Virus record (IMG/VR): IMGVR_UViG_3300047564_004641
Location: 1-64,000 of that record
Length of the DNA stretch: 64,000 nucleotides
Source of the DNA: a virus
Strand: one strand, 5' to 3'
The translations under genes and the position numbers were made by a program. Each line of letters begins with the position of its first letter. Position 1 is the stretch's first letter. Below, piece by piece: positions 1-64,000 of this stretch. The notes below the pieces were generated by a model. The model worked only from the letters and a program-made list of their open reading frames with translations. It searched no databases and had not been told where the DNA came from.

Positions 1-378
1 ATCCCTGATTACCTTGAGTTCCTTGTAATCCCTGATTACCTTGAGTTCCTTGTAATCCCTGATTACCTTGAGTTCCTTGTAATCCCTGATTACCTTGAGT
101 TCCTTGTAATCCCTGATTACCTTGAGTTCCTTGTAATCCCTGATTACCTTGAGTACCCTGAAGTCCTTGATTACCTTGAGTTCCTTGTAATCCCTGATTA
201 CCTTGAGTACCCTGAAGACCTTGTGTACCCTGAAGTCCTTGATTACCTTGAGTTCCCTGAAGACCTTGAGTACCCTGTAAACCCTGATTTCCTTGAGTAC
301 CCTGTAAACCCTGATTTCCTTGAGTACCCTGTAAACCCTGGGTTCCTTGTAAACCCTGATTTCCTTGAGTACCCTGAA
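1..378. repeat. 27-bp tandem repeat coding the collagen-like stalk
   Basis: Five identical 27-bp units run from 1 to 135 (starts at 1, 28, 55, 82, 109). Variant 9-, 18- and 27-bp units follow to about 378. On the minus strand each unit encodes the nonapeptide GLQGTQGNQ. Nucleotide identity, rather than just protein identity, points to recent expansion by slippage or unequal recombination. All unit lengths are multiples of three, so copy changes keep frame. Confidence 0.85.
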
Positions 379-643
379 GACCTTGCAATCCTGCTTCATA
401 TGGAGCAGTCCAACTAACTCCAACACCAGTGGATACTAAAATACTTCCACCAACACCTACTCTTCCGTAAATATCTTGAAGACCAGAACGAAGTCTTATA
501 TTTCCATTTACATCTAATGATGTTGTTGCATTTGTTGTTCCAATACCAACTCTTCCAGTAACCTCAAGTACCGTATTATTTTCTGTATAAGAACTAATAC
601 CAACTTTTAAATTTTTTTGACGATTACTGAGATACTTTGCCAT
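1..643 (-). CDS. Collagen-like tail fibre protein, 3' end outside window
   Basis: Open to the window edge, so only the N-terminal ~214 residues are present. The ATG at 643 opens a short non-repetitive head (MAKYLSNRQKNLKVG) with the GIGTTNA beta-strand motif seen in several fibre genes here. From about residue 90 a Gly-X-Gln triplet repeat (GLQGTQGNQ) begins. Glycine at every third position indicates a collagen-like triple helix, but with glutamine in place of proline. It follows the 655-996 gene by 11 bp and is probably co-transcribed with it. The likely role is a trimeric fibre on the virion. The name rests on repeat type and context; the adhesive tip, if any, lies outside the window. Confidence 0.8.
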   Translation of the reverse strand, partial: MAKYLSNRQKNLKVGISSYTENNTVLEVTGRVGIGTTNATTSLDVNGNIRLRSGLQDIYGRVGVGGSILVSTGVGVSWTAPYEAGLQGLQGTQGNQGLQGTQGLQGTQGNQGLQGTQGNQGLQGTQGLQGTQGNQGLQGTQGLQGTQGNQGLQGTQGNQGLQGTQGNQGLQGTQGNQGLQGTQGNQGLQGTQGNQGLQGTQGNQGLQGTQGNQG

Positions 644-654
644 TGGATTTTATA

Positions 655-996
655 TTAGTTAAGTGTTTCTAAAATACTTGCTATAAATTTCAAATCTGTA
701 GCATTACTACCAGACAAAACAAGTTTGTCCCCACTTTCTAATACCAATTTTCCTGCTAAAAGATTTGCAGTATCATTTGCTGCTATAGGATAATTTTTTA
801 GCATCTCAGTAGTCACTGCCACGCCAACAACACTTCTTTGATGTGAAAGAGAAACATCGGCAGAGGAAGATCCAATATTTGCAACTTGTGCTAAAAGAAC
901 AACACCAGTATAACCAACAGGTGCCGTGTAAACATCCGTAGAACTAGTACTTACGACTGAAGTAACTGTTTGGAATACATTAAGTGCTAAAGCCAT
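655..996 (-). CDS. Small virion-associated protein, 113 aa, unknown
   Basis: A 113-residue protein rich in Ser, Thr, Val and Ala with alternating hydrophobic residues, looking all-beta and without a signal peptide or membrane segment. The ATG at 996 has a strong Shine-Dalgarno (GGAGGAG) 8-9 bases upstream. It sits 4 bp after the beta-helix fibre gene 1001-2869 and before the collagen-like gene, so a role in the fibre complex (connector or tip) is likely by position only. I do not recognise a named family. Confidence 0.7.
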   Translation of the reverse strand: MALALNVFQTVTSVVSTSSTDVYTAPVGYTGVVLLAQVANIGSSSADVSLSHQRSVVGVAVTTEMLKNYPIAANDTANLLAGKLVLESGDKLVLSGSNATDLKFIASILETLN

Positions 997-1000
997 TTTA

Positions 1001-2869
1001 TTATTCTCCTCCTAGTGCTAGAATAAATGGTGTCATTGTTGAGAACAAACTCTTAGAATAAAATGTCCCACTGATCGTTCCTGTTTGCTGATTAATTACA
1101 ACACCATCACCAATTCTGAAGTTTCCTGAATGATCTGTCGTAGTAAAAACAACCAGTCCACCATTTTTAGAAAGAGTTTCATTTGCTTGAATAGGAACTC
1201 CACCATTTGCAGGTAATGCAGTTGCAATATTTGTTCCAGATCCAATATATTCAAGAGAATGTCCTGATGCAAGAACTCTACTTTGTTTGAAGAAAGGAAC
1301 AGTAGTACCAACTCCAACTGCATAGGGAACATTATCAGTAATTGTAATCGTACAAATTCCAGCAGAAACAGGTGTTGAATTTTGAATTACATAATAAGTT
1401 GGAATTAAATTTGCAGTACCTGTTGCAGTATTTATTCCAACATCAGGAGAGCTAAAAGTTACTGTAGGAGTTGAAGTATATCCTCTTCCATTTGAAATCA
1501 TTTCGACGGAAACAATAGAACCATCTTTTACCTCAGCAACAGCAGTTGCGGGAATACCCCAAGGTGTAGATGGATTTCCAATCGTTAGATCTGCATTTCC
1601 AGTATATCCAGTTCCACCAGAACCTACTGTAATACTTTCTACACTATAATAAAGTGTATCAAAATAAATGACTTGTCCGTCAAAAGGTCTGACTACATTT
1701 ATTTTTGCAGTTCCACCAGATTGATATGTATGCGAAAGAGTAGAAACTCCAACATAAACTTCAAAGGAAGTTGGTGATGGAACACCAGCAACCTCAAAAA
1801 TATAACCTTTATTACCTGATGGATAAGTTACAATTCCTGGACCAGAAGAGCAAGTAAATGCAAGTCCAGCAATTGAAACACCCATTCCAACATTAAAGTT
1901 ATGATTTGAACCTACAGTAATTGTTGTAAGTCCAGTTACATTATCATAAAGTGCATTCGTAACATTCAGAGTTGGAACATTTAAATCAAGAACAAAAGTA
2001 TCTGCATTTTCTGCTGCAGATGCCGTTACAATACCTGTATATTTTAAAGGACCAACACTATCTGCCACTAGTCCATAATTTCCAAAAGAAGAATTGGAGT
2101 TAGTTAAATCGCAAGCAGAACCAGAACCACAATAAACTGCGATTTCGTCGCAAATAGTAAAGAGGGAAACTAACTGTGCGTATCCTTCATTTGTAATAGA
2201 ACACCCAATACCACCTTGATTATATTGAGTATAAGAATCAAGAACCATTGATTTTAATGGTCCAATACATTTTGAACCATCAATTTTGAGACCAATACTA
2301 TTTGGAATAAAATTCGTGCAATTTTGAATATATGGTGATTGGCTTGAATATCCTACTTGATTTGGATTAAATGCAAATATTGCTTTTCCTGGATTCAAAG
2401 TTCCAGTAAAAGACATTTCTGCAACATAATTACCTTCAAGAACATAAAATAAATCTTCATTTGCATTTTGAGGAGATACTGATACCTCTCTTAAACTATC
2501 TCCTACGATCGAAACTTGAGTTGGAAGTATTAATGGATTATTTTCTACATAAGATCCAGCACTAACTTTAATAACTGTTCCTGTTGTTGCTGCTGAGAGA
2601 GCTGCTCCGACTGTTCGTTTTGCGTCTCCAAGTTTTCTTCCTGTATTGGTGTCGTTTCCATCTTGAGTGACATATAAAATATTAGTAACCGTTGCTCCGG
2701 CACCCAGATTTACAATATCTGTTCCGATGCCTGCACGACTTCTTACGGAATACAAATCACCATCATAAGTATTAAGTCCAAGTTCTCCAGTTAGTAACTG
2801 GTTTACTGTTGGTTTCTTACCGGGAACTGCGGATCTTCTAATCCTGACGATAGGATTGGTATTTATCAT
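1001..2869 (-). CDS. Beta-helix tail fibre/structural protein
   Basis: 622 residues. The segment at about 65-130 (LYVTQDGNDTNTG, then GTVIKVSAGSYVEN and VSIVGDS) is the start of a right-handed parallel beta-helix of the pectate-lyase/DUF1565 type, common in phage tailspikes. The C-terminal ~90 residues (from about 531, ASGHSLEYIGSG ... ALP) match a module found at about 1422-1508 of the 2020-residue protein encoded at 26524-32586, so the two are built from shared parts. No catalytic residues could be assigned. Two late-promoter-like motifs lie in the 67-bp gap upstream. Most likely a virion fibre or baseplate-attached structural protein. Confidence 0.75.
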   Translation of the reverse strand: MINTNPIVRIRRSAVPGKKPTVNQLLTGELGLNTYDGDLYSVRSRAGIGTDIVNLGAGATVTNILYVTQDGNDTNTGRKLGDAKRTVGAALSAATTGTVIKVSAGSYVENNPLILPTQVSIVGDSLREVSVSPQNANEDLFYVLEGNYVAEMSFTGTLNPGKAIFAFNPNQVGYSSQSPYIQNCTNFIPNSIGLKIDGSKCIGPLKSMVLDSYTQYNQGGIGCSITNEGYAQLVSLFTICDEIAVYCGSGSACDLTNSNSSFGNYGLVADSVGPLKYTGIVTASAAENADTFVLDLNVPTLNVTNALYDNVTGLTTITVGSNHNFNVGMGVSIAGLAFTCSSGPGIVTYPSGNKGYIFEVAGVPSPTSFEVYVGVSTLSHTYQSGGTAKINVVRPFDGQVIYFDTLYYSVESITVGSGGTGYTGNADLTIGNPSTPWGIPATAVAEVKDGSIVSVEMISNGRGYTSTPTVTFSSPDVGINTATGTANLIPTYYVIQNSTPVSAGICTITITDNVPYAVGVGTTVPFFKQSRVLASGHSLEYIGSGTNIATALPANGGVPIQANETLSKNGGLVVFTTTDHSGNFRIGDGVVINQQTGTISGTFYSKSLFSTMTPFILALGGE

Positions 2870-2927
2870 TCACTTAAGATGGTGGTATATACCGTAAAAC
2901 AACCCAATATTTATCGGGGGTTTTAGA

Positions 2928-2935
2928 TATTTATA
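2928..2935 (-). promoter_or_regulatory. T4-type late promoter TATAAATA
   Basis: An exact TATAAATA on the minus strand, 59 bp upstream of the ATG at 2869. A second, weaker copy (GATAAATA) lies at 2908-2915 in the same gap. This octamer is the T4 late promoter recognised by the gp55 sigma/gp33/clamp system, and gp33 is encoded in this window. Confidence 0.65.
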
Positions 2936-2936
2936 A

Positions 2937-5177
2937 TTAATATTCTCCGCAATCTATAATAATATTTTGTAAAAATCTTTCAGTTCCAATTGCAACAATG
3001 ACTGTAGAAATTCCTGCAGTATCATTAAAAATTAAACTTCCACCAATGCCAACAGAACCTAAAACAGTTAATTGTTCTGTTGGATTTGTAGTGCCAATAC
3101 CAACATAAGATAATGTATGAATACCAACACTAGTTTTAACCCAATAACTATCACCAGTTATTCCTTGAAGACCTTGAGTACCCTGGAGACCTTGAGTACC
3201 CTGGAGACCTTGAGACCCAGATCCTTGAAGACCTTGCAGACCTTGAAGACCCTGTGATCCTTGAGGTCCACGAATATTTCCTACATTCGTCCAAGAAACA
3301 GTATCATAAATCCATAAGTTTCCTGTATTTGTATCAATAACACCATCACCGGCACCTGCTGATGGGAATGCCGCATTTAATTCAGATTGCTCGTTTCCTG
3401 GAGTAAGAGCAAGAGAACCAATAATATTGAGAGATGTTCCTGTTTGACCCTGAAGACCTTGAGTACCTTGTAAACCTTGTGGACCCTGAACTCCTTGAGA
3501 ACCTTGTGAACCAGTATCTCCTTTATCACCAGTTCTTGCAAATGTAATAATAACATCTTCATTATTACTAAATGCTGTGGTGCTTCCAGAAACATAAGCA
3601 CAGAAGACCTGGAAATAACCACTCAGTTCTGTAATCGAAGATATTGTGAAGAGTGCAAAATCAGAACTGTCAAATTTATTGGATATTCTAAAGTGTCCTT
3701 TAATTGTTGATGTACTATCATCAATTGTTCTTAGGAAAGATTGGATATCAGTAGAACCGTCATTTTGATCATCAATATAAAGTTCAAGTGCAAGAGAAAG
3801 ATCTAAATTATTAAACTTTAAGTACCCAATACCTGGATCAGAATTTGTAGTATCTGTGCTAAAAGTATAATCAAAAGTGGCACCACCAAAGTTTCCATCT
3901 TTACCTGATGTTCCCTGAACTCCTTGAAGACCTTGAGTTCCTTGAGTTCCTTGAAGGCCCTGAAGACCCTGAACTCCTTGGAGACCCTGAACTCCTTGGA
4001 GACCTTGTGTACCTTGTCTCCCCTGAGTTCCCTGAAGACCTTGTAGACCTTGAGTTCCCTGAAGACCCTGTAGACCTTGAGTTCCTTGTACTCCTTGTCT
4101 TCCCTGAGATCCTCTTTCGCCCTGAAGACCTTGAACCCCTTGGTTACTTAAACCCTGAATACCTTGATCGCCTTGAAGACCTTGAAGACCTTCTCTTCCT
4201 TGAATTCCTCTTTGCCCCTGTATTCCTTGAGTTCCTTGAAGACCCTGAGAACCTTGTGTTCCTTGAAGACCCTGAATTCCTTGATCTCCTTGAAGACCTC
4301 TAGTTCCTTGTAATCCTTGACGACCTTGTGTTCCCTGAAGACCCTGAAGACCTTGGGTTCCTTGAATAGAAAGACCTTGAGTTCCTTGAAGTCCTTGAGT
4401 TCCTTGCCTTCCTTGAAGACCCTGAAGACCTTGGGTTCCTTGAATAGAAAGTCCTTGAGTTCCCTGAAGACCTTGTGTACCTTGAAGTCCTTGTGTACCT
4501 TGAAGTCCTTGTGTTCCTTGAGTACCTTGAAGTCCTTGAGTTCCTTGTCTTCCTTGAAGACCTTGAGTGCCTTGAAGTCCTTGTGTACCTTGGGTTCCCT
4601 GAAGACCTTGAGTTCCTTGAGTACCTTGAAGTCCTTGGGTTCCTTGTCTTCCTTGAAGACCTTGAGTGCCTTGACGACCTTGAACTCCTTGAAGTCCTTG
4701 TGTACCTTGAAGACCTTGAGTTCCCTGAAGACCTTGAGTGCCCTGAAGACCTTGAGTTCCTTGAAGTCCCTGAGTTCCTTGTCTTCCTTGTGTTCCTTGT
4801 AAACCTTGAGTTCCTTGAGTTCCTTGATTACTTAAACCCTGAAGACCCTGAAGACCTTGATTACCTTGAGTTCCTTGGGTTCCTTGAAGTCCTTGAGATC
4901 CCTGTCTTCCTTGAGTACCCTGTCTTCCCTGAAGACCTTGAGTACCCTGATGCCCTTGAATACCAATTGTTCCTTGAATCCCCTGAAGACCTTGAGATCC
5001 TTGTCTTCCCTGAAGACCTTGAGATCCTTGATGACCTTGAGTTCCTTGAAAGTTGCTTAAAGGACCTTGAGTACCCTGAAGACCTTGCAGACTTCCAGCC
5101 TCTCTCGTAAGTTTAAGAGAAGGTTTGTAACCTACAGTAACGTTATAACTGGTACTTCCAAGAGAAACTGAAGGCAT
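2937..5177 (-). CDS. Collagen-like fibre protein with glutamine-rich Gly-X-Y repeats
   Basis: 746 residues. After a ~35-residue head, residues ~40-425 are almost pure Gly-X-Y triplets dominated by GLQGTQ, broken by SNQ or SIQ interruptions. A globular beta-rich insert occupies ~425-550. Short collagen stretches at ~552-580 and ~640-680 flank a second insert that includes a DTNTGNLWIYD motif. The C-terminus (GIGTTNPTEQL ... VLGSVGIGG) is the fibre motif seen in other genes here. Proline is nearly absent from the triplets, so stability must come from Gln and Thr at X and Y. Start overlaps the stop of 5177-5509 (TAATG). Likely a long trimeric adhesin or whisker. Confidence 0.85.
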   Translation of the reverse strand: MPSVSLGSTSYNVTVGYKPSLKLTREAGSLQGLQGTQGPLSNFQGTQGHQGSQGLQGRQGSQGLQGIQGTIGIQGHQGTQGLQGRQGTQGRQGSQGLQGTQGTQGNQGLQGLQGLSNQGTQGTQGLQGTQGRQGTQGLQGTQGLQGTQGLQGTQGLQGTQGLQGVQGRQGTQGLQGRQGTQGLQGTQGTQGLQGTQGTQGLQGTQGLQGRQGTQGLQGTQGTQGLQGTQGLQGTQGLQGTQGLSIQGTQGLQGLQGRQGTQGLQGTQGLSIQGTQGLQGLQGTQGRQGLQGTRGLQGDQGIQGLQGTQGSQGLQGTQGIQGQRGIQGREGLQGLQGDQGIQGLSNQGVQGLQGERGSQGRQGVQGTQGLQGLQGTQGLQGLQGTQGRQGTQGLQGVQGLQGVQGLQGLQGTQGTQGLQGVQGTSGKDGNFGGATFDYTFSTDTTNSDPGIGYLKFNNLDLSLALELYIDDQNDGSTDIQSFLRTIDDSTSTIKGHFRISNKFDSSDFALFTISSITELSGYFQVFCAYVSGSTTAFSNNEDVIITFARTGDKGDTGSQGSQGVQGPQGLQGTQGLQGQTGTSLNIIGSLALTPGNEQSELNAAFPSAGAGDGVIDTNTGNLWIYDTVSWTNVGNIRGPQGSQGLQGLQGLQGSGSQGLQGTQGLQGTQGLQGITGDSYWVKTSVGIHTLSYVGIGTTNPTEQLTVLGSVGIGGSLIFNDTAGISTVIVAIGTERFLQNIIIDCGEY

Positions 5178-5509
5178 TAGATTGACTCACTAGGATTTAC
5201 AAGCACCATCCCATCAACAACTTTGGTTTTCTTTCCTTGAGAGGAGATGATAATCACATCATAATAATATCTTCCTGCTTTCAAATCATCAGAAACTGTA
5301 TTTGCAAGAGATACTACAACTTGCCCTGCAGCAGATACAATACCAACATTAAATGAAGTTGATGTGGTTGATTCAGGAAACTTACGAATTTTTGCTACAC
5401 CAGTATGTCCTGTTAAATCTAACGGACTTCCATCAGGATTATTAACAGTAAAGACTTCTTCGTAATCGGTTCCCTGTTCTACAACAATATTAACTGCTGG
5501 AACTGCCAT
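5177..5509 (-). CDS. Probable baseplate/fibre attachment protein, Ig-like (110 aa)
   Basis: 110 residues with the layout of small phage baseplate-upper-protein N-terminal domains: an opening VVEQGTDYEEVFTV strand, DLTGHTGVAKIRK, then DDLKAGRYYYDVII and a final VVDGMVLV strand. This resembles the BppU-type N-terminal fold, suggesting it anchors or forms part of the fibre whose gene follows with a 1-base TAATG overlap. Family assignment is by sequence feel; no search was possible. CATAAATA at 5529-5536 is a plausible late promoter. Confidence 0.6.
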   Translation of the reverse strand: MAVPAVNIVVEQGTDYEEVFTVNNPDGSPLDLTGHTGVAKIRKFPESTTSTSFNVGIVSAAGQVVVSLANTVSDDLKAGRYYYDVIIISSQGKKTKVVDGMVLVNPSESI

Positions 5510-5528
5510 CTTTTTTTAGATTTTTAAG

Positions 5529-5536
5529 TATTTATG
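5529..5536 (-). promoter_or_regulatory. Late promoter CATAAATA (minus)
   Basis: CATAAATA read on the minus strand, 20 bp before the ATG at 5509. It is back-to-back with a plus-strand AATAAATA at 5541-5548, making a divergent late promoter pair. Confidence 0.5.
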
Positions 5537-5540
5537 ATAG

Positions 5541-5548
5541 AATAAATA
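5541..5548 (+). promoter_or_regulatory. Late promoter-like AATAAATA (plus)
   Basis: AATAAATA on the plus strand, 20 bp upstream of the plus-strand gene at 5568. A variant of the late octamer; it explains how the lone inverted gene could be expressed with the surrounding late genes. Confidence 0.4.
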
Positions 5549-5567
5549 CTGCAGAATAACTATAAGT

Positions 5568-6158
5568 ATGAGTACGTTTGCTAAAAAGGGGTGGTACTAT
5601 CTTCCCAATATTATCAGCAAAGAAGAAGCATTGGAGATTAAATATAAAAACCTCTGTGGTGCAGTAAGAGAACTTGGAAGTCTTAAAGGACATCACGATC
5701 CAGAAAGAGGAAGAGTGTTAACTTGTTATGCTCCACCAACCTGTACTTATATTATGTGGAGAGTCAAACCAATACTTGAGGAGTTGCTTGGTGAAGAACT
5801 TCTGCCGACTTATTGGTTCTCTACGACTTACCATAAAGGTGGTTGGATGAACTGTCATACTGACCGACCTTCCTGTGAAGTCTCAGTCACAATGAATATT
5901 TGCGGTGATGCTGCTTGGCCGATTAAACTCAAAGATTTAGAAGGTAAGAATAGAGCAGTTGTAACACCTGTAGGACATGGAGTTGCGTATCTTGGAACTC
6001 AAGTAGAGCACTGGAGAAGTCCTCTAAGAACTCACGATAATGATCGTTTTATGCAATTATTCCTACACTTTGTAAGAAAAAACGGTCAATACGTGGATTA
6101 CGCATTTGACCGTAACGATAAGTGTTATCATTTATTAAATATGACTAAACCTTATTGA
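5568..6158 (+). CDS. Putative Fe(II)/2-oxoglutarate-dependent oxygenase
   Basis: 196 residues on the opposite strand to its neighbours. The segment GGWMNCHTDR gives the H97-x-D99 iron ligands and VEHWR supplies the distal H148. Arg154 or Arg160 follows at the usual distance for the 2-oxoglutarate carboxylate. Between them lie the expected beta strands (VSVTMNICGD, VVTPVGHGVAYLG). Such enzymes hydroxylate proteins, lipids or small molecules; the substrate is unknown. It is one of three oxygenase-like genes in the 5.5-23 kb fibre block and has its own divergent late-type promoter. Converges on the tail-fibre assembly gene with 4 bp between stops. Confidence 0.65.
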   Translation: MSTFAKKGWYYLPNIISKEEALEIKYKNLCGAVRELGSLKGHHDPERGRVLTCYAPPTCTYIMWRVKPILEELLGEELLPTYWFSTTYHKGGWMNCHTDRPSCEVSVTMNICGDAAWPIKLKDLEGKNRAVVTPVGHGVAYLGTQVEHWRSPLRTHDNDRFMQLFLHFVRKNGQYVDYAFDRNDKCYHLLNMTKPY

Positions 6159-6162
6159 ATTA

Positions 6163-6708
6163 TTATACTGGAGGAAGTGGATCATTAATCATTGGAACAG
6201 TTCTAATATCTGCAACATAAGCATCATAAATTGCTTGATCTATTGATACATTTGCTGGAGGTGCAGGAAGTTCAGTTGGAAAGGTTGGTGCTGCAGGAAG
6301 ATCACGAAGAGATTGTCTCCAATCCTTAAATGCAGTTGTAAGATTAGTTCCTTGCTCTTTTGCTTTGATTACAATCCAATCAGTTTGAGAAAGAAGTTGA
6401 TCTCTGTACTTACGAACAAGATTTAAACGTTTTGTTCCTTGTCTTGTATCATATGCTGCGATTTCATCATCCCATTGTTGTTGCGTAAGGATTGCAAGAC
6501 CCTCTACTTCATTAATCGTAGTAGTATCAGGACAGTTGGAAAGAAAGAATGTAATACCATTTACATCACTTAATGCATGAACTACTTCAAGACCTTCAAT
6601 ATTTGGACCAATTGTACCGAACATTGGTCTTGAGAATTGTTCTGCTGTTGTTGCAAAAACTTCTGGATTATCTCTATCGACCAAATAATGTTTTATAAGT
6701 TGAGTCAT
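6163..6708 (-). CDS. Tail fibre assembly/tail assembly chaperone-like protein
   Basis: 181 residues. The central part (residues ~100-150: LVRKYRDQLLSQTDW, then a helix ending DWRQSLRDLP) has the RDxLLxxTDW and WRQxLRDLP signatures of the phage tail assembly chaperone group that includes DUF4376/Phage_tail_APC and the pfam02413 fibre assembly proteins. These help fold or trimerise fibres and are usually not in the virion. Location directly after the kelch/hydroxylase block fits. A late motif CATAAATA lies at 6734-6741. Confidence 0.65.
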   Translation of the reverse strand: MTQLIKHYLVDRDNPEVFATTAEQFSRPMFGTIGPNIEGLEVVHALSDVNGITFFLSNCPDTTTINEVEGLAILTQQQWDDEIAAYDTRQGTKRLNLVRKYRDQLLSQTDWIVIKAKEQGTNLTTAFKDWRQSLRDLPAAPTFPTELPAPPANVSIDQAIYDAYVADIRTVPMINDPLPPV

Positions 6709-6733
6709 TTCTTATTTTGAGATACTTTCTTGA

Positions 6734-6741
6734 TATTTATG
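6734..6741 (-). promoter_or_regulatory. Late promoter CATAAATA
   Basis: CATAAATA on the minus strand overlapping the stop region of 6737-7396 and 26 bp upstream of the ATG at 6708. Confidence 0.5.
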
Positions 6742-7396
6742 GAACCTTAATTCCATACTTCTGTTCTATTTCTTTATCTTGCTCTTCTTTTGTTTTAAAC
6801 CCTTGAACTCTCATCCAAGTTACTAAAGTATATCTCTTACCTGAAAGTACAGGTTCTACGCAGTGCTTAAACCATCTAGAAGAAGGAAAACAAACAAGAA
6901 GTCCTGGTTCTGGTTTGATTTTGATTCTTAGATCTGGAAAAGAAAAATAACCACCCTCAAAATCATCGTTGAGAAAAAGAACCGTAGAAAGATCCCGATC
7001 TACACTCTTCTTCCACATTGTTGTTCCATCAGGATTCGTCCAAAGTGCTTCTGCATCATAATGAGGTTTATAGTGCCCTCCTTTTTCATAGTAAAGAAGT
7101 TGAGGCATTTCACTATCACGAATCTTAAAATTATAAAAAGGATTAATAACATGATCGATGATATTCTTCATCAAATCATGAACTTGAGGAAGAATAGGAG
7201 TTATATCAGCACACTTTACATCTCTAGATGTCTTATCTACTTTATGTTCTGATTTTTTTGTAAGATTTGTTTTATCAGGATCAAATACTCCCATCTGTTC
7301 CATATCTGCTTGATTAGCAAAATCAAGCAGATATTTACAGTTTTCCTTTGTGACTACTTTTGGTTGAATTAAAATATTGGATAATAAATCATTCAT
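6737..7396 (-). CDS. Prolyl 4-hydroxylase-like 2OG-Fe(II) oxygenase
   Basis: 219 residues with a complete P4H catalytic core: YKPHYDA gives H112 and D114, WFKHCV gives H178, and GKRYTLVTW gives R188 ten residues later for 2-oxoglutarate. The double-strand motif TVLFLNDDFEGGYFSFP is characteristic. Family members hydroxylate proline in proteins using Fe(II), O2 and 2-oxoglutarate; similar genes are frequent in marine T4-like phages. It follows the kelch-repeat gene 7422-10220 by 25 bp. Those repeats carry Pro-Thr-Pro in most units and are a possible substrate, whereas the collagen repeats here have almost no proline. Substrate is inference. Confidence 0.8.
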   Translation of the reverse strand: MNDLLSNILIQPKVVTKENCKYLLDFANQADMEQMGVFDPDKTNLTKKSEHKVDKTSRDVKCADITPILPQVHDLMKNIIDHVINPFYNFKIRDSEMPQLLYYEKGGHYKPHYDAEALWTNPDGTTMWKKSVDRDLSTVLFLNDDFEGGYFSFPDLRIKIKPEPGLLVCFPSSRWFKHCVEPVLSGKRYTLVTWMRVQGFKTKEEQDKEIEQKYGIKVP

Positions 7397-7417
7397 ATCA
7401 ATAATGATATAGTTACC

Positions 7418-7425
7418 TTATTTAG
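7418..7425 (-). promoter_or_regulatory. Late promoter-like CTAAATAA over a stop codon
   Basis: CTAAATAA on the minus strand, with the TAA stop of the 7422-10220 gene forming bases 2-4 of the motif; 22 bp from the ATG at 7396. The same motif or CTAAATA recurs at the end of 11068-13875 (11065-11071), 14777-17239 (14777-14784), 18947-21763 (18943-18950) and 23986-25302 (23990-23997), each upstream of the next gene. Confidence 0.45.
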
Positions 7426-10220
7426 TTTGCGTTTGAGACTGCTGCTAATTGATCTCTTGCTTGAGTAAGTTTTTGTGATGGGACTGATACTGTTTCTGTA
7501 AAGAAATCTAAACGATCGATTGTAGAAACAAGAGTAGGAGTACTACCACCACCAAAATAACCATAAGAACTACTTGATGTTGCTACTAAACTACTTTTTT
7601 CTTGAGATAACTTAGGTGTTGGAGTACTTACGGTTTCTGTAGAGAAATCTAAACGGTCAATAGTGGAAGCATTTATTGTTGCTGGCGCTAGTAGTCCACC
7701 ACCAAAGTAACCATAAGAATTACTTGATGTCCCCGCTAAATTTCTTTTTGCTGCAGATAATGTACTTGATACAGGTGTTACTGTTTCTGTAGAAAAATCT
7801 AAACGGTCTATGGTACAATCAATAATAGGAGTAGCCCCACCAGCAAAGTATCCAAAAGAACTACTTGAAGTTGCTACTAAACCATTTCTTACCTTAGATA
7901 ATTTAGGTGTTGGTACTGACACTGTTTCTGTAATAAAATCTAAACGATCGATTGTAGAAACAAGAGTAGGAGTACTACCACCACCAAAATAACCATAAGA
8001 ACTACTTGATGTTGCTGATATGTTATTTCTTGCTATAGATAATTTAGGTGTTGGTACTGACACTGTTTCTGTAATAAAATCTAAACGATCGATTGTAGAA
8101 ATATTACTTAGAGTAAATCCTCCACCAAAATAACCATAAAGAGTGCTTGAAAATGCTTTAAGACCAGTTCTTGCCTGAGATAACTTAGGTCCTGGTACTG
8201 ATACTGTTTCGGTAGAGAAATCTAAACGGTTTATAGTACAAACATCAGTAGGAGTACCACCACCACCCCAATAACCATAAGTGGCAGAACCAACTCTTTG
8301 AGTCCCTCTTGCTCCTGATACTGCTCCTATTTCAGATCTTGCTTGAGATAATTTAGGTCCTGGTGTTGATACTGTTTCTGTAGAAAAATCTAAACGGTCT
8401 ATGGTGGAGGTGAATCCAGGTGTTCTTCCTCCACCAAAGTAACCATAAGAATTACTTGAAACTGCTCCTTTGGATTTAACTCTTATTGAAGATAACTTAG
8501 TTGATGTTGTAGTTACTGTTTCTGTAGTAAAATCTAAACGGTCTATGGTGGAAACAGGAGTGGGAGTATAACCACCACCAAAATATCCATAAGAACTACT
8601 TGAAACTGCTCCTAAACTATTTTTTACTTGAGATAACCTAGAGGTTAGTGTTGATACTATTTCTGTTGAAAAATCTAAACGGTCGATGGTAGAAAAAAGA
8701 GTAGTGGGGGAAACACCACCACCAAAGTATCCATAAAAAGCATTTGAAGCTGATGCAAACTTATTTTTTGCGGAACTTAAATAAGATGTCGGTGTCGTTA
8801 CGGTTTCTGTAGAGAAATCTAGACGGTTAATATTAGAAAAAGTAGCTCCAGTTTCTGGTCCCCCACCTGCATAATATCCATAAAAATCACTTGAAACTGC
8901 ATTTACAATTGCTGCTTTAGATAACTTAGATGTTGGATATAATATTGTTTCTGATGAAAAATCTAAACGATCTATGGTGCAATAAAAAACACTAGGAGAA
9001 CTAGCACCACCGGCAAAGTATCCATAAGAACTGCTTGATGTTACATCCAAACTATATCTTGCTGGGGATATTTTAGTTTGTGGTGTAGTTATTGTTTCTG
9101 TGGATAAATCTAAACGATCAAATGTAGTAACTGGATTAGGTCCAGCTGGAATATCACCACCACCAAAATAACCAACATTAGCACTCTCAGGCCAGTTAGT
9201 AAACTTAGGAGAACCTCTGAAGATTTGCTGACGATTGACTTGGACTCCTGTTGATTGATCTTTTGCTTGAGACAATTTTGGTGATGGAACTGATACTGTT
9301 TCTGTCGAGAAATCTAAACGATCTATCGTACAGACATAAGTAGGAGCAGTAGTACCACCACCAAAGTAACCATAAGAACTACTTGAGACTGCTGCTAAAC
9401 CAGATCTTGCTTGAGATAACTTAGGTGTTGGTGTTGTGACGGTTTCTGTGGAAAAATCTAGACGATCAATGGTGCAAACTCTAATAGTACCATCAAAACC
9501 ACCACCAAAGTAACCATAAGAATTACTTGATGTTGCTTCTAAAGTACCTCTTGCTTGAGATAATTTTGGGGTTGGTACTGATACTGTTTCTGTAGAGAAA
9601 TCTAAACGATCTATAGTACAAACACGAATACCAGGAGAATTAATACCACCACCAAAGTAACCATAAGAACTACTTGAGACTGCCCCTAAACTAAATCTTG
9701 CCTGAGATAACTGATAGGATCCAGGCGTTGATACGGTTTCTGCGGAAAAATCTAAACGATCTATAGTACAAACCAATGATGTGGTTGGAGTAACACTAAT
9801 ATCACCACCACCAAAATAACCATAAGAACTACTTGAGACTGCTGCCAAACCAGGTTTTGATTGAGATAACTTAGATGTTGGTACTGATACTGTTTCTGTA
9901 GAAAAATCTAGGCGATCTATAGTTGAGTAAGATACCGTAGGGGGAGTTCCAACTTGACGTTCTCCTCCACAAAAATAACCATAAGAACTATTTGATACTG
10001 CTGCTAAACCAAATCTTCCTTGAGATAACTTAGGGGTTGGAGTACTTACGGTTTCTGTAGAGAAGTCTAAACGATCAATAGTAGAAATAAAATCACTAGT
10101 AGCAATATCACCCCCACCAAAATAACCATAAAGAAGACCAGGAATATCTAGTGTTAGTCCTTCATTAACATTTGTTAGTTGTTCTGTTCTAACTTCTCTA
10201 AGTGAAAATATCCCAGCCAT
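7422..10220 (-). CDS. Kelch-type repeat fibre protein, 18 repeats (paralogue 1)
   Basis: 932 residues. After a ~30-residue head (MAGIFSLREVRTEQ) come 18 repeats of ~46-52 residues, each with YGYFGGG, then TIDRLDFSTETV, then PTPKLSQAR and a Ser-rich end. Diglycine, a central RLDF strand and the KLSxAR end match kelch beta-propeller blades. A linker ending NWPESAN follows repeat 6 and a linker GTQRVGSAT follows repeat 12, splitting the protein into three sets of six, i.e. probably three six-bladed propellers in a row. No enzyme residues seen. Likely a distal fibre or receptor/glycan-binding adhesin. ATG overlaps the stop of the sulfotransferase gene by one base. Confidence 0.75.
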   Translation of the reverse strand: MAGIFSLREVRTEQLTNVNEGLTLDIPGLLYGYFGGGDIATSDFISTIDRLDFSTETVSTPTPKLSQGRFGLAAVSNSSYGYFCGGERQVGTPPTVSYSTIDRLDFSTETVSVPTSKLSQSKPGLAAVSSSSYGYFGGGDISVTPTTSLVCTIDRLDFSAETVSTPGSYQLSQARFSLGAVSSSSYGYFGGGINSPGIRVCTIDRLDFSTETVSVPTPKLSQARGTLEATSSNSYGYFGGGFDGTIRVCTIDRLDFSTETVTTPTPKLSQARSGLAAVSSSSYGYFGGGTTAPTYVCTIDRLDFSTETVSVPSPKLSQAKDQSTGVQVNRQQIFRGSPKFTNWPESANVGYFGGGDIPAGPNPVTTFDRLDLSTETITTPQTKISPARYSLDVTSSSSYGYFAGGASSPSVFYCTIDRLDFSSETILYPTSKLSKAAIVNAVSSDFYGYYAGGGPETGATFSNINRLDFSTETVTTPTSYLSSAKNKFASASNAFYGYFGGGVSPTTLFSTIDRLDFSTEIVSTLTSRLSQVKNSLGAVSSSSYGYFGGGYTPTPVSTIDRLDFTTETVTTTSTKLSSIRVKSKGAVSSNSYGYFGGGRTPGFTSTIDRLDFSTETVSTPGPKLSQARSEIGAVSGARGTQRVGSATYGYWGGGGTPTDVCTINRLDFSTETVSVPGPKLSQARTGLKAFSSTLYGYFGGGFTLSNISTIDRLDFITETVSVPTPKLSIARNNISATSSSSYGYFGGGSTPTLVSTIDRLDFITETVSVPTPKLSKVRNGLVATSSSSFGYFAGGATPIIDCTIDRLDFSTETVTPVSSTLSAAKRNLAGTSSNSYGYFGGGLLAPATINASTIDRLDFSTETVSTPTPKLSQEKSSLVATSSSSYGYFGGGSTPTLVSTIDRLDFFTETVSVPSQKLTQARDQLAAVSNAN

Positions 10221-11047
10221 TAGATTCCAAATATAGAATACTTCGGAGTTGTTTTATGCCAGAACTCCATTTCTTTATATTTATCTGTTATATACTTACT
10301 AAGATACTTTGAGTTATCACGATGTATCTTTTGTACCTTATTTCTCACAGTATGCATATTCTCAAGACCATAAACGACATCATTTTCGTCAAACTTTGGT
10401 CGAACATTTGAGAAATCATAAGAATACTCAGGTATTCCCAGAAACGAATGAATACGATTGAGTTCTTTTTGTGGATTACTGACTAAGTTTTCATACTCAA
10501 CAAACAACAAATATTTCTGATGACCTTTACGAAATGCTTCTGAAAGTGCGTGATAAGATTGACCGATAATACCTTGAGGAGACATTAGAAAATCACATCG
10601 ATTATCATTCGTGAGTTCTAAGTTTCTTTCTATCAGTGCGTTATCAATAAAAGATAAAGTCTTACTGCGTTCGATCAGTGCAAGAAAAGAACTCATAATG
10701 TCCCGAATGTTTCTTACAGGGCAGATGATCTTTGGTTCTGGAGTAATATAATCTTGAATGTGTTGAATCTGATTCACCCAACCTCTTGATTTATCAATAA
10801 TAATCGGTTCTGGTGTATCAAAGTAATAGTTATGAGGTATTGATGATAAAACCTTATGTGCTGCTTCTGGTTTTGGGTGTGCCTTATATTGCTCTGAGTT
10901 ATATAACAAATACTCCTCAGTATAATGTATCGTATCTAAAAGAGGAGAGTTTGTAGATGCGTGGATCTGTGGATTTTGATTCAGAAGTGCAGTCAGAAGT
11001 GTCGAACCAGATCTTGGAAGACCTGACATAAAGTGAAAGGTTTTCAT
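10220..11047 (-). CDS. Sulfotransferase-family protein
   Basis: 275 residues. The N-terminus FMSGLPRSGSTLL (residues 6-18) is the PAPS 5'-phosphosulfate loop of sulfotransferases. Later IICPVRNIRDIMSSF is the 3'-phosphate binding motif with Arg and Ser, and a C-terminal fold including FLGIPEYSYDF follows. The enzyme would move sulfate from PAPS to a hydroxyl on a sugar, protein or lipid. It lies between two kelch-repeat genes, with a 1-base overlap to the next, so a role in modifying the fibre or a surface glycan is likely but not shown. Confidence 0.8.
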   Translation of the reverse strand: MKTFHFMSGLPRSGSTLLTALLNQNPQIHASTNSPLLDTIHYTEEYLLYNSEQYKAHPKPEAAHKVLSSIPHNYYFDTPEPIIIDKSRGWVNQIQHIQDYITPEPKIICPVRNIRDIMSSFLALIERSKTLSFIDNALIERNLELTNDNRCDFLMSPQGIIGQSYHALSEAFRKGHQKYLLFVEYENLVSNPQKELNRIHSFLGIPEYSYDFSNVRPKFDENDVVYGLENMHTVRNKVQKIHRDNSKYLSKYITDKYKEMEFWHKTTPKYSIFGI

Positions 11048-11067
11048 AATATAGAGTTTTGATGTAT

Positions 11068-13875
11068 TTAGTTTGCGTTTGAGACTGCTGCTAAAGATTG
11101 TTTTTCTTGTGTGAGTTTTTGTAATGGTACTGATACTGTTTCTGTAGAGAAATCTAAACGATCTATGGTGGAATAACGAGTAGCAGGAGGAGTAAGACCA
11201 CCACCAAAGTAACCATAAGAACTACTTGATGTTGCTGTTAGTCTCTCCTTTGCTAGAGATAACTTAGGTGTTGGTGTTGATACTGTTTCTGTAGAGAAAT
11301 CTAAACGATCTATGGTGGAAACGACAGTAGGATTAGGAATAGTACTACCACCACCAAAGTATCCATAAGAACTACTTGAGGTTGCTGTTAACCCTCTTCT
11401 TACTGAAGATAACTTAGATGTTGGAACTGTTATGGTTTCTGTAGTGAAATCTAACCGGTCTATAGTGGAATAACGAGTAGAGGGAGTAGGAATGTAACCA
11501 CCACCAAAATAACCATAAGAATTACTTGAGACTGCTTCTAATTGATTTTTTGCTGTCGATAACTGATAGATTCCTGGTGCTGAAACCGTTTCTGTAGAAA
11601 AATCTAAACGATCTATAGTACAAACACTAATAGTAGTAAACCCACCACCAAAATATCCATAAGAACTACTTGAGGTTGCTGTTAAACTAGTTCTTGCTTG
11701 AGATAATTTAGGTGTTGGTGTTGTTACTGTTTCTGTAGAGAAATCTAAACGATCTATGGCACATAAATTAACAGAAGCAGAAGTACCACCACCAAAGTAA
11801 CCATAAGAACTGCTTGAGGTTGCTGCTAAACCATCTCTTGCTTGAGATAACTTAGGTGTTGGTACTGATACGGTTTCTGTGGAGAAATCTAAACGATCTA
11901 TTGTGGATACTGTTGTGGGACCTCCTCCACCCCAATAACCATAAGTCGCAGTACCAACTCTTTGAGTTCCGGTTCCTCCGGATACTGCTGCTAAACCTTG
12001 ATTTGCTTGAGATAATTGAGGTGTTGGTGTTGATACGGTTTCTGTAGAGAAATCTAGACGGTCTATGGTAGAAAGAATACTAGGACCAGTAATAGCACCA
12101 CCACCAAAGTAACCATAAGAACTACTTGAGACTGCTGCTAAATTAGTTTTTGCTTGAGATAACTTAGGTGTTGGTACTGATACTGTTTCTGTAGAGAAAT
12201 CTAAACGATCTATGATAGATGTAGTATTGGGATTATTTCCACTAGCAAAATAACCATAAGAACTATTAGAAATTGCACCAATATATCTTCTTGCTTGAGA
12301 TAAATTAGGTGTTGGTACTGATACTGTTTCTGTGGAGAAATCTAGACGATCTATAGTACAAACCAAAGTAGCAGGAGGTAAATATCCACCACCAAAGTAA
12401 CCATAAGAACTGCTTGATACTGCTGCTAAACCAAATCTTGCTTGAGATAACTTAGGTGTTGGTGTTGATACTGTTTCTGTAGAGAAATCTAAACGGTTTA
12501 TGGTAGAAATAGTAGACGGAGTTCCACCAGCAAAGTAACCATAAGAACTGCTTGATGCTGCTGCTAAGAAATATCTTGCTGAAGATAACTTTGGTGTTGG
12601 TACTGATACGGTTTCTGTGGAGAAATCTAAACGATCAATAGTTGTAACTTGAGTTGGAGCTGAAATATAACCACCACCAAAATAACCATAAGAACTGCTA
12701 GAAGTTGCAGATAAAGTTGTTTTTGCTTGAGATAACTTAGGTGTTGGTGTTGATACTGTTTCTGTGGAGAAATCTAAACGATTAAAAGTAGAAATAACAG
12801 AGGGAGCAGAACCACCACCAAAGTAACCAGTATTAGCACTTTCAGGCCAGTTGGTGTATATTGGAGAATTTTTTATTTTTCTTTGTCGGTTGATTTGAAC
12901 TGCTGATGAAGCAGTTCTTACCGTAGATAACTTAGGTGTTGGAGTTGTTACTGTTTCTGTATAAAAATCCAAACGATCAATGGTTGAAATAAAAGTAGTA
13001 GGGGAAGTAAGACCACCACCAAAGTAACCATAAGAACTACTTGAGGTTGCTGCTAAGGCATTTCTTGCTCCAGATAACTTAGGTGTTGGTACTGATATTG
13101 TTTCTGTAGAGAACTCTAAACGATCAATGGTAGAAACACGAGTAGTGGGGGCAGTAAGACCTCCTGCAATATAACCATAAGACCTACTTGAAGTTCCATC
13201 TATACTATTTCTTCCTGTAGATAATTTAGATGATGGTACTGATCTTGTTTCCGTGTAAAAATCCAAACGATCTATAGTAGAAAAATTATTAGTTCCATCC
13301 CAACCACCAATAAAGTATGAATAAGAATTATCTGAAACTGATGCTAAACGACTTCTTGCTTGAGATAACTTAGGTGTTGGTGTTGTTACTGTTTCCGTAG
13401 AGAAATCTAAACGGTCTATAGTGGAAAGATAAGTGCTATTAAAACCACCACCAAAGTAACCATAAGAACTATTCGAAGATGCTATCAAAGCAATTTTTTC
13501 TGCAGATAATTTGGCAGATATAACTGGTATTTGTACGGTCTCTGTAGAGAAATCTAAACGATCAATAGTAGAAAATAAAGTTAATGGAGGAACATCATCA
13601 AGTCCACCACCCCCAAAATAACCATAAGAACTATTTGAAACTGTTCCAAAACTATTTCTTGCCCGGGATAACTTAGGTGTTGGGGTTGTTACGGTTTCTG
13701 TAGAGAAATCTAAACGATCTATGGTACATACATTAATATTCGGAGTACCAGGAATAGCACCCCCACCAAAGTAACCATAAAGAGAAGCATAAACAGAAGT
13801 AACTTCTATTCCTGATGCTATGTTTTCAACTTGTTTGTCGTAAACACGATCTAGACCGAATATGTCTCCAGGCAT
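11068..13875 (-). CDS. Kelch-type repeat fibre protein, 18 repeats (paralogue 2)
   Basis: 935 residues with the same plan as 7422-10220: head MPGDIFGLDRVYDKQ, six repeats, a linker with YTNWPESAN, six repeats, the GTQRVGTAT linker with YGYWGGGG, six repeats, and the common tail AAVSNAN. Repeats are near-identical within and between the three paralogues at DNA level, favouring recombination among them. Repeats 4, 5 and 11 are the most divergent (YSYFIGG, YGYIAGG, YGYFASG). The shared head probably docks the fibre. Predicted virion adhesin. Confidence 0.75.
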   Translation of the reverse strand: MPGDIFGLDRVYDKQVENIASGIEVTSVYASLYGYFGGGAIPGTPNINVCTIDRLDFSTETVTTPTPKLSRARNSFGTVSNSSYGYFGGGGLDDVPPLTLFSTIDRLDFSTETVQIPVISAKLSAEKIALIASSNSSYGYFGGGFNSTYLSTIDRLDFSTETVTTPTPKLSQARSRLASVSDNSYSYFIGGWDGTNNFSTIDRLDFYTETRSVPSSKLSTGRNSIDGTSSRSYGYIAGGLTAPTTRVSTIDRLEFSTETISVPTPKLSGARNALAATSSSSYGYFGGGLTSPTTFISTIDRLDFYTETVTTPTPKLSTVRTASSAVQINRQRKIKNSPIYTNWPESANTGYFGGGSAPSVISTFNRLDFSTETVSTPTPKLSQAKTTLSATSSSSYGYFGGGYISAPTQVTTIDRLDFSTETVSVPTPKLSSARYFLAAASSSSYGYFAGGTPSTISTINRLDFSTETVSTPTPKLSQARFGLAAVSSSSYGYFGGGYLPPATLVCTIDRLDFSTETVSVPTPNLSQARRYIGAISNSSYGYFASGNNPNTTSIIDRLDFSTETVSVPTPKLSQAKTNLAAVSSSSYGYFGGGAITGPSILSTIDRLDFSTETVSTPTPQLSQANQGLAAVSGGTGTQRVGTATYGYWGGGGPTTVSTIDRLDFSTETVSVPTPKLSQARDGLAATSSSSYGYFGGGTSASVNLCAIDRLDFSTETVTTPTPKLSQARTSLTATSSSSYGYFGGGFTTISVCTIDRLDFSTETVSAPGIYQLSTAKNQLEAVSSNSYGYFGGGYIPTPSTRYSTIDRLDFTTETITVPTSKLSSVRRGLTATSSSSYGYFGGGSTIPNPTVVSTIDRLDFSTETVSTPTPKLSLAKERLTATSSSSYGYFGGGLTPPATRYSTIDRLDFSTETVSVPLQKLTQEKQSLAAVSNAN

Positions 13876-13881
13876 TTGTTT

Positions 13882-14742
13882 TTATGCTTCCTGTTTGAGT
13901 TGTTCGTTGAATAATGAAACTCCCTCAGTTCCTGTTGCTGGATCTAAAATCTTCTGTTCTTCTTGCTGTTTTCCTTCAAGAACATTATACATTCCACTAA
14001 TTTCTTCAATACCTTTTGCAACATGATCTTGAAGTGCATTCAGGAATGACATAGGATTCGTAGGATCCCCAAATGTTCCCTTCGTTCTATTGACATCATC
14101 AGGAAGAACGGTAGGAGCACTTGCTCTTCTCATAGAACGAATATTACCAGCATTTACACCAGTCTTTGCAGCAAGTAAATCATCCAGAGACTGATTCGCA
14201 AGTCTTCTTTCCCAATAGTTTGGTTGATCTTCATCATATTGTTCTTTACTTACTAGTTTTCCACCATTTAATTCAATTAGTCTTGAAATCAACTTATCAA
14301 AGAACTCAAGTTCATCAACTGCTGCTTGGAAACCTTGATTAAGTCCGTGAATGAGACGATGGAAATTGAACTCATCAATATCATACCAACAAAGGTCTTC
14401 TCCACCTCTACCATTCTTCCACCAAATTGGTTGAGATTTATCTTTTCCATCCCACTTAAAATGAAATTCTCTAGCAATTCTTTTTGCTTCTTGAATGCCT
14501 TGAAGAAGTCCTTCTGCAACACTCTTACGGTTGATAATTGCTGCTTTAAATGCCGAAGGAAGAGTAAAGTTGTCGTGAATAATGAATTTTTCAATCTGAA
14601 AATTGGAACGACTACCAGCAAGTTCTTTCTCACTCTCCTCCCACTTCATGCATTCATTATAAACCTTAAACATAAATTCATTGCTATCATCTAAAACATC
14701 ATCTGCTTTAGCAAGTGCAATATCCTTATAAGCTTCAGACAT
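13882..14742 (-). CDS. Cyanophage protein of unknown function, 286 aa
   Basis: Mostly helical, acidic, with conserved-looking aromatic motifs (REFHFKWDGKDKSQP, WWKNGRGGEDLCWYDIDEFNFHRL). The start is set at the ATG at 14742 because GAGGA lies just upstream; an in-frame TTG at 14760 is less likely. It lies between the kelch gene 11068-13875 and the three-domain glycosyltransferase gene. I recognise no domain. Position suggests a fibre chaperone or virion component, but this is only context. Confidence 0.6.
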   Translation of the reverse strand: MSEAYKDIALAKADDVLDDSNEFMFKVYNECMKWEESEKELAGSRSNFQIEKFIIHDNFTLPSAFKAAIINRKSVAEGLLQGIQEAKRIAREFHFKWDGKDKSQPIWWKNGRGGEDLCWYDIDEFNFHRLIHGLNQGFQAAVDELEFFDKLISRLIELNGGKLVSKEQYDEDQPNYWERRLANQSLDDLLAAKTGVNAGNIRSMRRASAPTVLPDDVNRTKGTFGDPTNPMSFLNALQDHVAKGIEEISGMYNVLEGKQQEEQKILDPATGTEGVSLFNEQLKQEA

Positions 14743-14776
14743 AGAATCCTCTTTAAACAATTCAGTTCATTTCTTT

Positions 14777-17239
14777 TTATTTAGGTAATATATTTTGACG
14801 AACGAAGTGATAATCACCATCACAGTTGTGTCCGCCATTATATCCAATATGATGGAAGAGTGCAAATCCAATTGAATTCATAAATTGTTTTACATCTTCC
14901 AACATTGGTGCTCCAGTGCTAAACTCTTTATTTTGAACCTCAAGAATCAAGTGATTACAATTCTCAAGAACTGAAGAAGAACCTTTGAGAATATTCACTT
15001 CTGCACCTTGAACGTCAATCTTAATCAGATCTGGTTTCATCCATCCTTTCTCATTTACAAGTTCATCAAGAGTTTTTGTTTGACGAATTGTTTTTCTTAG
15101 ATGTTCGTTATGAAAAACTCTTGCATCATCATAATTTTCATTCACAGGATACATCGTACAAAGTCCAGGGCACATTGGATTTTCCCAAAATTCAATCTGT
15201 TCTTTTCTATCACTTAGAAGTTCAATCGCATAGTCAACATTATATCTTGGATAAGTATTTGCAAACTCAGAGCAAGCATCGACACAATAAATCTTTGCAT
15301 CTCTCCAAACATTTGATGCTAACTTATACCAAGAAAGATAGTTGGAACCAATATCATAAATGACCTTTGGATGAAAGTTATTCCAATACTTCAATCTAAA
15401 AAGATAATCAACATGATCATCATACATCTTATCATATTTAATTTGCCAGTCATAAAACTCTTGCAAGTCACTGGTCTTCTTATCTAATAGAGTATTCATA
15501 GGTTTCTTTGAATTAATTTCAATTGCAATCTTAAAAGGTCCATATTGCTTATTAATATCTATAATGCGACTGTGATAGTCATTTACATCCAACTCCCCCT
15601 TTACCAAATATTCTCCGATCTTTTCTCCATTTACTTTAGTAAAAATGCATTGAATAATTGGATATGAGTTTTCATAGTTATGATAAATTTTTTGAATGAG
15701 TTGAATTTCATCAGAGTGACATTTAATAGATTCGTGGATTTGATTCTCTCCTCCTATTCCATCATAAACAGGATCTCTCAAGTAGAAAAACTTGACGGGA
15801 ACTTGAAGTTCATAAAGTAGAATAGAAATAAAATAATCATCATGTAAGAATACATCATCTAAAGATTTAATATTAGTATTCTTAGAAAGAAAGTTAATAT
15901 AATGTTCTTCAAAATTAGATGAATTTAATTTTTCTAATATCTTACGATTAAAGAAGAAAGAACCAACACCTTGAAGTTTGGGAACAGAATTACTCAGAAA
16001 GTGAAGATAATTTCCTTTTAAAGTTTCAGTTCCAGTAGACCATGCACACTCACCATCAACTTCAAAAGATTTCAGATAACATTCGATTAATCTTTCATCA
16101 TAGACAACATCATCATCACATACAATCACATTTGAGTTTGGATACATCTCTAGTGATTTCAATGCTCCATAAATTTTAGTTGCTGGCCCATAATCCATAT
16201 CAACATAAAGTAAATCAACTAGTCCTGAATATTTTTTGCAGATATTTTCTATCTCTTCTGGTTGATATGAAAACTTATGATATTGCTTTGGGATAGTAAC
16301 AATAATTTTATTTGGTCTTAGTGTTTGAGATAAGAATGATCGGATAATCATTTCAAGATTATTAAACCTTGAGGGAATGATTGAAAATGAAACATTGATA
16401 GGATGGTCGGTATAAGTTTCTTGAGGAAAAATGTTGATAATTAATTTACGAAGATCTTCTGGATACTTAGTAAATGAATAATCAATAAAGTCATCACCAA
16501 ACTCTTCACCTCTTCTTAAAAAATGTTTCTTACTTTTGATAAGATCTTCGATATTCTGTTCGTTCTTATATTCATCGCGGTTGTATTCCTGATGTGCGTA
16601 ACACTCTAACTTATGTTTAATTCTTTCAACTCCACCAAAGTATGTAAAATGCCATCCTGCATTTGGAATAGGAGTTAGTGAGAACCGATTGCTTCTAAAA
16701 TAATCACAACCTTTTTTGATTGCATTTGAAACGGTAGAAAATACTGTACCAGGCCAGTAATTCGGACAATAAGACTTAAAGTTATAGTAGAACATCTCAC
16801 AAGATGCTACATTTTCAACAAAGTTATTATTAAGTAATGATGTAATGATTTCCTTTCTTGGAATTTCATCAACATCACTCACCATAAAAAAGTCATCTAA
16901 AGAAAAATGAGAAAGATGTTGAGTAATCAAATCTCTTTGTTCTCTTTCTAACTTCCAATAGTCATTATCATAGTTCTTAACCTCTCCTTCAATCACAACT
17001 TCAGGAAGTTTAAATTTTGAGATATCAGGTTCATACTTTAATCTAATGATTTTCCTTTGAATTTCTTTCGGAATTTCATTCCAAATTTCATCTAGGTAAT
17101 AAGGTTTTGGTTTTCCCGAATGTGTGTAATTACTTTCTACAATGATAAAGTGATCTACAATATCATTCAAATAAGACAAACGAAGTTTGAGAACATCAAA
17201 CTCGTTGAAGAACATAAAACTATCAATGACTTTTTTCAT
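14777..17239 (-). CDS. Three-domain glycosyltransferase (GT17 + GT2-like) - FkbM methyltransferase fusion
   Basis: 820 residues. Residues 1-265 match the GT17 family (FMFFNEFDVLKLRLSYLND, then IVESNYTHSGKPKPYY and MVSDVDEIPRK, with a DVD metal motif). About 270-480 is a GT-A/GT2-like domain (FSIIPSRFNNLEMIIRSFLSQ, VIVCDDDVVYDERL). About 590-815 is an FkbM-type SAM methyltransferase (VIYDIGS, LIKIDVQGAEVNILKG, LILEVQNKEF). One polypeptide could therefore extend a glycan and O-methylate it. The methyltransferase part is a clear paralogue of that in the next gene. Substrate may be fibre glycan or host lipopolysaccharide. Confidence 0.75.
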   Translation of the reverse strand: MKKVIDSFMFFNEFDVLKLRLSYLNDIVDHFIIVESNYTHSGKPKPYYLDEIWNEIPKEIQRKIIRLKYEPDISKFKLPEVVIEGEVKNYDNDYWKLEREQRDLITQHLSHFSLDDFFMVSDVDEIPRKEIITSLLNNNFVENVASCEMFYYNFKSYCPNYWPGTVFSTVSNAIKKGCDYFRSNRFSLTPIPNAGWHFTYFGGVERIKHKLECYAHQEYNRDEYKNEQNIEDLIKSKKHFLRRGEEFGDDFIDYSFTKYPEDLRKLIINIFPQETYTDHPINVSFSIIPSRFNNLEMIIRSFLSQTLRPNKIIVTIPKQYHKFSYQPEEIENICKKYSGLVDLLYVDMDYGPATKIYGALKSLEMYPNSNVIVCDDDVVYDERLIECYLKSFEVDGECAWSTGTETLKGNYLHFLSNSVPKLQGVGSFFFNRKILEKLNSSNFEEHYINFLSKNTNIKSLDDVFLHDDYFISILLYELQVPVKFFYLRDPVYDGIGGENQIHESIKCHSDEIQLIQKIYHNYENSYPIIQCIFTKVNGEKIGEYLVKGELDVNDYHSRIIDINKQYGPFKIAIEINSKKPMNTLLDKKTSDLQEFYDWQIKYDKMYDDHVDYLFRLKYWNNFHPKVIYDIGSNYLSWYKLASNVWRDAKIYCVDACSEFANTYPRYNVDYAIELLSDRKEQIEFWENPMCPGLCTMYPVNENYDDARVFHNEHLRKTIRQTKTLDELVNEKGWMKPDLIKIDVQGAEVNILKGSSSVLENCNHLILEVQNKEFSTGAPMLEDVKQFMNSIGFALFHHIGYNGGHNCDGDYHFVRQNILPK

Positions 17240-17244
17240 AAAAA

Positions 17245-18921
17245 TTATTTCGATCTAAAGAAGTGGTAATCTCCGTCAGCACAACTTGGATTTTGTACGA
17301 AGTGTGAAATAAGAATATATCCTTTATTCTCTAAGTATTGAATAACCTCTTGATTAAGAGGGGCATCTTTCATATACTGCTTATTTTGCAATTCTAATAT
17401 CAGATGATTACAATATTCAAGAGTTCTTTCTGCTCCTTTGAGAACATCCAATTCGCATCCTTGAATATCCATTTTAATTAAATCCGGAAGTTTCCAATTT
17501 CTTTCTGCAACTACTGCATCTAAAGTTTTTGTTCTAACTGTTCTTTCTCTGTAAAAAGGACTGGTCTTAAATGCTAGATTGTGTGGAAACTCTTGGAAAT
17601 TCATTTCATAATATGAGGAACTTCCACTATCCTTAACATTCTCATAGAAAGTAACTTCTTTTTCCCTATCACTTAGAACTTCAATTGCATAGTTTATTCT
17701 ATTCTTTTGGTATAACGAATGATATCCATCAAATCCATCAATATGATAGAACTCTGCTTCATTCCACACACAAGAAGCAAACTTAGACCAATGAAGAACT
17801 GCCGAACCAATGTCATAAACCACTTTTGGTTCAAAATTATGATGATACTTTAGTCTGTAAAGATAGTCAATGTGTTGTGCTGGAACCATATTGATACTTG
17901 AAGACCACTCATAATATTCCTCTAAGGTCTTCATTCTTCCTTCAAAGAGGTCTATCTTTTGAGTCAGACTATTGATTTCATTTTCCCATAACTTTGCAAC
18001 TCTTCTCCAATTATAAGTTTCTATTGCAAACTTTGAGATTGCTGAGGATGCTTGTTCGTATTCATCTCTAGCAACATCAAAGAAATGAAGTGCTCTTATG
18101 ATTTCTTCTGCAAAGTTCTGGTGGAATGTGTCATCAGTAATCCAACCTCTGGGAGTATTTTGCCCTGACATTGGAATATACTTACCCATTCCGTTTGATG
18201 TTTCTGGAAGTGCTCCCATATCTGTAGTGATAGGAAAGCATCCGCAACTCATTGCTTCTGCAAGAGAAACACAGAAGGTTTCTTCCCACACATTTGAATG
18301 AATATAAAAAGCAGCATCTTGAATATGAAGTAGTAGTTCTTCACGGTCAATACAAGGTGAATACTCCACACCTGGAAGTGCTTGAAGTTCCTTGTAGATA
18401 GGAATGAATGGTGAAGGTTCTAGTCCCTTATCAGTTGTGATAGTCTCATTTTCTCCTTCTCCTGGTTGAATTGCACCATACAGAGACATTGAAGAAAACA
18501 CTTTGAGTTTTGCATCTGGATGATGTTTGATGACTTCTTTCCAGATGGGTACTAATGGTGTGATACCCTTATGTGGTGCGGAGAAAAAGATACAGGTTTT
18601 TGATTTTGGTTTTCCTGATGGTCGGAACATATCATCCACACCATTTGGAATGACCGTCAGTTTCTCTGCGGGTGCTCGGTTATACTTGATGTATTGCTCT
18701 CGTTCCCAGTTTGATACACAGACAATTTTATCAATCTTGTCTATGTGCTGTGGAAGGTCTCGGTGTCCTGCTTGGTCGCAATTATCGTGTGCCCAGATGA
18801 CCTTATATTGCTTATCTGATTGTATGATTTCGTGTGTGGTTCTTCTTACATCTACATTTTCAGGAAATGTATAATATTGCGAAAGATAATAAAAAGAACT
18901 TTCAGTTGCTCCAGACTTCAT
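17245..18921 (-). CDS. Glycosyltransferase (GT4-type) - FkbM methyltransferase fusion
   Basis: 558 residues. Residues ~1-320 are a GT-B glycosyltransferase of the GT4/GT1 group: IPNGVDDMFRPSG, and the donor-site signature ETFCVSLAEAMSCGCFPI. Residues ~335-555 are an FkbM methyltransferase (VVYDIGS, LIKMDIQGCELDVLKG, LILELQNKQY, ending DGDYHFFR) closely resembling the C-terminus of the neighbouring 14777-17239 protein. It follows that gene's promoter side by 5 bp, so both are co-transcribed. Likely makes a methylated glycan with its neighbours; acceptor unknown. Confidence 0.75.
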   Translation of the reverse strand: MKSGATESSFYYLSQYYTFPENVDVRRTTHEIIQSDKQYKVIWAHDNCDQAGHRDLPQHIDKIDKIVCVSNWEREQYIKYNRAPAEKLTVIPNGVDDMFRPSGKPKSKTCIFFSAPHKGITPLVPIWKEVIKHHPDAKLKVFSSMSLYGAIQPGEGENETITTDKGLEPSPFIPIYKELQALPGVEYSPCIDREELLLHIQDAAFYIHSNVWEETFCVSLAEAMSCGCFPITTDMGALPETSNGMGKYIPMSGQNTPRGWITDDTFHQNFAEEIIRALHFFDVARDEYEQASSAISKFAIETYNWRRVAKLWENEINSLTQKIDLFEGRMKTLEEYYEWSSSINMVPAQHIDYLYRLKYHHNFEPKVVYDIGSAVLHWSKFASCVWNEAEFYHIDGFDGYHSLYQKNRINYAIEVLSDREKEVTFYENVKDSGSSSYYEMNFQEFPHNLAFKTSPFYRERTVRTKTLDAVVAERNWKLPDLIKMDIQGCELDVLKGAERTLEYCNHLILELQNKQYMKDAPLNQEVIQYLENKGYILISHFVQNPSCADGDYHFFRSK

Positions 18922-18946
18922 ATCAAAATGATGTAGTTAAAGTTAT

Positions 18947-21763
18947 TTAGTTTGCGTTTGAGACTGCAGCTGGAGCAGATCTTTCTGAAGTGAGTTTTTG
19001 TGATGGAACTGATACGGTTTCTGTGGAGAAATCTAAACGATCAATTGTTGAATAAACGGCAGGAGTAGGAGCAAAACCACCACCAAAGTAACCATAAGAA
19101 CTGCTTGAGGTTGCTGATAAACTTTCTCTTGCTTGAGATAACTTAGGTGTTGGTACTGATACTGTTTCTGTGGAGAAATCTAAACGATCAATGGTGCAAA
19201 CAACAGTAGTTGGGCTAGTAGCACCACCACCAAAGTAACCATAAAAACTACTTGAGGTTGCTGATAAACTTTCTCTTGCTTGAGATAACTTAGGTGTTGG
19301 TACTGATACTGTTTCTGTGGAGAAATCTAAACGATCTATAGTAGAAACACGACCTGGAAAAAAAGCATAACCACCACCAAAGTAACCATAAGAACTACTT
19401 GCAGTTGCTGCCACTCCCCTTTTCAAATCAGATAACTTAGGTGTTGGGACTGATACTGTTTCTATTGAGAAATCTAAACGATCTATAGTAGAAACAGCAG
19501 TAGGAATAGCACCACCACCAAAGTAACCATAAGAACTACTTGAGGTTGCTGCTAATTGTTGTCTTGTTTGAGATAACTTAGGTGTTGGGACTGATACTGT
19601 TTCTGTAGAGAAATCTAAACGATCTATAGTGGAACTGGGAGTAAGACCACCACCACCAAAGTAACCATAAGAACTACTTGAGGTTGCTGCTAATTGTTGT
19701 CTTGCTTGAGATAACTTAGGAGATGGTGTTGTTACTGTTTCTGTAGAGAAATCTAAACGGTTTATGGTAGAAACAGCAGTAGGAATAGCACCACCACCAT
19801 AATAACCATAAGTCGCAGAACCAACTCTACGAGTTCCTATTGCTCCTGATACTCCAGTTCCACCATATCTAAAACTAGATAATGTAGATGTTAGATCTCC
19901 TATTGTTTCCGTTGAGAAATCTAAACGATTTATACTGGAAGTATCGGGAGGAGTATTACCACCAGCAAAATAACCATAAGAACTACTTGAAGCTCCCGAT
20001 GTTGAGGTTCTAGATGTAGTGAACCTAGATCCTAACAAATTTGCAGTTTCGGTAGAAAAATCAAAACGTTCTATAGTAGATAGTGCTCCTGGTCCAATAA
20101 AATTACCTCCACCACCAAAATAACCATAATAAGAATTTGAAACAGTTGTGGAATCGGCTCTTATTGAAGAAAGATTAGATCCTAATGTTGCCACAGTTTC
20201 TGTAGAAAAATCTAAACGATCTATACCAAGTTGATAAATATCCGATGGAACAGCATAAATTGAACCACCAGCAAAGTAACCATAAGAACTAGTTGATACA
20301 GTATTATATCCACTTCTATCACCAGCCAACTTAGGTGTTGGTGTTGTTATTGTTTCTGTAGAGAAATCTAATCGATCTATAGTGGAAACCCTAATATTAG
20401 GACTAGGTAAAGTAATACCAGCACAAAAGTAACCATAAGAACTACTTGATACTGAATTCAAAAACCTTCTTGATATAGATAATGAACTACCGAGTCTTAT
20501 TGTATTTTCTGTAGAAAAATCTAATCGTTCAGTAGTAGAACGAATAAAAGGAGAAGGAAGAGGTGAGGTTGCTCCTCCACCAAAATAACCATACTGATTA
20601 TTTGACAATGATGTCAAATGATATCTTGCTTCAGTTAATTTAGGTGCTGGTGTTGCCACAGTTTCTGTAGAAAAATCTAATCGATTAAAACTACTTAATA
20701 CTATAACTCCAGGAGGAGTTGCTCCTCCACCAAAGTAACCAACATTAGCACTCTCAGGCCAGTTAGTGAACTTAGGAGATGACTGGAAGATTGGATTGCG
20801 GTTGACTTGGACTGCTGTTGAAGCCGCTCTTCTTTGAGATAACTGAGGTCCTGGTACTGATACGGTTTCTGTAGAGAAATCTAGACGGTCAATAGTGCAA
20901 ACAAAAACAAGAGGAGCATAAAAACCACCACCAAAGTATCCAAAAAAATTACTCGAAGTTCCTGCTAAAGCATATCTTGCTTGAGGTAACTTAGGTGCTG
21001 GTGTTGATAGGGTTTCTGTGGAGAAATCTAAACGATTTATAGTACAGACATATCCAAGAGGAGTAACACCACCACCAAAATAACCATAAAGATCATTTTT
21101 TACTGTCCCAGGATAAACCGTAGATGTTGGTAATTGTTGGGGAGGAACTGAAAATGTATCTATGGAAAAATCTAAACGATCAATAGTACAATAATACGTA
21201 ACAAATCCTGGAGAAGTTCCACCAGCAAAGTAACCATAAGAACTACTTGAGGTTGCTGCTAAATATCCTCGCGAAATAGATATATTTGGAAGTGGTGTTG
21301 TCGTTTCAGTATCAAAATCTAAACGATCTACAGTGGAGGATCCAGCACCTCCACCAAAGTAACCATAAGAACTGCTTGAAGTCGCTGCTAAATAACCTCT
21401 TGATTGAGATAACTTAGGTGTTGGTGTTGATAGGGTTTCTGAGGAGAAATCTAGACGATCTATGGTGCAAACACTTGTTGATGGTGAAGTAAGTCCGCCA
21501 CCAAAGTAACCATAAGAACTACTTGAGGTTGCTGCTACATATGATTTTGCTACCGGTAGATCGATCGATGATGTTACAGTTTCTGTCGTGAAATCTAAAC
21601 GATCTATAGTGGAATAAAATATACTAGCAGTAGGAGTAGGAGGAATAAAATATCCACCACCAAAGTAACCATAAAAAAGACCCTCAATATCCAGTTGCAA
21701 TCCAGGATCAGTATTTTCGATCTGTTTTTTATAGACTTTTTTAAGACCGAATACTCCTGCCAT
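18947..21763 (-). CDS. Kelch-type repeat fibre protein, 18 repeats (paralogue 3)
   Basis: 938 residues counted from the ATG at 21763 (MAGVFGLKKVYKKQ). An upstream in-frame start at 21829 would run into the preceding gene and lacks the head shared by the paralogues. Again 18 repeats in a 6 + 6 + 6 layout: NWPESAN after repeat 6, GTRRVGSAT after repeat 12, then tail AAVSNAN. The middle six repeats are the most divergent of all three proteins (RSTTERLDF, YQLGIDRLDF, STIERFDF), while the last six are nearly uniform. Predicted propeller-type virion adhesin. Confidence 0.75.
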   Translation of the reverse strand: MAGVFGLKKVYKKQIENTDPGLQLDIEGLFYGYFGGGYFIPPTPTASIFYSTIDRLDFTTETVTSSIDLPVAKSYVAATSSSSYGYFGGGLTSPSTSVCTIDRLDFSSETLSTPTPKLSQSRGYLAATSSSSYGYFGGGAGSSTVDRLDFDTETTTPLPNISISRGYLAATSSSSYGYFAGGTSPGFVTYYCTIDRLDFSIDTFSVPPQQLPTSTVYPGTVKNDLYGYFGGGVTPLGYVCTINRLDFSTETLSTPAPKLPQARYALAGTSSNFFGYFGGGFYAPLVFVCTIDRLDFSTETVSVPGPQLSQRRAASTAVQVNRNPIFQSSPKFTNWPESANVGYFGGGATPPGVIVLSSFNRLDFSTETVATPAPKLTEARYHLTSLSNNQYGYFGGGATSPLPSPFIRSTTERLDFSTENTIRLGSSLSISRRFLNSVSSSSYGYFCAGITLPSPNIRVSTIDRLDFSTETITTPTPKLAGDRSGYNTVSTSSYGYFAGGSIYAVPSDIYQLGIDRLDFSTETVATLGSNLSSIRADSTTVSNSYYGYFGGGGNFIGPGALSTIERFDFSTETANLLGSRFTTSRTSTSGASSSSYGYFAGGNTPPDTSSINRLDFSTETIGDLTSTLSSFRYGGTGVSGAIGTRRVGSATYGYYGGGAIPTAVSTINRLDFSTETVTTPSPKLSQARQQLAATSSSSYGYFGGGGLTPSSTIDRLDFSTETVSVPTPKLSQTRQQLAATSSSSYGYFGGGAIPTAVSTIDRLDFSIETVSVPTPKLSDLKRGVAATASSSYGYFGGGYAFFPGRVSTIDRLDFSTETVSVPTPKLSQARESLSATSSSFYGYFGGGATSPTTVVCTIDRLDFSTETVSVPTPKLSQARESLSATSSSSYGYFGGGFAPTPAVYSTIDRLDFSTETVSVPSQKLTSERSAPAAVSNAN

Positions 21764-21768
21764 TTGAT

Positions 21769-22431
21769 TTACTCTTCTTGATAAACATGAGAACCAACAT
21801 GACACAGACGAATACTTGTATCTAACCAAGATTTGTATCCTACACTTGATGCTCTTTCAAAGAATGAAAAATCTTCAGGTAGAAAAGACATATCTTTTTT
21901 CATTTCAAGAAAGTAATGATATGAGTTATGATATTCCTGTTCTGTTGGTGGATAACTAGAATTATTTAGTGCAGGATAATACTTTAATTCTTCACCATAA
22001 CGATTTTGAATTTCCCGAAATACTTGCCGTTTAATACAACAAAATCCAAATCCAATATTTTCAATCTGAACTAATCCTTCTTCTGCAACTGGAGGAGATG
22101 AGATATTATAATTGTAACGAAGTGGAATACCCTTCATTGGATATGCACCACAAACAATATCCTTATCTGCAAGAATAACCTTCAGGGCATCTTCTGGTGT
22201 AAATCCAACATCAGCATCAATAAACAAAATCTTCTCATACTCGGTATTATTCATATAGAAGTTAGCAATTCTTGATCTTGCTTTCGTAACAAGACTTTCA
22301 TTTGCCATAGTCAAAAGACCGTGATCGATTCCGTTTTTATTCAGTGCCTTTCCTAAATTGAATAATCCCTTTGCGGTTTTATCACTTACCATTCCCCCAT
22401 AACAGGGCATTGCGATTAATACTGAAGTCAT
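21769..22431 (-). CDS. GT-A fold glycosyltransferase
   Basis: 220 residues. The N-terminus SVLIAMPCYGGMVSDKTA and the ILFIDADVGF motif (D72-A-D74, a DxD metal site) define a GT-A sugar transferase, followed by KDIVCGAYPMKG and a conserved GFGFCCIKR segment typical of a small group in marine phages. ATG overlaps the stop of 22428-23006 (ATGA), giving coupled translation. It stands immediately before kelch paralogue 3. Probably adds a sugar to a fibre or surface glycan; donor and acceptor not known. Confidence 0.7.
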   Translation of the reverse strand: MTSVLIAMPCYGGMVSDKTAKGLFNLGKALNKNGIDHGLLTMANESLVTKARSRIANFYMNNTEYEKILFIDADVGFTPEDALKVILADKDIVCGAYPMKGIPLRYNYNISSPPVAEEGLVQIENIGFGFCCIKRQVFREIQNRYGEELKYYPALNNSSYPPTEQEYHNSYHYFLEMKKDMSFLPEDFSFFERASSVGYKSWLDTSIRLCHVGSHVYQEE

Positions 22432-23006
22432 ACAAGTAACTCTACATTAAATGAGATTGAAATACGATTTTCGTTAATTGGATTTGGATTCACAAAATGA
22501 GGTAACCAAGAAGGAAATAATACCAACTCTCCAACCTTTGGAGTGTGATTATGATAGTTTGTATCTCTTAAACAACTACCTTGAAAGTCCATAATCTTTG
22601 AAGGTCTTGGATCTTCAAAGGTAATACCAGGAGCACCTTCTGGAAGTGCAACATAATAAACGGCACTCATCCAACCACTGGGATGAACGTGTGTGAAATT
22701 ATAACCACCTTGAGGATTGACATTTCCCCACATTGCACGAATGACGAACTCTGGTTTGTTGGTAGAAAGGTCTGCAATGATTGATTGAACGATTGTAGAA
22801 GACTTTTCTAACAATGGTTTAAAGGTCTCATTCTGCCAAAGTGTAATATCACTCTGCCATCCATTACGATTACTTTTAATTTCTCCAGGACTTTCTTTTG
22901 AAAGTTTTAAAAGTTCTTGTTTATAACTTTCGTTTTCTTTTTGATCGTAAATATCAACAAAGTACAAATCAGTCGGGAAAAGACCACGACATTTAATATT
23001 AAACAT
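22428..23006 (-). CDS. 2OG-Fe(II) oxygenase, TIGR02466-like
   Basis: 192 residues matching the putative 2OG-Fe(II) oxygenase family common in cyanophages (TIGR02466/pfam13759). GYNFTHVHPSGWMSAVYY contains H106 and H108, the ITFEDPRP strand follows, then LVLFPSWLPHFVNPN with distal H170 and R181 for 2-oxoglutarate. The first facial-triad position reads H-x-H rather than the usual H-x-D, as I recall for this family. Third oxygenase of the block; coupled by ATGA overlap to the glycosyltransferase gene. Substrate unknown. Confidence 0.75.
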   Translation of the reverse strand: MFNIKCRGLFPTDLYFVDIYDQKENESYKQELLKLSKESPGEIKSNRNGWQSDITLWQNETFKPLLEKSSTIVQSIIADLSTNKPEFVIRAMWGNVNPQGGYNFTHVHPSGWMSAVYYVALPEGAPGITFEDPRPSKIMDFQGSCLRDTNYHNHTPKVGELVLFPSWLPHFVNPNPINENRISISFNVELLV

Positions 23007-23033
23007 AAGATTTTTTCAAATAAATTAATTCTA

Positions 23034-23966
23034 TCAGACTATATATTTACCTGCAAGAACAATGCCTACAGAGTTTGCTGGAGTTGTTGTGACAAGAATG
23101 GAGTCACCAACTGAGAGTTGTTTTGGTTTCTGACATATTTCAACGACACTATTTTTTGGAATAGTGAGATTATATGCTAGATATCCCAACCTCACACCTG
23201 TTGTACTAATTCCCCCGACAGTTCCACCTCGAAAAACAGAAACAGTTACATCAACATCTACATTATTATTATAATTTGCAAGATTAATCGATTGAATAAC
23301 TGATGAATAGGTTACAGATGTAAAAATTTCCTGATCTGTTGTTCTTACTGTTGTTCCAATTCCAACATAAGTTGTATCAGTTTTTCTTGAAATCGTAATG
23401 AATGCATCAAGACCACCATCCATTCCTGATGCATCTGTTCCAAGTCCAGTAAGTGCTTGTAGACGAATAATATCTGAAGGGTTTGCGACTCTTGGTTGTT
23501 CCAGAAGTTCAAGAGCACCTTGATATGGTATTAGGACTTTATTGCAAATTGGTGTATTCTGTCCTCCATTAAAATCGTGTCTTCCTGAGAGATATAAATT
23601 TGCTCCAGATTTATTTGTAACGTGCATAGATTCGATTATATATTCATATCCAGCAGTTGATGGGAAGGAATATGCAATTCCCGGACCTATGAATATATCA
23701 TTGTTTCTAAAAATTTGAGATGCAGTAATTTGTGCGGCAGTTGTACCAATACCAGTAGCAATACCAGAAGTTACTGAAACATATATGGATGTCGTAATTC
23801 CAGTATCAAAAGTTCCCGATCCTCCTGCTGCGGCCCAGGTAACACCAACACCCGTCGATTGAAGAACTTGACCCGATGTTCCTGTTGTTGAACCTGCAGA
23901 AATTGTAACTGGAATAAACTGTCTAGTATCATCAATAACATTAATATTATTAACCTTGATAGCCAT
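23034..23966 (-). CDS. Virion structural/fibre protein, 310 aa
   Basis: 310 residues, beta-rich. It opens MAIKVNNINVIDD and carries the SGQVLQSTGVGVTW motif that also appears in the fibre proteins at 25314-25790 (NYLVSTGVGVTW) and 1-643 (ILVSTGVGVSW), marking a shared fibre-shaft module. The rest has no recognisable domain. CTAAATAA at 23990-23997 is a probable late promoter. Likely a virion fibre or tail-associated subunit. Confidence 0.65.
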   Translation of the reverse strand: MAIKVNNINVIDDTRQFIPVTISAGSTTGTSGQVLQSTGVGVTWAAAGGSGTFDTGITTSIYVSVTSGIATGIGTTAAQITASQIFRNNDIFIGPGIAYSFPSTAGYEYIIESMHVTNKSGANLYLSGRHDFNGGQNTPICNKVLIPYQGALELLEQPRVANPSDIIRLQALTGLGTDASGMDGGLDAFITISRKTDTTYVGIGTTVRTTDQEIFTSVTYSSVIQSINLANYNNNVDVDVTVSVFRGGTVGGISTTGVRLGYLAYNLTIPKNSVVEICQKPKQLSVGDSILVTTTPANSVGIVLAGKYIV

Positions 23967-23985
23967 CTTCGTTTACACTCGGCTT

Positions 23986-25302
23986 TTACTTATTTAGTTG
24001 CTGTTTGAGTTGCTCTACTTCAGCAGATAGTTCTTTAACTGCTTCAATTAGAACTCCAATCAGACCATTATAGTTAACTGATTTTACTTCACCATCGTTA
24101 ACAAGTTGAGGTAATACTTCTTCGATTTCCTGAGCTATAACACCCAAAGAAGATTTTCCATCATTTTTCCAAGTAAAATTCACTCCACGAATATTATTAA
24201 TTGTCTCTAAACTATTTTCAATCGTATAAATGTTCTCTTTAACTGATATATCTGATGTTGAATTAAAATTTGATGCTGTAATTGTTCCTGCAGTAAAATC
24301 TCCAGAAGGATCACGAGCAACAACTGTATTAGCAGTGTTTAAAGTTGTTGCTGCAACAGAAACTGTAATCGCAGCAGATCCATTATAAGTCGTTCCAGAG
24401 CTATAGTTAATATATGAACCTGCTATCAAATTGTTTAAATTAGCACCAAGAGAAACTCCAGAAATAGTAGAATTTGCAAGGTTTGCATTTGTAATTCCAG
24501 CAGAACCAGACAAATTAGAATTTGTTAGTCCACTAATTGTATTGGAACCAGCAGAAATATTCTTGTTAGTTAAAGTATCTGTGGTGTTTCTTGCAACTAA
24601 AGTATCACTTGTGCTAATTGTAGGAAGAGTTGCAATACCAGTAGCAACTGCAGATGCTCTTAATGTTGTTGATCCTGAAGTAGATCCAGAAAATGCAATA
24701 CCAGCAGAAGAAACTACTGGAGAGGTTAATACTGGTGATGTTAAAGTTTTATTTGTAAGAGTTTGAGTATCTGTTGTTCCTACAATATCTCCAGATGGTG
24801 GTAATTTTCCTCTTAAATAATCTGCGTTTAAGTTTGTAACAAGAGTAGTTGAAGTAACAGTTAATGGAGAAGTTCCTGATGCTACTGTAGAAACAAATCG
24901 AGAAGCAGTGATGATACCACTACTAATTGAGATTCCATTTGCACTTATATTACTTCCAGTAATTGTACCAGTTGCAGTAATATTTCCAATAACATCAAGT
25001 TTTTGTGCTGGTATTGTACTACCAATACCAACATTACCAGTAGAACGATAGATATCAGACCCAGAAAAATCCCAAGTCTGAAGAGCAGCACTTACTAATT
25101 GACTTCCGTTCAGATAATATCCAGTTGCAGAAACAACACCAGATATGTTTGTATCTCCAATGACTGTAAATTTTACAGATGGATTTGTAGTTCCTATACC
25201 AACATAAGGAGTTGCTGTCGTAGCAATACCAATATTTCTTGTTGTATTGTCAACATAGAGAAAAGAACCAAATTGTGATAGTTCCCTGTTTGGAATTGGC
25301 AT
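23986..25302 (-). CDS. Tail fibre with C-terminal S74 intramolecular chaperone
   Basis: 438 residues. The shaft holds GIGTTNPSVKFTVIGD and GIGSTIPAQKLDVIGN repeats and a TDTQTLTNKTL stretch typical of phage fibres. The last ~91 residues form a peptidase S74 (endosialidase-type) chaperone: TSDISVKENI with the cleavage Ser350-Asp351, VNFTWKNDG, SLGVIAQEIEEVLPQLV, SVNYNGLIGVLIEAVKEL and a closing coiled coil. The domain trimerises the fibre and then cuts itself off. A genuine trimeric fibre, probably receptor-binding. Confidence 0.85.
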   Translation of the reverse strand: MPIPNRELSQFGSFLYVDNTTRNIGIATTATPYVGIGTTNPSVKFTVIGDTNISGVVSATGYYLNGSQLVSAALQTWDFSGSDIYRSTGNVGIGSTIPAQKLDVIGNITATGTITGSNISANGISISSGIITASRFVSTVASGTSPLTVTSTTLVTNLNADYLRGKLPPSGDIVGTTDTQTLTNKTLTSPVLTSPVVSSAGIAFSGSTSGSTTLRASAVATGIATLPTISTSDTLVARNTTDTLTNKNISAGSNTISGLTNSNLSGSAGITNANLANSTISGVSLGANLNNLIAGSYINYSSGTTYNGSAAITVSVAATTLNTANTVVARDPSGDFTAGTITASNFNSTSDISVKENIYTIENSLETINNIRGVNFTWKNDGKSSLGVIAQEIEEVLPQLVNDGEVKSVNYNGLIGVLIEAVKELSAEVEQLKQQLNK

Positions 25303-25313
25303 TTATCTTCTCC

Positions 25314-25790
25314 TTAGATTGATGAATATACAACAAGTTCGACAGTTTCATCACCAAAACAAGCATCATTCAAAATAACCGACGTTCCATTTGTTGCAGT
25401 AAATTCACTTGGAATTAAACGAATACCATTGATATAAACATCTACCAATCCAACAGTATAATTTACACTAAATGTTGTTTGACCTGAAGTTGCAGTAAAA
25501 ACAGTAGAAACTCTTGGAGAAATCCAAGTTACTCCAACTCCAGTGGAAACCAAATAATTTCCAGTGGATCCTGTGGAAGTATTTGCTTTTAGAGTTCCTT
25601 GAATAACCAAATTATTAACTGTGGTTATTCCTGAAATAACCGCAGTTGTTGCACCAATGCCACCATTAACGTGTAGAGTATAATTTGCGACGGTTGTTGC
25701 AATACCAACTTTGTTTGTACCTTGATCCGCAAAAATTAGATTAGTATCAACCTCTAACCCGTGCTTAACTACAAAGTTTTTATTTGCCAT
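25314..25790 (-). CDS. Short fibre/structural protein, 158 aa
   Basis: 158 residues: head MANKNFVVKHGLEVD, a motif KVGIATTVANYTLHVNGGIGATTAVISGI of the fibre-shaft type, STGVGVTW, and a C-terminal beta domain with VDVYINGIRLIPSEFTATNGTS of the kind seen in many phage fibre tips. It is 11 bp from the S74 fibre gene and probably part of the same fibre. Expressed from CATAAATA at 25825-25832. Confidence 0.7.
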   Translation of the reverse strand: MANKNFVVKHGLEVDTNLIFADQGTNKVGIATTVANYTLHVNGGIGATTAVISGITTVNNLVIQGTLKANTSTGSTGNYLVSTGVGVTWISPRVSTVFTATSGQTTFSVNYTVGLVDVYINGIRLIPSEFTATNGTSVILNDACFGDETVELVVYSSI

Positions 25791-25824
25791 TCGGTTTCCC
25801 TATCCACCGATAATTTGCTTCTAT

Positions 25825-25832
25825 TATTTATG
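25825..25832 (-). promoter_or_regulatory. Late promoter CATAAATA (minus)
   Basis: CATAAATA on the minus strand 35 bp upstream of the ATG at 25790, in a 78-bp divergent gap. Confidence 0.5.
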
Positions 25833-25836
25833 TATT

Positions 25837-25844
25837 CTAAATAA
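25837..25844 (+). promoter_or_regulatory. Late promoter-like CTAAATAA (plus)
   Basis: CTAAATAA on the plus strand 25 bp upstream of the ATG at 25869; forms a divergent pair with the minus-strand CATAAATA. Confidence 0.4.
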
Positions 25845-25868
25845 TAAAAAAGATAACACTATAAAAAA

Positions 25869-26519
25869 ATGGCAACTGAAGTACTTACTGGATATTTTGC
25901 AAAAAATGAGGATTTTACATTATATGCAAATAATACAGGACAGAACGTAAGAGTTATATTCAATTATCTTTCTCTTGAGGGAACTGGTACAAGTGAGGTT
26001 CGTATTGTAACTCCAGCACAGACCAATCAAACTCCATCATATGATAACGCAGGTAATGCAATCGTTACAGAAACAGTTGTTCCGGCATCATACGTCCAAA
26101 TTCCAAACATTCCAGATATAGATACGGACTGGATGGAAGGTATTGTAGGAAAACAACTTTCATCTACTTCATTTAATTATAGTTGGTACTGGGGAAGATG
26201 GAGAAACTTCCCTTCTCTGTGGTGGAATAATGCCGTTAGTGCAAGACCTGGAAATAATGGATATATGTTTATCTATTCTTCAGAAGTCGTAACAGGTTCA
26301 AGTTATTATTTCTTTGGAAGTTCTGACAACTGGTGGAGAAAAAATAATAGAATTATGGAAGTTCCTTTCCCTGTTGAACTTTATCTAAAACCAAATCAGT
26401 CTTTACAGTTTCTAACGAGAAAGAAAACTTCAAAGACTGATAGAAAAAATACTACAATTTCTCCAACGGTTCAGCAAATCACTTATAATGTATTAGTTAT
26501 GCCAGAAGGTGGTTGCTAA
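25869..26519 (+). CDS. Probable virion protein on inverted strand, 216 aa
   Basis: 216 residues, all-beta in appearance. It starts MATEVLTGYFAKNEDFTLYANNTGQNVRV, has a Trp-rich middle (SWYWGRWRNFPSLWWNN, DNWWRK) and ends with FPVELYLKPNQSLQFLTR. The edges look like a small jelly-roll or Ig-like decoration protein. No family recognised. It is a lone plus-strand gene between two minus-strand fibre genes, like 5568-6158, and shares a 10-bp hairpin with the end of the convergent 26524-32586 gene. Confidence 0.6.
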   Translation: MATEVLTGYFAKNEDFTLYANNTGQNVRVIFNYLSLEGTGTSEVRIVTPAQTNQTPSYDNAGNAIVTETVVPASYVQIPNIPDIDTDWMEGIVGKQLSSTSFNYSWYWGRWRNFPSLWWNNAVSARPGNNGYMFIYSSEVVTGSSYYFFGSSDNWWRKNNRIMEVPFPVELYLKPNQSLQFLTRKKTSKTDRKNTTISPTVQQITYNVLVMPEGGC

Positions 26520-26538
26520 TTCCTCAGAGAGGAATAGC
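26515..26538. other. Hairpin at convergent gene ends
   Basis: Inverted repeat GCT(A)ATTCCTC - AGA - GAGGAATAGC with one bulged A spans the stops of the plus gene (26519) and minus gene (26524). No U-tract follows on either strand, so it may be an RNA 3'-end stabiliser rather than an intrinsic terminator. Confidence 0.4.
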
Positions 26539-29500
26539 AAATCCACGAGTTGAATATGGGAATGGAGCATATTCTTGAGTTACAATAACTTCATAGTCGA
26601 TTTTTTGTGTTGCTTCATTAAAGGTAACATTAATTCCACACTGATCTCCAATTAAAGTCTTAACCTTATTCACAACTCTCGCATCAGTATAATACTTATT
26701 CGTATTTCCTTCTGGAAGATCATCAGTTGTTGCCAATGAAAGGGCATTCTTAATTGAGGTCCAACCAAGAACTCCTGGTGTTACAGAATATAGAATGCTA
26801 TTTGCTGCTCCAACTACATTTGGTAGAGACCAGACAACGTTTGATGCGATAGTTTCTTGTGCCTTAAATGCAACATAGTTTGTTCTAGTAGAATTATAAT
26901 AACGAATTTCTCCAGTTACTCCAGCATTACCAACAACATCCAGAGAAATACCAGAAGCAACAGTAAGAGTATTAATACCAACACTTCCTGATGCATCAAT
27001 AATGAATGGTGAGGTGTCATCTAAGGAACTATCAATTCTTACAACAGGACCTCCACCATACGTTGATCTAATTCTCAGGGAAGTTTCATCAGTAGAAGTA
27101 ATATCAAGTCTTGCTTGAGGTATTGCTCTTCCAATTCCGACACCACCATTGTTTGAAATTACAAATGGAGATGCATCATTTGTTTCATCTTGAACTAAAA
27201 GTGCATTTCCAGTTCCAGTTTGAGTAACTACTAATGCTGAAGATGATGTAGAAATTGCAACATTCAGTGTTGAGGCAACATTAAGTTGATTAATTACTGA
27301 ATCATAGGAAGAACCCGTGACTCCACCAAAGAGAACTCCATTTAAATTATATTGAAGTTCTCCAATATTTCCACCAGGAGGAGCAATATCTGGCAATTCA
27401 TTAAGAGATAAACCATCAAAACTAATCGTAGCAATTCCAGAAGAAACATCAAAATCAGAAGTAACGGTAATACCAATACCAACGAAATTAAGTTGTGTGG
27501 CAGTTCCAATAAAATTATTAGTTACATTCCTAGAGACTTCAATCTTATTGACATTAGAAATAGTCAATGAAGTAATACCAACAATATCATCATGTTCTGT
27601 TGATATTTCAACATCTCCAACTGCCTTAAAGTCAATTAACGTAGAAAGTCCTACAAAATTTCCATTAGAAGAAATTCCAATTCTGATGGATGGATCTTTT
27701 CCTTCATCACCAATAGTTCCAAACTGTTCCCAACGATTGTTTGTAGTATAAACCCACCCAACACTATTACCACTTTGTGGTTCCGTGCGTGTAACTATAT
27801 CTCCGGGATTTCCTGCTTGAGTTGGAGTTGAAATACCAACAGTTAATTTTCTAGAAACAAATGCATCACCTTGAAGATATAGAGACGCTGCTTCAATTCC
27901 CTTAGATGAAGTAGAAGTAATCTTATTATTAAAGACAACAGGACCATCAAACTCAGAAATTAATGTTGAATCTGGTCCACCCTCAACTCTAATAGATCTA
28001 TTAACTGAAATTTCGAGAGGAGTGAGAACGTCAAATCCAATATTTACAACACTTACACTTGGCTCTTCGCCAGTAACAGTTGGAACTGGTGCATCAAAGA
28101 TTTCTTCTTGACCTGTTGAAGAGTTAATCTTCTTGTTTCCAGTGTAGAAATCTCCATCACTATTCATACCAGTGAAGATTGCAACACCACCATCAACTTT
28201 TGTTGCCTGCGAAAGAATTTCTTCCTGACCTGTGATAATGCGATTTTGTCTTTCTGGAAGTGCTGTTGAGTAGTTTCCAGGACCAAATCCCATATACTCA
28301 AAGGTGTGTCCCGATGCGCGAATAATTGAGTTTCTGCGGAATTCAATTGGAATTGGTTTAACCTTTCTAACAACTGAGTTGTCTAAGTGAGTTTGTTTCT
28401 GAGTTCCAAGAACTGATCTAAAAACATAAACTTGATCGCTTGTAACAGCAGAGCGAATACGGAAAATTTCATTATCAATCTGAATATAATCACCCATTCT
28501 CAGTCCACAAGCAACTGCGTTCTGAATAGTAAGTGGATCATTATTTGTTGATGTAATATCAATTAATGCTGTAGAAACAGTTGTAATTCCAGCATACTGC
28601 GCCACAAGTCGAGAAGAGGTCTTTTCATTTTCTAGTGTTAAATCTCCACCATAAGAATTTAAGAAGAGTGGATATGCAGTTAGAGTTCCTCCATAAATTG
28701 GAGATGCATTTTTAACACCAGTGTTTATTGTAAGTTGTGTAGATGCAACAGCAACAGAAGGTGTAGTCTTTACAATAAATTCATTATTAAAAATACTGTC
28801 CGATGCTCCACCAATCCTAATCTTATCATTTACTCTAAATCCGTGTGCTCTACTGAAAGATACTGTAGAAATACCAGTTGCAGCATCATATGTGATGCTT
28901 GATATGCCGATTGATGATCCACTTACAACTACATTTGCAGAAGATGTTGCAGTAACTCCAATACCAGTTGTTGATGGACTTGAAATAGAGTTTGCAGATC
29001 CAACTAAAATTGCTTTTGTAGACCCAATGGGTACTTGAGTAATATTATAAACACCATTATATTGAGAAGAACTTACTCCAGAAACAACTAAAGTATCACC
29101 GACATTGTTCTGAATTTGTTGAACCGTTACATAAGCAGCAATTGATCCAGCATTTCTTGGAACATCTAGGATAGCAAGAGTATTTCCTATTCCATAAGCA
29201 CTACCTCTATTCATTATAACAACTTTACTGATAGTTCCGGCAACACTTACAGTTACGGCAGCAGTTGCATAATCACCTGTAGTAGAACCAGCAGCTCCGA
29301 CAAGAGGAACGTTATAATATGTTCCTGTGGCATAAGTAGATCCAGCACCAGTAATACTTACTGAAGTAATACCAGCAAATCCATGATCATACGTAGTATA
29401 AATTGTATGCGCTGTTCCTGCAGAATTTGATGCAATATTTGTGATTCCAAATCCAACGTTAATATCATCTAAAAGATTTCCAAGTGCTTCTTTTGTAAGT

Positions 29501-32500
29501 GATTTTTGAGGTTCATTAATAACAACCTTACCAATAATGTCGGATACTGCAAAAGATTTTGATGCTTCTGGATCTGACGTTGGATTGTCTCTATTAAACT
29601 GAGGATAAAGATATTGTATTGGTTGAGAGAATTTTAAATCAGTGAATGGTTCTATTGACGGTGAATTTGAAGCGTCAATAAGTAAAAGATGATAAACACC
29701 ATCTTGTACGTTTGGAATATACTCTTGAACTTCTTGACTTCTGTAAAGTTGATATGTACCAGTTAAAGATTTTCTCGAAAACCTTGGAAGATCCGCATCT
29801 CTAATTGAAGTATTATTAAAGAAAGCACCTGGATTATCAGAAAGTTGATAAGTAAACTGTCTGGTGTTTTTAATTGCAGTAACAGTAAATGTACCATTAA
29901 ATCCAGTATTTGCAATTCCTGTTAAATTGTTTGGGCTACTCTGAACGCTGACAATCTCAACGGTATTCCCAACTTTTAAGTCATGAGGAAGTTCTGTTGT
30001 AACAGTAGTAATGCCAGAAGAAGACCAGGTACAAGTTGCAATAAATCTTGGATTTCTAAGTTCGTTTTCATTAGATAAAGATAATGTATTTGTTAGATCA
30101 AAATACTTAGAAATTTCTGCGGTTCCAGTACCAATACCAGAACTTGCATCCTGAAGAACAAATGCATCAAGAGGAGGTCTTGCAGTAACTGAAGAAGACT
30201 TTGGAATTACATAACGAACTTTGTAAATAGTGTCTGAAAGATTTCTAAAATCCGTTTTTCTTTTAATATAAGTTCTTGGGGTGGCATACCCAAGAGAAGT
30301 AGTTCCCAAACCAACAACTGTATCGTAAATTGTATTTTCAGTAGATGCAGTTGCAACATTAATATACCACTGCCCTTCTGAAGAATCCCATTGAACTGGA
30401 TGTCCTACATCTCCAGAATTCTTATCAGATACTCTACTTAAAACTGTAAGATTTCCGCCCTTTTTACTTGGTGAAATTGCAATATCTTGGAAAGCGTCCG
30501 TAAATGTTTGAGCTATTTTAATCTGAGTAGATCCTATGCCAACTCCAGCAAGATCATTTGCAATTACATAATAGACTTTTGATGGGGAAATTGAACTGGG
30601 GAGATTACCATCATCACTAATAATTCTTATTGATTCTCCAGTCTTAAATGAGTGTGGTACACCAAATGATACAATTTTATCAACAATACTATTTTCTGAC
30701 GCAGAAGTCTTTAGGACGTTAAATGATTTTTGATACGAAGTTTCATTTGAAGAAAACTCCGTACTTGGCATAATAATTCGAGCAGAATATTCTGATGAAA
30801 TGCCACTCGATACAACCTGAACGTATAGTTCATCATCTACTTTAGCACCAATTCTAAATCCATCAATGACATTTGTTGGTGGATTATTTAAATCAGTATA
30901 ATTATACAAATAAAGTCTATTTGTACTTGCAACTCCTACAGTTTTATCAACATCAATCGCAATGAACTCAACCGATCCCTCTTCTGCTTCGATTTCCTGT
31001 GGAGCAATAACATGAGTAATATATCCAGTATTATCTCTTAAAAATGCCTCCCTCTTAAATCCAGATGAAACAAGTGCTTTAGAACCAAAATTAGAATTGG
31101 AGTTGTTGATGGACATATCTCCACCATTCTCCGCAACAAAATGTTGTGCGTATCCAATAGCAAATACAGATACTAACTGAAGGTAAGCATCGTTTGTTGC
31201 CTTAATATGGAAGTTTTCATATGCCGGTTTATATTTTGCATTAGAATCTGCAAATAAGTTAGTAAAGTTTGATGTAGAATCTTTATATGTTCCAGTTGAG
31301 CTATCGTATTTTACGAATGCATTATCATCCTTCTGCAAACCTACCCCAGTAAATTGGGAAACAACCATACTCTTAAATCCAGTTGCTTTATCTCCATCAG
31401 CAAGCAATCCACACATTCCATAAACAGAACGTAGAGAAATATTAAAGATATATGGAGATGCTGAGGTTACAGTATCAACTGATATACTTGCAGTGGCACT
31501 TGAAACTGATCCTATTGGACTATTTGGAATGGTGGATGCTTTATATACAAATTCAGTATCACTTGTAATAGAGAAAATAACAAATTTACCATCATAACCA
31601 ACTTCACTTACACCAGAAATTTGAATTGGAGTATCAACACTAATTCCTTCAAGACTTTCTGCAGTTGTTACTGTAATTGTATTTGTTGCAGTGATTCCAT
31701 CCCCAGCACGAATGCTTGTAATTCCTACTTCAGAACCTCTGGAACCTACAATCCTATACTCATCAATAACTGGTTCAATATCAACAACAGATGAAGGTGG
31801 ATAATCGTTTGATATTTCTCTACCAGATGATTGACCGTAAACTAATCCAACTCTTTCATAATACATATCGAGGTCTGTACGACCATAATCAGTCTTTGAA
31901 ATAAAATCATCATCAATTACAACATTATTAACACCATCAGCATATTCAAATGCAGTTAATTTGTGGTGAGAAAAATTAGGAACAACCTTATTAATCGTAT
32001 AATCATAATAACACTGTCCATTTGGATCTGCATCAAGAACAGTAAATTGCCATAAGTAACAAGCACCAGTTAGACGGAAAATACAAGATCTTTCAATATT
32101 ATCATTCTCTGGATTTGGAACGTATGTTGGACGAACTTTTGTCTTACGAAGATCTAATCCGACGATTGAAGTTCCTCTAGGTACTATGACACCACCATGA
32201 ACCGAATTTAATTTATAAAGTACGTTATTTTCTGCAGTAACATCAAAATTGGATGTTAGGTCCCAATCAGAAAAATCAGTAGAAGTTTGACTACTTCTTA
32301 ATTGATATTGTCCGCTGCCTATGGGAATCCATCCAGGACGATTATCTACAATATGCTCGCCAGGATATAGTAAAATAGTGGTCTTTCCAAATCTATCGTT
32401 ATCTTTTCCCCTTTGATACGAAAATCTTGCTGCCTCTATTAATGCCCTTTGAATGGTTTTAAATGGCCTTGCAAGAGAATTTCCCTGATTTTCTATACTA

Positions 32501-32586
32501 TCGGTTGAATCTAAAGCGTTTGGATCAACATAAAGAATTGTTCCTCTTGCTGACTTCAGAAAATTATCTAATCTGGAGAGACCCAT
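26524..32586 (-). CDS. Giant beta-helix virion structural/fibre protein, 2020 aa
   Basis: Largest gene in the window. Residues ~15-110 (GTILYVDPNALDSTDS, ARPFKTIQRALIEAARFS, ILLYPGEHIVDN) are the start of a right-handed beta-helix of the pectate-lyase/tailspike type. Long beta-rich stretches follow, with repeated GITSIRAGDGI and GVGIGS-type turns. About 1422-1508 is the GHTFEYMGFG ... ALPERQ module shared with 1001-2869. The end carries VGIGRAIPQARLDI, a fibre-shaft motif, and TTDDLPEGNTNKYYTDARV. Similar large proteins are virion components of T4-like cyanophages; here it is probably a long fibre or baseplate-periphery protein. Preceded by GATAAATA at 32617-32624. Confidence 0.75.
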   Translation of the reverse strand: MGLSRLDNFLKSARGTILYVDPNALDSTDSIENQGNSLARPFKTIQRALIEAARFSYQRGKDNDRFGKTTILLYPGEHIVDNRPGWIPIGSGQYQLRSSQTSTDFSDWDLTSNFDVTAENNVLYKLNSVHGGVIVPRGTSIVGLDLRKTKVRPTYVPNPENDNIERSCIFRLTGACYLWQFTVLDADPNGQCYYDYTINKVVPNFSHHKLTAFEYADGVNNVVIDDDFISKTDYGRTDLDMYYERVGLVYGQSSGREISNDYPPSSVVDIEPVIDEYRIVGSRGSEVGITSIRAGDGITATNTITVTTAESLEGISVDTPIQISGVSEVGYDGKFVIFSITSDTEFVYKASTIPNSPIGSVSSATASISVDTVTSASPYIFNISLRSVYGMCGLLADGDKATGFKSMVVSQFTGVGLQKDDNAFVKYDSSTGTYKDSTSNFTNLFADSNAKYKPAYENFHIKATNDAYLQLVSVFAIGYAQHFVAENGGDMSINNSNSNFGSKALVSSGFKREAFLRDNTGYITHVIAPQEIEAEEGSVEFIAIDVDKTVGVASTNRLYLYNYTDLNNPPTNVIDGFRIGAKVDDELYVQVVSSGISSEYSARIIMPSTEFSSNETSYQKSFNVLKTSASENSIVDKIVSFGVPHSFKTGESIRIISDDGNLPSSISPSKVYYVIANDLAGVGIGSTQIKIAQTFTDAFQDIAISPSKKGGNLTVLSRVSDKNSGDVGHPVQWDSSEGQWYINVATASTENTIYDTVVGLGTTSLGYATPRTYIKRKTDFRNLSDTIYKVRYVIPKSSSVTARPPLDAFVLQDASSGIGTGTAEISKYFDLTNTLSLSNENELRNPRFIATCTWSSSGITTVTTELPHDLKVGNTVEIVSVQSSPNNLTGIANTGFNGTFTVTAIKNTRQFTYQLSDNPGAFFNNTSIRDADLPRFSRKSLTGTYQLYRSQEVQEYIPNVQDGVYHLLLIDASNSPSIEPFTDLKFSQPIQYLYPQFNRDNPTSDPEASKSFAVSDIIGKVVINEPQKSLTKEALGNLLDDINVGFGITNIASNSAGTAHTIYTTYDHGFAGITSVSITGAGSTYATGTYYNVPLVGAAGSTTGDYATAAVTVSVAGTISKVVIMNRGSAYGIGNTLAILDVPRNAGSIAAYVTVQQIQNNVGDTLVVSGVSSSQYNGVYNITQVPIGSTKAILVGSANSISSPSTTGIGVTATSSANVVVSGSSIGISSITYDAATGISTVSFSRAHGFRVNDKIRIGGASDSIFNNEFIVKTTPSVAVASTQLTINTGVKNASPIYGGTLTAYPLFLNSYGGDLTLENEKTSSRLVAQYAGITTVSTALIDITSTNNDPLTIQNAVACGLRMGDYIQIDNEIFRIRSAVTSDQVYVFRSVLGTQKQTHLDNSVVRKVKPIPIEFRRNSIIRASGHTFEYMGFGPGNYSTALPERQNRIITGQEEILSQATKVDGGVAIFTGMNSDGDFYTGNKKINSSTGQEEIFDAPVPTVTGEEPSVSVVNIGFDVLTPLEISVNRSIRVEGGPDSTLISEFDGPVVFNNKITSTSSKGIEAASLYLQGDAFVSRKLTVGISTPTQAGNPGDIVTRTEPQSGNSVGWVYTTNNRWEQFGTIGDEGKDPSIRIGISSNGNFVGLSTLIDFKAVGDVEISTEHDDIVGITSLTISNVNKIEVSRNVTNNFIGTATQLNFVGIGITVTSDFDVSSGIATISFDGLSLNELPDIAPPGGNIGELQYNLNGVLFGGVTGSSYDSVINQLNVASTLNVAISTSSSALVVTQTGTGNALLVQDETNDASPFVISNNGGVGIGRAIPQARLDITSTDETSLRIRSTYGGGPVVRIDSSLDDTSPFIIDASGSVGINTLTVASGISLDVVGNAGVTGEIRYYNSTRTNYVAFKAQETIASNVVWSLPNVVGAANSILYSVTPGVLGWTSIKNALSLATTDDLPEGNTNKYYTDARVVNKVKTLIGDQCGINVTFNEATQKIDYEVIVTQEYAPFPYSTRGFAIPL

Positions 32587-32616
32587 CTTATTAATACTTA
32601 TAGTTCCGTTATGGAT

Positions 32617-32624
32617 TATTTATC
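32617..32624 (-). promoter_or_regulatory. Late promoter-like GATAAATA
   Basis: GATAAATA on the minus strand, 31 bp before the ATG at 32586 and just downstream of the terminator of the preceding unit, so the 2020-residue gene starts its own transcript. Confidence 0.45.
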
Positions 32625-32631
32625 ATACAAC

Positions 32632-32653
32632 AAAACCCTCACAAAGGAGGGTT
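32632..32653 (-). terminator. Intrinsic terminator after the Mom-like gene
   Basis: On the minus strand AACCCTC - CTTTGT - GAGGGTT forms a 7-bp stem (32634-32640 with 32647-32653) followed by TTG then T-rich sequence. It closes the tRNA/Mom-like unit 24 bp after its last stop codon. Confidence 0.6.
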
Positions 32654-32676
32654 CTGAAGCACACGGAAGGGACTGG

Positions 32677-33312
32677 TTAAGTATCGCCTTGACTATTATA
32701 CCACTTCTCCTCTTTCCAAGTCAAGCGTTTCTTGAGTTCTTTATCAAAGATCATCAAATACCTGTGTTTACGACTTCTTTCTCTCCACTCACCTTCAGCA
32801 CCCTTCACACTTCCCCTTGAATGCTTTGTACCATCAGCATAGTAAAAGTCTTTTTTGGGTGCTGTTAGACCGTAGTAAGTAAAATTACAAGCTCTGTATA
32901 TAACTCCAGAGTGGTGATTAGCATCAGCGTAACTAAGAATAGCACGAACGCGGGCATCTTTTCGGAACCTCTTTATACAACGACTGACGAACCAAGAGGT
33001 AATGTTATACTCTGTTTTCTGAATATCAGGATGAATACAAAGTCTTGAAAGTTCATAAAGACCTTCCTGTTCGTGTCTTTGTAATCCAAATGCCCCAACT
33101 GCTATCTCTGGGACGGGGATCTTAGTAAAGACACAACAACCCAAGCACTTATCAATATGAAGGACATCAGTAACAGATGATCGGAAAAGACCGTAATTAT
33201 TCCCACTTTTAAAATCTTTTGATTCGTCTTTAAGATAATGATAGGTATAAAGAAGATTTTTGATTTCTTCTTTACCTACTCTATCTATAAAGTACTGAGT
33301 ATTTTTACTCAT
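32677..33312 (-). CDS. Mom-like DNA modification protein (GNAT-related)
   Basis: 211 residues resembling the phage Mu Mom family: LYELSRLCIHPD, then NITSWFVSRCIKRF, AILSYADANHHSGVIYRACNFTYYGLT, and a basic tail (RSRKHRYLMIFDKELKKRL). Mom proteins are acyltransferase-fold enzymes that convert adenine in DNA to a carbamoylmethyl-type base and so block host restriction. In this window the gene ends a small host-promoter-driven unit with two tRNAs, which fits early expression and genome protection. Start overlaps the previous stop (ATGA at 33309-33312). Modification chemistry is inferred from the family. Confidence 0.65.
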   Translation of the reverse strand: MSKNTQYFIDRVGKEEIKNLLYTYHYLKDESKDFKSGNNYGLFRSSVTDVLHIDKCLGCCVFTKIPVPEIAVGAFGLQRHEQEGLYELSRLCIHPDIQKTEYNITSWFVSRCIKRFRKDARVRAILSYADANHHSGVIYRACNFTYYGLTAPKKDFYYADGTKHSRGSVKGAEGEWRERSRKHRYLMIFDKELKKRLTWKEEKWYNSQGDT

Positions 33313-33479
33313 TCTTGTGAGGATTTCATCATATATTCTACGGTATTTGCAACGTCATTCATTGCTGTACGAAGATCTGGTTGCTGACCTGATTCTTGCT
33401 TAAGAATAGGTCTTGAGTCGTCGGTAAGAGTCCAACGCCATTGTTGCATATCTTTGCAGTACCAGAGATTTATCTTCAT
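33309..33479 (-). CDS. Small cyanophage protein, 56 aa
   Basis: A 56-residue frame from the ATG at 33479 (MKINLWYCKDMQQWRWTL) to a TGA that overlaps the Mom-like start as ATGA. It has an aromatic N-terminal half and TDDSRPILKQESG in the middle, looking like a small beta-hairpin protein. No family known to me. Translational coupling to the Mom-like gene and position in a tight unit after tRNA-Thr support it as real. Confidence 0.65.
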   Translation of the reverse strand: MKINLWYCKDMQQWRWTLTDDSRPILKQESGQQPDLRTAMNDVANTVEYMMKSSQE

Positions 33480-33499
33480 TTTAAAACTTAGGTTTTAAG

Positions 33500-33571
33500 A
33501 GCCCCCGACAAGAGTCGAACTTGCGACAAATGGTTTACAAAACCATTGCTCTACCACTGAGCTACAAGGGC
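33500..33571 (-). tRNA. tRNA-Thr (anticodon TGT)
   Basis: Cloverleaf on the minus strand: acceptor GCCCTTG pairs with CGGGGGC (two G-U), D arm contains AGCTCAGTGGTAGAGC, anticodon arm ATGGT-TTTGTAA-ACCAT with TGT at the apex, T arm GCAAG-TTCGACT-CTTGT. No CCA is encoded. It reads ACA/ACG, codons favoured by this AT-rich genome. Confidence 0.93.
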
Positions 33572-33572
33572 A

Positions 33573-33842
33573 TTAATCTGCAGGCATCATTTCTGGATTT
33601 TCCAGATCGACTTCAAACATCAGAGGATGACATTCTTCCATCATAAGATAGTAAGATGCTTGATATAAATCCTCTGGTTCAAATCGTCTTTCGTTGTCTG
33701 CACATTCAAGGACTTCCGGATCGTAAATGTAACTATCAGGAACATCGTCAAAAGTAAAAGGTAAACTTTGTATGAAATACATCAGAACAAGTTGTGTTCC
33801 TCTGTTGTACCAAACATATCTGGCATCTATTCTGTATTTCAT
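33573..33842 (-). CDS. Hypothetical acidic protein between two tRNAs, 89 aa
   Basis: 89 residues, acidic in the second half (EVLECADNERRFEPEDLYQ, FEVDLENPEMMPAD), with an aromatic start MKYRIDARYVWYNRG. Its stop is one base from the tRNA-Thr 5' end, so the transcript must be processed there. No family recognised. It lies inside the 34463-32632 transcription unit. Confidence 0.6.
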   Translation of the reverse strand: MKYRIDARYVWYNRGTQLVLMYFIQSLPFTFDDVPDSYIYDPEVLECADNERRFEPEDLYQASYYLMMEECHPLMFEVDLENPEMMPAD

Positions 33843-33894
33843 AGAATAGTTCCTTATACTTTTGTTTTATTTAGAAGTCGTTTATAACCTCTAA

Positions 33895-33978
33895 TGGGCA
33901 TGGGGGGACTCGAACCCCCACGGGATTACTCCCAACGAATTTTAAGTTCGGTACGGCTACCAATTACGTCACACGCCC
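33895..33978 (-). tRNA. tRNA-Leu (anticodon TAA)
   Basis: Class II tRNA on the minus strand: acceptor GGGCGTG with CATGCCC (one G-U), anticodon loop CTTAAAA with TAA, long variable arm containing TGGGAGTAATCCC, T arm GGGGG-TTCGAGT-CCCCC, discriminator A as expected for leucine. The outermost anticodon-stem pair is a C-T mismatch. It decodes UUA/UUG. Confidence 0.93.
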
Positions 33979-33987
33979 ATAAAAAAC

Positions 33988-34260
33988 TCAGAGAAGACTG
34001 AGTTGACTATCAGATTCTACCGTATAAGTCGGAGGATGTAAAGTGCAGTATTCATTAAACGTAATCTTCATTTCTTTGTTTGTAAGATTACAGTTTGCTG
34101 CTGCTTTTGGAACATTCCATTTTGCTGAGAACAGCATTTCCATTGATTCTCTTGTTTCTGGACGCATTTGAAAAAAGTAATAAGGGCAATTTTTACCGGG
34201 AAAATTTTTCCACCCTAAATGAAACTTAAAGTGGATTTGCGTATGAAAGTGTTTTCTCAT
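33988..34260 (-). CDS. Hypothetical protein, up to 90 aa
   Basis: Frame contains the conserved-looking core MRPETRESMEMLFSAKWNVPK followed by NLTNKEMKITFNEYC, a possible small helix-turn-helix. The longest form starts at 34260 and overlaps the previous gene by 35 bp. An internal ATG at 34167 would give 59 residues beginning at that core; neither has a good ribosome-binding site, so the start is uncertain. Function unknown. Confidence 0.5.
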   Translation of the reverse strand: MRKHFHTQIHFKFHLGWKNFPGKNCPYYFFQMRPETRESMEMLFSAKWNVPKAAANCNLTNKEMKITFNEYCTLHPPTYTVESDSQLSLL

Positions 34261-34408
34261 CCACCGTCGAACGTACGAATTCTAGCACGTTCATAAACTC
34301 ATCAACCGTATCACAGACCACTTCACGTTCTGACCCCTCACTGGAGTAAAGATACACGGTTCGTTTAATTGGATCAACGACACATCGCGTCAGGTACTCA
34401 TCTTGCAT
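34226..34408 (-). CDS. Hypothetical protein, 60 aa, first gene of tRNA unit
   Basis: 60 residues from the ATG at 34408 (MQDEYLTRCVVDPIKRTVYLYSS...). A TTG-class start at 34432 lies upstream of the predicted transcription start and is rejected. The sequence suggests a small alpha/beta protein (VDPIKRTVYLYSSEG, CDTVDEFMNVLEFV). First gene after the sigma70-type promoter at 34435-34463. Function unknown. Confidence 0.6.
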   Translation of the reverse strand: MQDEYLTRCVVDPIKRTVYLYSSEGSEREVVCDTVDEFMNVLEFVRSTVDEKTLSYANPL

Positions 34409-34434
34409 TCGGTTCGTTCCGTGATTACCCAAGT

Positions 34435-34463
34435 ATCATAGCACGGTAGGGGGCTGGCGTCAA
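34435..34463 (-). promoter_or_regulatory. Sigma70-type promoter TTGACG-17-TATGAT
   Basis: On the minus strand TTGACG (34458-34463), a 17-bp GC-rich spacer and TATGAT (34435-34440). It would start RNA near 34428 and drive the tRNA-Leu/tRNA-Thr/Mom-like unit up to the terminator at 32632-32653. A host-type promoter in a late-gene region implies early expression. Confidence 0.7.
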
Positions 34464-34466
34464 GGG

Positions 34467-35537
34467 TTATGTCAGAGTAATATTTGCAGTCCTCATAACA
34501 CCATCAGTTCCTCTTACTCTTATCCTCAAGTTAGTGTTACTTGTAAGATCAAAAGAAAGTTGAGAATTTGCTGGTGAGGAAGTGGTTCCCAATCCAACAG
34601 TAGCAATACCAGTGATTAGAGTATTGCCAACAACATGAAGTTTTGCTTGAGGAACTGTTGTTCCGATGCCGACAAGACCATCAGCAGTCGTAATAATTGT
34701 AGTTCCAGCAACTCCAACCAGTAGAGTACTAACACCAACTGGAGAAGAACTTAGATACGTATTTAACCAAGTATAGTCACAAAATTCAGTGACATTCAAG
34801 CATCCATTTATCTCAAGATTTCCATCAATATATGCATCTCCGGTAACAGAATCTACTCCAAATTTATTTGCATTTACTACTAAATCTCCATTAACATAAG
34901 TATCTCCAGTTGAAGAATCTACGGTAAATTGATTTACATTGACAGTAAAATCACCAAAAACATTTGTATCTCCTCTACCAAAAGTAATACTACTATACCC
35001 AACAACACTCGTTGTTCCATATCCAACTATAGTATTATAAGCAGTAGTATACCCAACATTAAGAGTATTTACATTAAAAGTAAAAACATCGACAGGAAGA
35101 ATAGAATATGAAAGTATACTTTTTATATCAGAAGAAGCTATTGCTATATTACTGCTTGTAATTCCAGGAGAAACAATACTTGTTTGGATTTTTTCCAGTT
35201 TTACATAATTTGTATCTGATTTTTCAAGACGTAAATTTATGTAATCAAATGGATTATTATATAGAACCATTGATACATTATCATCCCTAAAGAAATTCAT
35301 GTTCGCAAGATCATCTCGATTGTATAATTCTGGACTAAAATTATTATTATCAAGGTAATCTTGACTCAGATAATCATTATCATCAAAAGAATTCAATCCA
35401 GAGTTAGGAATTCCTACGAAAGATCCACTTGTCTTTACAGCATTGGTCCAAAGATTATTTAATAGTACAGTGTCTTCAGAAACCTTATAATAAGTACTCT
35501 CATCAAACTTATCTTCAAATTGATTATCCTTATCCAT
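34467..35537 (-). CDS. Virion structural/fibre protein, 356 aa
   Basis: 356 residues. The N-terminal half has TVLLNNLWTNAVKTSGSFVG and an Asn/Asp-rich linker. The middle has repeated units ending TVDSSTGDTYVNGDLVVNANKF and VDSVTGDAYIDGNLEINGC, fibre-shaft repeats. Near 290-315 lies VGIGTTVPQAKLHVVGNTLITG, the common fibre motif of this phage. Overlaps 35530-36231 by 8 bp. Probably a baseplate-attached short fibre. Confidence 0.7.
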   Translation of the reverse strand: MDKDNQFEDKFDESTYYKVSEDTVLLNNLWTNAVKTSGSFVGIPNSGLNSFDDNDYLSQDYLDNNNFSPELYNRDDLANMNFFRDDNVSMVLYNNPFDYINLRLEKSDTNYVKLEKIQTSIVSPGITSSNIAIASSDIKSILSYSILPVDVFTFNVNTLNVGYTTAYNTIVGYGTTSVVGYSSITFGRGDTNVFGDFTVNVNQFTVDSSTGDTYVNGDLVVNANKFGVDSVTGDAYIDGNLEINGCLNVTEFCDYTWLNTYLSSSPVGVSTLLVGVAGTTIITTADGLVGIGTTVPQAKLHVVGNTLITGIATVGLGTTSSPANSQLSFDLTSNTNLRIRVRGTDGVMRTANITLT

Positions 35538-36231
35538 TTTCCTTATCTACCTCAATTTTTAATTTTTCAACATCTTTTCTTTCACCATAAACATGATAAA
35601 AGCAATCTATAGGCATTCCACCTCTAGATTGTAAATGTATTTGATTTTCTCCTATTCTTTTTATAATTATATCTTGATGTGCTCCGATTGGTTGTAATTG
35701 AACTGTGATACTATTTTCATGTACTAGTTCAGTCCAATAGTCGGGAAGGTCAATTACATTTTTATTTCTCAATCTACCCCTGAAATAAACCCCGTTTTCT
35801 GGTCCTTCTAAACAAGAGTGAACCAGATCTTTATCCTTTTTGAGGGGATGAGGTATCTGAAAGTTTTTGATACTTGCTCTCAGAATTACAGTTTTAATCT
35901 CAACTGCACGAAGTTTAGTAGTACGAATTCTAAAGGCACGAAGAAACTTAGTTTTAATTAAAATATCGACTCTCAAATAACTTTGTATTCTAGCATAAAA
36001 ACGAAGCCATAAAGAATATAAAGGTTTGACAGTATCACTATTTTCAAGAGGAGCAAGCATCATAGTTGCTTTTATATCATTGTATTCTTCATCATCTCCT
36101 CCATGAACTGGTCCTTGGAGATATGAAGAACCACGAATTGCAGCTGCACCTCTACCTAAAGATTCTGGTTTTACTTCATCCTTTGCAATAAAACATCTTT
36201 GAATATATTCAGAATCACTGAATGACGACAT
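35530..36231 (-). CDS. Baseplate/virion structural protein (VrlC-type)
   Basis: 233 residues with the C-terminal motif FYHVYGERKDVEKLKIEVDKENG and RGRLRNKNVIDLPDYWTELVHENSITVQLQPIGAHQDI. The latter is the signature of a structural protein often annotated VrlC-like in cyanophages and related to collars of S74-less fibres (also found as a pyocin-type WTxLVDxxSIxVxLTP segment). The remainder has a run of hydrophobic-basic beta strands (RAFRIRTTKLRAVEIKTVILRASI) that look like beta-helix coils. Located among hub genes, so likely a baseplate component. Confidence 0.65.
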   Translation of the reverse strand: MSSFSDSEYIQRCFIAKDEVKPESLGRGAAAIRGSSYLQGPVHGGDDEEYNDIKATMMLAPLENSDTVKPLYSLWLRFYARIQSYLRVDILIKTKFLRAFRIRTTKLRAVEIKTVILRASIKNFQIPHPLKKDKDLVHSCLEGPENGVYFRGRLRNKNVIDLPDYWTELVHENSITVQLQPIGAHQDIIIKRIGENQIHLQSRGGMPIDCFYHVYGERKDVEKLKIEVDKENG

Positions 36232-36246
36232 AAGTATATCTCCTTA

Positions 36247-36843
36247 TTAAATTGATCCAGGTTTTACAGATCCAAGTGCTCTTGGATTGATAGAAAGTAC
36301 AGGAGGTTTTAATGAACTTGATGTACTCAATTTTTGAAATGCTCCTGCAGTCATTTTCATAATATTTTTTGCTGTAGTATTTAGTTCCCCATCAGAAAAC
36401 AAACTCATTGCTTCTTCAGCATTGAGATTAATTTGTTTTGACTTTAACTTAATTTCTTCATTTGATTGTAATGTTATTCTTCCAGTACTATTATCAGTTC
36501 CAGTGGCAATCAATTGAATATCTCTTGCATTAACTTTAAATACTCCCTTTGTAATGATCTCAATATTTCCTCTACTTAATCCTTTGTCACCGCAAGAATT
36601 AAGATACATTGCTACATCACCATCAGGAATATTATCTCCGCAAATAACTTGATATCTTCCCCTGCACCTCGACGTAATCCATCCATTTCTAGGTGCAGTT
36701 TGGTCTATGGTAATATACTCCAATCCACCCTGACCCTGCATCATAATCGATGACTTTACTTGGTCCAGGTGAATATGACCTAACCTCAAATTTCCATCTT
36801 TAGTTCTTATATCTTTTGTTTCTAAATTTAAAGATTTTCCCAT
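36247..36843 (-). CDS. Virion structural protein with beta-helix-like repeats, 198 aa
   Basis: 198 residues. Repeating ~12-residue strands (NIEIITKGVFKVNARDIQLIATG, GRITLQSNEEIKLKSKQINLNAEEAM) resemble the triple beta-helix of gp5/VgrG-type cell-puncturing needles. With the gp5-like OB-domain protein at 38006-39877 nearby, it may be the needle part of a split gp5. That is inference; no family is certain. Confidence 0.6.
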   Translation of the reverse strand: MGKSLNLETKDIRTKDGNLRLGHIHLDQVKSSIMMQGQGGLEYITIDQTAPRNGWITSRCRGRYQVICGDNIPDGDVAMYLNSCGDKGLSRGNIEIITKGVFKVNARDIQLIATGTDNSTGRITLQSNEEIKLKSKQINLNAEEAMSLFSDGELNTTAKNIMKMTAGAFQKLSTSSSLKPPVLSINPRALGSVKPGSI

Positions 36844-36848
36844 TTTAA

Positions 36849-38003
36849 TTACCTCGGCACATTAAAAGTACTTGTTTGTGGAATTTTACCTACACAATCA
36901 ATAACTGTCACTAAACGAACTTCTTGAGGAACAACACTTATTTGTTCCACTGTTGTAGAAGGTGTAACGGGAGAAACCTGAGATTCTATTGGCTTAGTTG
37001 GATCAATTCGTGTAACCTTAAAGATTGGACTAAATGTAGCATTAAATCCTGTAGGAGAATTTGTTCTAATTTCAGGCAAATCATCATATCCACATCCACC
37101 TTGAATAATTTTTACTGAGGTAATACTCCCAAACTCATTGATTACTAATTCGGTTTTAGTTCCATTATCAGGAGTGATAATTAGTTCATCTCCAGGTCTA
37201 TAACCAAATCCTTGATCTAAAACCTTTATCTCTTCAATGCAAAGAATAACCGAATATGGTGTTCCAAATGATGTAGGATCTTTTGGTTTTACTGGAACTA
37301 ATGGTAAGGTAATGACCTCATCTCGTTCCAGAACTCTCGGTGAACCATTTGGTGGATAATAAGTACTTCCCGATTTTACTCCTATAGGCCTTAAAGGTTG
37401 AACGACGTGATATCCACTAATTGGAGTTCTGACATAACCCTCATCAGGTTCTTTCCATACTCTCTCATTTCCACCTAGACTGCCATCAGGAGCAGCAAGA
37501 TATCCATCACCAGGTGCATTGATAGTTATATTTTTAACCGACTTACCATCGGAATTCATATTTACAGTAAGATTTCCTCCAGCACCTTTACCACAGTTAT
37601 CAATTAACTCTGCATTTGGAGGTGATTCAAATCCCTTTCCCGGATTTACAATATCAAATCCAATTACAGAAGATGAGATTGGACTAATCACAGCATTCGC
37701 AGCAGCACCAAATCCAGCCCCACCCCCAAAAAACTTAACCAATGGTGGCCCACAAACTTGAGGTTGTGTAGGACAATCAGAAGTTGTTGGAAGTAAATCT
37801 TTTTCTGGAGTTAATTGATTGACTTCTACTATTGTAAGTTCTTCTTCAGTTCCATCACCATTTTGAAAGTAAAATAGTTTTGTAGGATCTATCTGATGAA
37901 CTCTATTAGCTTCTTCGACAGTTAATCCACCTACTTTCTTCCCATCATCATCAAAGAAAGCAACCTTAATAGCAGTATCTTGAGGAATATTTCTAGAAAA
38001 CAT
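36849..38003 (-). CDS. Virion structural protein, 384 aa
   Basis: 384 residues. Opens KVAFFDDDGKKVGGLTVEEANRVHQIDPT. Contains two similar glycine-rich units (VIGFDIVNPGKGFESPPNAE and IKVLDQGFGYRPGDELIITPDNG / IIQGGCGYDDLPE), a repeat (GxGY/GKGF-xSPP) also found in the 622-residue protein (GGTGYTGNADLTIG, NGRGYTSTPTVTF). This motif marks a fibre/baseplate beta module shared across genes. It starts 2 bp after the gp5-like gene. Function: structural, exact role unknown. Confidence 0.6.
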   Translation of the reverse strand: MFSRNIPQDTAIKVAFFDDDGKKVGGLTVEEANRVHQIDPTKLFYFQNGDGTEEELTIVEVNQLTPEKDLLPTTSDCPTQPQVCGPPLVKFFGGGAGFGAAANAVISPISSSVIGFDIVNPGKGFESPPNAELIDNCGKGAGGNLTVNMNSDGKSVKNITINAPGDGYLAAPDGSLGGNERVWKEPDEGYVRTPISGYHVVQPLRPIGVKSGSTYYPPNGSPRVLERDEVITLPLVPVKPKDPTSFGTPYSVILCIEEIKVLDQGFGYRPGDELIITPDNGTKTELVINEFGSITSVKIIQGGCGYDDLPEIRTNSPTGFNATFSPIFKVTRIDPTKPIESQVSPVTPSTTVEQISVVPQEVRLVTVIDCVGKIPQTSTFNVPR

Positions 38004-38005
38004 AA

Positions 38006-39877
38006 TTAGAATAAAGTAAATGTCGATGTTCCACTGTTATCATCCTCCGGACTTTGTATCTGTTCTCTTATCTTTGGGGCAGTTGGAGCAGTTGGAGTAA
38101 CAGTGGTGCTTCTACTATTTACAATATTTCCAGAAGGTGCTTGAGAAGCAACTGCACCCTTACCTGTAGGAGATTCATTTGCGGCACCTGGAACTGGTGA
38201 AGCATCTCCACCAGGAAGAGCAGGATATCCGTAAGCCAATTCATTATATTTTACTGGACTTTCTATATCATCGCAAGCAAAGAATTGCTTAATTCCATTT
38301 ACATATTCCAGAGAATTAAACATATTTCCACCAATACCACCAATAGAATCTAAAGCCCCACTGACAGAACCCAGAACACCCCCTGCTTGATTGATTGCGC
38401 CACCTGCCGCGCCTAAAGTACCAGCAATAGATCCAAGTGTAGAATTAAATGTTGAAAAAACATCATCCATAATTCCAGTAACTTCATTCAGAACATTATC
38501 TAAAATATTAGAAACCATACTTTCAATAGCACACAAAGGAGTATTAATCATATTATCTAAAGTATCTTTAATAATAGAATTCAATAAATTAGGCATATTA
38601 GAAGTAATTTTATTAAAAGCACAATTTAAAGATTTTATCCCTTTTTCCACTTTTCTATAGAACCTAGGTATTTCTGATGGGAAAAGATTGGGTGTTACTT
38701 TTTTAGTAGCATCAGAAAGTTTGGTTAGTGTATAGGCACGAATACCTCCCATTATATTTTTAGTAAATCCAGAAAGTTCTGTAACAGCTCCACTAATTTC
38801 ATTTTGAATTTGACTAGAAAATTCAGTTACATCAGATGCAAAAGCAGAGACTTGATTGTAAGTCTTTTTAAGTTCTTCTACACTATTAATTAAATTTTTC
38901 ATAGTACGTTGAATTCCTTTCATATCACTATTATTCTTTTTAGTGACATCAAGTAAAGGAATTTTTATTTTACTGGACTTATCGTGCTGGTCTTGTGACT
39001 TAACCCCAATATGAAGTGCTTCGATAGTTGATAAAGGAGTTCCTCCAATGATTCTATCGTCAGGAACTTTTGCTGCAGTTTGAGGACTCCCATCAGTATA
39101 GGTATTATTAAACTGTTGATATCCTTTATTGCAATTTGCACTTCCACCAGCATCAGCACCTGGTTGTCTTGATGCTTTTACTGTTGCTGCAAGAACCAGT
39201 CTTTCAACTTCATTTGTAGGGAGTCCTGCTGCTTTTGCTTTTTGCCTTGCCTCCGATGCTGCTTTAAAAACTGCAGAAGATGGAGTCTTAGATGGATCTA
39301 AAAGTTTTTTTAATTGGTCTGTACTCAGTTGGTCTACATTGTCGGGTACTGGTTTAGTTGCTAAACTACCAGGACCTGTTGGTGGTGTAGGTGGATTGAC
39401 TACAGTTGGTGTTGGTTTTCCTCCGGTTGTTGATGTTGGAGGAACAGTTGTTGTTGGTTGATTTGGTGCAGGTTCTGCTCTTTCTTTGGGGACATTATTG
39501 TTAGAGTTTCCAAGAAGTCCTACAATATATCCTTCCTGTCCTGCCATTCCATCCATAAAGAACCCGAATACCACGGATCCAGATTCGATAGCAGGAGTAA
39601 TTGATGCTCCACCATGCCCGGAACCAGCAGTTACCGGCATCAAAACCTGACAAAATGCAACTTGATCTGGTTGAAGTTTATTTACATCCCCAGTGTGCCA
39701 ATTAAAAACTCTTACTTTATATCTTTGACCCCAACCCTTTATTTCTGCTACACTATTAAAAGTTTCACCTTTAATATTATCTTTCCATACTTCTTTATCC
39801 TCAACTCTTCCAATCCACCAAGGAGGATTCATAAAGAATTGAGGATTAAAAGCAGATCCTGTAGTTACATCAGACAT
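38006..39877 (-). CDS. gp5-like baseplate hub protein (OB-fold N-terminus)
   Basis: 623 residues. The first ~150 residues (WWIGRVEDKEVWKD, RYKVRVFNWHTGD, QVAFCQVLMPVTAGSGHGG, GSVVFGFFMDGMAGQEGYIVGLLG) match the OB-fold domain of T4 gp5 that binds gp27 at the hub. Residues ~150-190 are a Pro/Thr linker. The rest is helical with NMPNLLNSI and a Gly/Ala-rich stretch; no T4-lysozyme domain is present, unlike T4 gp5. The muralytic activity may instead reside in 41658-44606. Confidence 0.75.
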   Translation of the reverse strand: MSDVTTGSAFNPQFFMNPPWWIGRVEDKEVWKDNIKGETFNSVAEIKGWGQRYKVRVFNWHTGDVNKLQPDQVAFCQVLMPVTAGSGHGGASITPAIESGSVVFGFFMDGMAGQEGYIVGLLGNSNNNVPKERAEPAPNQPTTTVPPTSTTGGKPTPTVVNPPTPPTGPGSLATKPVPDNVDQLSTDQLKKLLDPSKTPSSAVFKAASEARQKAKAAGLPTNEVERLVLAATVKASRQPGADAGGSANCNKGYQQFNNTYTDGSPQTAAKVPDDRIIGGTPLSTIEALHIGVKSQDQHDKSSKIKIPLLDVTKKNNSDMKGIQRTMKNLINSVEELKKTYNQVSAFASDVTEFSSQIQNEISGAVTELSGFTKNIMGGIRAYTLTKLSDATKKVTPNLFPSEIPRFYRKVEKGIKSLNCAFNKITSNMPNLLNSIIKDTLDNMINTPLCAIESMVSNILDNVLNEVTGIMDDVFSTFNSTLGSIAGTLGAAGGAINQAGGVLGSVSGALDSIGGIGGNMFNSLEYVNGIKQFFACDDIESPVKYNELAYGYPALPGGDASPVPGAANESPTGKGAVASQAPSGNIVNSRSTTVTPTAPTAPKIREQIQSPEDDNSGTSTFTLF

Positions 39878-39879
39878 AA

Positions 39880-40095
39880 TTAATCTTCATAAACTCTACA
39901 TTCAAGAGCATCGGGATGAGTGTCACAATATAATTCCAAAGAAGTTGGATCGTGATTTTCGTCTGGATGATTAACTTGATACTGTTCTAAAGCATCAAGT
40001 TCATCTTCTAAGTGACGACGACGTTGACCACTGGTATTTGGGTTATCCAGTTCATCTCTATCATCGTTAATATGTTGTTGAAGTGTTCTGTCCAT
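39880..40095 (-). CDS. cp12: CP12-like Calvin-cycle inhibitor
   Basis: 71 residues ending LELYCDTHPDALECRVYED. The two cysteines C57 and C66 have eight residues between them, with Pro-61 and ECRxY, which is the C-terminal GAPDH-binding loop of CP12. The helical middle (RRHLEDELDALEQYQ) stands where CP12 has its AWD_VEEL helix. The N-terminal cysteine pair of plant CP12 is absent, as in many cyanobacterial and phage forms. CP12 locks GAPDH and phosphoribulokinase and so slows the Calvin cycle, matching talC, zwf and gnd at 60-63.6 kb. It lies in the baseplate hub cluster, 2 bp before the gp5-like gene. Confidence 0.8.
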   Translation of the reverse strand: MDRTLQQHINDDRDELDNPNTSGQRRRHLEDELDALEQYQVNHPDENHDPTSLELYCDTHPDALECRVYED

Positions 40096-40120
40096 ATGAA
40101 CACACTAAAATAGTTTTTAT

Positions 40121-40128
40121 TATTTATT
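40121..40128 (-). promoter_or_regulatory. Late promoter-like AATAAATA upstream of cp12
   Basis: AATAAATA on the minus strand 26 bp before the ATG at 40095, in the 34-bp gap after the gp27-like gene. It could give cp12 extra late expression. Confidence 0.35.
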
Positions 40129-40129
40129 A

Positions 40130-41656
40130 CTAATCTTTAGGATCAAGTCTTCCTGTAACTGGATTATATTCAAATTCACTACCAGCATCTGCAGGATATC
40201 CTTCATCATCATATTTAGTTCCATCTGGAGGAGTTTCTGCTATTGCCTGTTCTTGCTGAGACATAAGTTGATTTTCGTTGTTTAATTCGCTTGCAATATC
40301 TTCATCAGTAACACCCTTATTATTTGCAGATGCTCCATCAGACGCTTTTTGTACTGATGATTTTTGATTTCCTGCTGCAGTGGCAGAAGCTGCCATTGGT
40401 TTTCTACCATAAGAATCACGAATCAATTCCAACGATGTATAGCACTGTTTAATAGGATCAATACGATGACATAGTGCAGAAATCATATAGACACCGCTCA
40501 TCCTAGGATTTGCCTCCTTAGTTGATTTAGTGGATTGTTCGGGAAAATCGCAATAAATTAATTGACCCGCTTCTAAACTAAAGTCACCAAAAATAGTGAT
40601 ATTTACTTTAACAGTATACGCTTGATTGTATCTTGCTGTAGAAGATGAAAGATACTTTGCTTTATCAGTATCCAATTCGTGAGACTGATCTACAGGAGTA
40701 TATCCACCTATTGATTGATTACCAGTAAAAAATCTTGAAGGTTTTGTTATAAAATCTTTAAATAAATTCTTACCATACTCAGTTCCAGCTGCAGTAATTG
40801 CAGATTCCTGAGTGGAAATATCTAAAGGATTACAACCAAAAGCACTCTCAAAAGAGTTAAAAAGATTTACGGAGGTATTGAATGTACCCATCATCATCTG
40901 ATCTTTCATATCAGCACTATCAACAAAATTATATTCTAAAATTTTTCCATCATATCCAGTGGGTATTTTAGTAGATACTGTATTATTATAGATATATTTT
41001 TTAACTGGTGTTTGTCCAAATAAAGTATCAATAGATTTAAACTTATACCCAGATTTAGTTTCAAAGAAGAAATATCCGGCACTCAATCCAAGAGCACTTG
41101 TATCCTCACGAATGGATTGTCCTGCTAACCACATAATAAACCAAAAAGGTTTCTTTAAAGTTCCAATAAATGAACGTGAATTTTTTGTAGATTCTATATC
41201 TAATTTCTTTTGCGTGCTTAGAACTTCTTTAAGAATTTTAGTTAGAGAATCCGATATTTTTCCATCATATCTCTTATCAACTCTCACACTTTCATTTTTC
41301 AGGTACTCTTTCGATACCAACTCTAAGAATTCAATATCTTTTAATTTTTCAGTAATTCTTTCTCTTCCAGTAATATGAAGTTCATTTGTACTCGTAGTGA
41401 AAGAAATCTTTTGTTTTTGAGTATCTTCCAATTCAATATGAACCTTTTCAGTTCCGGTGAGTTTTACACTCTCCGATCCTGTTGTTCCTTGATCTCCTTG
41501 ACCGGTATCAACAACACTTATCGACATTCTTACAGTCTCAGATAATATATTTTCATAATAATGCAACTCAGCAACTCCACCATTGAATGGAAGTTCTTTT
41601 CCAGTTGCATTTGAATATACTTTAAAAATAGGTATATTACTTTCGTTTACAGACAT
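40130..41656 (-). CDS. gp27-like baseplate hub subunit
   Basis: 508 residues. The plan is that of gp27/gpD hub proteins: an N-terminal tail-tube-like domain (AELHYYENILSETVRMSISVVDTG, KVHIELEDTQ), a helical region, then YFFFETKSGYKFKSIDTL and a late OB-like part (NITIFGDFSLEAGQLIYCDFPEQS, GVYMISALCHRI). It is next to the gp5-like gene (with cp12 between) as expected for partners. Overall similarity is judged from layout; exact T4 numbering is uncertain. Confidence 0.6.
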   Translation of the reverse strand: MSVNESNIPIFKVYSNATGKELPFNGGVAELHYYENILSETVRMSISVVDTGQGDQGTTGSESVKLTGTEKVHIELEDTQKQKISFTTSTNELHITGRERITEKLKDIEFLELVSKEYLKNESVRVDKRYDGKISDSLTKILKEVLSTQKKLDIESTKNSRSFIGTLKKPFWFIMWLAGQSIREDTSALGLSAGYFFFETKSGYKFKSIDTLFGQTPVKKYIYNNTVSTKIPTGYDGKILEYNFVDSADMKDQMMMGTFNTSVNLFNSFESAFGCNPLDISTQESAITAAGTEYGKNLFKDFITKPSRFFTGNQSIGGYTPVDQSHELDTDKAKYLSSSTARYNQAYTVKVNITIFGDFSLEAGQLIYCDFPEQSTKSTKEANPRMSGVYMISALCHRIDPIKQCYTSLELIRDSYGRKPMAASATAAGNQKSSVQKASDGASANNKGVTDEDIASELNNENQLMSQQEQAIAETPPDGTKYDDEGYPADAGSEFEYNPVTGRLDPKD

Positions 41657-41657
41657 A

Positions 41658-44606
41658 TTATCCTATTTGAGCAAGTGTTTGTTCCATACTACTATTTACA
41701 TAATCATCTCCACCACCTCCACCAGCAATTATGGTAGAACCTCCACTACCCATAGGAAGTGGTAGATATTCAACTGGACTAGGAACATAAACAACCTCTG
41801 GTTCTGGTCTTTCATAATCAGTATATCCAGAAATTAATTTAAGTTTTTCAATAATTGATGGTGCTTTTGCAACTAGTTGTGCTTTATTTTCTACATTAAT
41901 AATATCTTCAATAAAGTCTCTTCCAAATAAATCTACAGAGTCTTTATCAACTACTTTATACATCTCACCTTTATGAAGTTTTAAAGTCATTCCATCTTTA
42001 TTCGCATATCCAATTCCACCATGAAACTTCGATGCAATTTGAGTTGATCCTCCACCCATAAATTCTTTTAGAAGTCTTCTAACCTTTGCCGATCCAGCAT
42101 AATCTCTTGCGCCAATTGCTCCAGATCCACCCCATTGTGCTCCGGGAATATCAAAAGCAAGTCCGGAATAGTGATATGATCCAGAAGCATGACCTCCAAC
42201 AGGACCATAACCCTTAAATTCTGTAACTTGAATGCCCTTAGATTTAAAGAAATTGTAAGCTCTGACAGCAGTGCTTCTATCTTTAAACGCAATGTGGTCA
42301 TGATAATTATCTGTAGTTCCATGACCCGCTCTATCGAATCTCCCAAATGGAGTATTTGGATCTCCAGTAATGTACTCTACAACTGATCCACCAATACTAC
42401 CTCTTGTTGCACCAGATGGTCCACGCCCCATACCTGCTGCGAGTTCTTGTTGAGAATATCCACCACGCTTAACTTTAGAAAGTGCTGATTTAACTTTTTC
42501 CGGAGTCATTGCGCTTCTTTGACCTGGATAATAAAATTTACCATCTGCATTTGGAAGAGAAGCAAATTCTTGAGATAAACCTTGCATAAATTGTTCGTCA
42601 CTTATTTCTCCCTTCAACCACTTTTCCCCACCCCTTCCTTTAATATTAACATTAATAATAATTTTTTCTTGATTTTCTGGACTATAAAGATCTTTATCTG
42701 GATTAAGACCCGCAGCTCTTGCTCTATTAACAAGATATTGAGGTAATTGTTGATATTTTCCAACTGCTCCAGTAGCTCTCCGTGCAACTTCAGAGATTGT
42801 CATTTTTGTTGCTCCGGGTAAAGTTGTGCTTGGATACATTGCCTCATAATTTCCACCGGATTCCTTTCCAGCAATCAGATCTAATAGTGGACCCCACTGC
42901 CCGCCAGTCATTCCTCCCCCATCAACTCCACCACCACCCTCTTCTTTTAGTGTTGGATCTGTTTTATCTGGTTCTTTTTTCGTAGGTTGTTTTAAATTTA
43001 ATTGCCTCATCAAATCTTGAATGGTTTTATCAACCTGTGGAGTTACAGAATCTTGCAATGACTTTGCAATCACATCGCTATAATCTTCCCCAGATACAAT
43101 GCTCTCAATTTTAACTTCACCACCACCAGCATATCCATAAGTTCCGGTTGCAACTGATTGATTCATCCAGTTATTCACACCAATTCCAGCATTCTTATAG
43201 TCTGCATATGATGGTCTATCTCCCATCAATGGTTTAATTGCAAGAGCAATAAGAGAACCAAGACCAGAAGATTTAGAAAAACCATCATAAGCATTTTTTA
43301 AAACATCAAAAGGACTCATCTTTGTTTTATCTTTTGTTTCTGGGAAAAGTTGTTTTACTTTATTCTCTCCACCAACAGCAGATCCTGGTTTTAATTTTTT
43401 AGGAGTAACAGTAAGTGTTCTAGGAGTTTTCTTTTTCTTAACAGATCTCTTTGCAGGACCACCAACTAATTTTCCTCCGCGAGTTGTTGGTTGCCCTCCA
43501 CCTGCTGCCTTTGCAACTTTACCTTTCTGTGTCTTCTTACCACCAAAGAACAAGTCATATAAAGCACCACCAGCCATATCGCCTAAAGCACCACCAGCAA
43601 GACCCCCGAGAGCAGCAGTAGCAATTGCTAAAGGACCACCAGCAAGACCCAATGCTCCTGCTAATCCAGTACCAATAGAACCTAATATACCAGCACCAAT
43701 TGCCCTAAATGCTGCTCTACCTGGATCTTCTCCAAGAGCCCAAGATAATCCAAAGTCAATTAATGCACCAATAACAGGTATGGGTATTCTTTTTAAGAAT
43801 GGTCTTACAAAGGAAAGAATACCTTTAGTACCTGTAATTTTAGGACCAGTTCCAGGTATTCTGAATTTAAATTTTCCACCAGACCCCGTTGTTACCTTCG
43901 GTTTTGATCCCAACGCAGGTTTTGTTTTTGAAGTAGGACCACCAGAACCTCCAAAATCATCACCCATACTTGCAGCAGACAATGCTGCAATAACAGCAAC
44001 ATCTAGCATCGTGCTTAATGCACCAGCAAACTTATCAAAGTTCTGTGCGAGACCTTCACCACCAAGTTGCTTAGTAAACTTGCGAGTATTATCTACTACA
44101 TCATATGCCTTATCAACAAAAGTCACTAATCCATCTAAAAGTTTTCCTCCCATATCAATGAAGAAATCACTAACTTTAACAATTACAGGTAAGACTTTTA
44201 AAAGTTTTGGAAGATGATCGATTAATCTTACCGCAAGAAATCCTAAAACAGTCTGAACGATGAAGTTTCTAATCCACCCTAAAATACCAACTCCAGGTAA
44301 AGAAGGAACTTTAACACCACTTGGTAATTTTGCTTTTTTATTTTCTAATTCCTTTTCTCTTTGTTCGAATTTCTTCTCTTCTTTTTTTACTCTACCTTTT
44401 TCATTTTCCTTTTTAGAAAGTAATAAAGAATCCTTCAAAAGACTATCAATCTTAATAAACTTTCTTTCAATTTTTAATAAAGGACTTTCAGAAAGTTTAG
44501 TGAAATCTTTTCCAGAAGAAATAAAAGAAGTCTTTATCCTTGGTAAAAATTTGTCTGCTTTAATAATAGCATTATTTGTTTTTTTATAGGGAACTAGGTT
44601 AGCCAT
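41658..44606 (-). CDS. Tail protein with lysozyme-like and M15 peptidase-like domains
   Basis: 982 residues. Residues 1-100 are basic and coiled. About 110-170 is a hydrophobic region (IVQTVLGFLAVRLIDHLPKLL). About 255-370 is a glycine-rich membrane-like stretch (GLAGGPLAIATAALGGLAGG). About 565-710 looks like a muramidase/transglycosylase (LLDLIAGKESGGNYEAM, GAVGKYQQLPQ). About 742-850 resembles an M15 D-Ala-D-Ala peptidase (SGSYHYSGLAFDIPG with the HxxGxAxD type zinc motif). It would locally open peptidoglycan during DNA injection. It resembles the 812-residue protein before it in the hydrophobic domain. Confidence 0.65.
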   Translation of the reverse strand: MANLVPYKKTNNAIIKADKFLPRIKTSFISSGKDFTKLSESPLLKIERKFIKIDSLLKDSLLLSKKENEKGRVKKEEKKFEQREKELENKKAKLPSGVKVPSLPGVGILGWIRNFIVQTVLGFLAVRLIDHLPKLLKVLPVIVKVSDFFIDMGGKLLDGLVTFVDKAYDVVDNTRKFTKQLGGEGLAQNFDKFAGALSTMLDVAVIAALSAASMGDDFGGSGGPTSKTKPALGSKPKVTTGSGGKFKFRIPGTGPKITGTKGILSFVRPFLKRIPIPVIGALIDFGLSWALGEDPGRAAFRAIGAGILGSIGTGLAGALGLAGGPLAIATAALGGLAGGALGDMAGGALYDLFFGGKKTQKGKVAKAAGGGQPTTRGGKLVGGPAKRSVKKKKTPRTLTVTPKKLKPGSAVGGENKVKQLFPETKDKTKMSPFDVLKNAYDGFSKSSGLGSLIALAIKPLMGDRPSYADYKNAGIGVNNWMNQSVATGTYGYAGGGEVKIESIVSGEDYSDVIAKSLQDSVTPQVDKTIQDLMRQLNLKQPTKKEPDKTDPTLKEEGGGGVDGGGMTGGQWGPLLDLIAGKESGGNYEAMYPSTTLPGATKMTISEVARRATGAVGKYQQLPQYLVNRARAAGLNPDKDLYSPENQEKIIINVNIKGRGGEKWLKGEISDEQFMQGLSQEFASLPNADGKFYYPGQRSAMTPEKVKSALSKVKRGGYSQQELAAGMGRGPSGATRGSIGGSVVEYITGDPNTPFGRFDRAGHGTTDNYHDHIAFKDRSTAVRAYNFFKSKGIQVTEFKGYGPVGGHASGSYHYSGLAFDIPGAQWGGSGAIGARDYAGSAKVRRLLKEFMGGGSTQIASKFHGGIGYANKDGMTLKLHKGEMYKVVDKDSVDLFGRDFIEDIINVENKAQLVAKAPSIIEKLKLISGYTDYERPEPEVVYVPSPVEYLPLPMGSGGSTIIAGGGGGDDYVNSSMEQTLAQIG

Positions 44607-47044
44607 TATTTCTTCTTAACCCCCAGTGCTGCTTGTGCGGTTCTTGTCCCCTTCTTATGAGTGGGTGAGAAACTTGGTGGTTTGGAAGGAGATGTAGGTC
44701 TTGCTCCACTACTTCTTCCTCCACCTCCACCACGTCCAATAACATCTGCCTTTGTTCTTGGCTTTGGTAACGGTTTTACTCCTTTCTTTAATTCTGCTTG
44801 TCTTCTTGCAATTGTTGCTTGACTTGCACCTCTTGCTTTTAAAGAAGCAATTGAACCAGCAGATGCTTGCTGATATTTTCTTTGTGCTGCTGCAGCATCA
44901 CTTGCTTTATATGCATTTGGATTTATTGTTCTTCCAATCCTTTCAAAAATATTTGTAGTTCCAGTTCCAGGTTTTGGACCCTGAACGTAAGTTAATTTAC
45001 CACCTTTCATTGCCTTATAACCAACTACATTCTGCCCCTTATCATTCTTTATGATTTGAGATGAAGGTGCATCACCAAAAGATTGCTGCTTCAAACCATA
45101 TCCACCGACCATTTTTGCGCCAGCACCTCTATAAATTCCACTTGGTTTTGATAATCCTCCACCACCACCCATAAGTTGAGATTTAGTTCTTCCAGAACTT
45201 ACTGAAGCACCTGTTATTCCTTGAGCTCTTCTAAAAGCAGAATCACGGGAACCAGAAAATCTTGATTGATACGGAGTGTATCCTGTTCCCGATGCTTTCG
45301 ATTGTCTTGCAAGATAATCTTTTTTAAACTTTTGGTAATTATAATTCTCATCAAATGCTGCTTTTTGATAGAGTGGATTGGTAGGATCACTGAATGCTTT
45401 GCTCCATTCTCTTCTTATTGCATCATCAGAAGATCTTCTCTGCTGACCTCTTTGCATAATTCTATTTCGTTCAGCATTATCTTGTGCTATTCTTCTCTGC
45501 TGCTCTGGCGTAAATTGTGCTTTTCTACTTGCAGAAGAAGGTTTAAATGGAGAAGTTATGCCTGATGCATTTATTCCAATTGGAACACTCAATCCATTTA
45601 TGGATGTTGTTTTTGTTCCTTGACCTACTCTTGATTTACTTTCCTGATGATATCTGCTACCAGTTTTTATTGGTGGTAGCATATTTGGAACTAAAGGTGC
45701 TGCATTTGCTGCTGCCGCTCTTCTTGCAGATTCTCTAGCATATGCACCAGAACCATATCTTGCATCGTATCTTGCTCCAGGTTCACCTCTTCCAATCCAT
45801 CCACCACCCTCAGCATAAGTCATTCCATTTGTTATTTGGGGAACATTAGTTCCTCCCCCAGCAGCATTCATTGCTTCGAAAGTATCAACACCATACTTTT
45901 TAACTGCGCCAGCAGACACAACAAACTCACCATCAGTAAGCATCGCAGGAACTTTATCTCTTCCCTTTGGTCCCTTTACAAGACCACTAAACATCTTTCC
46001 AAAGAAATTACCAAATCCTTTATTCCACCCACCACCAGAAAACCCAGGAACTTTTACATCACCATTAGAAAGTCCTTCAATTGTTTTTGAAGCGCCCATC
46101 GTCAATGCAACATCAGTGCCGATTGCTAATCCTGCACCCAAAAGTTTTCCACCACGACCACCAAGAAATCTACCAAGTCTTCCTGCACCTTTAAGACCTG
46201 CTCGGGCAGCAAGATTTGCAGTGATTGCTCCTAACTTTATTGCACCTTTAATTAATATACTACTTAACTTACCAACAAATCTACCTATACCAGTTCCAAA
46301 TCTCAAATACAATGCCAGTAAAGTAGGCCAATGATCCTTAAAAAATCTAACTAGACTTCTGATTTTCTTTTGATTTTCTGGATTAGCAAACCAATCAATT
46401 AATTTTAATACAATTCTCCCAAGAATAATATTAGTAATAAATTGTACTATTCTATCCCAGATAGATTGAAATGGTTTTGTAATTGCAGATATTGCCTTCT
46501 TGAGACCTTCAATTGGTTTCGATTCTAATTCCTTTTCTCTTGATGATCTTTTTCTACTCTCAGCATCTTTTCTTTCTCTTTCAATTCTATTTCTATTTTC
46601 TCTATTAATAGAAACTAAAGTTGATAATATTGAATCAAGAGTTTGACTGATGCGCGACAAAACATCAGTATCGGATCCTTTTCCTTTAGATACAACTTCA
46701 GTTTGTTTTGGAATTCCTCCAACAGGAACCAACATCAATCGTTGCTGAGTGCCTTTTACTTGTTTTCGTATTCCACCAAGACCAAGACCACTTGCAGTTA
46801 TCTTAGTTTTTTTAATTCGAAATCTTCCTTTTTTTCCTCTCACTCTTTTGAATTCATCCTTCACAAAAGAGAACTCAGTATCACCGATTTTTCTTTTTGA
46901 TGCAGTGACTTCTACTAAAAGTTCTCTTAGGAGTGATTTATAAGTATCATAGTCAAGTTCATCAACTTCATTAGGTTCTAAGGCCAGTAATCTTAAAATT
47001 ACCTCATCTATATTCTCTGTAGGTAAAGTAGGATTACCAGCCAT
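44606..47044 (-). CDS. Tape-measure-like tail protein, 812 aa
   Basis: 812 residues. A basic coiled N-terminus, a hydrophobic helical domain at ~190-330 (IVQFITNIILGRIVLKLIDW, GAIKLGAITANLAARAGL), then GPKGRDKVPAMLTDGEFVVSAGAVKKYG, a motif common near the C-terminal third of phage tape-measure proteins. It comes directly after gp26 and its frameshift extension, the place a tape measure takes after its chaperone. The usual 1.5 angstrom per residue rule would give about 120 nm. A role as tape measure or central hub protein is therefore inferred. Confidence 0.6.
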   Translation of the reverse strand: MAGNPTLPTENIDEVILRLLALEPNEVDELDYDTYKSLLRELLVEVTASKRKIGDTEFSFVKDEFKRVRGKKGRFRIKKTKITASGLGLGGIRKQVKGTQQRLMLVPVGGIPKQTEVVSKGKGSDTDVLSRISQTLDSILSTLVSINRENRNRIERERKDAESRKRSSREKELESKPIEGLKKAISAITKPFQSIWDRIVQFITNIILGRIVLKLIDWFANPENQKKIRSLVRFFKDHWPTLLALYLRFGTGIGRFVGKLSSILIKGAIKLGAITANLAARAGLKGAGRLGRFLGGRGGKLLGAGLAIGTDVALTMGASKTIEGLSNGDVKVPGFSGGGWNKGFGNFFGKMFSGLVKGPKGRDKVPAMLTDGEFVVSAGAVKKYGVDTFEAMNAAGGGTNVPQITNGMTYAEGGGWIGRGEPGARYDARYGSGAYARESARRAAAANAAPLVPNMLPPIKTGSRYHQESKSRVGQGTKTTSINGLSVPIGINASGITSPFKPSSASRKAQFTPEQQRRIAQDNAERNRIMQRGQQRRSSDDAIRREWSKAFSDPTNPLYQKAAFDENYNYQKFKKDYLARQSKASGTGYTPYQSRFSGSRDSAFRRAQGITGASVSSGRTKSQLMGGGGGLSKPSGIYRGAGAKMVGGYGLKQQSFGDAPSSQIIKNDKGQNVVGYKAMKGGKLTYVQGPKPGTGTTNIFERIGRTINPNAYKASDAAAAQRKYQQASAGSIASLKARGASQATIARRQAELKKGVKPLPKPRTKADVIGRGGGGGRSSGARPTSPSKPPSFSPTHKKGTRTAQAALGVKKK

Positions 47045-47227
47045 TACTTTGTTGCTTTTGTTTAAACTCTTCTTCTTCTATATGTTGCTTGAGAAGTTCA
47101 ACATAAATGTCTCTTTCCCAAGGAATCATATTTTCAATTTCCGTCAATGAGTATTTATGATACTGCATCAACGAAAAATTAAGACGAAAATAGTTTTCAA
47201 GATCCATATGGATCAGTGCTATGCGAA
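47034..47227 (-). CDS. -1 frameshift extension of gp26 (63 aa), or separate 57-aa ORF
   Basis: Downstream of the slippery site the -1 frame reads RIALIHMDLENYFRFNLSL ... and stops at 47034 inside the next gene. An ATG at 47207 would give a stand-alone 57-residue protein, but the frame is open back through the slip site, so fusion to gp26 (238 + 63 = 301 residues) is preferred. The extension is helical, acidic at its end (HIEEEEFKQKQQ), and overlaps the tape-measure start by 11 bp, just as the gpT extension of lambda gpGT precedes gpH. Confidence 0.65.
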
Positions 47228-47938
47228 AAAACTTGAGAGACCCTCTAATACGACTTCACTTTCAACTTCTGTCTTTGGATTTTTCACCATAACTTTATGA
47301 GAAAGTTTAGGCATTGTCTCAAAGAACTTTTCAATCTGTTTAAATTGAGTCGTATTCATTTGATCCAAAAACTCCATAAGTTCTTTCTTCGTTACATCTG
47401 CAGCAGACCAAACATCTTCTTCATTATAAATTTTATCTACACATGATGCAACAAGTTCAAAAGATTGTTCCAATGCATTATTGTTGGATAAATCAAAATT
47501 ATTTTTAATGAATTGATCCAATGAAGGATACTTCATTTCCATCATCAAATGAGAATCTAATTTAATTTTATTATTATGATCTTCATTCTTTTGAACTTTG
47601 ATATCATCAACATTAATTTTAATAGGAACTGTAGTCTCCCCATCATCAGGACAGATAATATTAACTTCTATCTCTTCTCCAACGGACTTACCACGAATAT
47701 TTAAAAACAAATATTCAATATCAAATGTTGGAAGAGTTTCTACTTTAATTCCCTTCGTCTCAATACAGTTTTTAATAACCGTCTTTATTGCTGTAGTAAT
47801 CTGTTTCGTATCTTCAGATTCTAGGGCAATGACTAAAAGTTTTTCTTCTTTAACTAAGAATGGACGATACTTAATTGTTTCCCCAGTCGAAGGTAATTCC
47901 AACTCATATGTTGGAGTTGCAATTTTTGGTAAAGGCAT
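47219..47938 (-). CDS. 26: gp26 baseplate hub/tail assembly protein
   Basis: 239 residues of the T4 baseplate protein family (pfam12322): KYRPFLVKEEKLLVIALESEDTKQI at the N-terminus, EVNIICPDDGETTVPIKINVDDI in the middle with a single-cysteine remnant of a zinc-ribbon-like knuckle, and a helical C-terminus. In T4, gp26 takes part in hub assembly. Here it ends with LSSFFA and a slippery run, which strongly suggests a G/GT type tape-measure chaperone. Late motif AATAAATA lies at 47966-47973. Confidence 0.8.
   Translation of the reverse strand: MPLPKIATPTYELELPSTGETIKYRPFLVKEEKLLVIALESEDTKQITTAIKTVIKNCIETKGIKVETLPTFDIEYLFLNIRGKSVGEEIEVNIICPDDGETTVPIKINVDDIKVQKNEDHNNKIKLDSHLMMEMKYPSLDQFIKNNFDLSNNNALEQSFELVASCVDKIYNEEDVWSAADVTKKELMEFLDQMNTTQFKQIEKFFETMPKLSHKVMVKNPKTEVESEVVLEGLSSFFA
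47225..47231 (-). promoter_or_regulatory. Slippery heptamer T TTT TTC for -1 frameshift
   Basis: Minus-strand codons AGT TTT TTC GCA TAG: the heptamer T_TTT_TTC is in the exact X_XXY_YYZ phase, four codons before the end of gp26. A -1 slip avoids the TAG and enters the 63-codon open frame. Confidence 0.65.
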
Positions 47939-47965
47939 AATCTCCTAAAACAATTCAGGTGTGAC

Positions 47966-47973
47966 TATTTATT
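47966..47973 (-). promoter_or_regulatory. Late promoter-like AATAAATA
   Basis: AATAAATA on the minus strand, 28 bp upstream of the gp26 ATG at 47938. Confidence 0.4.
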
Positions 47974-47979
47974 AAAAGA

Positions 47980-48885
47980 TCAAAAGAGGTTTAAAGCACC
48001 GCTATCTGCAGGAACTCCATTTAACTGAAGTTGTCTCTCAGCATCTATTGCACTAGTAATCTCGGATTGAGTAAATGCTGGTTGCCTATTTAATTGATTT
48101 GGAGAAACATTATTTAAAGTATTTGTAACATCTTTAGTAAGTGATGCATCTCCAGTAAATGCATTTTGATCCACACCACTGGAATAAGTAACATCATTTG
48201 GATTAGGAACACCAGTTGCTAGTGATTGTGATGGGTCTCCTGTAGGCGATTTATCCTTCACATTACCCACAAAATACCTATCATAAGTAAAGGAAACAGT
48301 ACACTTTAAAAGTTGAGAACTATCATAAGAAACGGGGATTGAAGTTATAGAAATTGGAAATGCATTTACAAATGTATAAACTAAGGTTTTATTATTAGGA
48401 GAACTTTTTGATCCAAGATCTCTTTCAAATTTAGTAATATAGATTGCACTTGCTTTATAATTTTTTGGGTAATTTACTCTATATGATACGGTATTACTTT
48501 CCCCAAATGATGCTTGTTCTCCGGCAATATACCTCATCCAAATTTCAAATAATCTTATCTGAAGGTAATCTCTATTTACATAAAAAGTAAAATCTGCCCT
48601 ATCATCATATAATCTTCTATATGCATGTCTTTGTGTAACACCAGTAAAATCATTATTTAATTCATGAGTTGTAAGAGATGAACCTGGAAGAGACGCATCA
48701 GAACAAGAAATTGTTAATGTCTCTGTAGTAAAAGGAGATGATCCAGATATTCCATTATATCCAAGCTGCTTGTTTACTTCTGGTGGTATGACAAAATGAC
48801 ATTCAAAATTCGAAGTTAATGCAGGTTGCATTATCTTCGTTTTTAAAAACGATACGTCCCTTACTCTTGGAGTTGGAGCTGGCAT
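47980..48885 (-). CDS. Tail tube/baseplate tube protein (gp54/gp19-like)
   Basis: 301 residues. Residues 10-240 show the tail-tube fold layout (SNFECHFVIPP, TETLTISCSDASLPGSSLTTHEL, ADFTFYVNRDYLQIRLFEIWMRYIAG, SAIYITKFERD, YTFVNAFPISITSIPVSYDSSQLLKCTVSFTYDRYFV), as in gp19 and the gp54/gp48 baseplate-tube initiators. The last ~70 residues are polar and disordered. gp48 is encoded just across the divergent promoter, so gp54 is the best guess. First gene of the long minus-strand tail operon. Confidence 0.65.
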   Translation of the reverse strand: MPAPTPRVRDVSFLKTKIMQPALTSNFECHFVIPPEVNKQLGYNGISGSSPFTTETLTISCSDASLPGSSLTTHELNNDFTGVTQRHAYRRLYDDRADFTFYVNRDYLQIRLFEIWMRYIAGEQASFGESNTVSYRVNYPKNYKASAIYITKFERDLGSKSSPNNKTLVYTFVNAFPISITSIPVSYDSSQLLKCTVSFTYDRYFVGNVKDKSPTGDPSQSLATGVPNPNDVTYSSGVDQNAFTGDASLTKDVTNTLNNVSPNQLNRQPAFTQSEITSAIDAERQLQLNGVPADSGALNLF

Positions 48886-48886
48886 T

Positions 48887-48894
48887 TATAAATA
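48887..48894 (+). promoter_or_regulatory. T4 late promoter TATAAATA (plus)
   Basis: Exact TATAAATA on the plus strand, 30 bp upstream of the gp4 start at 48924. Starts the plus-strand island gp4-gp48-gp53. Confidence 0.7.
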
Positions 48895-48923
48895 TTTTTA
48901 CTGTTATATTATGTATGCTGGAA

Positions 48924-49367
48924 ATGGCAGAAAGTATTAAAAGTATCTACAAACCATCGTATCCAGAAAAATATCAAGGTGACGCAAACAATATTATCTG
49001 CAGAAGCAGTTGGGAACGTAGGTTCTGTTATTGGTGCGACCACAATCCAAGCATAATTTCTTGGGCTTCTGAAGAGTTTTGTATAGGGTATGTGTCTCCG
49101 GTTGATAATAGAGTGCATAGATATTTTCCAGATTACTTAATCAAAGTTAAAGAAGCGTCTGGAAAAATTAAAACTTACGTGATTGAGGTAAAACCGAAAA
49201 AACAAACCGTCCCACCAAAACAAAAGTCAAGAGTAACTAAATCTTATCTGCACGAATGTAAAACTTATGCGGTAAATCAAGCAAAGTGGAAAGCGGCACA
49301 AGAGTGGTGTGCGGATAGAATGTTAGAATTCAAAGTAATCACCGAAGAAGACTTAGGTATTAAGTAA
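48924..49367 (+). CDS. 4: gp4 head completion protein (TnsA-like nuclease fold)
   Basis: 147 residues from the ATG at 48924 (MAESIKSIYKPSYPEKY). Longer frames back to 48819 overlap the divergent gene and its promoter and are rejected; an ATG at 48915 is also possible. Motifs SSWERRFCYWCDHNPSIISWASEEF, RYFPDYLIKV and YVIEVKPKK carry the E...PD...ExK pattern of the TnsA/restriction-nuclease fold typical of T4 gp4 (gp50), which finishes the DNA-filled head before tail joining. Its stop overlaps the next start (TAATG). Confidence 0.85.
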   Translation: MAESIKSIYKPSYPEKYQGDANNIICRSSWERRFCYWCDHNPSIISWASEEFCIGYVSPVDNRVHRYFPDYLIKVKEASGKIKTYVIEVKPKKQTVPPKQKSRVTKSYLHECKTYAVNQAKWKAAQEWCADRMLEFKVITEEDLGIK

Positions 49368-49756
49368 TGGCAGAAGGTTTTGGAAAGTACGTAGGAACTG
49401 GAACAGTAAGAACAAAAGAACTCTTAAAAAAAGTAGAGCAATTGGGAAGTGGAGATCCAGAAGATATCATGTTAATTATTATGGATATCTTCAAAGAAGA
49501 AGTTCTATATCCAGAACCAGGAAAGTTTTATACTTTCATCTATAACCCAAAAACACCAGATATTGAATACGATCAACATCCATTAATTGCTTGCACTGAA
49601 CTTTATGGATGGGGATTTAAAGGATTTAATTTTCACTGGAGACAGGCAAGACAATATACTTGGGAGGAAGTTATCGGAAAACTTCACGTCGTTAAGTATA
49701 ACGAGTTGGACGAATTAGTCTCATTGCAATATGGAAAATTCCGTCTAAATAAATAA
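49367..49756 (+). CDS. Conserved cyanophage protein, 129 aa, between gp4 and gp48
   Basis: 129 residues. Helical N-terminus (VRTKELLKKVEQL, EDIMLIIMDIFKEEVLYPEPGKFYTFIYNPKTP), then GWGFKGFNFHWRQARQYTWEEV and a short C-terminal strand. ATG shares its A with the gp4 stop. The aromatic GFNFHWRQARQYT segment looks like a baseplate-associated motif. A structural or assembly role is likely from context, no family recognised. Confidence 0.65.
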   Translation: MAEGFGKYVGTGTVRTKELLKKVEQLGSGDPEDIMLIIMDIFKEEVLYPEPGKFYTFIYNPKTPDIEYDQHPLIACTELYGWGFKGFNFHWRQARQYTWEEVIGKLHVVKYNELDELVSLQYGKFRLNK

Positions 49757-49768
49757 AAGTCCTCTCCA

Positions 49769-49776
49769 TATAAATG
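49769..49776 (+). promoter_or_regulatory. Late promoter TATAAATG (plus)
   Basis: TATAAATG on the plus strand 59 bp upstream of gp48, one base from the consensus. Confidence 0.45.
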
Positions 49777-49835
49777 TCTCATACTCTACAAAAAATTGAG
49801 ATCTTTAATCCTTCAGAAATTTGGAGGAGAGGTTG

Positions 49836-51209
49836 ATGCCTAGTAGCCAACAATGGAATTCTGAAGGTTCTAAAACAAGTACTAGCAAACCATTTCCGTT
49901 AAAAATAGGAAACTCTACAACAATTTATACAGTAAAGACAGAAACCAATATAACAAACAGTCAAGTAGGAGCGTCAAAATTAACTCTTCAGGACAGTGTT
50001 ACTGCAAGAAGCGGAAAGACTGATAGAGCATTAGCTACTTCTACTGATGGAGGAAAATCATGGTCTCCCACAAAAGACGCAAGTGGAAATAATATTTTAA
50101 CACAAGATCAATTAAAATCACTTCAACCAGGAGGTGCTTTAAATAATGCAGTAAAAAGCACCGCTCAGATAGATGCAAAGGCAAATGGTGCTTCTCCCCA
50201 ACAGTTAAATCAACTAAGTAATGGGAATGCAGCAGCAACTGCAGAAGGTACTGGAGCAACGAATGAACCTCAACAAACAGTAGATTTAAATCAGGCTCAA
50301 GATAATTTGAAAAAATTAACAATTGGAGACAGCAGTGAAACAAGAAAAGTTTCTGAATATCCAGCAGGTCTATACTTAAAGTACCCAATAGGTTTAGATA
50401 CAAATAAACAAGATTATATAAGATTTACAATGTTGGAATATGCTCCAAAAAATATAAATTTAACTGGAATTGCAAAAGGAGACCCTTTCGGAGAAAGATC
50501 AACTGAAGGAAAAAGAAGAGGAAGTTCAGTAATTCTCCCAATTCAACCAAGTATTTCAGATTCAAATACAGTTCAATGGGGATCTGATGAAATGAACGCC
50601 GCACAGGCAATCGCTGCAGCAGGTGCTTTAGGAACAATTACGGGAGGAGCAGAAGGAGCTGGTCAAGCAATTCAAGCATCTGCAGATCTTTTAACTGGAG
50701 CATCTCAAGATATAAAAACTGCATTTGCTGCAGGTTTTGCAGATAAAGCAGCAGGAACAAAAGGTCTTCTAACAAGAACCACTGGTGGAATTATAAATCC
50801 AAATATGGAACTTTTATTCCAAGGTCCAAATTTAAGAGGGTTTAACTTTACATTCAGTTTATCTGCTAGAGAACCAGATGAAGCAAAAAGAATTAGAAAT
50901 ATTATTAGATTTTTTAAACAAGGAATGTCAGTAAAAAGAGCAAGCACTGGACTATTCTTGAAATCACCTAACACATTTGAGATTAAATATATGATAGGAA
51001 CAAAAGAACATCCTTGGATTAACAAAATCAAAGAATGTGCTCTCACTTCATTCAATGTCAATTATACTCCTGCAGGAAACTATGCAACTTTTTATGATGG
51101 TGCAATGACGCAATACGATATATCAATGCAATTCTCAGAACTTGAACCGGTTTATGATGATGACTATGGTAAGGGATCAACAACATTTGAATCAGAAATA
51201 GGTTACTAA
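49836..51209 (+). CDS. 48: gp48 baseplate tube-cap protein
   Basis: 457 residues from the ATG at 49836, which has a strong GGAGGAGAGG ribosome-binding site; the TTG at 49821 lies inside that site. The C-terminal half (ELLFQGPNLRGFNFTFSLSAREPDEAKRIRNIIRFFKQGM, then KSPNTFEIKYMIG, CALTSFNVNYTPAGNYATFYDGAMTQYDISMQFSELEPVY) is the tube-like domain of gp48, which caps the baseplate and seeds the tail tube. The N-terminal third is low complexity. Followed by gp53 after 2 bp. Confidence 0.8.
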   Translation: MPSSQQWNSEGSKTSTSKPFPLKIGNSTTIYTVKTETNITNSQVGASKLTLQDSVTARSGKTDRALATSTDGGKSWSPTKDASGNNILTQDQLKSLQPGGALNNAVKSTAQIDAKANGASPQQLNQLSNGNAAATAEGTGATNEPQQTVDLNQAQDNLKKLTIGDSSETRKVSEYPAGLYLKYPIGLDTNKQDYIRFTMLEYAPKNINLTGIAKGDPFGERSTEGKRRGSSVILPIQPSISDSNTVQWGSDEMNAAQAIAAAGALGTITGGAEGAGQAIQASADLLTGASQDIKTAFAAGFADKAAGTKGLLTRTTGGIINPNMELLFQGPNLRGFNFTFSLSAREPDEAKRIRNIIRFFKQGMSVKRASTGLFLKSPNTFEIKYMIGTKEHPWINKIKECALTSFNVNYTPAGNYATFYDGAMTQYDISMQFSELEPVYDDDYGKGSTTFESEIGY

Positions 51210-51211
51210 AA

Positions 51212-51877
51212 ATGGCATTCTACTTCAGATCAGTTCCAAACTTCGCTTATATTAATCGAGTAAAAGATGAAAAAAATCTTTCAGATTACACTGTTGTAAA
51301 AAATCTTTTCAAAAGAGCAAAACTTCGTGATGATATTTTTCAAAATCTAGCATACTTTGAAAAATATCAAATTATTGGAGATGAAAGACCCGATAATGTT
51401 GCATTCAAAATTTATGATGATGAAACCCTAGATTGGATAGTTCTTCTTTCCAATAACATACTTGACGTAAAAACAGAATGGCCCATGACTCAAAGAACAT
51501 TTGATAAGTATGTCCTAGACAAATACAATGACTATAATACTCTTTATAATGGAATTAAATATTATAAGACTACAGAAATTATAGACTCCAATGGAACTAT
51601 AATTATTCCAGAAGGTCTAATTGTTGATGAAAAATTCAGTCTTCAATACTATGATAACGGTGAATATAAGGATGCAAAAGATTTTGCGATTCCAGTCACA
51701 AATTACGAGTATGAAGTTGAGTTGGAAGAAAAGAAAAGAAATATCTACGTTCTCAAATCAAGATACTTAAGTATTGTATTTGATGATATTGCAGAGATTA
51801 TGCCATACAAAAAAGGTTCTCAGCAGTATGTTGCTGAGAACCTTAAGAAAGGAGATAATATTAGACTCTTTGAATAA
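51212..51877 (+). CDS. 53: gp53 baseplate wedge protein
   Basis: 221 residues: YFRSVPNFAYINR, a helical FKRAKLRDDIFQNLAYFEKYQI, DNVAFKIYDDETLDWIVLLSNNILDV, EWPMTQRTFDKYV, and the LysM-like end RYLSIVFDDIAEIMPYK. This is the T4 gp53 family (pfam11246), the last wedge protein to join. Its 3' end carries, on the other strand, a perfect terminator for gp32, and the two stops are back to back at 51877/51878. Confidence 0.9.
   Translation: MAFYFRSVPNFAYINRVKDEKNLSDYTVVKNLFKRAKLRDDIFQNLAYFEKYQIIGDERPDNVAFKIYDDETLDWIVLLSNNILDVKTEWPMTQRTFDKYVLDKYNDYNTLYNGIKYYKTTEIIDSNGTIIIPEGLIVDEKFSLQYYDNGEYKDAKDFAIPVTNYEYEVELEEKKRNIYVLKSRYLSIVFDDIAEIMPYKKGSQQYVAENLKKGDNIRLFE
51809..51842 (-). terminator. Intrinsic terminator of gp32 inside gp53
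   Basis: On the minus strand an 11-bp perfect stem (GGTTCTCAGCA with TGCTGAGAACC, loop ACATAC) is followed by TTTTTT. It lies 36 bp past the gp32 stop and wholly inside gp53, where the plus strand codes GSQQYVAEN. Confidence 0.85.
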
Positions 51878-52822
51878 TCACTCTTCAGCAAGACGCTGGA
51901 AGTAAGAGAGAGCATCATCCTCATCATCATCCTGAGCGATCTTAGGAAGTGAAGGAGACTTAGAACGAGCATAAGATTGCTCCAGTTCCTCTACGACACG
52001 ACTCTCAGCAGTCGGTTTTTCTGCATAAGATTCATACTCATCTTCCTCCTCCATTACAGCACGGGAACGTGCAGGAGAAGAAGTTTGAAGACCCAGAACA
52101 ACGTTCATACGTGCTTCCAGTTCTTCATAGGACTTAAACTGATCGGGAGCAGTTACTGCTGCCAGAGAATACTCTTTCTTCCAGATGGCTTCCAGAGCAT
52201 CGTCATCATCCAGTAGTGGTTCAACAGAACCAAATTCTGACTTGTCGTAATTCCAGTACCCATCTTTCTTAACGATTTTGAGTTTGAAATTCGCACCCTG
52301 CCAGAAGTCAAAAGGATTGATAGGAGTTTCATCCTCAAACTCAGGTTGCATTGCTTCCATAATCTTGTCAAAGATCTTCTTGCCGTATTTAAACAGGAAG
52401 ACTTTACCTTCGTTTTGAGGATTGGTAGGGTCTTTTACAACATAAATGTTGCTGTAATAAGACAGTTTACGCTTCTGCTTACGAACAGTTTCTTTATCTT
52501 TATCGCTACCACTGTTCCACAGTTTGCGATTGTATTCGGAAACAGGATCTTTCTGACCTAGAGTAGTCAGAGAGTTTTCAATGTACCAACCACCAGGACC
52601 TTGAAAACCATGAGAATAAATCTTTGCCCAGGGAACATCTTCACCCTCAGGAGCAGGAAGGAAACGAATCACTGCAAAACCGTTTCCAGTTTTATCAAGT
52701 TCGGGTTTCCAGAGACGATCATCTTCACCACCGCTGGTGGCACTCATTTTTTCAACTTCTTTGACTAGTTTAGCAGTCAAAGAACCAAGTTTGGATTGCT
52801 TTTTTAGATCTGAAAAAGACAT
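51878..52822 (-). CDS. 32: gp32 single-stranded DNA-binding protein
   Basis: 314 residues from the ATG at 52822 (MSFSDLKKQSKLGSL), with GGAGA nearby. The 52915 frame start lies upstream of the promoter start point and is rejected. GNGFAVIRFLPAPEGEDVPWAKIYSHGFQGPGGWYIENSLTTLG is the core of T4 gp32, followed by the OB-fold (SYYSNIYVVKDPTNPQNEGKVFLFKYGKKIFDKI). The T4 zinc cysteines are absent, as in other cyanophages. The acidic C-terminus (QDDDEDDALSYFQRLAEE) recruits replication proteins. Own sigma70 promoter and terminator: a single-gene early unit. Confidence 0.93.
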   Translation of the reverse strand: MSFSDLKKQSKLGSLTAKLVKEVEKMSATSGGEDDRLWKPELDKTGNGFAVIRFLPAPEGEDVPWAKIYSHGFQGPGGWYIENSLTTLGQKDPVSEYNRKLWNSGSDKDKETVRKQKRKLSYYSNIYVVKDPTNPQNEGKVFLFKYGKKIFDKIMEAMQPEFEDETPINPFDFWQGANFKLKIVKKDGYWNYDKSEFGSVEPLLDDDDALEAIWKKEYSLAAVTAPDQFKSYEELEARMNVVLGLQTSSPARSRAVMEEEDEYESYAEKPTAESRVVEELEQSYARSKSPSLPKIAQDDDEDDALSYFQRLAEE

Positions 52823-52886
52823 TAGATTTCTCCGTATTAATTGGATTTGGCTTTTGGGACTTTGCTTAAGGGATCGTCCAGCCCAT

Positions 52887-52915
52887 ATTCTATCAGTCTG
52901 GGTCGTGCTTGTCAA
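52887..52915 (-). promoter_or_regulatory. Sigma70 promoter TTGACA-17-TAGAAT for gp32
   Basis: Consensus -35 TTGACA at 52910-52915, 17-bp spacer, TAGAAT at 52887-52892 on the minus strand, overlapping the end of the DUF1825 gene. Predicted start near 52880, 58 bp before the gp32 ATG. Confidence 0.8.
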
Positions 52916-53234
52916 TCTGTTCCTTCATCATCTCAAGCATCCTAGACATATTGTTAAGAATGATATTCATATCAGTACCCGGAGGCATACCCATCATCAT
53001 TGCAGATTCAACAATACGATCTTTCATCTGCTGTGCTTCGGGGTCATCAGACAAACTCATTCTCGTATAGAGAACTTTTTGTTTTTCTAAAAGACGTTCA
53101 AGAAGTTCAACATGATCCAGTCGTTCTTCCTTAGTCATTGTAGGAAACTTGAAGATGTTCGAATAAATTTCTTCTTGCATCTCTGATATTTCAGTCATCT
53201 CAGCACGGACAACTTCTGAACTAAAGAAACTCAT
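52893..53234 (-). CDS. DUF1825 family protein, 113 aa
   Basis: 113 residues. MSFFSSEVVRAEMTEISEMQEEIY, ELLERLLEKQKVLYTRMSLSDDPEAQQMKDRI and the Met-rich end (MMMGMPPG, MSRMLEMMKEQ) match DUF1825, a small helical family shared by cyanobacteria and their phages. Function not known. ATGA overlap with the gp59 stop. Its 3' end contains the gp32 promoter. Confidence 0.8.
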   Translation of the reverse strand: MSFFSSEVVRAEMTEISEMQEEIYSNIFKFPTMTKEERLDHVELLERLLEKQKVLYTRMSLSDDPEAQQMKDRIVESAMMMGMPPGTDMNIILNNMSRMLEMMKEQIDKHDPD

Positions 53235-53827
53235 GAACCCTCCAAAACGATTTCTTTTAAAATTTTACGAAACCGAAATACATCAATATTTAGAAATGGA
53301 TTATATTTTTTAACCCTACGACTGACGGTTTCCCACACTGGATCCTTAAGTTTCTTATCAAAATTCTTTGAGTAAGAAAAGATTTTATCGTAGATGACAA
53401 GTGTTTCCAAACTTACTTTACCAGTTAGAAACTTTTTAAGAAGAGGAGGATGTCCTTTGGAACAACTAAAAACTTCTTGAAATTTATTTTCTTCAAATAA
53501 AGATTCACTTTCTTCTTTAAAGAGATAAGAAAGAGATTGAATTTTCTTTTGCCAATTTTGATATCTATCTTCTCCTTCTTTAATCATCTCACCAATCCAG
53601 AGAGTTTCTGGATCATTACAGGAGACGAAATTAGCAACAAAAAAATCTACAACTTCCTGATCTGTTTTTTGTCTTGCAACTTTCTCAAACCACATTCGGT
53701 CTTTTCGTTTGTAAAAAGATTGAAGAGTGGCACGACTTTTACCACAATATTTAAAGTAATCATAACTGTCCTTGGTGAAATGATTCTTCAAGGACAGATA
53801 AGTTTTATAAGAATCGAATGGCATCAT
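53231..53827 (-). CDS. 59: gp59 helicase loader
   Basis: 198 residues, all helical and basic: SYKTYLSLKNHFTKDSYDYFKYCGK, ATLQSFYKRKDRMWFEKVAR, FVANFVSCNDPETLWIGEM, GHPPLLKKFLTGKVSLETLVIYDKI, PFLNIDVFRFRKILKEI. This is the T4 gp59 family that loads gp41 helicase on gp32-coated forks. Sits between gp33 and DUF1825/gp32, the usual cyanophage order. Two adjacent ATGs (53827, 53824) make the start uncertain by one residue. Confidence 0.88.
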   Translation of the reverse strand: MMPFDSYKTYLSLKNHFTKDSYDYFKYCGKSRATLQSFYKRKDRMWFEKVARQKTDQEVVDFFVANFVSCNDPETLWIGEMIKEGEDRYQNWQKKIQSLSYLFKEESESLFEENKFQEVFSCSKGHPPLLKKFLTGKVSLETLVIYDKIFSYSKNFDKKLKDPVWETVSRRVKKYNPFLNIDVFRFRKILKEIVLEGS

Positions 53828-53830
53828 TCA

Positions 53831-54088
53831 TCAAAGAGGTAGTTTTGCACGGGAACTCTTTTTTAAGAAGTTGAGTTCCATTGCTTCATACTTAATTTTT
53901 TCTTTCAGGGGTTTTGAAATGAGTTTAGGAACTGATTCCAAATCGATATTATTATGTTCGCAAAAATGAATAATCGCGTCAATATAATTCATTTCGATAT
54001 TCACCTGAACGAGATTCTCAATCTCCTGAGCGAACCGCGAAGGACAGAAAAATTTACTTTCTAGTACTTTCTCTAACTCATTCTCCAT
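53831..54088 (-). CDS. 33: gp33 late transcription coactivator
   Basis: 85 residues from the ATG at 54088 (MENELEKVLESKFF); a start at 54112 would extend deep into the previous gene. IENLVQVNIEMNYIDAIIHFCEHNNIDLESVPKLISKPLKEKI ... LNFLKKSSRAKLPL matches cyanophage gp33. The protein links RNA polymerase beta flap to the gp45 clamp for late promoters such as TATAAATA found across this window. Overlaps the exonuclease stop by 11 bp. Confidence 0.8.
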   Translation of the reverse strand: MENELEKVLESKFFCPSRFAQEIENLVQVNIEMNYIDAIIHFCEHNNIDLESVPKLISKPLKEKIKYEAMELNFLKKSSRAKLPL

Positions 54089-54758
54089 CTGGCCTAGTAC
54101 TGTGAGATACAAATTCTTTAATATAGCGAACTAGTAGTTTAATATACTCGCCTTTGTTTCTTTTGTCAAATACTTTCACTTCTCCACCAGGAGTCACCAT
54201 TAATGTGATTAACTTTTTAATTGGTTTACCAGTCATTTCATAATAAGCAGATGCATAAAACATCTCTTGGACGAAATAGTTCTCAATCCATTCTTCTGGT
54301 TTAATTTTTTCTGAAGTTTTAAAGTCTATAACCGCAAGTTCACCTTCATACTCAGCGATACAATCAACTCGTCCAGCAAGTCCAAAATACTGAGAGTATA
54401 AAGTTCTTTCAATTGCGTGAATATTATTTATCTTATCAAGTTCAGGTTTCAAATGATGAAACATAAACTTTGTCAGAGGTTGATAATCATCCCAGTTCAG
54501 TTCTTTGTTTTCAAGATAGTCTTGACAGACTTGGTGAAAATCAGTTCCTCTTGTTGTTGCTCTCTTCGTAATACGATTTGCTTCTTCTAGTCCAACTCTC
54601 TTTCGCCAGTTAATAAAGATCTGACGATTATAAAATGAAGTGACCGAAGTGATAGAAGGCACCCACTGCCCGTCAGGAAGATGGTAGAGGCGGATGCCAT
54701 TCTGTTCTTTCTTTTCTAATTCAATATCACCTAGAAAATTATGATGAATAAATGTCAT
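54078..54758 (-). CDS. PD-(D/E)XK exonuclease (RecB-like)
   Basis: 226 residues. ATTRGTDFHQVCQDYL and the catalytic GRVDCIAEYEGELAVIDFKTS (D...DxK) followed by QEMFYASAYYEMTG define a Cas4/RecB-type PD-(D/E)XK nuclease common in T4-like cyanophages. Likely acts in recombination or DNA processing with UvsX-type proteins. ATGA overlap with phoH upstream, overlap with gp33 downstream. Confidence 0.8.
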   Translation of the reverse strand: MTFIHHNFLGDIELEKKEQNGIRLYHLPDGQWVPSITSVTSFYNRQIFINWRKRVGLEEANRITKRATTRGTDFHQVCQDYLENKELNWDDYQPLTKFMFHHLKPELDKINNIHAIERTLYSQYFGLAGRVDCIAEYEGELAVIDFKTSEKIKPEEWIENYFVQEMFYASAYYEMTGKPIKKLITLMVTPGGEVKVFDKRNKGEYIKLLVRYIKEFVSHSTRPDGE

Positions 54759-55510
54759 AGATTCATTTCCATTTTTGCAAGAATATATTCCTTCACGAAT
54801 CCAGAGCGAACAATATCTTCAACACCAAATTCAATAATATCAATCGAGGGCATCACCCGAAGAATCTTCATAAAGTCAACGATGCCATTCTTCTCATTTG
54901 ACTTAATCAAGTCTGATTGAGTTGCATCACCGCAGAACATAATCTTGGAGTTTTCTCCAACACGAGTGATGATAGAGTCAAGTTCATGGAAGTTAAGATT
55001 TTGGAATTCATCTACGATTATAATTGCATTATCCAGAGTAGTTCCGCGAATAAAAGAAGTACTCCAAAAACTAATCGTTCCTTGAGTTTTGAGGTTTCCA
55101 TAGAGCATCTCAAAATCTGCGTCTGTGGGGAGTTGGAACATATACTTCACCATATTCTTATAAGGAATTTGGTAAAGAGAGGACTTGTCTTCATGATCTC
55201 CAGGAAGAAATCCAATCTCACGGGTGGCAACAAGAGACCTTACGATATAAATTTTTTCATAAGGACTTCTTTCGTCCAATACATCACAGAGAGCATTATA
55301 GAGTGTGATGAAAGTTTTACCTGTTCCAGCACATCCATAAGCAACGATATTTTGATTTGCTTCATATGCTTTGTAGAGAAGTTTTTGATTATCCGTAAGA
55401 GGTTCAATCTCTCGTATCAAATCAGCATTGATTGGTTTCTTACGCTTCATTTGTTTTGCGGTAAGTCCAACACCAATTGGTTGGTCTTCTACTCTTTTTC
55501 TTCTTGCCAT
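54755..55510 (-). CDS. phoH: PhoH-like ATPase
   Basis: 251 residues. Walker A GCAGTGKT at 59-66, IYIVRSLVATREIGFLPGDHEDK (PhoH hallmark), Walker B AIIIVDEFQNL and MFCGDATQSD sensor. PhoH-like proteins are widespread in marine phages, resemble helicase-type ATPases and may act on RNA or in phosphate stress. Here it begins a tight group phoH-exonuclease-gp33-gp59-DUF1825. Confidence 0.92.
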   Translation of the reverse strand: MARRKRVEDQPIGVGLTAKQMKRKKPINADLIREIEPLTDNQKLLYKAYEANQNIVAYGCAGTGKTFITLYNALCDVLDERSPYEKIYIVRSLVATREIGFLPGDHEDKSSLYQIPYKNMVKYMFQLPTDADFEMLYGNLKTQGTISFWSTSFIRGTTLDNAIIIVDEFQNLNFHELDSIITRVGENSKIMFCGDATQSDLIKSNEKNGIVDFMKILRVMPSIDIIEFGVEDIVRSGFVKEYILAKMEMNL

Positions 55511-55516
55511 ATGTAA

Positions 55517-55759
55517 TTAGATTTTTTTGACTTTTGAACCAGGCATCTTGGCAGCACGACCAAGAACTTCATTCCATCCAGGATTTTTGGAGATTAGCTT
55601 ATTTTGCCAATCTCCAACTTCTCCTGGACTCGCACATCCTTCAGACCAATCCCGTTGCCACTCTGGATTGTCTTTATACCATTGAGTAATTTCATGAACG
55701 CTCATTTCAATTACTTTCTTTTCACCCGTTTCTTTATGAATGATTGGATAAATTGCCAA
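55517..55759 (-). CDS. Conserved cyanophage protein, 80 aa (TTG start)
   Basis: 80 residues, starting with TTG at 55759 behind GGAGGAATAGAG. YPIIHKETGEKKVIEMSVHEITQWYKDNPEWQRD and the end WQNKLISKNPGWNEVLGRAAKMPGSKVKKI are typical of a small phage family similar to the back half of FmdB-type regulators, but without the zinc cysteines (one Cys only). Function unknown. Confidence 0.65.
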   Translation of the reverse strand: MAIYPIIHKETGEKKVIEMSVHEITQWYKDNPEWQRDWSEGCASPGEVGDWQNKLISKNPGWNEVLGRAAKMPGSKVKKI

Positions 55760-55788
55760 CTCTATTCCTCCATTTTATATGTCAGTAT

Positions 55789-56511
55789 TTAGTCTATACG
55801 AACTGATGGTTGAATACTTTCACAATCAGCACAGTTATCACGATTCCAATTAAGAGCAGCAGAAACTGCTGGGAATTGACAAGTAAAAATACAACGAATT
55901 GCCTCAGCAATATCCATATGTTCCTTCTGTGTACCATGACCTGCTCTCAAATCAATGTAGTGAATCCAAGACCTCACAGAACCCGTCATATAGAGGCGTG
56001 TAGGGGTCGCTAAGGGTAGTACGAACCTAGCACACTCCTTTGCTACTCCCTTCTCCAGAAGGCGGTTGTAGACCCTCTGAGACTGTTCGAATAGAACGCG
56101 GATATCTTCCAGTAGAGTAAGCTTCATGTAGTCTGGAAGGTCGTCAATTGAGTTCTGACGGTTCTTCGTATCTTGACGACGAAGTTCAGGAAGAGGGATA
56201 GATTCGTTTAGAAGATTGGTATCAGCGTAGCGTTGAGAAAACTCCTGAAAAGTGAATGACCTATGACGCAAAATCTGAGCTGCAATACCTCTTGTAGTAT
56301 TGATTTCTACAGTCATAGATGCTTGCTCGAAGATACTCCAGTGCTGATGTTTAATACAATACTTAAGCAATCCATCAAAACTTTCATTGTCCTGATTCTT
56401 TGGGTTAGAAACGCGGGCACAATACGCCATGTGTTTCTCTGCATCTGGGGTAACAGACACCAGTTTTACCTCTGGTTTCATAAATTCGAATTCTTCAAAC
56501 ATGTCCTTCAC
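55789..56511 (-). CDS. thyX: FAD-dependent thymidylate synthase ThyX
   Basis: 240 residues. RHRSFTFQEFS at 82-92 is the RHRx7S ThyX motif, with FSQRY following and LPLATPTRLYMTGSVRSWIHYIDLR for dUMP and catalytic Arg/Ser. It makes dTMP from dUMP using methylene-THF, NADPH and FAD; NADPH could be supplied by the phage zwf/gnd products. The start at 56511 overlaps the previous stop (ATGA), so the ten extra N-terminal residues before MKPEVKLV are kept. Confidence 0.95.
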   Translation of the reverse strand: MKDMFEEFEFMKPEVKLVSVTPDAEKHMAYCARVSNPKNQDNESFDGLLKYCIKHQHWSIFEQASMTVEINTTRGIAAQILRHRSFTFQEFSQRYADTNLLNESIPLPELRRQDTKNRQNSIDDLPDYMKLTLLEDIRVLFEQSQRVYNRLLEKGVAKECARFVLPLATPTRLYMTGSVRSWIHYIDLRAGHGTQKEHMDIAEAIRCIFTCQFPAVSAALNWNRDNCADCESIQPSVRID

Positions 56512-56747
56512 AGTCCATCTCCATCATCGTCGTTTGTTAGTTTGTATTTTTTGTTGACCCTTACTGATCCAAATACATCATCTTCCTCTTCATCATAAAA
56601 GACTTCATCATAATCATCAATATAAGGAGCAATCTCCTCATACTGAGGTTTATATGAATTAACATCAGAATAGACTTCTGACTTCAAACAGTCTACAAGA
56701 GACTCTAGGTTTCTGATGATTAACTTAAGATTTTCTTTATCCATCAT
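56508..56747 (-). CDS. Acidic hypothetical protein, 79 aa
   Basis: 79 residues; a helical start (MMDKENLKLIIRNLESLVDCLKSEV) and a strongly acidic tail (DDYDEVFYDEEEDDVFG). First gene of the thyX unit, behind TTGACT-17-TATAAT. GAGGG precedes the two candidate ATGs (56747, 56744). ATGA overlap with thyX. May be a DNA-mimic or adaptor, but this is guesswork. Confidence 0.6.
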   Translation of the reverse strand: MMDKENLKLIIRNLESLVDCLKSEVYSDVNSYKPQYEEIAPYIDDYDEVFYDEEEDDVFGSVRVNKKYKLTNDDDGDGL

Positions 56748-56767
56748 GATTAACCCTCACAAAGGTA

Positions 56768-56796
56768 ATTATACATAAAAAAAGAGAGGGAGTCAA
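56768..56796 (-). promoter_or_regulatory. Sigma70 promoter TTGACT-17-TATAAT
   Basis: Minus strand TTGACT (56791-56796), 17-bp spacer, TATAAT (56768-56773). The -35 box begins in the loop of the upstream terminator and the spacer is the terminator's 3' arm and U-tract. Confidence 0.8.
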
Positions 56797-56806
56797 GTCC
56801 CTCTCT
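56776..56806 (-). terminator. Intrinsic terminator of the 45-aa/33-aa micro-operon
   Basis: Minus strand AGAGAGGGA (56798-56806), loop CTTGAC, TCCCTCTCT (56783-56791), then TTTTTTT. A 9-bp perfect stem 7 bp after the stop at 56813. Confidence 0.9.
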
Positions 56807-56812
56807 GATTTA

Positions 56813-56914
56813 TTAAGCAACTTGTGGTTGCTTAGCCATATTCAATTGTGCGTTATGAAGGAGTTGTTCCTTCTTTGCTTTTTTCTTAAGGTAACGAACG
56901 AAGTAAGTGTTCAT
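56813..56914 (-). CDS. Very small basic protein, 33 aa
   Basis: 33 residues (MNTYFVRYLKKKAKKEQ ... NMAKQPQVA). Ribosome-binding site AAAGGAGGG sits 5-7 bases upstream and the ATG overlaps the stop of the preceding gene as ATGA. Basic amphipathic helix in the middle. Its own promoter, leader and terminator show that the unit is really expressed. Function unknown. Confidence 0.7.
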   Translation of the reverse strand: MNTYFVRYLKKKAKKEQLLHNAQLNMAKQPQVA

Positions 56915-57048
56915 TTGTGTCCCTCCTTTACAAACTTAACACCACGATAGGTTTCGTTGTATTGTTGGGGTTGTTGCATCATTTGCTGTTGATATGCAAT
57001 ACGCTTTTGCGTATCATATTCAACGCCACGATATACTACTTTAGACAT
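56911..57048 (-). CDS. Small DUF4278-like protein, 45 aa
   Basis: 45 residues: MSKVVYRGVEYDTQKR ... YNETYRGVKFVKEGHK. The doubled YRGVxY/F motif recalls DUF4278, a short cyanobacterial family. A Gln-rich centre (QQQMMQQPQQ) joins the two copies. GGAGA lies 7 bases before the ATG. Coupled by ATGA to the 33-residue gene. Function unknown; host origin is possible. Confidence 0.7.
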   Translation of the reverse strand: MSKVVYRGVEYDTQKRIAYQQQMMQQPQQYNETYRGVKFVKEGHK

Positions 57049-57167
57049 TAGGTTTTCTCCTTAGTTTTTTAGGTTAAAGAGCGTTCCTTCAGTCGGCGTT
57101 TGCGTCGGTTTCCCGATGAACGTTCCGTTCCGCGTCGGCTTACTTCCGTCCCATAGGGATGAACGTA
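57049..57167 (-). ncRNA. GC-rich structured 5' leader (candidate cis-regulatory RNA)
   Basis: About 118 nt between the predicted start point and the 57048 ATG. GC content is visibly far above the surrounding ~37%. Hairpins seen on the RNA strand: TCCC-TAT-GGGA and TCGG-GAAA-CCGA (a GNRA tetraloop). Repeats: ACGTTCATC twice and CCGACGC/GCCGAC three times. No ORF fits. It could be a riboswitch-like or host-mimicking leader; I cannot tell whether it belongs to a known cyanophage RNA family. Confidence 0.55.
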
Positions 57168-57172
57168 GGATC

Positions 57173-57201
57173 ATTATAGACCCGTTGGTTTATATATGCA
57201 A
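57173..57201 (-). promoter_or_regulatory. Sigma70 promoter TTGCAT-17-TATAAT
   Basis: Minus strand TTGCAT (57196-57201), 17-bp spacer, TATAAT (57173-57178). Drives the structured leader and the two small genes. Confidence 0.8.
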
Positions 57202-57219
57202 CTAACTTTGTAACATTTG

Positions 57220-57546
57220 TTACCGTTCTATGTAACTCAATGTATGATTAGATGCATAAAGTTGCTGAATGATAATATCACAACCAATCTTTGGATTACA
57301 ATCACCACAAGTATAAACATCCACTGCTGCTTTACCTTCCTCAGGCCATGTATGGATACTGATATGACTTTCAGACAACAAGCAAATCACAGTGACTCCC
57401 TGTGGATGAAACTTCTTTGAAATGGTCTGAACTACAGTAGCACCACTTGCAGCTGCTGCGTTTTCTAATAAGTCTATAAGACAACGCTCGTCGTCCAAAA
57501 GGACAAACGAGCATCCATACAAGTTAAGTAAGTAATGCTTCCCCAT
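57220..57546 (-). CDS. speD: S-adenosylmethionine decarboxylase
   Basis: 108 residues, small prokaryotic class. SESHISIHTWPEEGKAAVD gives the self-cleavage site Glu59-Ser60 (Ser60 becomes the pyruvoyl group), His65 and Cys80 in CGDCNP, with the same spacing as class 2 SpeD enzymes. It makes decarboxylated AdoMet for spermidine, useful for DNA packing or host polyamine pools; known in cyanophages. Ends just before the promoter at 57173-57201. Confidence 0.95.
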   Translation of the reverse strand: MGKHYLLNLYGCSFVLLDDERCLIDLLENAAAASGATVVQTISKKFHPQGVTVICLLSESHISIHTWPEEGKAAVDVYTCGDCNPKIGCDIIIQQLYASNHTLSYIER

Positions 57547-57547
57547 T

Positions 57548-57760
57548 TTACAGTGGATTCTCCTCCGCTTCCTTAATCAATGAACTCACAATCTCTTCTG
57601 TGCCGTCCATTGTTTTAACAGCATATAAAGGAGACTTCATATATTTTTTAATCTTTTTATATTTTTTTAGAACATGATCAATGTTATCTAAATCAATAGT
57701 AATTTTTGCATCCTTTCCAAGTCTACCTTGATTAGGATCTCCACCAAATCCAGCACTCAT
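57548..57760 (-). CDS. Hypothetical protein, 70 aa
   Basis: 70 residues: SAGFGGDPNQGRLGKDAKITIDLDNIDHVLKKYKKIKKYMKSPLYAVKT. A basic helix in the middle and an acidic end. ATGA overlap with the gene before and 1 bp gap to speD. No family recognised, but tight coupling on both sides supports it. Confidence 0.6.
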   Translation of the reverse strand: MSAGFGGDPNQGRLGKDAKITIDLDNIDHVLKKYKKIKKYMKSPLYAVKTMDGTEEIVSSLIKEAEENPL

Positions 57761-58095
57761 TTTCTTTTCTTTTTCTCAGGTTGTTTATATCCCCAAAGTT
57801 TGGGATTTATTCTGCCATATCCAAAATCAATTTTTTGAACTGCACCTGGACCATATTTGTCATAGTACATATCAAATAAATTTACTCTTTTGGGGCATCT
57901 GACAAGATCTATATGAGTTTCTCCATCAGAAGTATACCAAATTAAATATGCATCATTTGGAAAAGATGGATCCTTGACTTTATCAATAGTTGTTTTTTCA
58001 AGTAAAACTTCACATCCATACTCATGTGGCAGAACTTGATTTTCTTTTTTTGATGATCCTGCCATTTTTTTTCTTTCCCCCACAACTACTGTCAT
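57757..58095 (-). CDS. Conserved cyanophage protein, 112 aa
   Basis: 112 residues from the ATG at 58095, chosen because GGAGG stands 6 bases upstream and ATGA overlaps the previous stop. An ATG at 58065 (MAGSSKKE) is a second choice. Core HEYGCEVLLEKTTIDKVKDPSFPNDAYLIWYTSDGETHIDLVRCPKRVNLFDMYYDKYGPG ends with a basic tail. Looks like a small beta-barrel; function unknown. Confidence 0.6.
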   Translation of the reverse strand: MTVVVGERKKMAGSSKKENQVLPHEYGCEVLLEKTTIDKVKDPSFPNDAYLIWYTSDGETHIDLVRCPKRVNLFDMYYDKYGPGAVQKIDFGYGRINPKLWGYKQPEKKKRK

Positions 58096-58664
58096 GAACG
58101 TCCTCCCCATTGAATGTCTGGGTATGCTTCGCTCACGATTTCTTTAGTGATCTTATATTTATCAGTCAACTTCTTATCCTTAACAAGAACCAACAAATCA
58201 GCTTCTCTGGGATGAAGACCTCTAAGAAGATTAATAAACATCATTTCTCTACGGATAGAAGTAAGACTATTATTTCCACCTTTCACATAATGATAAAGAT
58301 TTTGCCATTCTTTACGAAGAGATGTTTTTCCTCTGCCATCAAGATCTTGACCTGTGGCTAACTCACCTCCAGATGCTTCCATCCTAAGATTTTCAGAAAG
58401 AGTTCCTGAATATACAGACTGTTCATCTACGTTTGCATAAGGAACTTCTCCTTCAGGAAGTAGAGAAATAACACTATCATCAAAATTCCAAATAAAAATA
58501 GCCTTAAGAGAATCATGTTCGTATGTCTTAAGGACTTCTACTTTTTTTGCATTACTTCTTTGCTTTGAGGCAAATTCTAGAACCTCAAATGCAAATGGAT
58601 TTACTGGAAGAGTATTAACTGAGTTTTCAGTTGTCTTCTTCCTCGTCTTCGTCGGTGTAGTCAT
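58092..58664 (-). CDS. Conserved T4-like phage protein (DUF6433-like), 190 aa
   Basis: 190 residues from the ATG at 58664. NPFAFEVLEFASKQRSNAKKVEVLKTYEHDSLKAIFIWNFDDSVISLLPEGEVPY is a conserved N-terminus known from many T4-type phages, followed by LRKEWQNLYHYVKGGNNSLTSIRREMMFINLLRGLHPREADLLVLVKDKKL. Helical, basic; possibly nucleic-acid linked. Overlaps the membrane-protein gene by 38 bp. Confidence 0.65.
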   Translation of the reverse strand: MTTPTKTRKKTTENSVNTLPVNPFAFEVLEFASKQRSNAKKVEVLKTYEHDSLKAIFIWNFDDSVISLLPEGEVPYANVDEQSVYSGTLSENLRMEASGGELATGQDLDGRGKTSLRKEWQNLYHYVKGGNNSLTSIRREMMFINLLRGLHPREADLLVLVKDKKLTDKYKITKEIVSEAYPDIQWGGRS

Positions 58665-58857
58665 AATCGTTTTCAAATCTCACTGATACAATTTCGTCCG
58701 GTATTACTTGTCCGTTTTCATCAAAAAACTCTGGATGTAAATATGGAGGTCTTGATTCAAGTAAATGCCTATATGTTAACCAACCTATTATACTACCTAC
58801 CATAAAAAAGAGCAAGGTAAACATTACGGTGAATGTAATTACATATGCTGTTTCCAT
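58627..58857 (-). CDS. Single-pass membrane protein, 76 aa
   Basis: 76 residues. A hydrophobic segment at ~5-28 (VITFTVMFTLLFFMVGSIIGWLTY) is a clear membrane anchor and the C-terminus is acidic (NDYDYTDEDEEEDN), so the tail probably lies in the cytoplasm. Conserved in cyanophages to my memory but without known function. Confidence 0.7.
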   Translation of the reverse strand: METAYVITFTVMFTLLFFMVGSIIGWLTYRHLLESRPPYLHPEFFDENGQVIPDEIVSVRFENDYDYTDEDEEEDN

Positions 58858-58875
58858 TTGTTTTCTCCAGAGAGT

Positions 58876-59088
58876 TTATTTTTTCCTAACATCAAAGTGA
58901 AATTCTATAAAAAAATGAAACTCTCTACGGAAAAGAGAAATCATTTTACCAAATTTCACTTGAAAAGTCTTTGGTTTTTCTGATTTTCTTCTCCTATTCC
59001 TAAGTAATAACTCAACACCTCTATTAATTTGAGGTTCTGAGTTATTTAGTTTTCTTTTTCCGCCGCCCTGGTTTTTTGTCATGGTCAT
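58876..59088 (-). CDS. Small basic protein, ~70 aa
   Basis: The C-terminal part (LLRNRRRKSEKPKTFQVKFGKMISLFRREFHFFIEFHFDVRKK) is a strongly basic, aromatic segment conserved in cyanophages. The start is uncertain: the ATG at 59088 overlaps the previous gene by 47 bp, and the ATG at 59082 is also possible. Function unknown. Confidence 0.5.
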   Translation of the reverse strand: MTMTKNQGGGKRKLNNSEPQINRGVELLLRNRRRKSEKPKTFQVKFGKMISLFRREFHFFIEFHFDVRKK

Positions 59089-59401
59089 ATTTCCACGCAT
59101 CTTCAAGTATATTATAAAGATAATTTCTTATTTTTCTTGCTTCTGGCTTTGGAATATGTCCGTAACCTTCACGAAGTTGTTTATGGATCTCGTCAGATCC
59201 TCCCTCTAAGTAATCATCTAAGTCCATTACAAGACTACTTATTTCACTTGCGGTTGAGCTTTCAATAAACTCCTTTACTTCTATTCTTTTTGTTCCGCGA
59301 ATTTTTAGATAATCATAAAACTTCAATACAAAATGTCCTTGAAAGGCATAGTCGATTGCCTTTTCTACGTCATTATAAATTTCATTAAGAGTGCTTTCCA
59401 T
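59042..59401 (-). CDS. Conserved cyanophage protein, 119 aa
   Basis: 119 residues, helical: LNEIYNDVEKAIDYAFQGHFVLKFYDYLKIRGTKRIEVKEFIESS, then EGGSDEIHKQLREGYGHIPKPEARKIRNYLYNILEDAWKY and a basic tail (KKPGRRKKKTK). TAATG overlap with glutaredoxin. No family known. The basic tail suggests nucleic-acid contact. Confidence 0.6.
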   Translation of the reverse strand: MESTLNEIYNDVEKAIDYAFQGHFVLKFYDYLKIRGTKRIEVKEFIESSTASEISSLVMDLDDYLEGGSDEIHKQLREGYGHIPKPEARKIRNYLYNILEDAWKYDHDKKPGRRKKKTK

Positions 59402-59637
59402 TAAACCAAATTTTGTTCCTTTAGATATTGAACCGTGTCAGTGCATCCGCCAATATGTTGATCGTTTACAATTACTTGAGGGAAAGTAGATCCATGACCA
59501 AATTCTGCATAAAATTGATCTCTTGTAAAATCTTTATTAAGTTTATAAACAACATGATCAAGACTTGCTAATTGCAATACTTGTTGTACTTTAGTGCAAT
59601 AAGGACAACCTTCTTTGGAATAAACTGTGAACTTCAT
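59401..59637 (-). CDS. grx: Glutaredoxin
   Basis: 78 residues. KEGCPYCTKVQQVL has the CPYC active site (Cys11, Cys14), followed by the cis-Pro motif TFPQVIVNDQHIGGCTD for glutathione. Supplies electrons to ribonucleotide reductase and repairs disulfides; fits the nucleotide-making programme of this region. Confidence 0.93.
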   Translation of the reverse strand: MKFTVYSKEGCPYCTKVQQVLQLASLDHVVYKLNKDFTRDQFYAEFGHGSTFPQVIVNDQHIGGCTDTVQYLKEQNLV

Positions 59638-59657
59638 ATTTCTTATTAATCTGAAAA

Positions 59658-59990
59658 TTATTTAGGATTTACTGGAATTCGTTGATCTTCTGGTAATTGT
59701 TTTTTAACTGGTTGCAAAGGTTGTCTCCCCCTTAAATTATAAGGATCAATACCCTCTGGGATTGGATCATCCCATTTACCACCTAAGTCAACAATTTCAT
59801 TTGTTGGTAATGCTTTTGGTATTTCAATGTCTACCACGGGTCCCATCAAAAACTTATTTCTAGTATAAGTTCTGTTTTGTGGATCAAGAGCAACCATTGC
59901 GAGTGCATCTTCCTCTAATCCACAATCAACAATCTTTCTGCCAGTTTTGGTTTCAATTACAGAAAAATATTCTTCATTGTATTTTTTCAT
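59658..59990 (-). CDS. Hypothetical protein, 110 aa
   Basis: 110 residues from the ATG at 59990 (MKKYNEEYFSVIETKTGRKIVDCGLEEDALAMVALDPQNRTYTRNK). The TTG frame start at 60071 is upstream of the promoter start and is rejected. Proline-rich end (LQPVKKQLPEDQRIPVNPK). Family unknown. Driven by TTTACA-17-TATAAT at 60010-60038, so it starts a new unit before glutaredoxin. Confidence 0.65.
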   Translation of the reverse strand: MKKYNEEYFSVIETKTGRKIVDCGLEEDALAMVALDPQNRTYTRNKFLMGPVVDIEIPKALPTNEIVDLGGKWDDPIPEGIDPYNLRGRQPLQPVKKQLPEDQRIPVNPK

Positions 59991-60099
59991 TTTTAGAAGT
60001 CTTTTGGGTATTATAGGACGCTTGAGGTTTCCTGTAAAGACCAGGCCAAGTATCCCGAATAATCTCAGCAAGTTTATATGGTGTTGTTGATGTAATCAT
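59974..60099 (-). CDS. Possible small protein after gnd, 41 aa
   Basis: 41 residues (MITSTTPYKLAEIIRDTWPGLYRK...) starting in ATGA overlap with the gnd stop and ending inside the next gene's start region. The N-terminal helix-like part looks protein-like. The promoter at 60010-60038 lies within it. Plausible coupled gene but short, so kept with moderate doubt. Confidence 0.4.
   Translation of the reverse strand: MITSTTPYKLAEIIRDTWPGLYRKPQASYNTQKTSKNEKIQ
60010..60038 (-). promoter_or_regulatory. Sigma70 promoter TTTACA-17-TATAAT
   Basis: Minus strand TTTACA (60033-60038), 17-bp spacer, TATAAT (60010-60015); start near 60003 and a 13-nt leader to the ATG at 59990. Confidence 0.75.
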
Positions 60100-61118
60100 C
60101 TAACGTGATGTCCTCCAAACATATACCTCATACCATTTAGAATCTTGGCTGCGAAAGTACCCAGATTGCGTGAATTAAATCTTTCATAAAGAGCAGTGGT
60201 GATAACAGGAGCGGGAACCCCCAGATCCACAGCAGCATTAACCGTCCAGCGACCTTCACCGCTGTCGGATACCCCTCCAGAGAAGTTAGAAAGCTGTGGG
60301 CTGTGGCGCAACACAGAAGCAGTAAGGTCAAGTAACCAAGAACCAACAACGCTACCACGACGCCATAACTCAGCAACCTCAGCAACATCAATATCATAGC
60401 AGTAACTTTCTGGATCCGCCATAGGGGCAACTTCAGCGTCTCCTTCTCTAACATACTGTGCTCCATTATTAGCATTCTTGATAATGTTAAATCCTTCTGC
60501 ATATGCTTGCATAATACCATACTCAATGCCATTATGCACCATCTTTACAAAATGCCCTGCTCCTGGACCACCACAGTGCAACCAACCGTGCTCTGCTGAG
60601 GTTACAGGTGAGTCAAACTCAGTCCTCTCGGCAGCGTGTACTCCTGGAGCGAGGGCATTAAAAATGCTTTTACAAGTGGCGACTGCAGTATCTCCACCGC
60701 CAACCATAAGACAGTATCCACGATCCAGACCATAAACACCCCCGCTAGTGCCACAATCAATATATTGGATACCCAACTTTGCCAAACGTTCTGCTCTCTT
60801 CCGACTGTCTTTAAAATTGCTATTGCCATGATCAATAATAATATCTCCTTCACCACAAAATCGTAGTAACTCATTGATTGTTTCCTCTACTGTTTCGGCA
60901 GGAACTACCATCTGGAAAATTCCTGGTTTATTCTCTGTTTTAACAACTCTAACTAAAGTTTCAATCGTTGTCGTAACCCCATTTACATATCCTTTCTCAA
61001 ATGCTTCTTTTGCTTTCCCATAGTTCCTGCGGTATCCCCAAACTTCAATACCTGCCTTCATCATACGACGAGACATTCCTTCTCCCATCCGTCCCAGTCC
61101 GATCATTCCTACTTTCAT
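60096..61118 (-). CDS. gnd: 6-phosphogluconate dehydrogenase (short form)
   Basis: 340 residues, the short decarboxylating form (E. coli Gnd is ~468). Rossmann start MKVGMIGLGRMGEGMSRRM, GDIIIDHGNSNFKDS, IDCGTSGGVYGLDRGYCLMVGG and HCGGPGAGHFVKMVHNGIEYG with the catalytic Lys and Asn, then GRWTVNAAVDLGVPAP. It oxidises 6-phosphogluconate to ribulose-5-phosphate with NADPH. Immediately follows zwf (10 bp), forming the oxidative branch with it. Known auxiliary gene in cyanophages. Confidence 0.95.
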   Translation of the reverse strand: MKVGMIGLGRMGEGMSRRMMKAGIEVWGYRRNYGKAKEAFEKGYVNGVTTTIETLVRVVKTENKPGIFQMVVPAETVEETINELLRFCGEGDIIIDHGNSNFKDSRKRAERLAKLGIQYIDCGTSGGVYGLDRGYCLMVGGGDTAVATCKSIFNALAPGVHAAERTEFDSPVTSAEHGWLHCGGPGAGHFVKMVHNGIEYGIMQAYAEGFNIIKNANNGAQYVREGDAEVAPMADPESYCYDIDVAEVAELWRRGSVVGSWLLDLTASVLRHSPQLSNFSGGVSDSGEGRWTVNAAVDLGVPAPVITTALYERFNSRNLGTFAAKILNGMRYMFGGHHVR

Positions 61119-61128
61119 AGTCTTTCTC

Positions 61129-62454
61129 CTATTTTAATTTGAGTGGATAATCCCACTTTGTAATTGCTTTTTCTTCTGGTCCCCAAACACCTTCCTTATA
61201 AGAATAAGGTCTTGTATTAATAGGGCAATAATCTCCCGTACAAAGAAGATCATCAACAATTCGCCAAGACTCCAGCACTTCATCCGCATGAACAAAGTGT
61301 GATTGATCTTCATTAATCGCATCATAAAACAGTTTCACATAACCATCAATTGCTTTCTCTACAGGATAATGATACTGAAGAAGTGCTGGTTCTACCATAT
61401 CATTTAGTCCTGGAGATTTAATATCAATACGCATATCTAGGTGTGGATCTGGTTGTAATCTCATTACAATTCGATCATTACATTCGTGACCCTCAAACAA
61501 TTGTTGTGGAGGTGCTTTAAATTTAATCACAACTTCCACACATCCAACTGGCATTTTCTTACCAGTCATAAAGTGAAAAGGAACTCCTTTCCATCTCCAG
61601 TTATCGATATACAACTCACCAGCAACAAAGGTTGGTGTTTGTGAGTCATACTTCACACCTTCCTCACTCTTGTATCCATCATATTGTCCTAGGACCACAT
61701 TATCACCTAATCTGGTGGCTGCTAGAACCTTAACTTTCTCTCTACGGATTTCCCTTGCATCATTTCTACAAGGTGGTTCCATAGCAATCAGTGCCAGAAC
61801 CTGAAGCATATGGTTCTGGAGCATATCTCTTACGGCACCAGCAGTATCGTAATACTGTGCTCGACCTTCACATCCAATTGTTTCAGTTGCGAAGATTTGG
61901 ACTTCCTCTATAAAATTTCGATTCCATAGTGGTTCCAAAAGAATATTGCTAAAACGAGTGGCAAGAATGTTATTAACAGTATCTTTACCAAGATAATGGT
62001 CAATGCGATAAACTTGTTTTTCGCGTAGATATCCAGAAACCACAGATTGTAAATAATTAGCAGATTGAAGATCGGTGCCAAAAGGTTTCTCAATAATAAC
62101 TCTAGATTTTTCTGCGTCATCTAACTTACCTGCTTCTTTTAGGTTTGTAATAGCATCAGCATATCGTTCTGGAGGAACTGACAGAAAGTATGTCATATCC
62201 CCATAATCGTGTAATGACTTAAGAGATTCGGCATCACTTAAATCACAGGGAACATATTCAAGTCTTTTGATAAACTCTTGAGAATAGCTTCCCAATACTT
62301 CTACCCAACTTTCTTTGGTGTGTTGGGTTCTGGAGGCACCGATGATCTTTAGTCCTTTTGGCAAAAGACTTTTCTTATGTAAAGAATACAATGCTGGAAT
62401 CAATTTCTTTTTACAAAGATCTCCAGTTGCTCCGAATATAACTAACCCCTTCAT
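61129..62454 (-). CDS. zwf: Glucose-6-phosphate 1-dehydrogenase
   Basis: 441 residues, shorter than typical bacterial Zwf (~490-510). GATGDL at 8-13 binds NADP, YRIDHYLGKD carries the substrate Lys/Asp-His site, RNFIEEVQIFATETIGCEGRAQYYDTAGAVRDMLQNHMLQ and HFMTGKKMP follow. First step of the oxidative pentose phosphate pathway, giving NADPH. ATGA overlap with the PTOX gene, 10 bp to gnd. Known cyanophage auxiliary gene. Confidence 0.95.
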   Translation of the reverse strand: MKGLVIFGATGDLCKKKLIPALYSLHKKSLLPKGLKIIGASRTQHTKESWVEVLGSYSQEFIKRLEYVPCDLSDAESLKSLHDYGDMTYFLSVPPERYADAITNLKEAGKLDDAEKSRVIIEKPFGTDLQSANYLQSVVSGYLREKQVYRIDHYLGKDTVNNILATRFSNILLEPLWNRNFIEEVQIFATETIGCEGRAQYYDTAGAVRDMLQNHMLQVLALIAMEPPCRNDAREIRREKVKVLAATRLGDNVVLGQYDGYKSEEGVKYDSQTPTFVAGELYIDNWRWKGVPFHFMTGKKMPVGCVEVVIKFKAPPQQLFEGHECNDRIVMRLQPDPHLDMRIDIKSPGLNDMVEPALLQYHYPVEKAIDGYVKLFYDAINEDQSHFVHADEVLESWRIVDDLLCTGDYCPINTRPYSYKEGVWGPEEKAITKWDYPLKLK

Positions 62455-62951
62455 ACCAACTCCATTGCTTTTTTAAGTTCAATATAGTGGTTCATTTCAT
62501 CTACAGCAATTTGAGAAATCTTTTCATCCTTTGGGTGGAACCAAAGATAGTTTAGATATGTTTCTGTTGCATGAAGTTCAACACCAGCATTCAGGTGATA
62601 AGCAGAAACAGGATCAAGAAGATAATAGACAACCATAACCCAATAGTAGATGAGAACCAAATGATAAGCGAAAAAGCGATCAAACCAGCGATCTGCTCCA
62701 CCACGTAACTCCATTTCCCTGAGGTGTTCCGTTTCATTGACTGTCTGCTCAAAGTGTTCTCTCATTAGATCATAATGCTCTTCTGTTCTAAGTCCCAGTG
62801 ATTCTTTTAGATGAAGAACACTTAGAAAAGAAAAATAAGGCGCTCTTGCAATCGTTTCAAGAACCCAAAACCTTTCAATTGGTAATCCATAATAAAGAAA
62901 ATCAATAATTCCTATTGTAATGTTAAGAATAAAATTATTAAACTTCTTCAT
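62451..62951 (-). CDS. ptoX: Plastoquinol terminal oxidase (alternative oxidase family)
   Basis: 166 residues. Di-iron ligands of the AOX/PTOX family are visible: E32 in LETIARAPYF, E73 and H76 in NETEHLRE, E130 in ELHATETY, E152 and H155 in DEMNHY, with a membrane-bound helical region at ~95-115. It passes electrons from plastoquinol to oxygen and so relieves the photosynthetic chain during infection. Overlaps talC stop by 14 bp and zwf start by 4 bp. Known in several cyanomyoviruses. Confidence 0.93.
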   Translation of the reverse strand: MKKFNNFILNITIGIIDFLYYGLPIERFWVLETIARAPYFSFLSVLHLKESLGLRTEEHYDLMREHFEQTVNETEHLREMELRGGADRWFDRFFAYHLVLIYYWVMVVYYLLDPVSAYHLNAGVELHATETYLNYLWFHPKDEKISQIAVDEMNHYIELKKAMELV

Positions 62952-63600
62952 TTTTTAGTACCTCATTCCAATCTTTTTGAAACAATTCAAGACCTTTTTC
63001 AGTCATAATGTTCTTATACATTCCCCAAAATACTGTCGGAGGAATCGTAACTACATCAGCACCAGCAAGAGCGGATTGTTCTACCTGCCTCACATCACGA
63101 AGAGATGCTGCAAGAATCTGTGTGCTAGTCCCTGAGTAATCAAATGCTTTACGAATATTCTTGATGAGTTCAATACCATCAATCGAATTATCCATCCAAC
63201 GACCAACGAATGGTGAGATATACGTTGCTCCTGCCTTTGAAGCAAGTATTGCTTGTGCTACAGAGAACACCAGAGTTACATTTGTTTTGATACCTTGCTT
63301 TGATAAGAAGTTACACGCTTTCAGTCCTTCTACAGTACAAGGAACTTTGATTGTAACTGCTGGTGCAATTGAGTAATACTTTTGTGCTTGTGAAAGCATT
63401 TCCTCTGCTTCATCTGCGACAACTTCTGCGGAAATGCTTTCTAACTCTGGAAATGCTTGTGATATATTTTCGATAACTTCTTTTAATTGTCTTCCACTTT
63501 TAAGAATCAAAGTGGGATTTGTGGTGACTCCATCCAATAGTCCAGTATCATATGCTGAACCAATTAACGAAACATCTGCTGTGTCTAAAAAGATCTTCAT
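62938..63600 (-). CDS. talC: Transaldolase (TalC/FSA type)
   Basis: 220 residues from the ATG at 63600 (MKIFLDTADVSLI); a second ATG at 63618 would add MSSFSF. With the chosen start the Schiff-base lysine in TIKVPCT is K85, the number in E. coli FSA/TalC. TTNPTL, FSVAQAILASKAGATYISPFVGRWMD and ILAASLRDVRQ are the family hallmarks. It works in the non-oxidative pentose phosphate pathway. First gene of the talC-PTOX-zwf-gnd cluster. Neither start has a good ribosome-binding site. Confidence 0.95.
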   Translation of the reverse strand: MKIFLDTADVSLIGSAYDTGLLDGVTTNPTLILKSGRQLKEVIENISQAFPELESISAEVVADEAEEMLSQAQKYYSIAPAVTIKVPCTVEGLKACNFLSKQGIKTNVTLVFSVAQAILASKAGATYISPFVGRWMDNSIDGIELIKNIRKAFDYSGTSTQILAASLRDVRQVEQSALAGADVVTIPPTVFWGMYKNIMTEKGLELFQKDWNEVLKNEEV

Positions 63601-63618
63601 AAAAGAAAAAGAACTCAT

Positions 63619-63701
63619 AAGTAATTATAAGAAGTTATACCTATAATGCACTGTTATGTTTTGATCTGCAAATATATAATACTGAGTTTAAAGGAGTATC
63701 T
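63619..63701. promoter_or_regulatory. AT-rich divergent intergenic region
   Basis: 83 bp between talC and the plus-strand gene. TATAAT occurs on the minus strand at 63624-63629 and on the plus strand at 63642-63647 and 63675-63680. No convincing -35 box pairs with them at 17 bp, so promoters here are likely but not placed. Confidence 0.4.
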
Positions 63702-63992
63702 ATGATTACACTCAAAGACTTCTTTTCAAAACTCAGACTTGGATGGTTATACGTATTTGCATCATTTAAATTGTGGTGCAATTATATGAAAAACGAATCT
63801 CAGTTTGACTTTTGGATAGATGGTTTTTATAACTTCGATAATGGTCCAGAAGAACTTGAATTATGTTGGAGTAACTATGAAATTGCAATGAAAAATCAGA
63901 AGAAACCAAGAGGTAGAGGGAAACCAAAATATCCCAATAATATGGAAGGTTTTTTAAAGTGGCAAAGTGAGCGTAAAAACCGTTCAACTTAA
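63702..63992 (+). CDS. Hypothetical protein on plus strand, 96 aa
   Basis: 96 residues with AAGGAG 5 bases before the ATG. MITLKDFFSKLRLGWLYVFASFKLWCNYM is hydrophobic and aromatic but likely amphipathic, followed by YNFDNGPEELELCWSNYEIAMKNQKKPRGRGKPKYPNN and a basic end. No family known. First gene of a plus-strand run that leaves the window. The good ribosome-binding site supports it. Confidence 0.65.
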   Translation: MITLKDFFSKLRLGWLYVFASFKLWCNYMKNESQFDFWIDGFYNFDNGPEELELCWSNYEIAMKNQKKPRGRGKPKYPNNMEGFLKWQSERKNRST

Positions 63993-64000
63993 TATATAAT

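Follow-up and report, generated by a model that had tools for sequence, protein, structure and literature searches.

Closed six-bladed kelch propellers are found in the metazoan BTB-kelch proteins Keap1, KLHL12 and KLHL20 as well as in the designed SAKe6 proteins. In Keap1 the final strand A completes blade I, and the ligand pocket is formed by the B-C and D-A loops (PMC4668279). The natural BTB-kelch proteins possess a single propeller together with a BTB domain. In addition, kelch propellers occur in large myophages, namely in CBB_550/552/554 and in virion structural proteins of PhiPA3, Phabio and Noxifer, and CBB_552 was detected in CBB virions by mass spectrometry (PMC5259590). A kelch-repeat protein has also been mentioned for P-HM2 (PMC3037559). 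This phage carries, after its tail fibre genes, a gene named similarly to the 'sericin 1-like' protein of S-RIM12; the latter is predicted to have the same fold as the proteins described here (TMq 0.79) but is a single shorter protein. No unit of the present kelch family was found in the scanned stretches of P-HM2, a scan which left out 50-59 kb and 105-140 kb. How T4-like cyanophages bind their receptors is, to our knowledge, largely unexplained.

The three kelch genes described here are located in the window, i.e. the whole stretch of 64,000 nucleotides that was analysed (positions 1 to 64,000 of the IMG/VR record IMGVR_UViG_3300047564_004641). The record, a virus contig of 115 kb, also encodes two photosystem II reaction-centre proteins outside the window (G000 69146-71929), which point to a cyanophage. 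Its annotated relatives infect Synechococcus, and a marine origin is suggested by them. The same kelch family exists in the Synechococcus phage S-SKS1 (Llyrvirus; PHROG 19111, unknown function), which shares the A, B and C heads, the kelch units, a sulfotransferase, a 292-aa gene and 2OG oxygenases with the window. The S-SKS1 copies have two propellers, compared with three in the window, and are annotated as hypothetical proteins only; A and B comprise about 12 units each if the broken frames are summed, and C runs off the record's end. The splitting of these genes by frameshifts and record ends (L079, S-SKS1 201816-207961) is probably due to a sequencing or assembly error in the repeats.

Thus kelch proteins in phage virions are already known; new are the trio, the unit numbers in multiples of six and the separation of heads and bodies. 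None of these was found described in openly licensed papers, a coverage which excludes most subscription journals, and an orthologous-head trio and tandem 6 + 6 + 6 arrays are not among the reported features of the jumbo-phage kelch proteins. Members of the family occur in dozens of viral contigs from the environment and in a single isolate, the Synechococcus WH7803 phage S-SKS1, and the family is therefore open to experiments.

Three reading frames of eighteen kelch-type units

All three genes are encoded on the minus strand. Paralogue A (7422..10220, 932 aa) starts with a type A head (10134..10220, residues 1-29, MAGIFSLREVRTEQ...), followed by propeller 1 (9240..10133, units 1-6), linker 1 (9174..9239, ...TNWPESANV), propeller 2 (8316..9173, units 7-12), linker 2 (8283..8315, GARGTQRVGSA) and propeller 3 (7425..8282, units 13-18). 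Paralogue B (11068..13875, 935 aa, 64% identity to A) is composed of a type B head (13783-13875), propellers at 12895-13782, 11980-12828 and 11071-11946 and linkers at 12829-12894 and 11947-11979. Paralogue C (18947..21763, 938 aa, 61% identity to A) has a type C head (21677-21763), propellers at 20807-21676, 19847-20740 and 18950-19813 and linkers at 20741-20806 and 19814-19846. The C frame can be extended by 22 codons upstream to a TTG; the ATG at 21763 agrees with the heads of its relatives.

Each of the three proteins contains 18 G-Y-[FWYI] units and 18 R[LF][DE][FL] motifs, and a profile built from the units independently recovers 18 per reading frame, every unit with at least 48 bits. 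The spacing of 43-54 aa widens only after unit 6 (66-67 aa) and after unit 12 (56-58 aa), where the linkers with NWPESAN and with GTQRVGSA, GTQRVGTA or GTRRVGSA, respectively, are located in A, B and C. The 18 units, the two linkers and the 6 + 6 + 6 layout claimed in the initial annotation are all confirmed by these counts, and its assignment to the kelch type also holds. PF24681 matches A (1.5e-22) and B (6.4e-27) with 80-95 bits at a cut-off of 50, Kelch_3 is above the Pfam cut-off in A, B and C and Kelch_4 exceeds its cut-off as well, so that the 44-56 aa repeat typical of kelch is recovered by kelch profiles. Matches to the Pfam families SpdB and VP17 were judged to be chance hits of a glycine-rich sequence. 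The double glycine closing strand B, common to Keap1, the KLHL proteins and SAKe6, is found as YGYFGGG in nearly every unit. In contrast, where these proteins have a conserved strand C Tyr and strand D Trp, the phage units have Leu and Val, according to the alignment to SAKe6FR. As judged from profile score, glycine doublet and predicted fold, the units represent a divergent and not a canonical kelch propeller, the packing core being the divergent part.

In the PDB, a profile of 100 six-unit blocks retrieved first SAKe6FR, a designed protein with six blades that is matched almost from end to end (1.1e-20), and then KLHL12 and Keap1. AlphaFold2 predicts propeller 3 of A (modelled block 7425-8285, 92 block sequences) as a closed six-bladed kelch propeller of four-stranded blades (pLDDT 96.0, pTM 0.93), although kelch proteins in the training data may have biased the predictor towards a closed ring. 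In a Foldseek comparison this model reached a TM of about 0.90 to SAKe6BE-L2, KLHL20, KLHL12 and Keap1. The proposed six-bladed propeller was thus what the model returned for a six-unit block, not a solenoid or another fold, and a beta-solenoid or an open 18-blade array was rejected on the basis of the block model and the linkers. Independently of the model, closure is supported by the sequence, because YGYFGGG (strand B) opens every block and AxxLAAVS (strand A) concludes it, both the linkers and the C-terminus lying exactly at that boundary, which is the arrangement of Keap1, where a final strand A likewise closes the ring; the same closure is seen in KLHL12, KLHL20 and SAKe6. The number of six blades per domain follows from the linkers and from the relatives treated below. 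One closed six-bladed propeller per six-unit block is therefore well supported by sequence and prediction. A full-length AlphaFold2 model of A with 36 relatives had a pLDDT of 37 and was not used as evidence.

The variation between units is concentrated in the B-C loop. Among 1144 units this loop, 6 to 18 residues long up to the RLDF motif, has an entropy of 2.2-3.8 bits, compared with about 0.1-0.5 for the conserved strand B/C core, whose residues are nearly fixed. Next in variability come the D-A loop and the first residues of strand A. By position, the B-C and D-A loops correspond to the loops of the Keap1 ligand pocket, so that the variation appears to fall at the expected site of a binding face. 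Pro, Ser and Thr are abundant in the loops, and aromatic residues make up only 11%; as far as composition tells, this is not a classical lectin signature and counts against a reading of the proteins as binding arms. The variable loop also differs from the targets of diversity-generating retroelements, for which a fixed-length variable region with adenine-directed changes is expected, as its length varies.

Propeller number, heads and bodies among the relatives

Unit numbers were compared in 92 distinct complete ORFs, taken from 69 viral loci and including the window's own copies. Twelve units were found in 68 of them, 18 in 15 (among these the three window proteins) and 24 in three, with linkers after every sixth unit, and just six ORFs do not fit. 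As 86 of the 92 carry multiples of six, whole propellers seem to be the step of gain or loss, and such a quantised blade number is natural evidence for the whole kelch propeller as an evolutionary unit. A free variation of the repeat number, which would have spoken against the layout first proposed, was not seen. The exceptions (17, 17, 16, 10, 7 and 4 units) are in-frame or truncated variants from metagenome assemblies, and kelch repeats are under-recovered from short reads (PMC9238414). In L012, L020, L035, L067 and L073 one to two units of a block are lost in frame or very short versions are present, which may be real or a collapse of the assembly.

Paralogues of the same phage have equal unit numbers in 23 of 24 contigs, and none of 100,000 shuffles reached this value in a test that ignores the relatedness of the phages and excludes the six ORFs with non-fitting counts. 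In the relatives of the window the last two propellers are marked by a WPESA start and a GxxRVG-type linker, which suggests that the third propeller (in L016 also a fourth) was added at the head side; in the L021/L023 branch the extra propellers sit elsewhere. A protein of the latter branch (L021:2817-5342) carries a C-terminal extension of 231 residues with a MAM-like match (1.9e-6) behind its two propellers. Taken together, the phage family has two to four tandem propellers behind phage heads, in contrast to the single propeller and BTB domain of the natural BTB-kelch proteins.

A more distant trio is located in the same island in AG-345-L05, a marine Kyanoviridae virus from a single cell. 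Its kelch-like units are highly divergent (about 24-29% identity per propeller). Two of the three genes are compatible with 3 x 6, although only 17 units per gene were detected, and in the third (L080:13346-16093) the middle propeller is replaced by a lectin-like LamG domain (PF13385, 2.3e-20), which supports a modular binding arm. A search of the viral contigs with a divergent query gave no match. A cellular origin was rejected, as a scan of 84,980 prokaryote genomes detected, within its sensitivity, no relative.

A single docking head shared by the three proteins had been claimed in the initial annotation; instead, three distinct orthologous types are present, with the motifs FSLxEVRTEQ in A, GDxFGLxxVYDxQ in B and GxFGLKKVYKKQ in C. 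The nearest head was of the same type and from another phage in 61 of 61 cases, and the same-type comparison was the higher one in 274 of 276 phage pairs, as against just 138 and 156 of the 276 for the last two propellers. Within one phage, propellers from different paralogues are even more similar (64% identity) than those of the same paralogue between phages (57%), although five of the 24 phages show no such excess, and an identical linker precedes the last propeller in 11 of 50 pairs from the same phage but only in 14 of 604 same-type pairs from different phages. Within one gene, units share exact DNA repeats of 81 and 86 bp, which indicate a recent duplication at the level of blades. At the sequence level, then, the heads are orthologous across the phages, whereas the propellers bear no type signal and look drawn from a common pool.

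In tblastn and head-profile searches the heads matched only this kelch family and were not found on other bodies; one divergent body with a family head (L077 5995-7866) is likewise kelch. A tblastn row from an Arthrobacter phage (E = 5) was regarded as chance. Since fully read loci mostly keep all three genes, with nearly equal length and propellers from a common pool, a co-present set of three arms is more likely than a choice of alternative tips.

Probable role in the virion

We consider it probable that the three proteins are host-recognition arms of a T4-like cyanophage, built from tandem closed kelch propellers on three heads. Each protein would form an arm like beads on a string, in which the presumed binding face is the side of the blades that bears the variable B-C and D-A loops. 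The short N-terminal head would anchor each paralogue in the virion at a different site of tail or baseplate, and the arms may bind the cyanobacterial surface, most likely glycans. As the bodies of all three seem to come from one recombining pool, the same kind of arm with the same propeller number would be mounted on three sockets, and the split between heads and bodies suggests just this. The contrast of conserved heads and pooled bodies also offers a system for studying how recognition diversifies at several sites simultaneously. No virion proteomics or image of any family member, S-SKS1 included, was found in the openly licensed literature.

More tentative, and in our opinion somewhat below an even chance, is the full picture of a virion in which selection keeps the heads separate, the bodies are interchangeable, recombine and change their length by whole propellers in register, and dedicated sulfo- and glycosyltransferases modify them. 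The homogenisation of the bodies could also be neutral, a mere consequence of recombination between repeats. The type signal would then have been erased by unequal crossing-over and gene conversion among long, nearly identical repeats with no selection for matching arms, and folding alone would impose the multiple of six. This concerns only the evolution of the genes and is compatible with host-recognition arms. The exact repeats within one gene and the phages lacking a within-phage excess speak for it; however, the agreement of propeller number within contigs exceeds the needs of folding (relatedness not being modelled), and the homogenisation stops sharply at the head. We therefore regard it as possible, but rather doubtful as the whole cause.

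The location of the trio argues for recognition arms, too. It is flanked by genes for a tail fibre with S74-type chaperone, a collagen-like tail fibre and a phage tail assembly chaperone/tail fibre assembly protein (6163..6708, minus strand; PF16778 1.2e-11, PHROG 4912 5e-25). The large separate tail-fibre genes nearby (26524-32586 and 2937-5177) also fit a different function, namely decoration or whisker proteins on capsid, neck or tail, which would hold particles or polysaccharide and not act as the primary receptor binder. The three head types would then stand for three decoration sites, in agreement with their single pool of bodies, and the kelch virion protein of CBB comes from a phage with whisker-like tail structures (PMC5259590). 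Because the genes lie inside the tail-fibre cluster together with the assembly protein, this function is unlikely, though still to be taken seriously.

A Foldseek search of viral structures with the block model yielded phage proteins annotated as virion structural, most phage kelch proteins being unnamed, but also poxvirus kelch adaptors. The fold and the variable face resemble those of protein-binding kelch domains, so that the trio might bind host proteins in the infected cell in the style of Keap1 or the poxvirus adaptors, or might be shed as decoys for host-surface glycan or for other phages. A BTB or other effector domain is missing, however, the position next to tail fibre assembly genes within the tail cluster is conserved, and anchoring is the better match for a short conserved head and a free C-terminus; such a non-virion role is improbable. 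Least of all do we expect catalytic propellers of galactose oxidase or another type acting on surface polysaccharide, since the name 'galactose oxidase, central domain' given by Pfam to Kelch_3 and Kelch_4 refers to the repeat and not to an activity, galactose oxidase is seven-bladed with a Tyr-Cys pair at its copper site while here the blades number six and the unit profile shows no conserved pair of this kind, and the hypervariable faces have no cluster of conserved polar residues that was seen outside the repeat core.

Enzymes and other genes of the island

The kelch genes are interspersed with genes for putative modifying enzymes, all on the minus strand. A sulfotransferase (10220..11047; PF13469 1e-19) lies directly upstream of A and a 292-aa protein (13882..14760) directly upstream of B, followed by a glycosyltransferase family 17 + FkbM methyltransferase (14777..17239) and a glycosyltransferase + FkbM methyltransferase (17245..18921), the latter conserved in the island. 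Upstream of C a glycosyltransferase-like protein is encoded (21769..22431; PHROG 1574, no Pfam match, function read from the sequence). A prolyl-hydroxylase-like 2OG-Fe(II) oxygenase (6737..7396; PF13640 3.6e-16), conserved in the island, is located downstream of the kelch block and a second 2OG-Fe(II) oxygenase (22428..23006) on the opposite flank. Among the relatives, the gene ahead of A is the sulfotransferase in 24 of 32 distinct contexts, and the one ahead of B is the 292-aa gene in all 28. The usual order of the locus is C, then sulfotransferase-A and glycosyltransferase/FkbM-292-aa-B in either order, then the 2OG oxygenase and the tail fibre assembly protein.

As these enzymes travel with particular paralogues, the arm proteins are their likeliest target; the glycosyl-, sulfo- and hydroxyl-transferring activities would most likely modify the arms, and the host surface may be an alternative target. 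In AG-345-L05 (L080:10969-12864) and in L069:1-1527 a glycosyltransferase carries the 292-aa domain at its C-terminus, a fusion which ties this domain to glycan modification and makes a function as fibre dock less likely.

The collagen-like tail fibre (2937-5177; 746 aa, PF01391 1.4e-67) is clustered with the two 2OG-Fe(II) oxygenases, and the prolyl-hydroxylase-like one could target the collagen or the Pro-rich kelch loops. A gene for 196 aa on the opposite strand (5568-6158, plus), with no Pfam match, is kept downstream of the island in most relatives.
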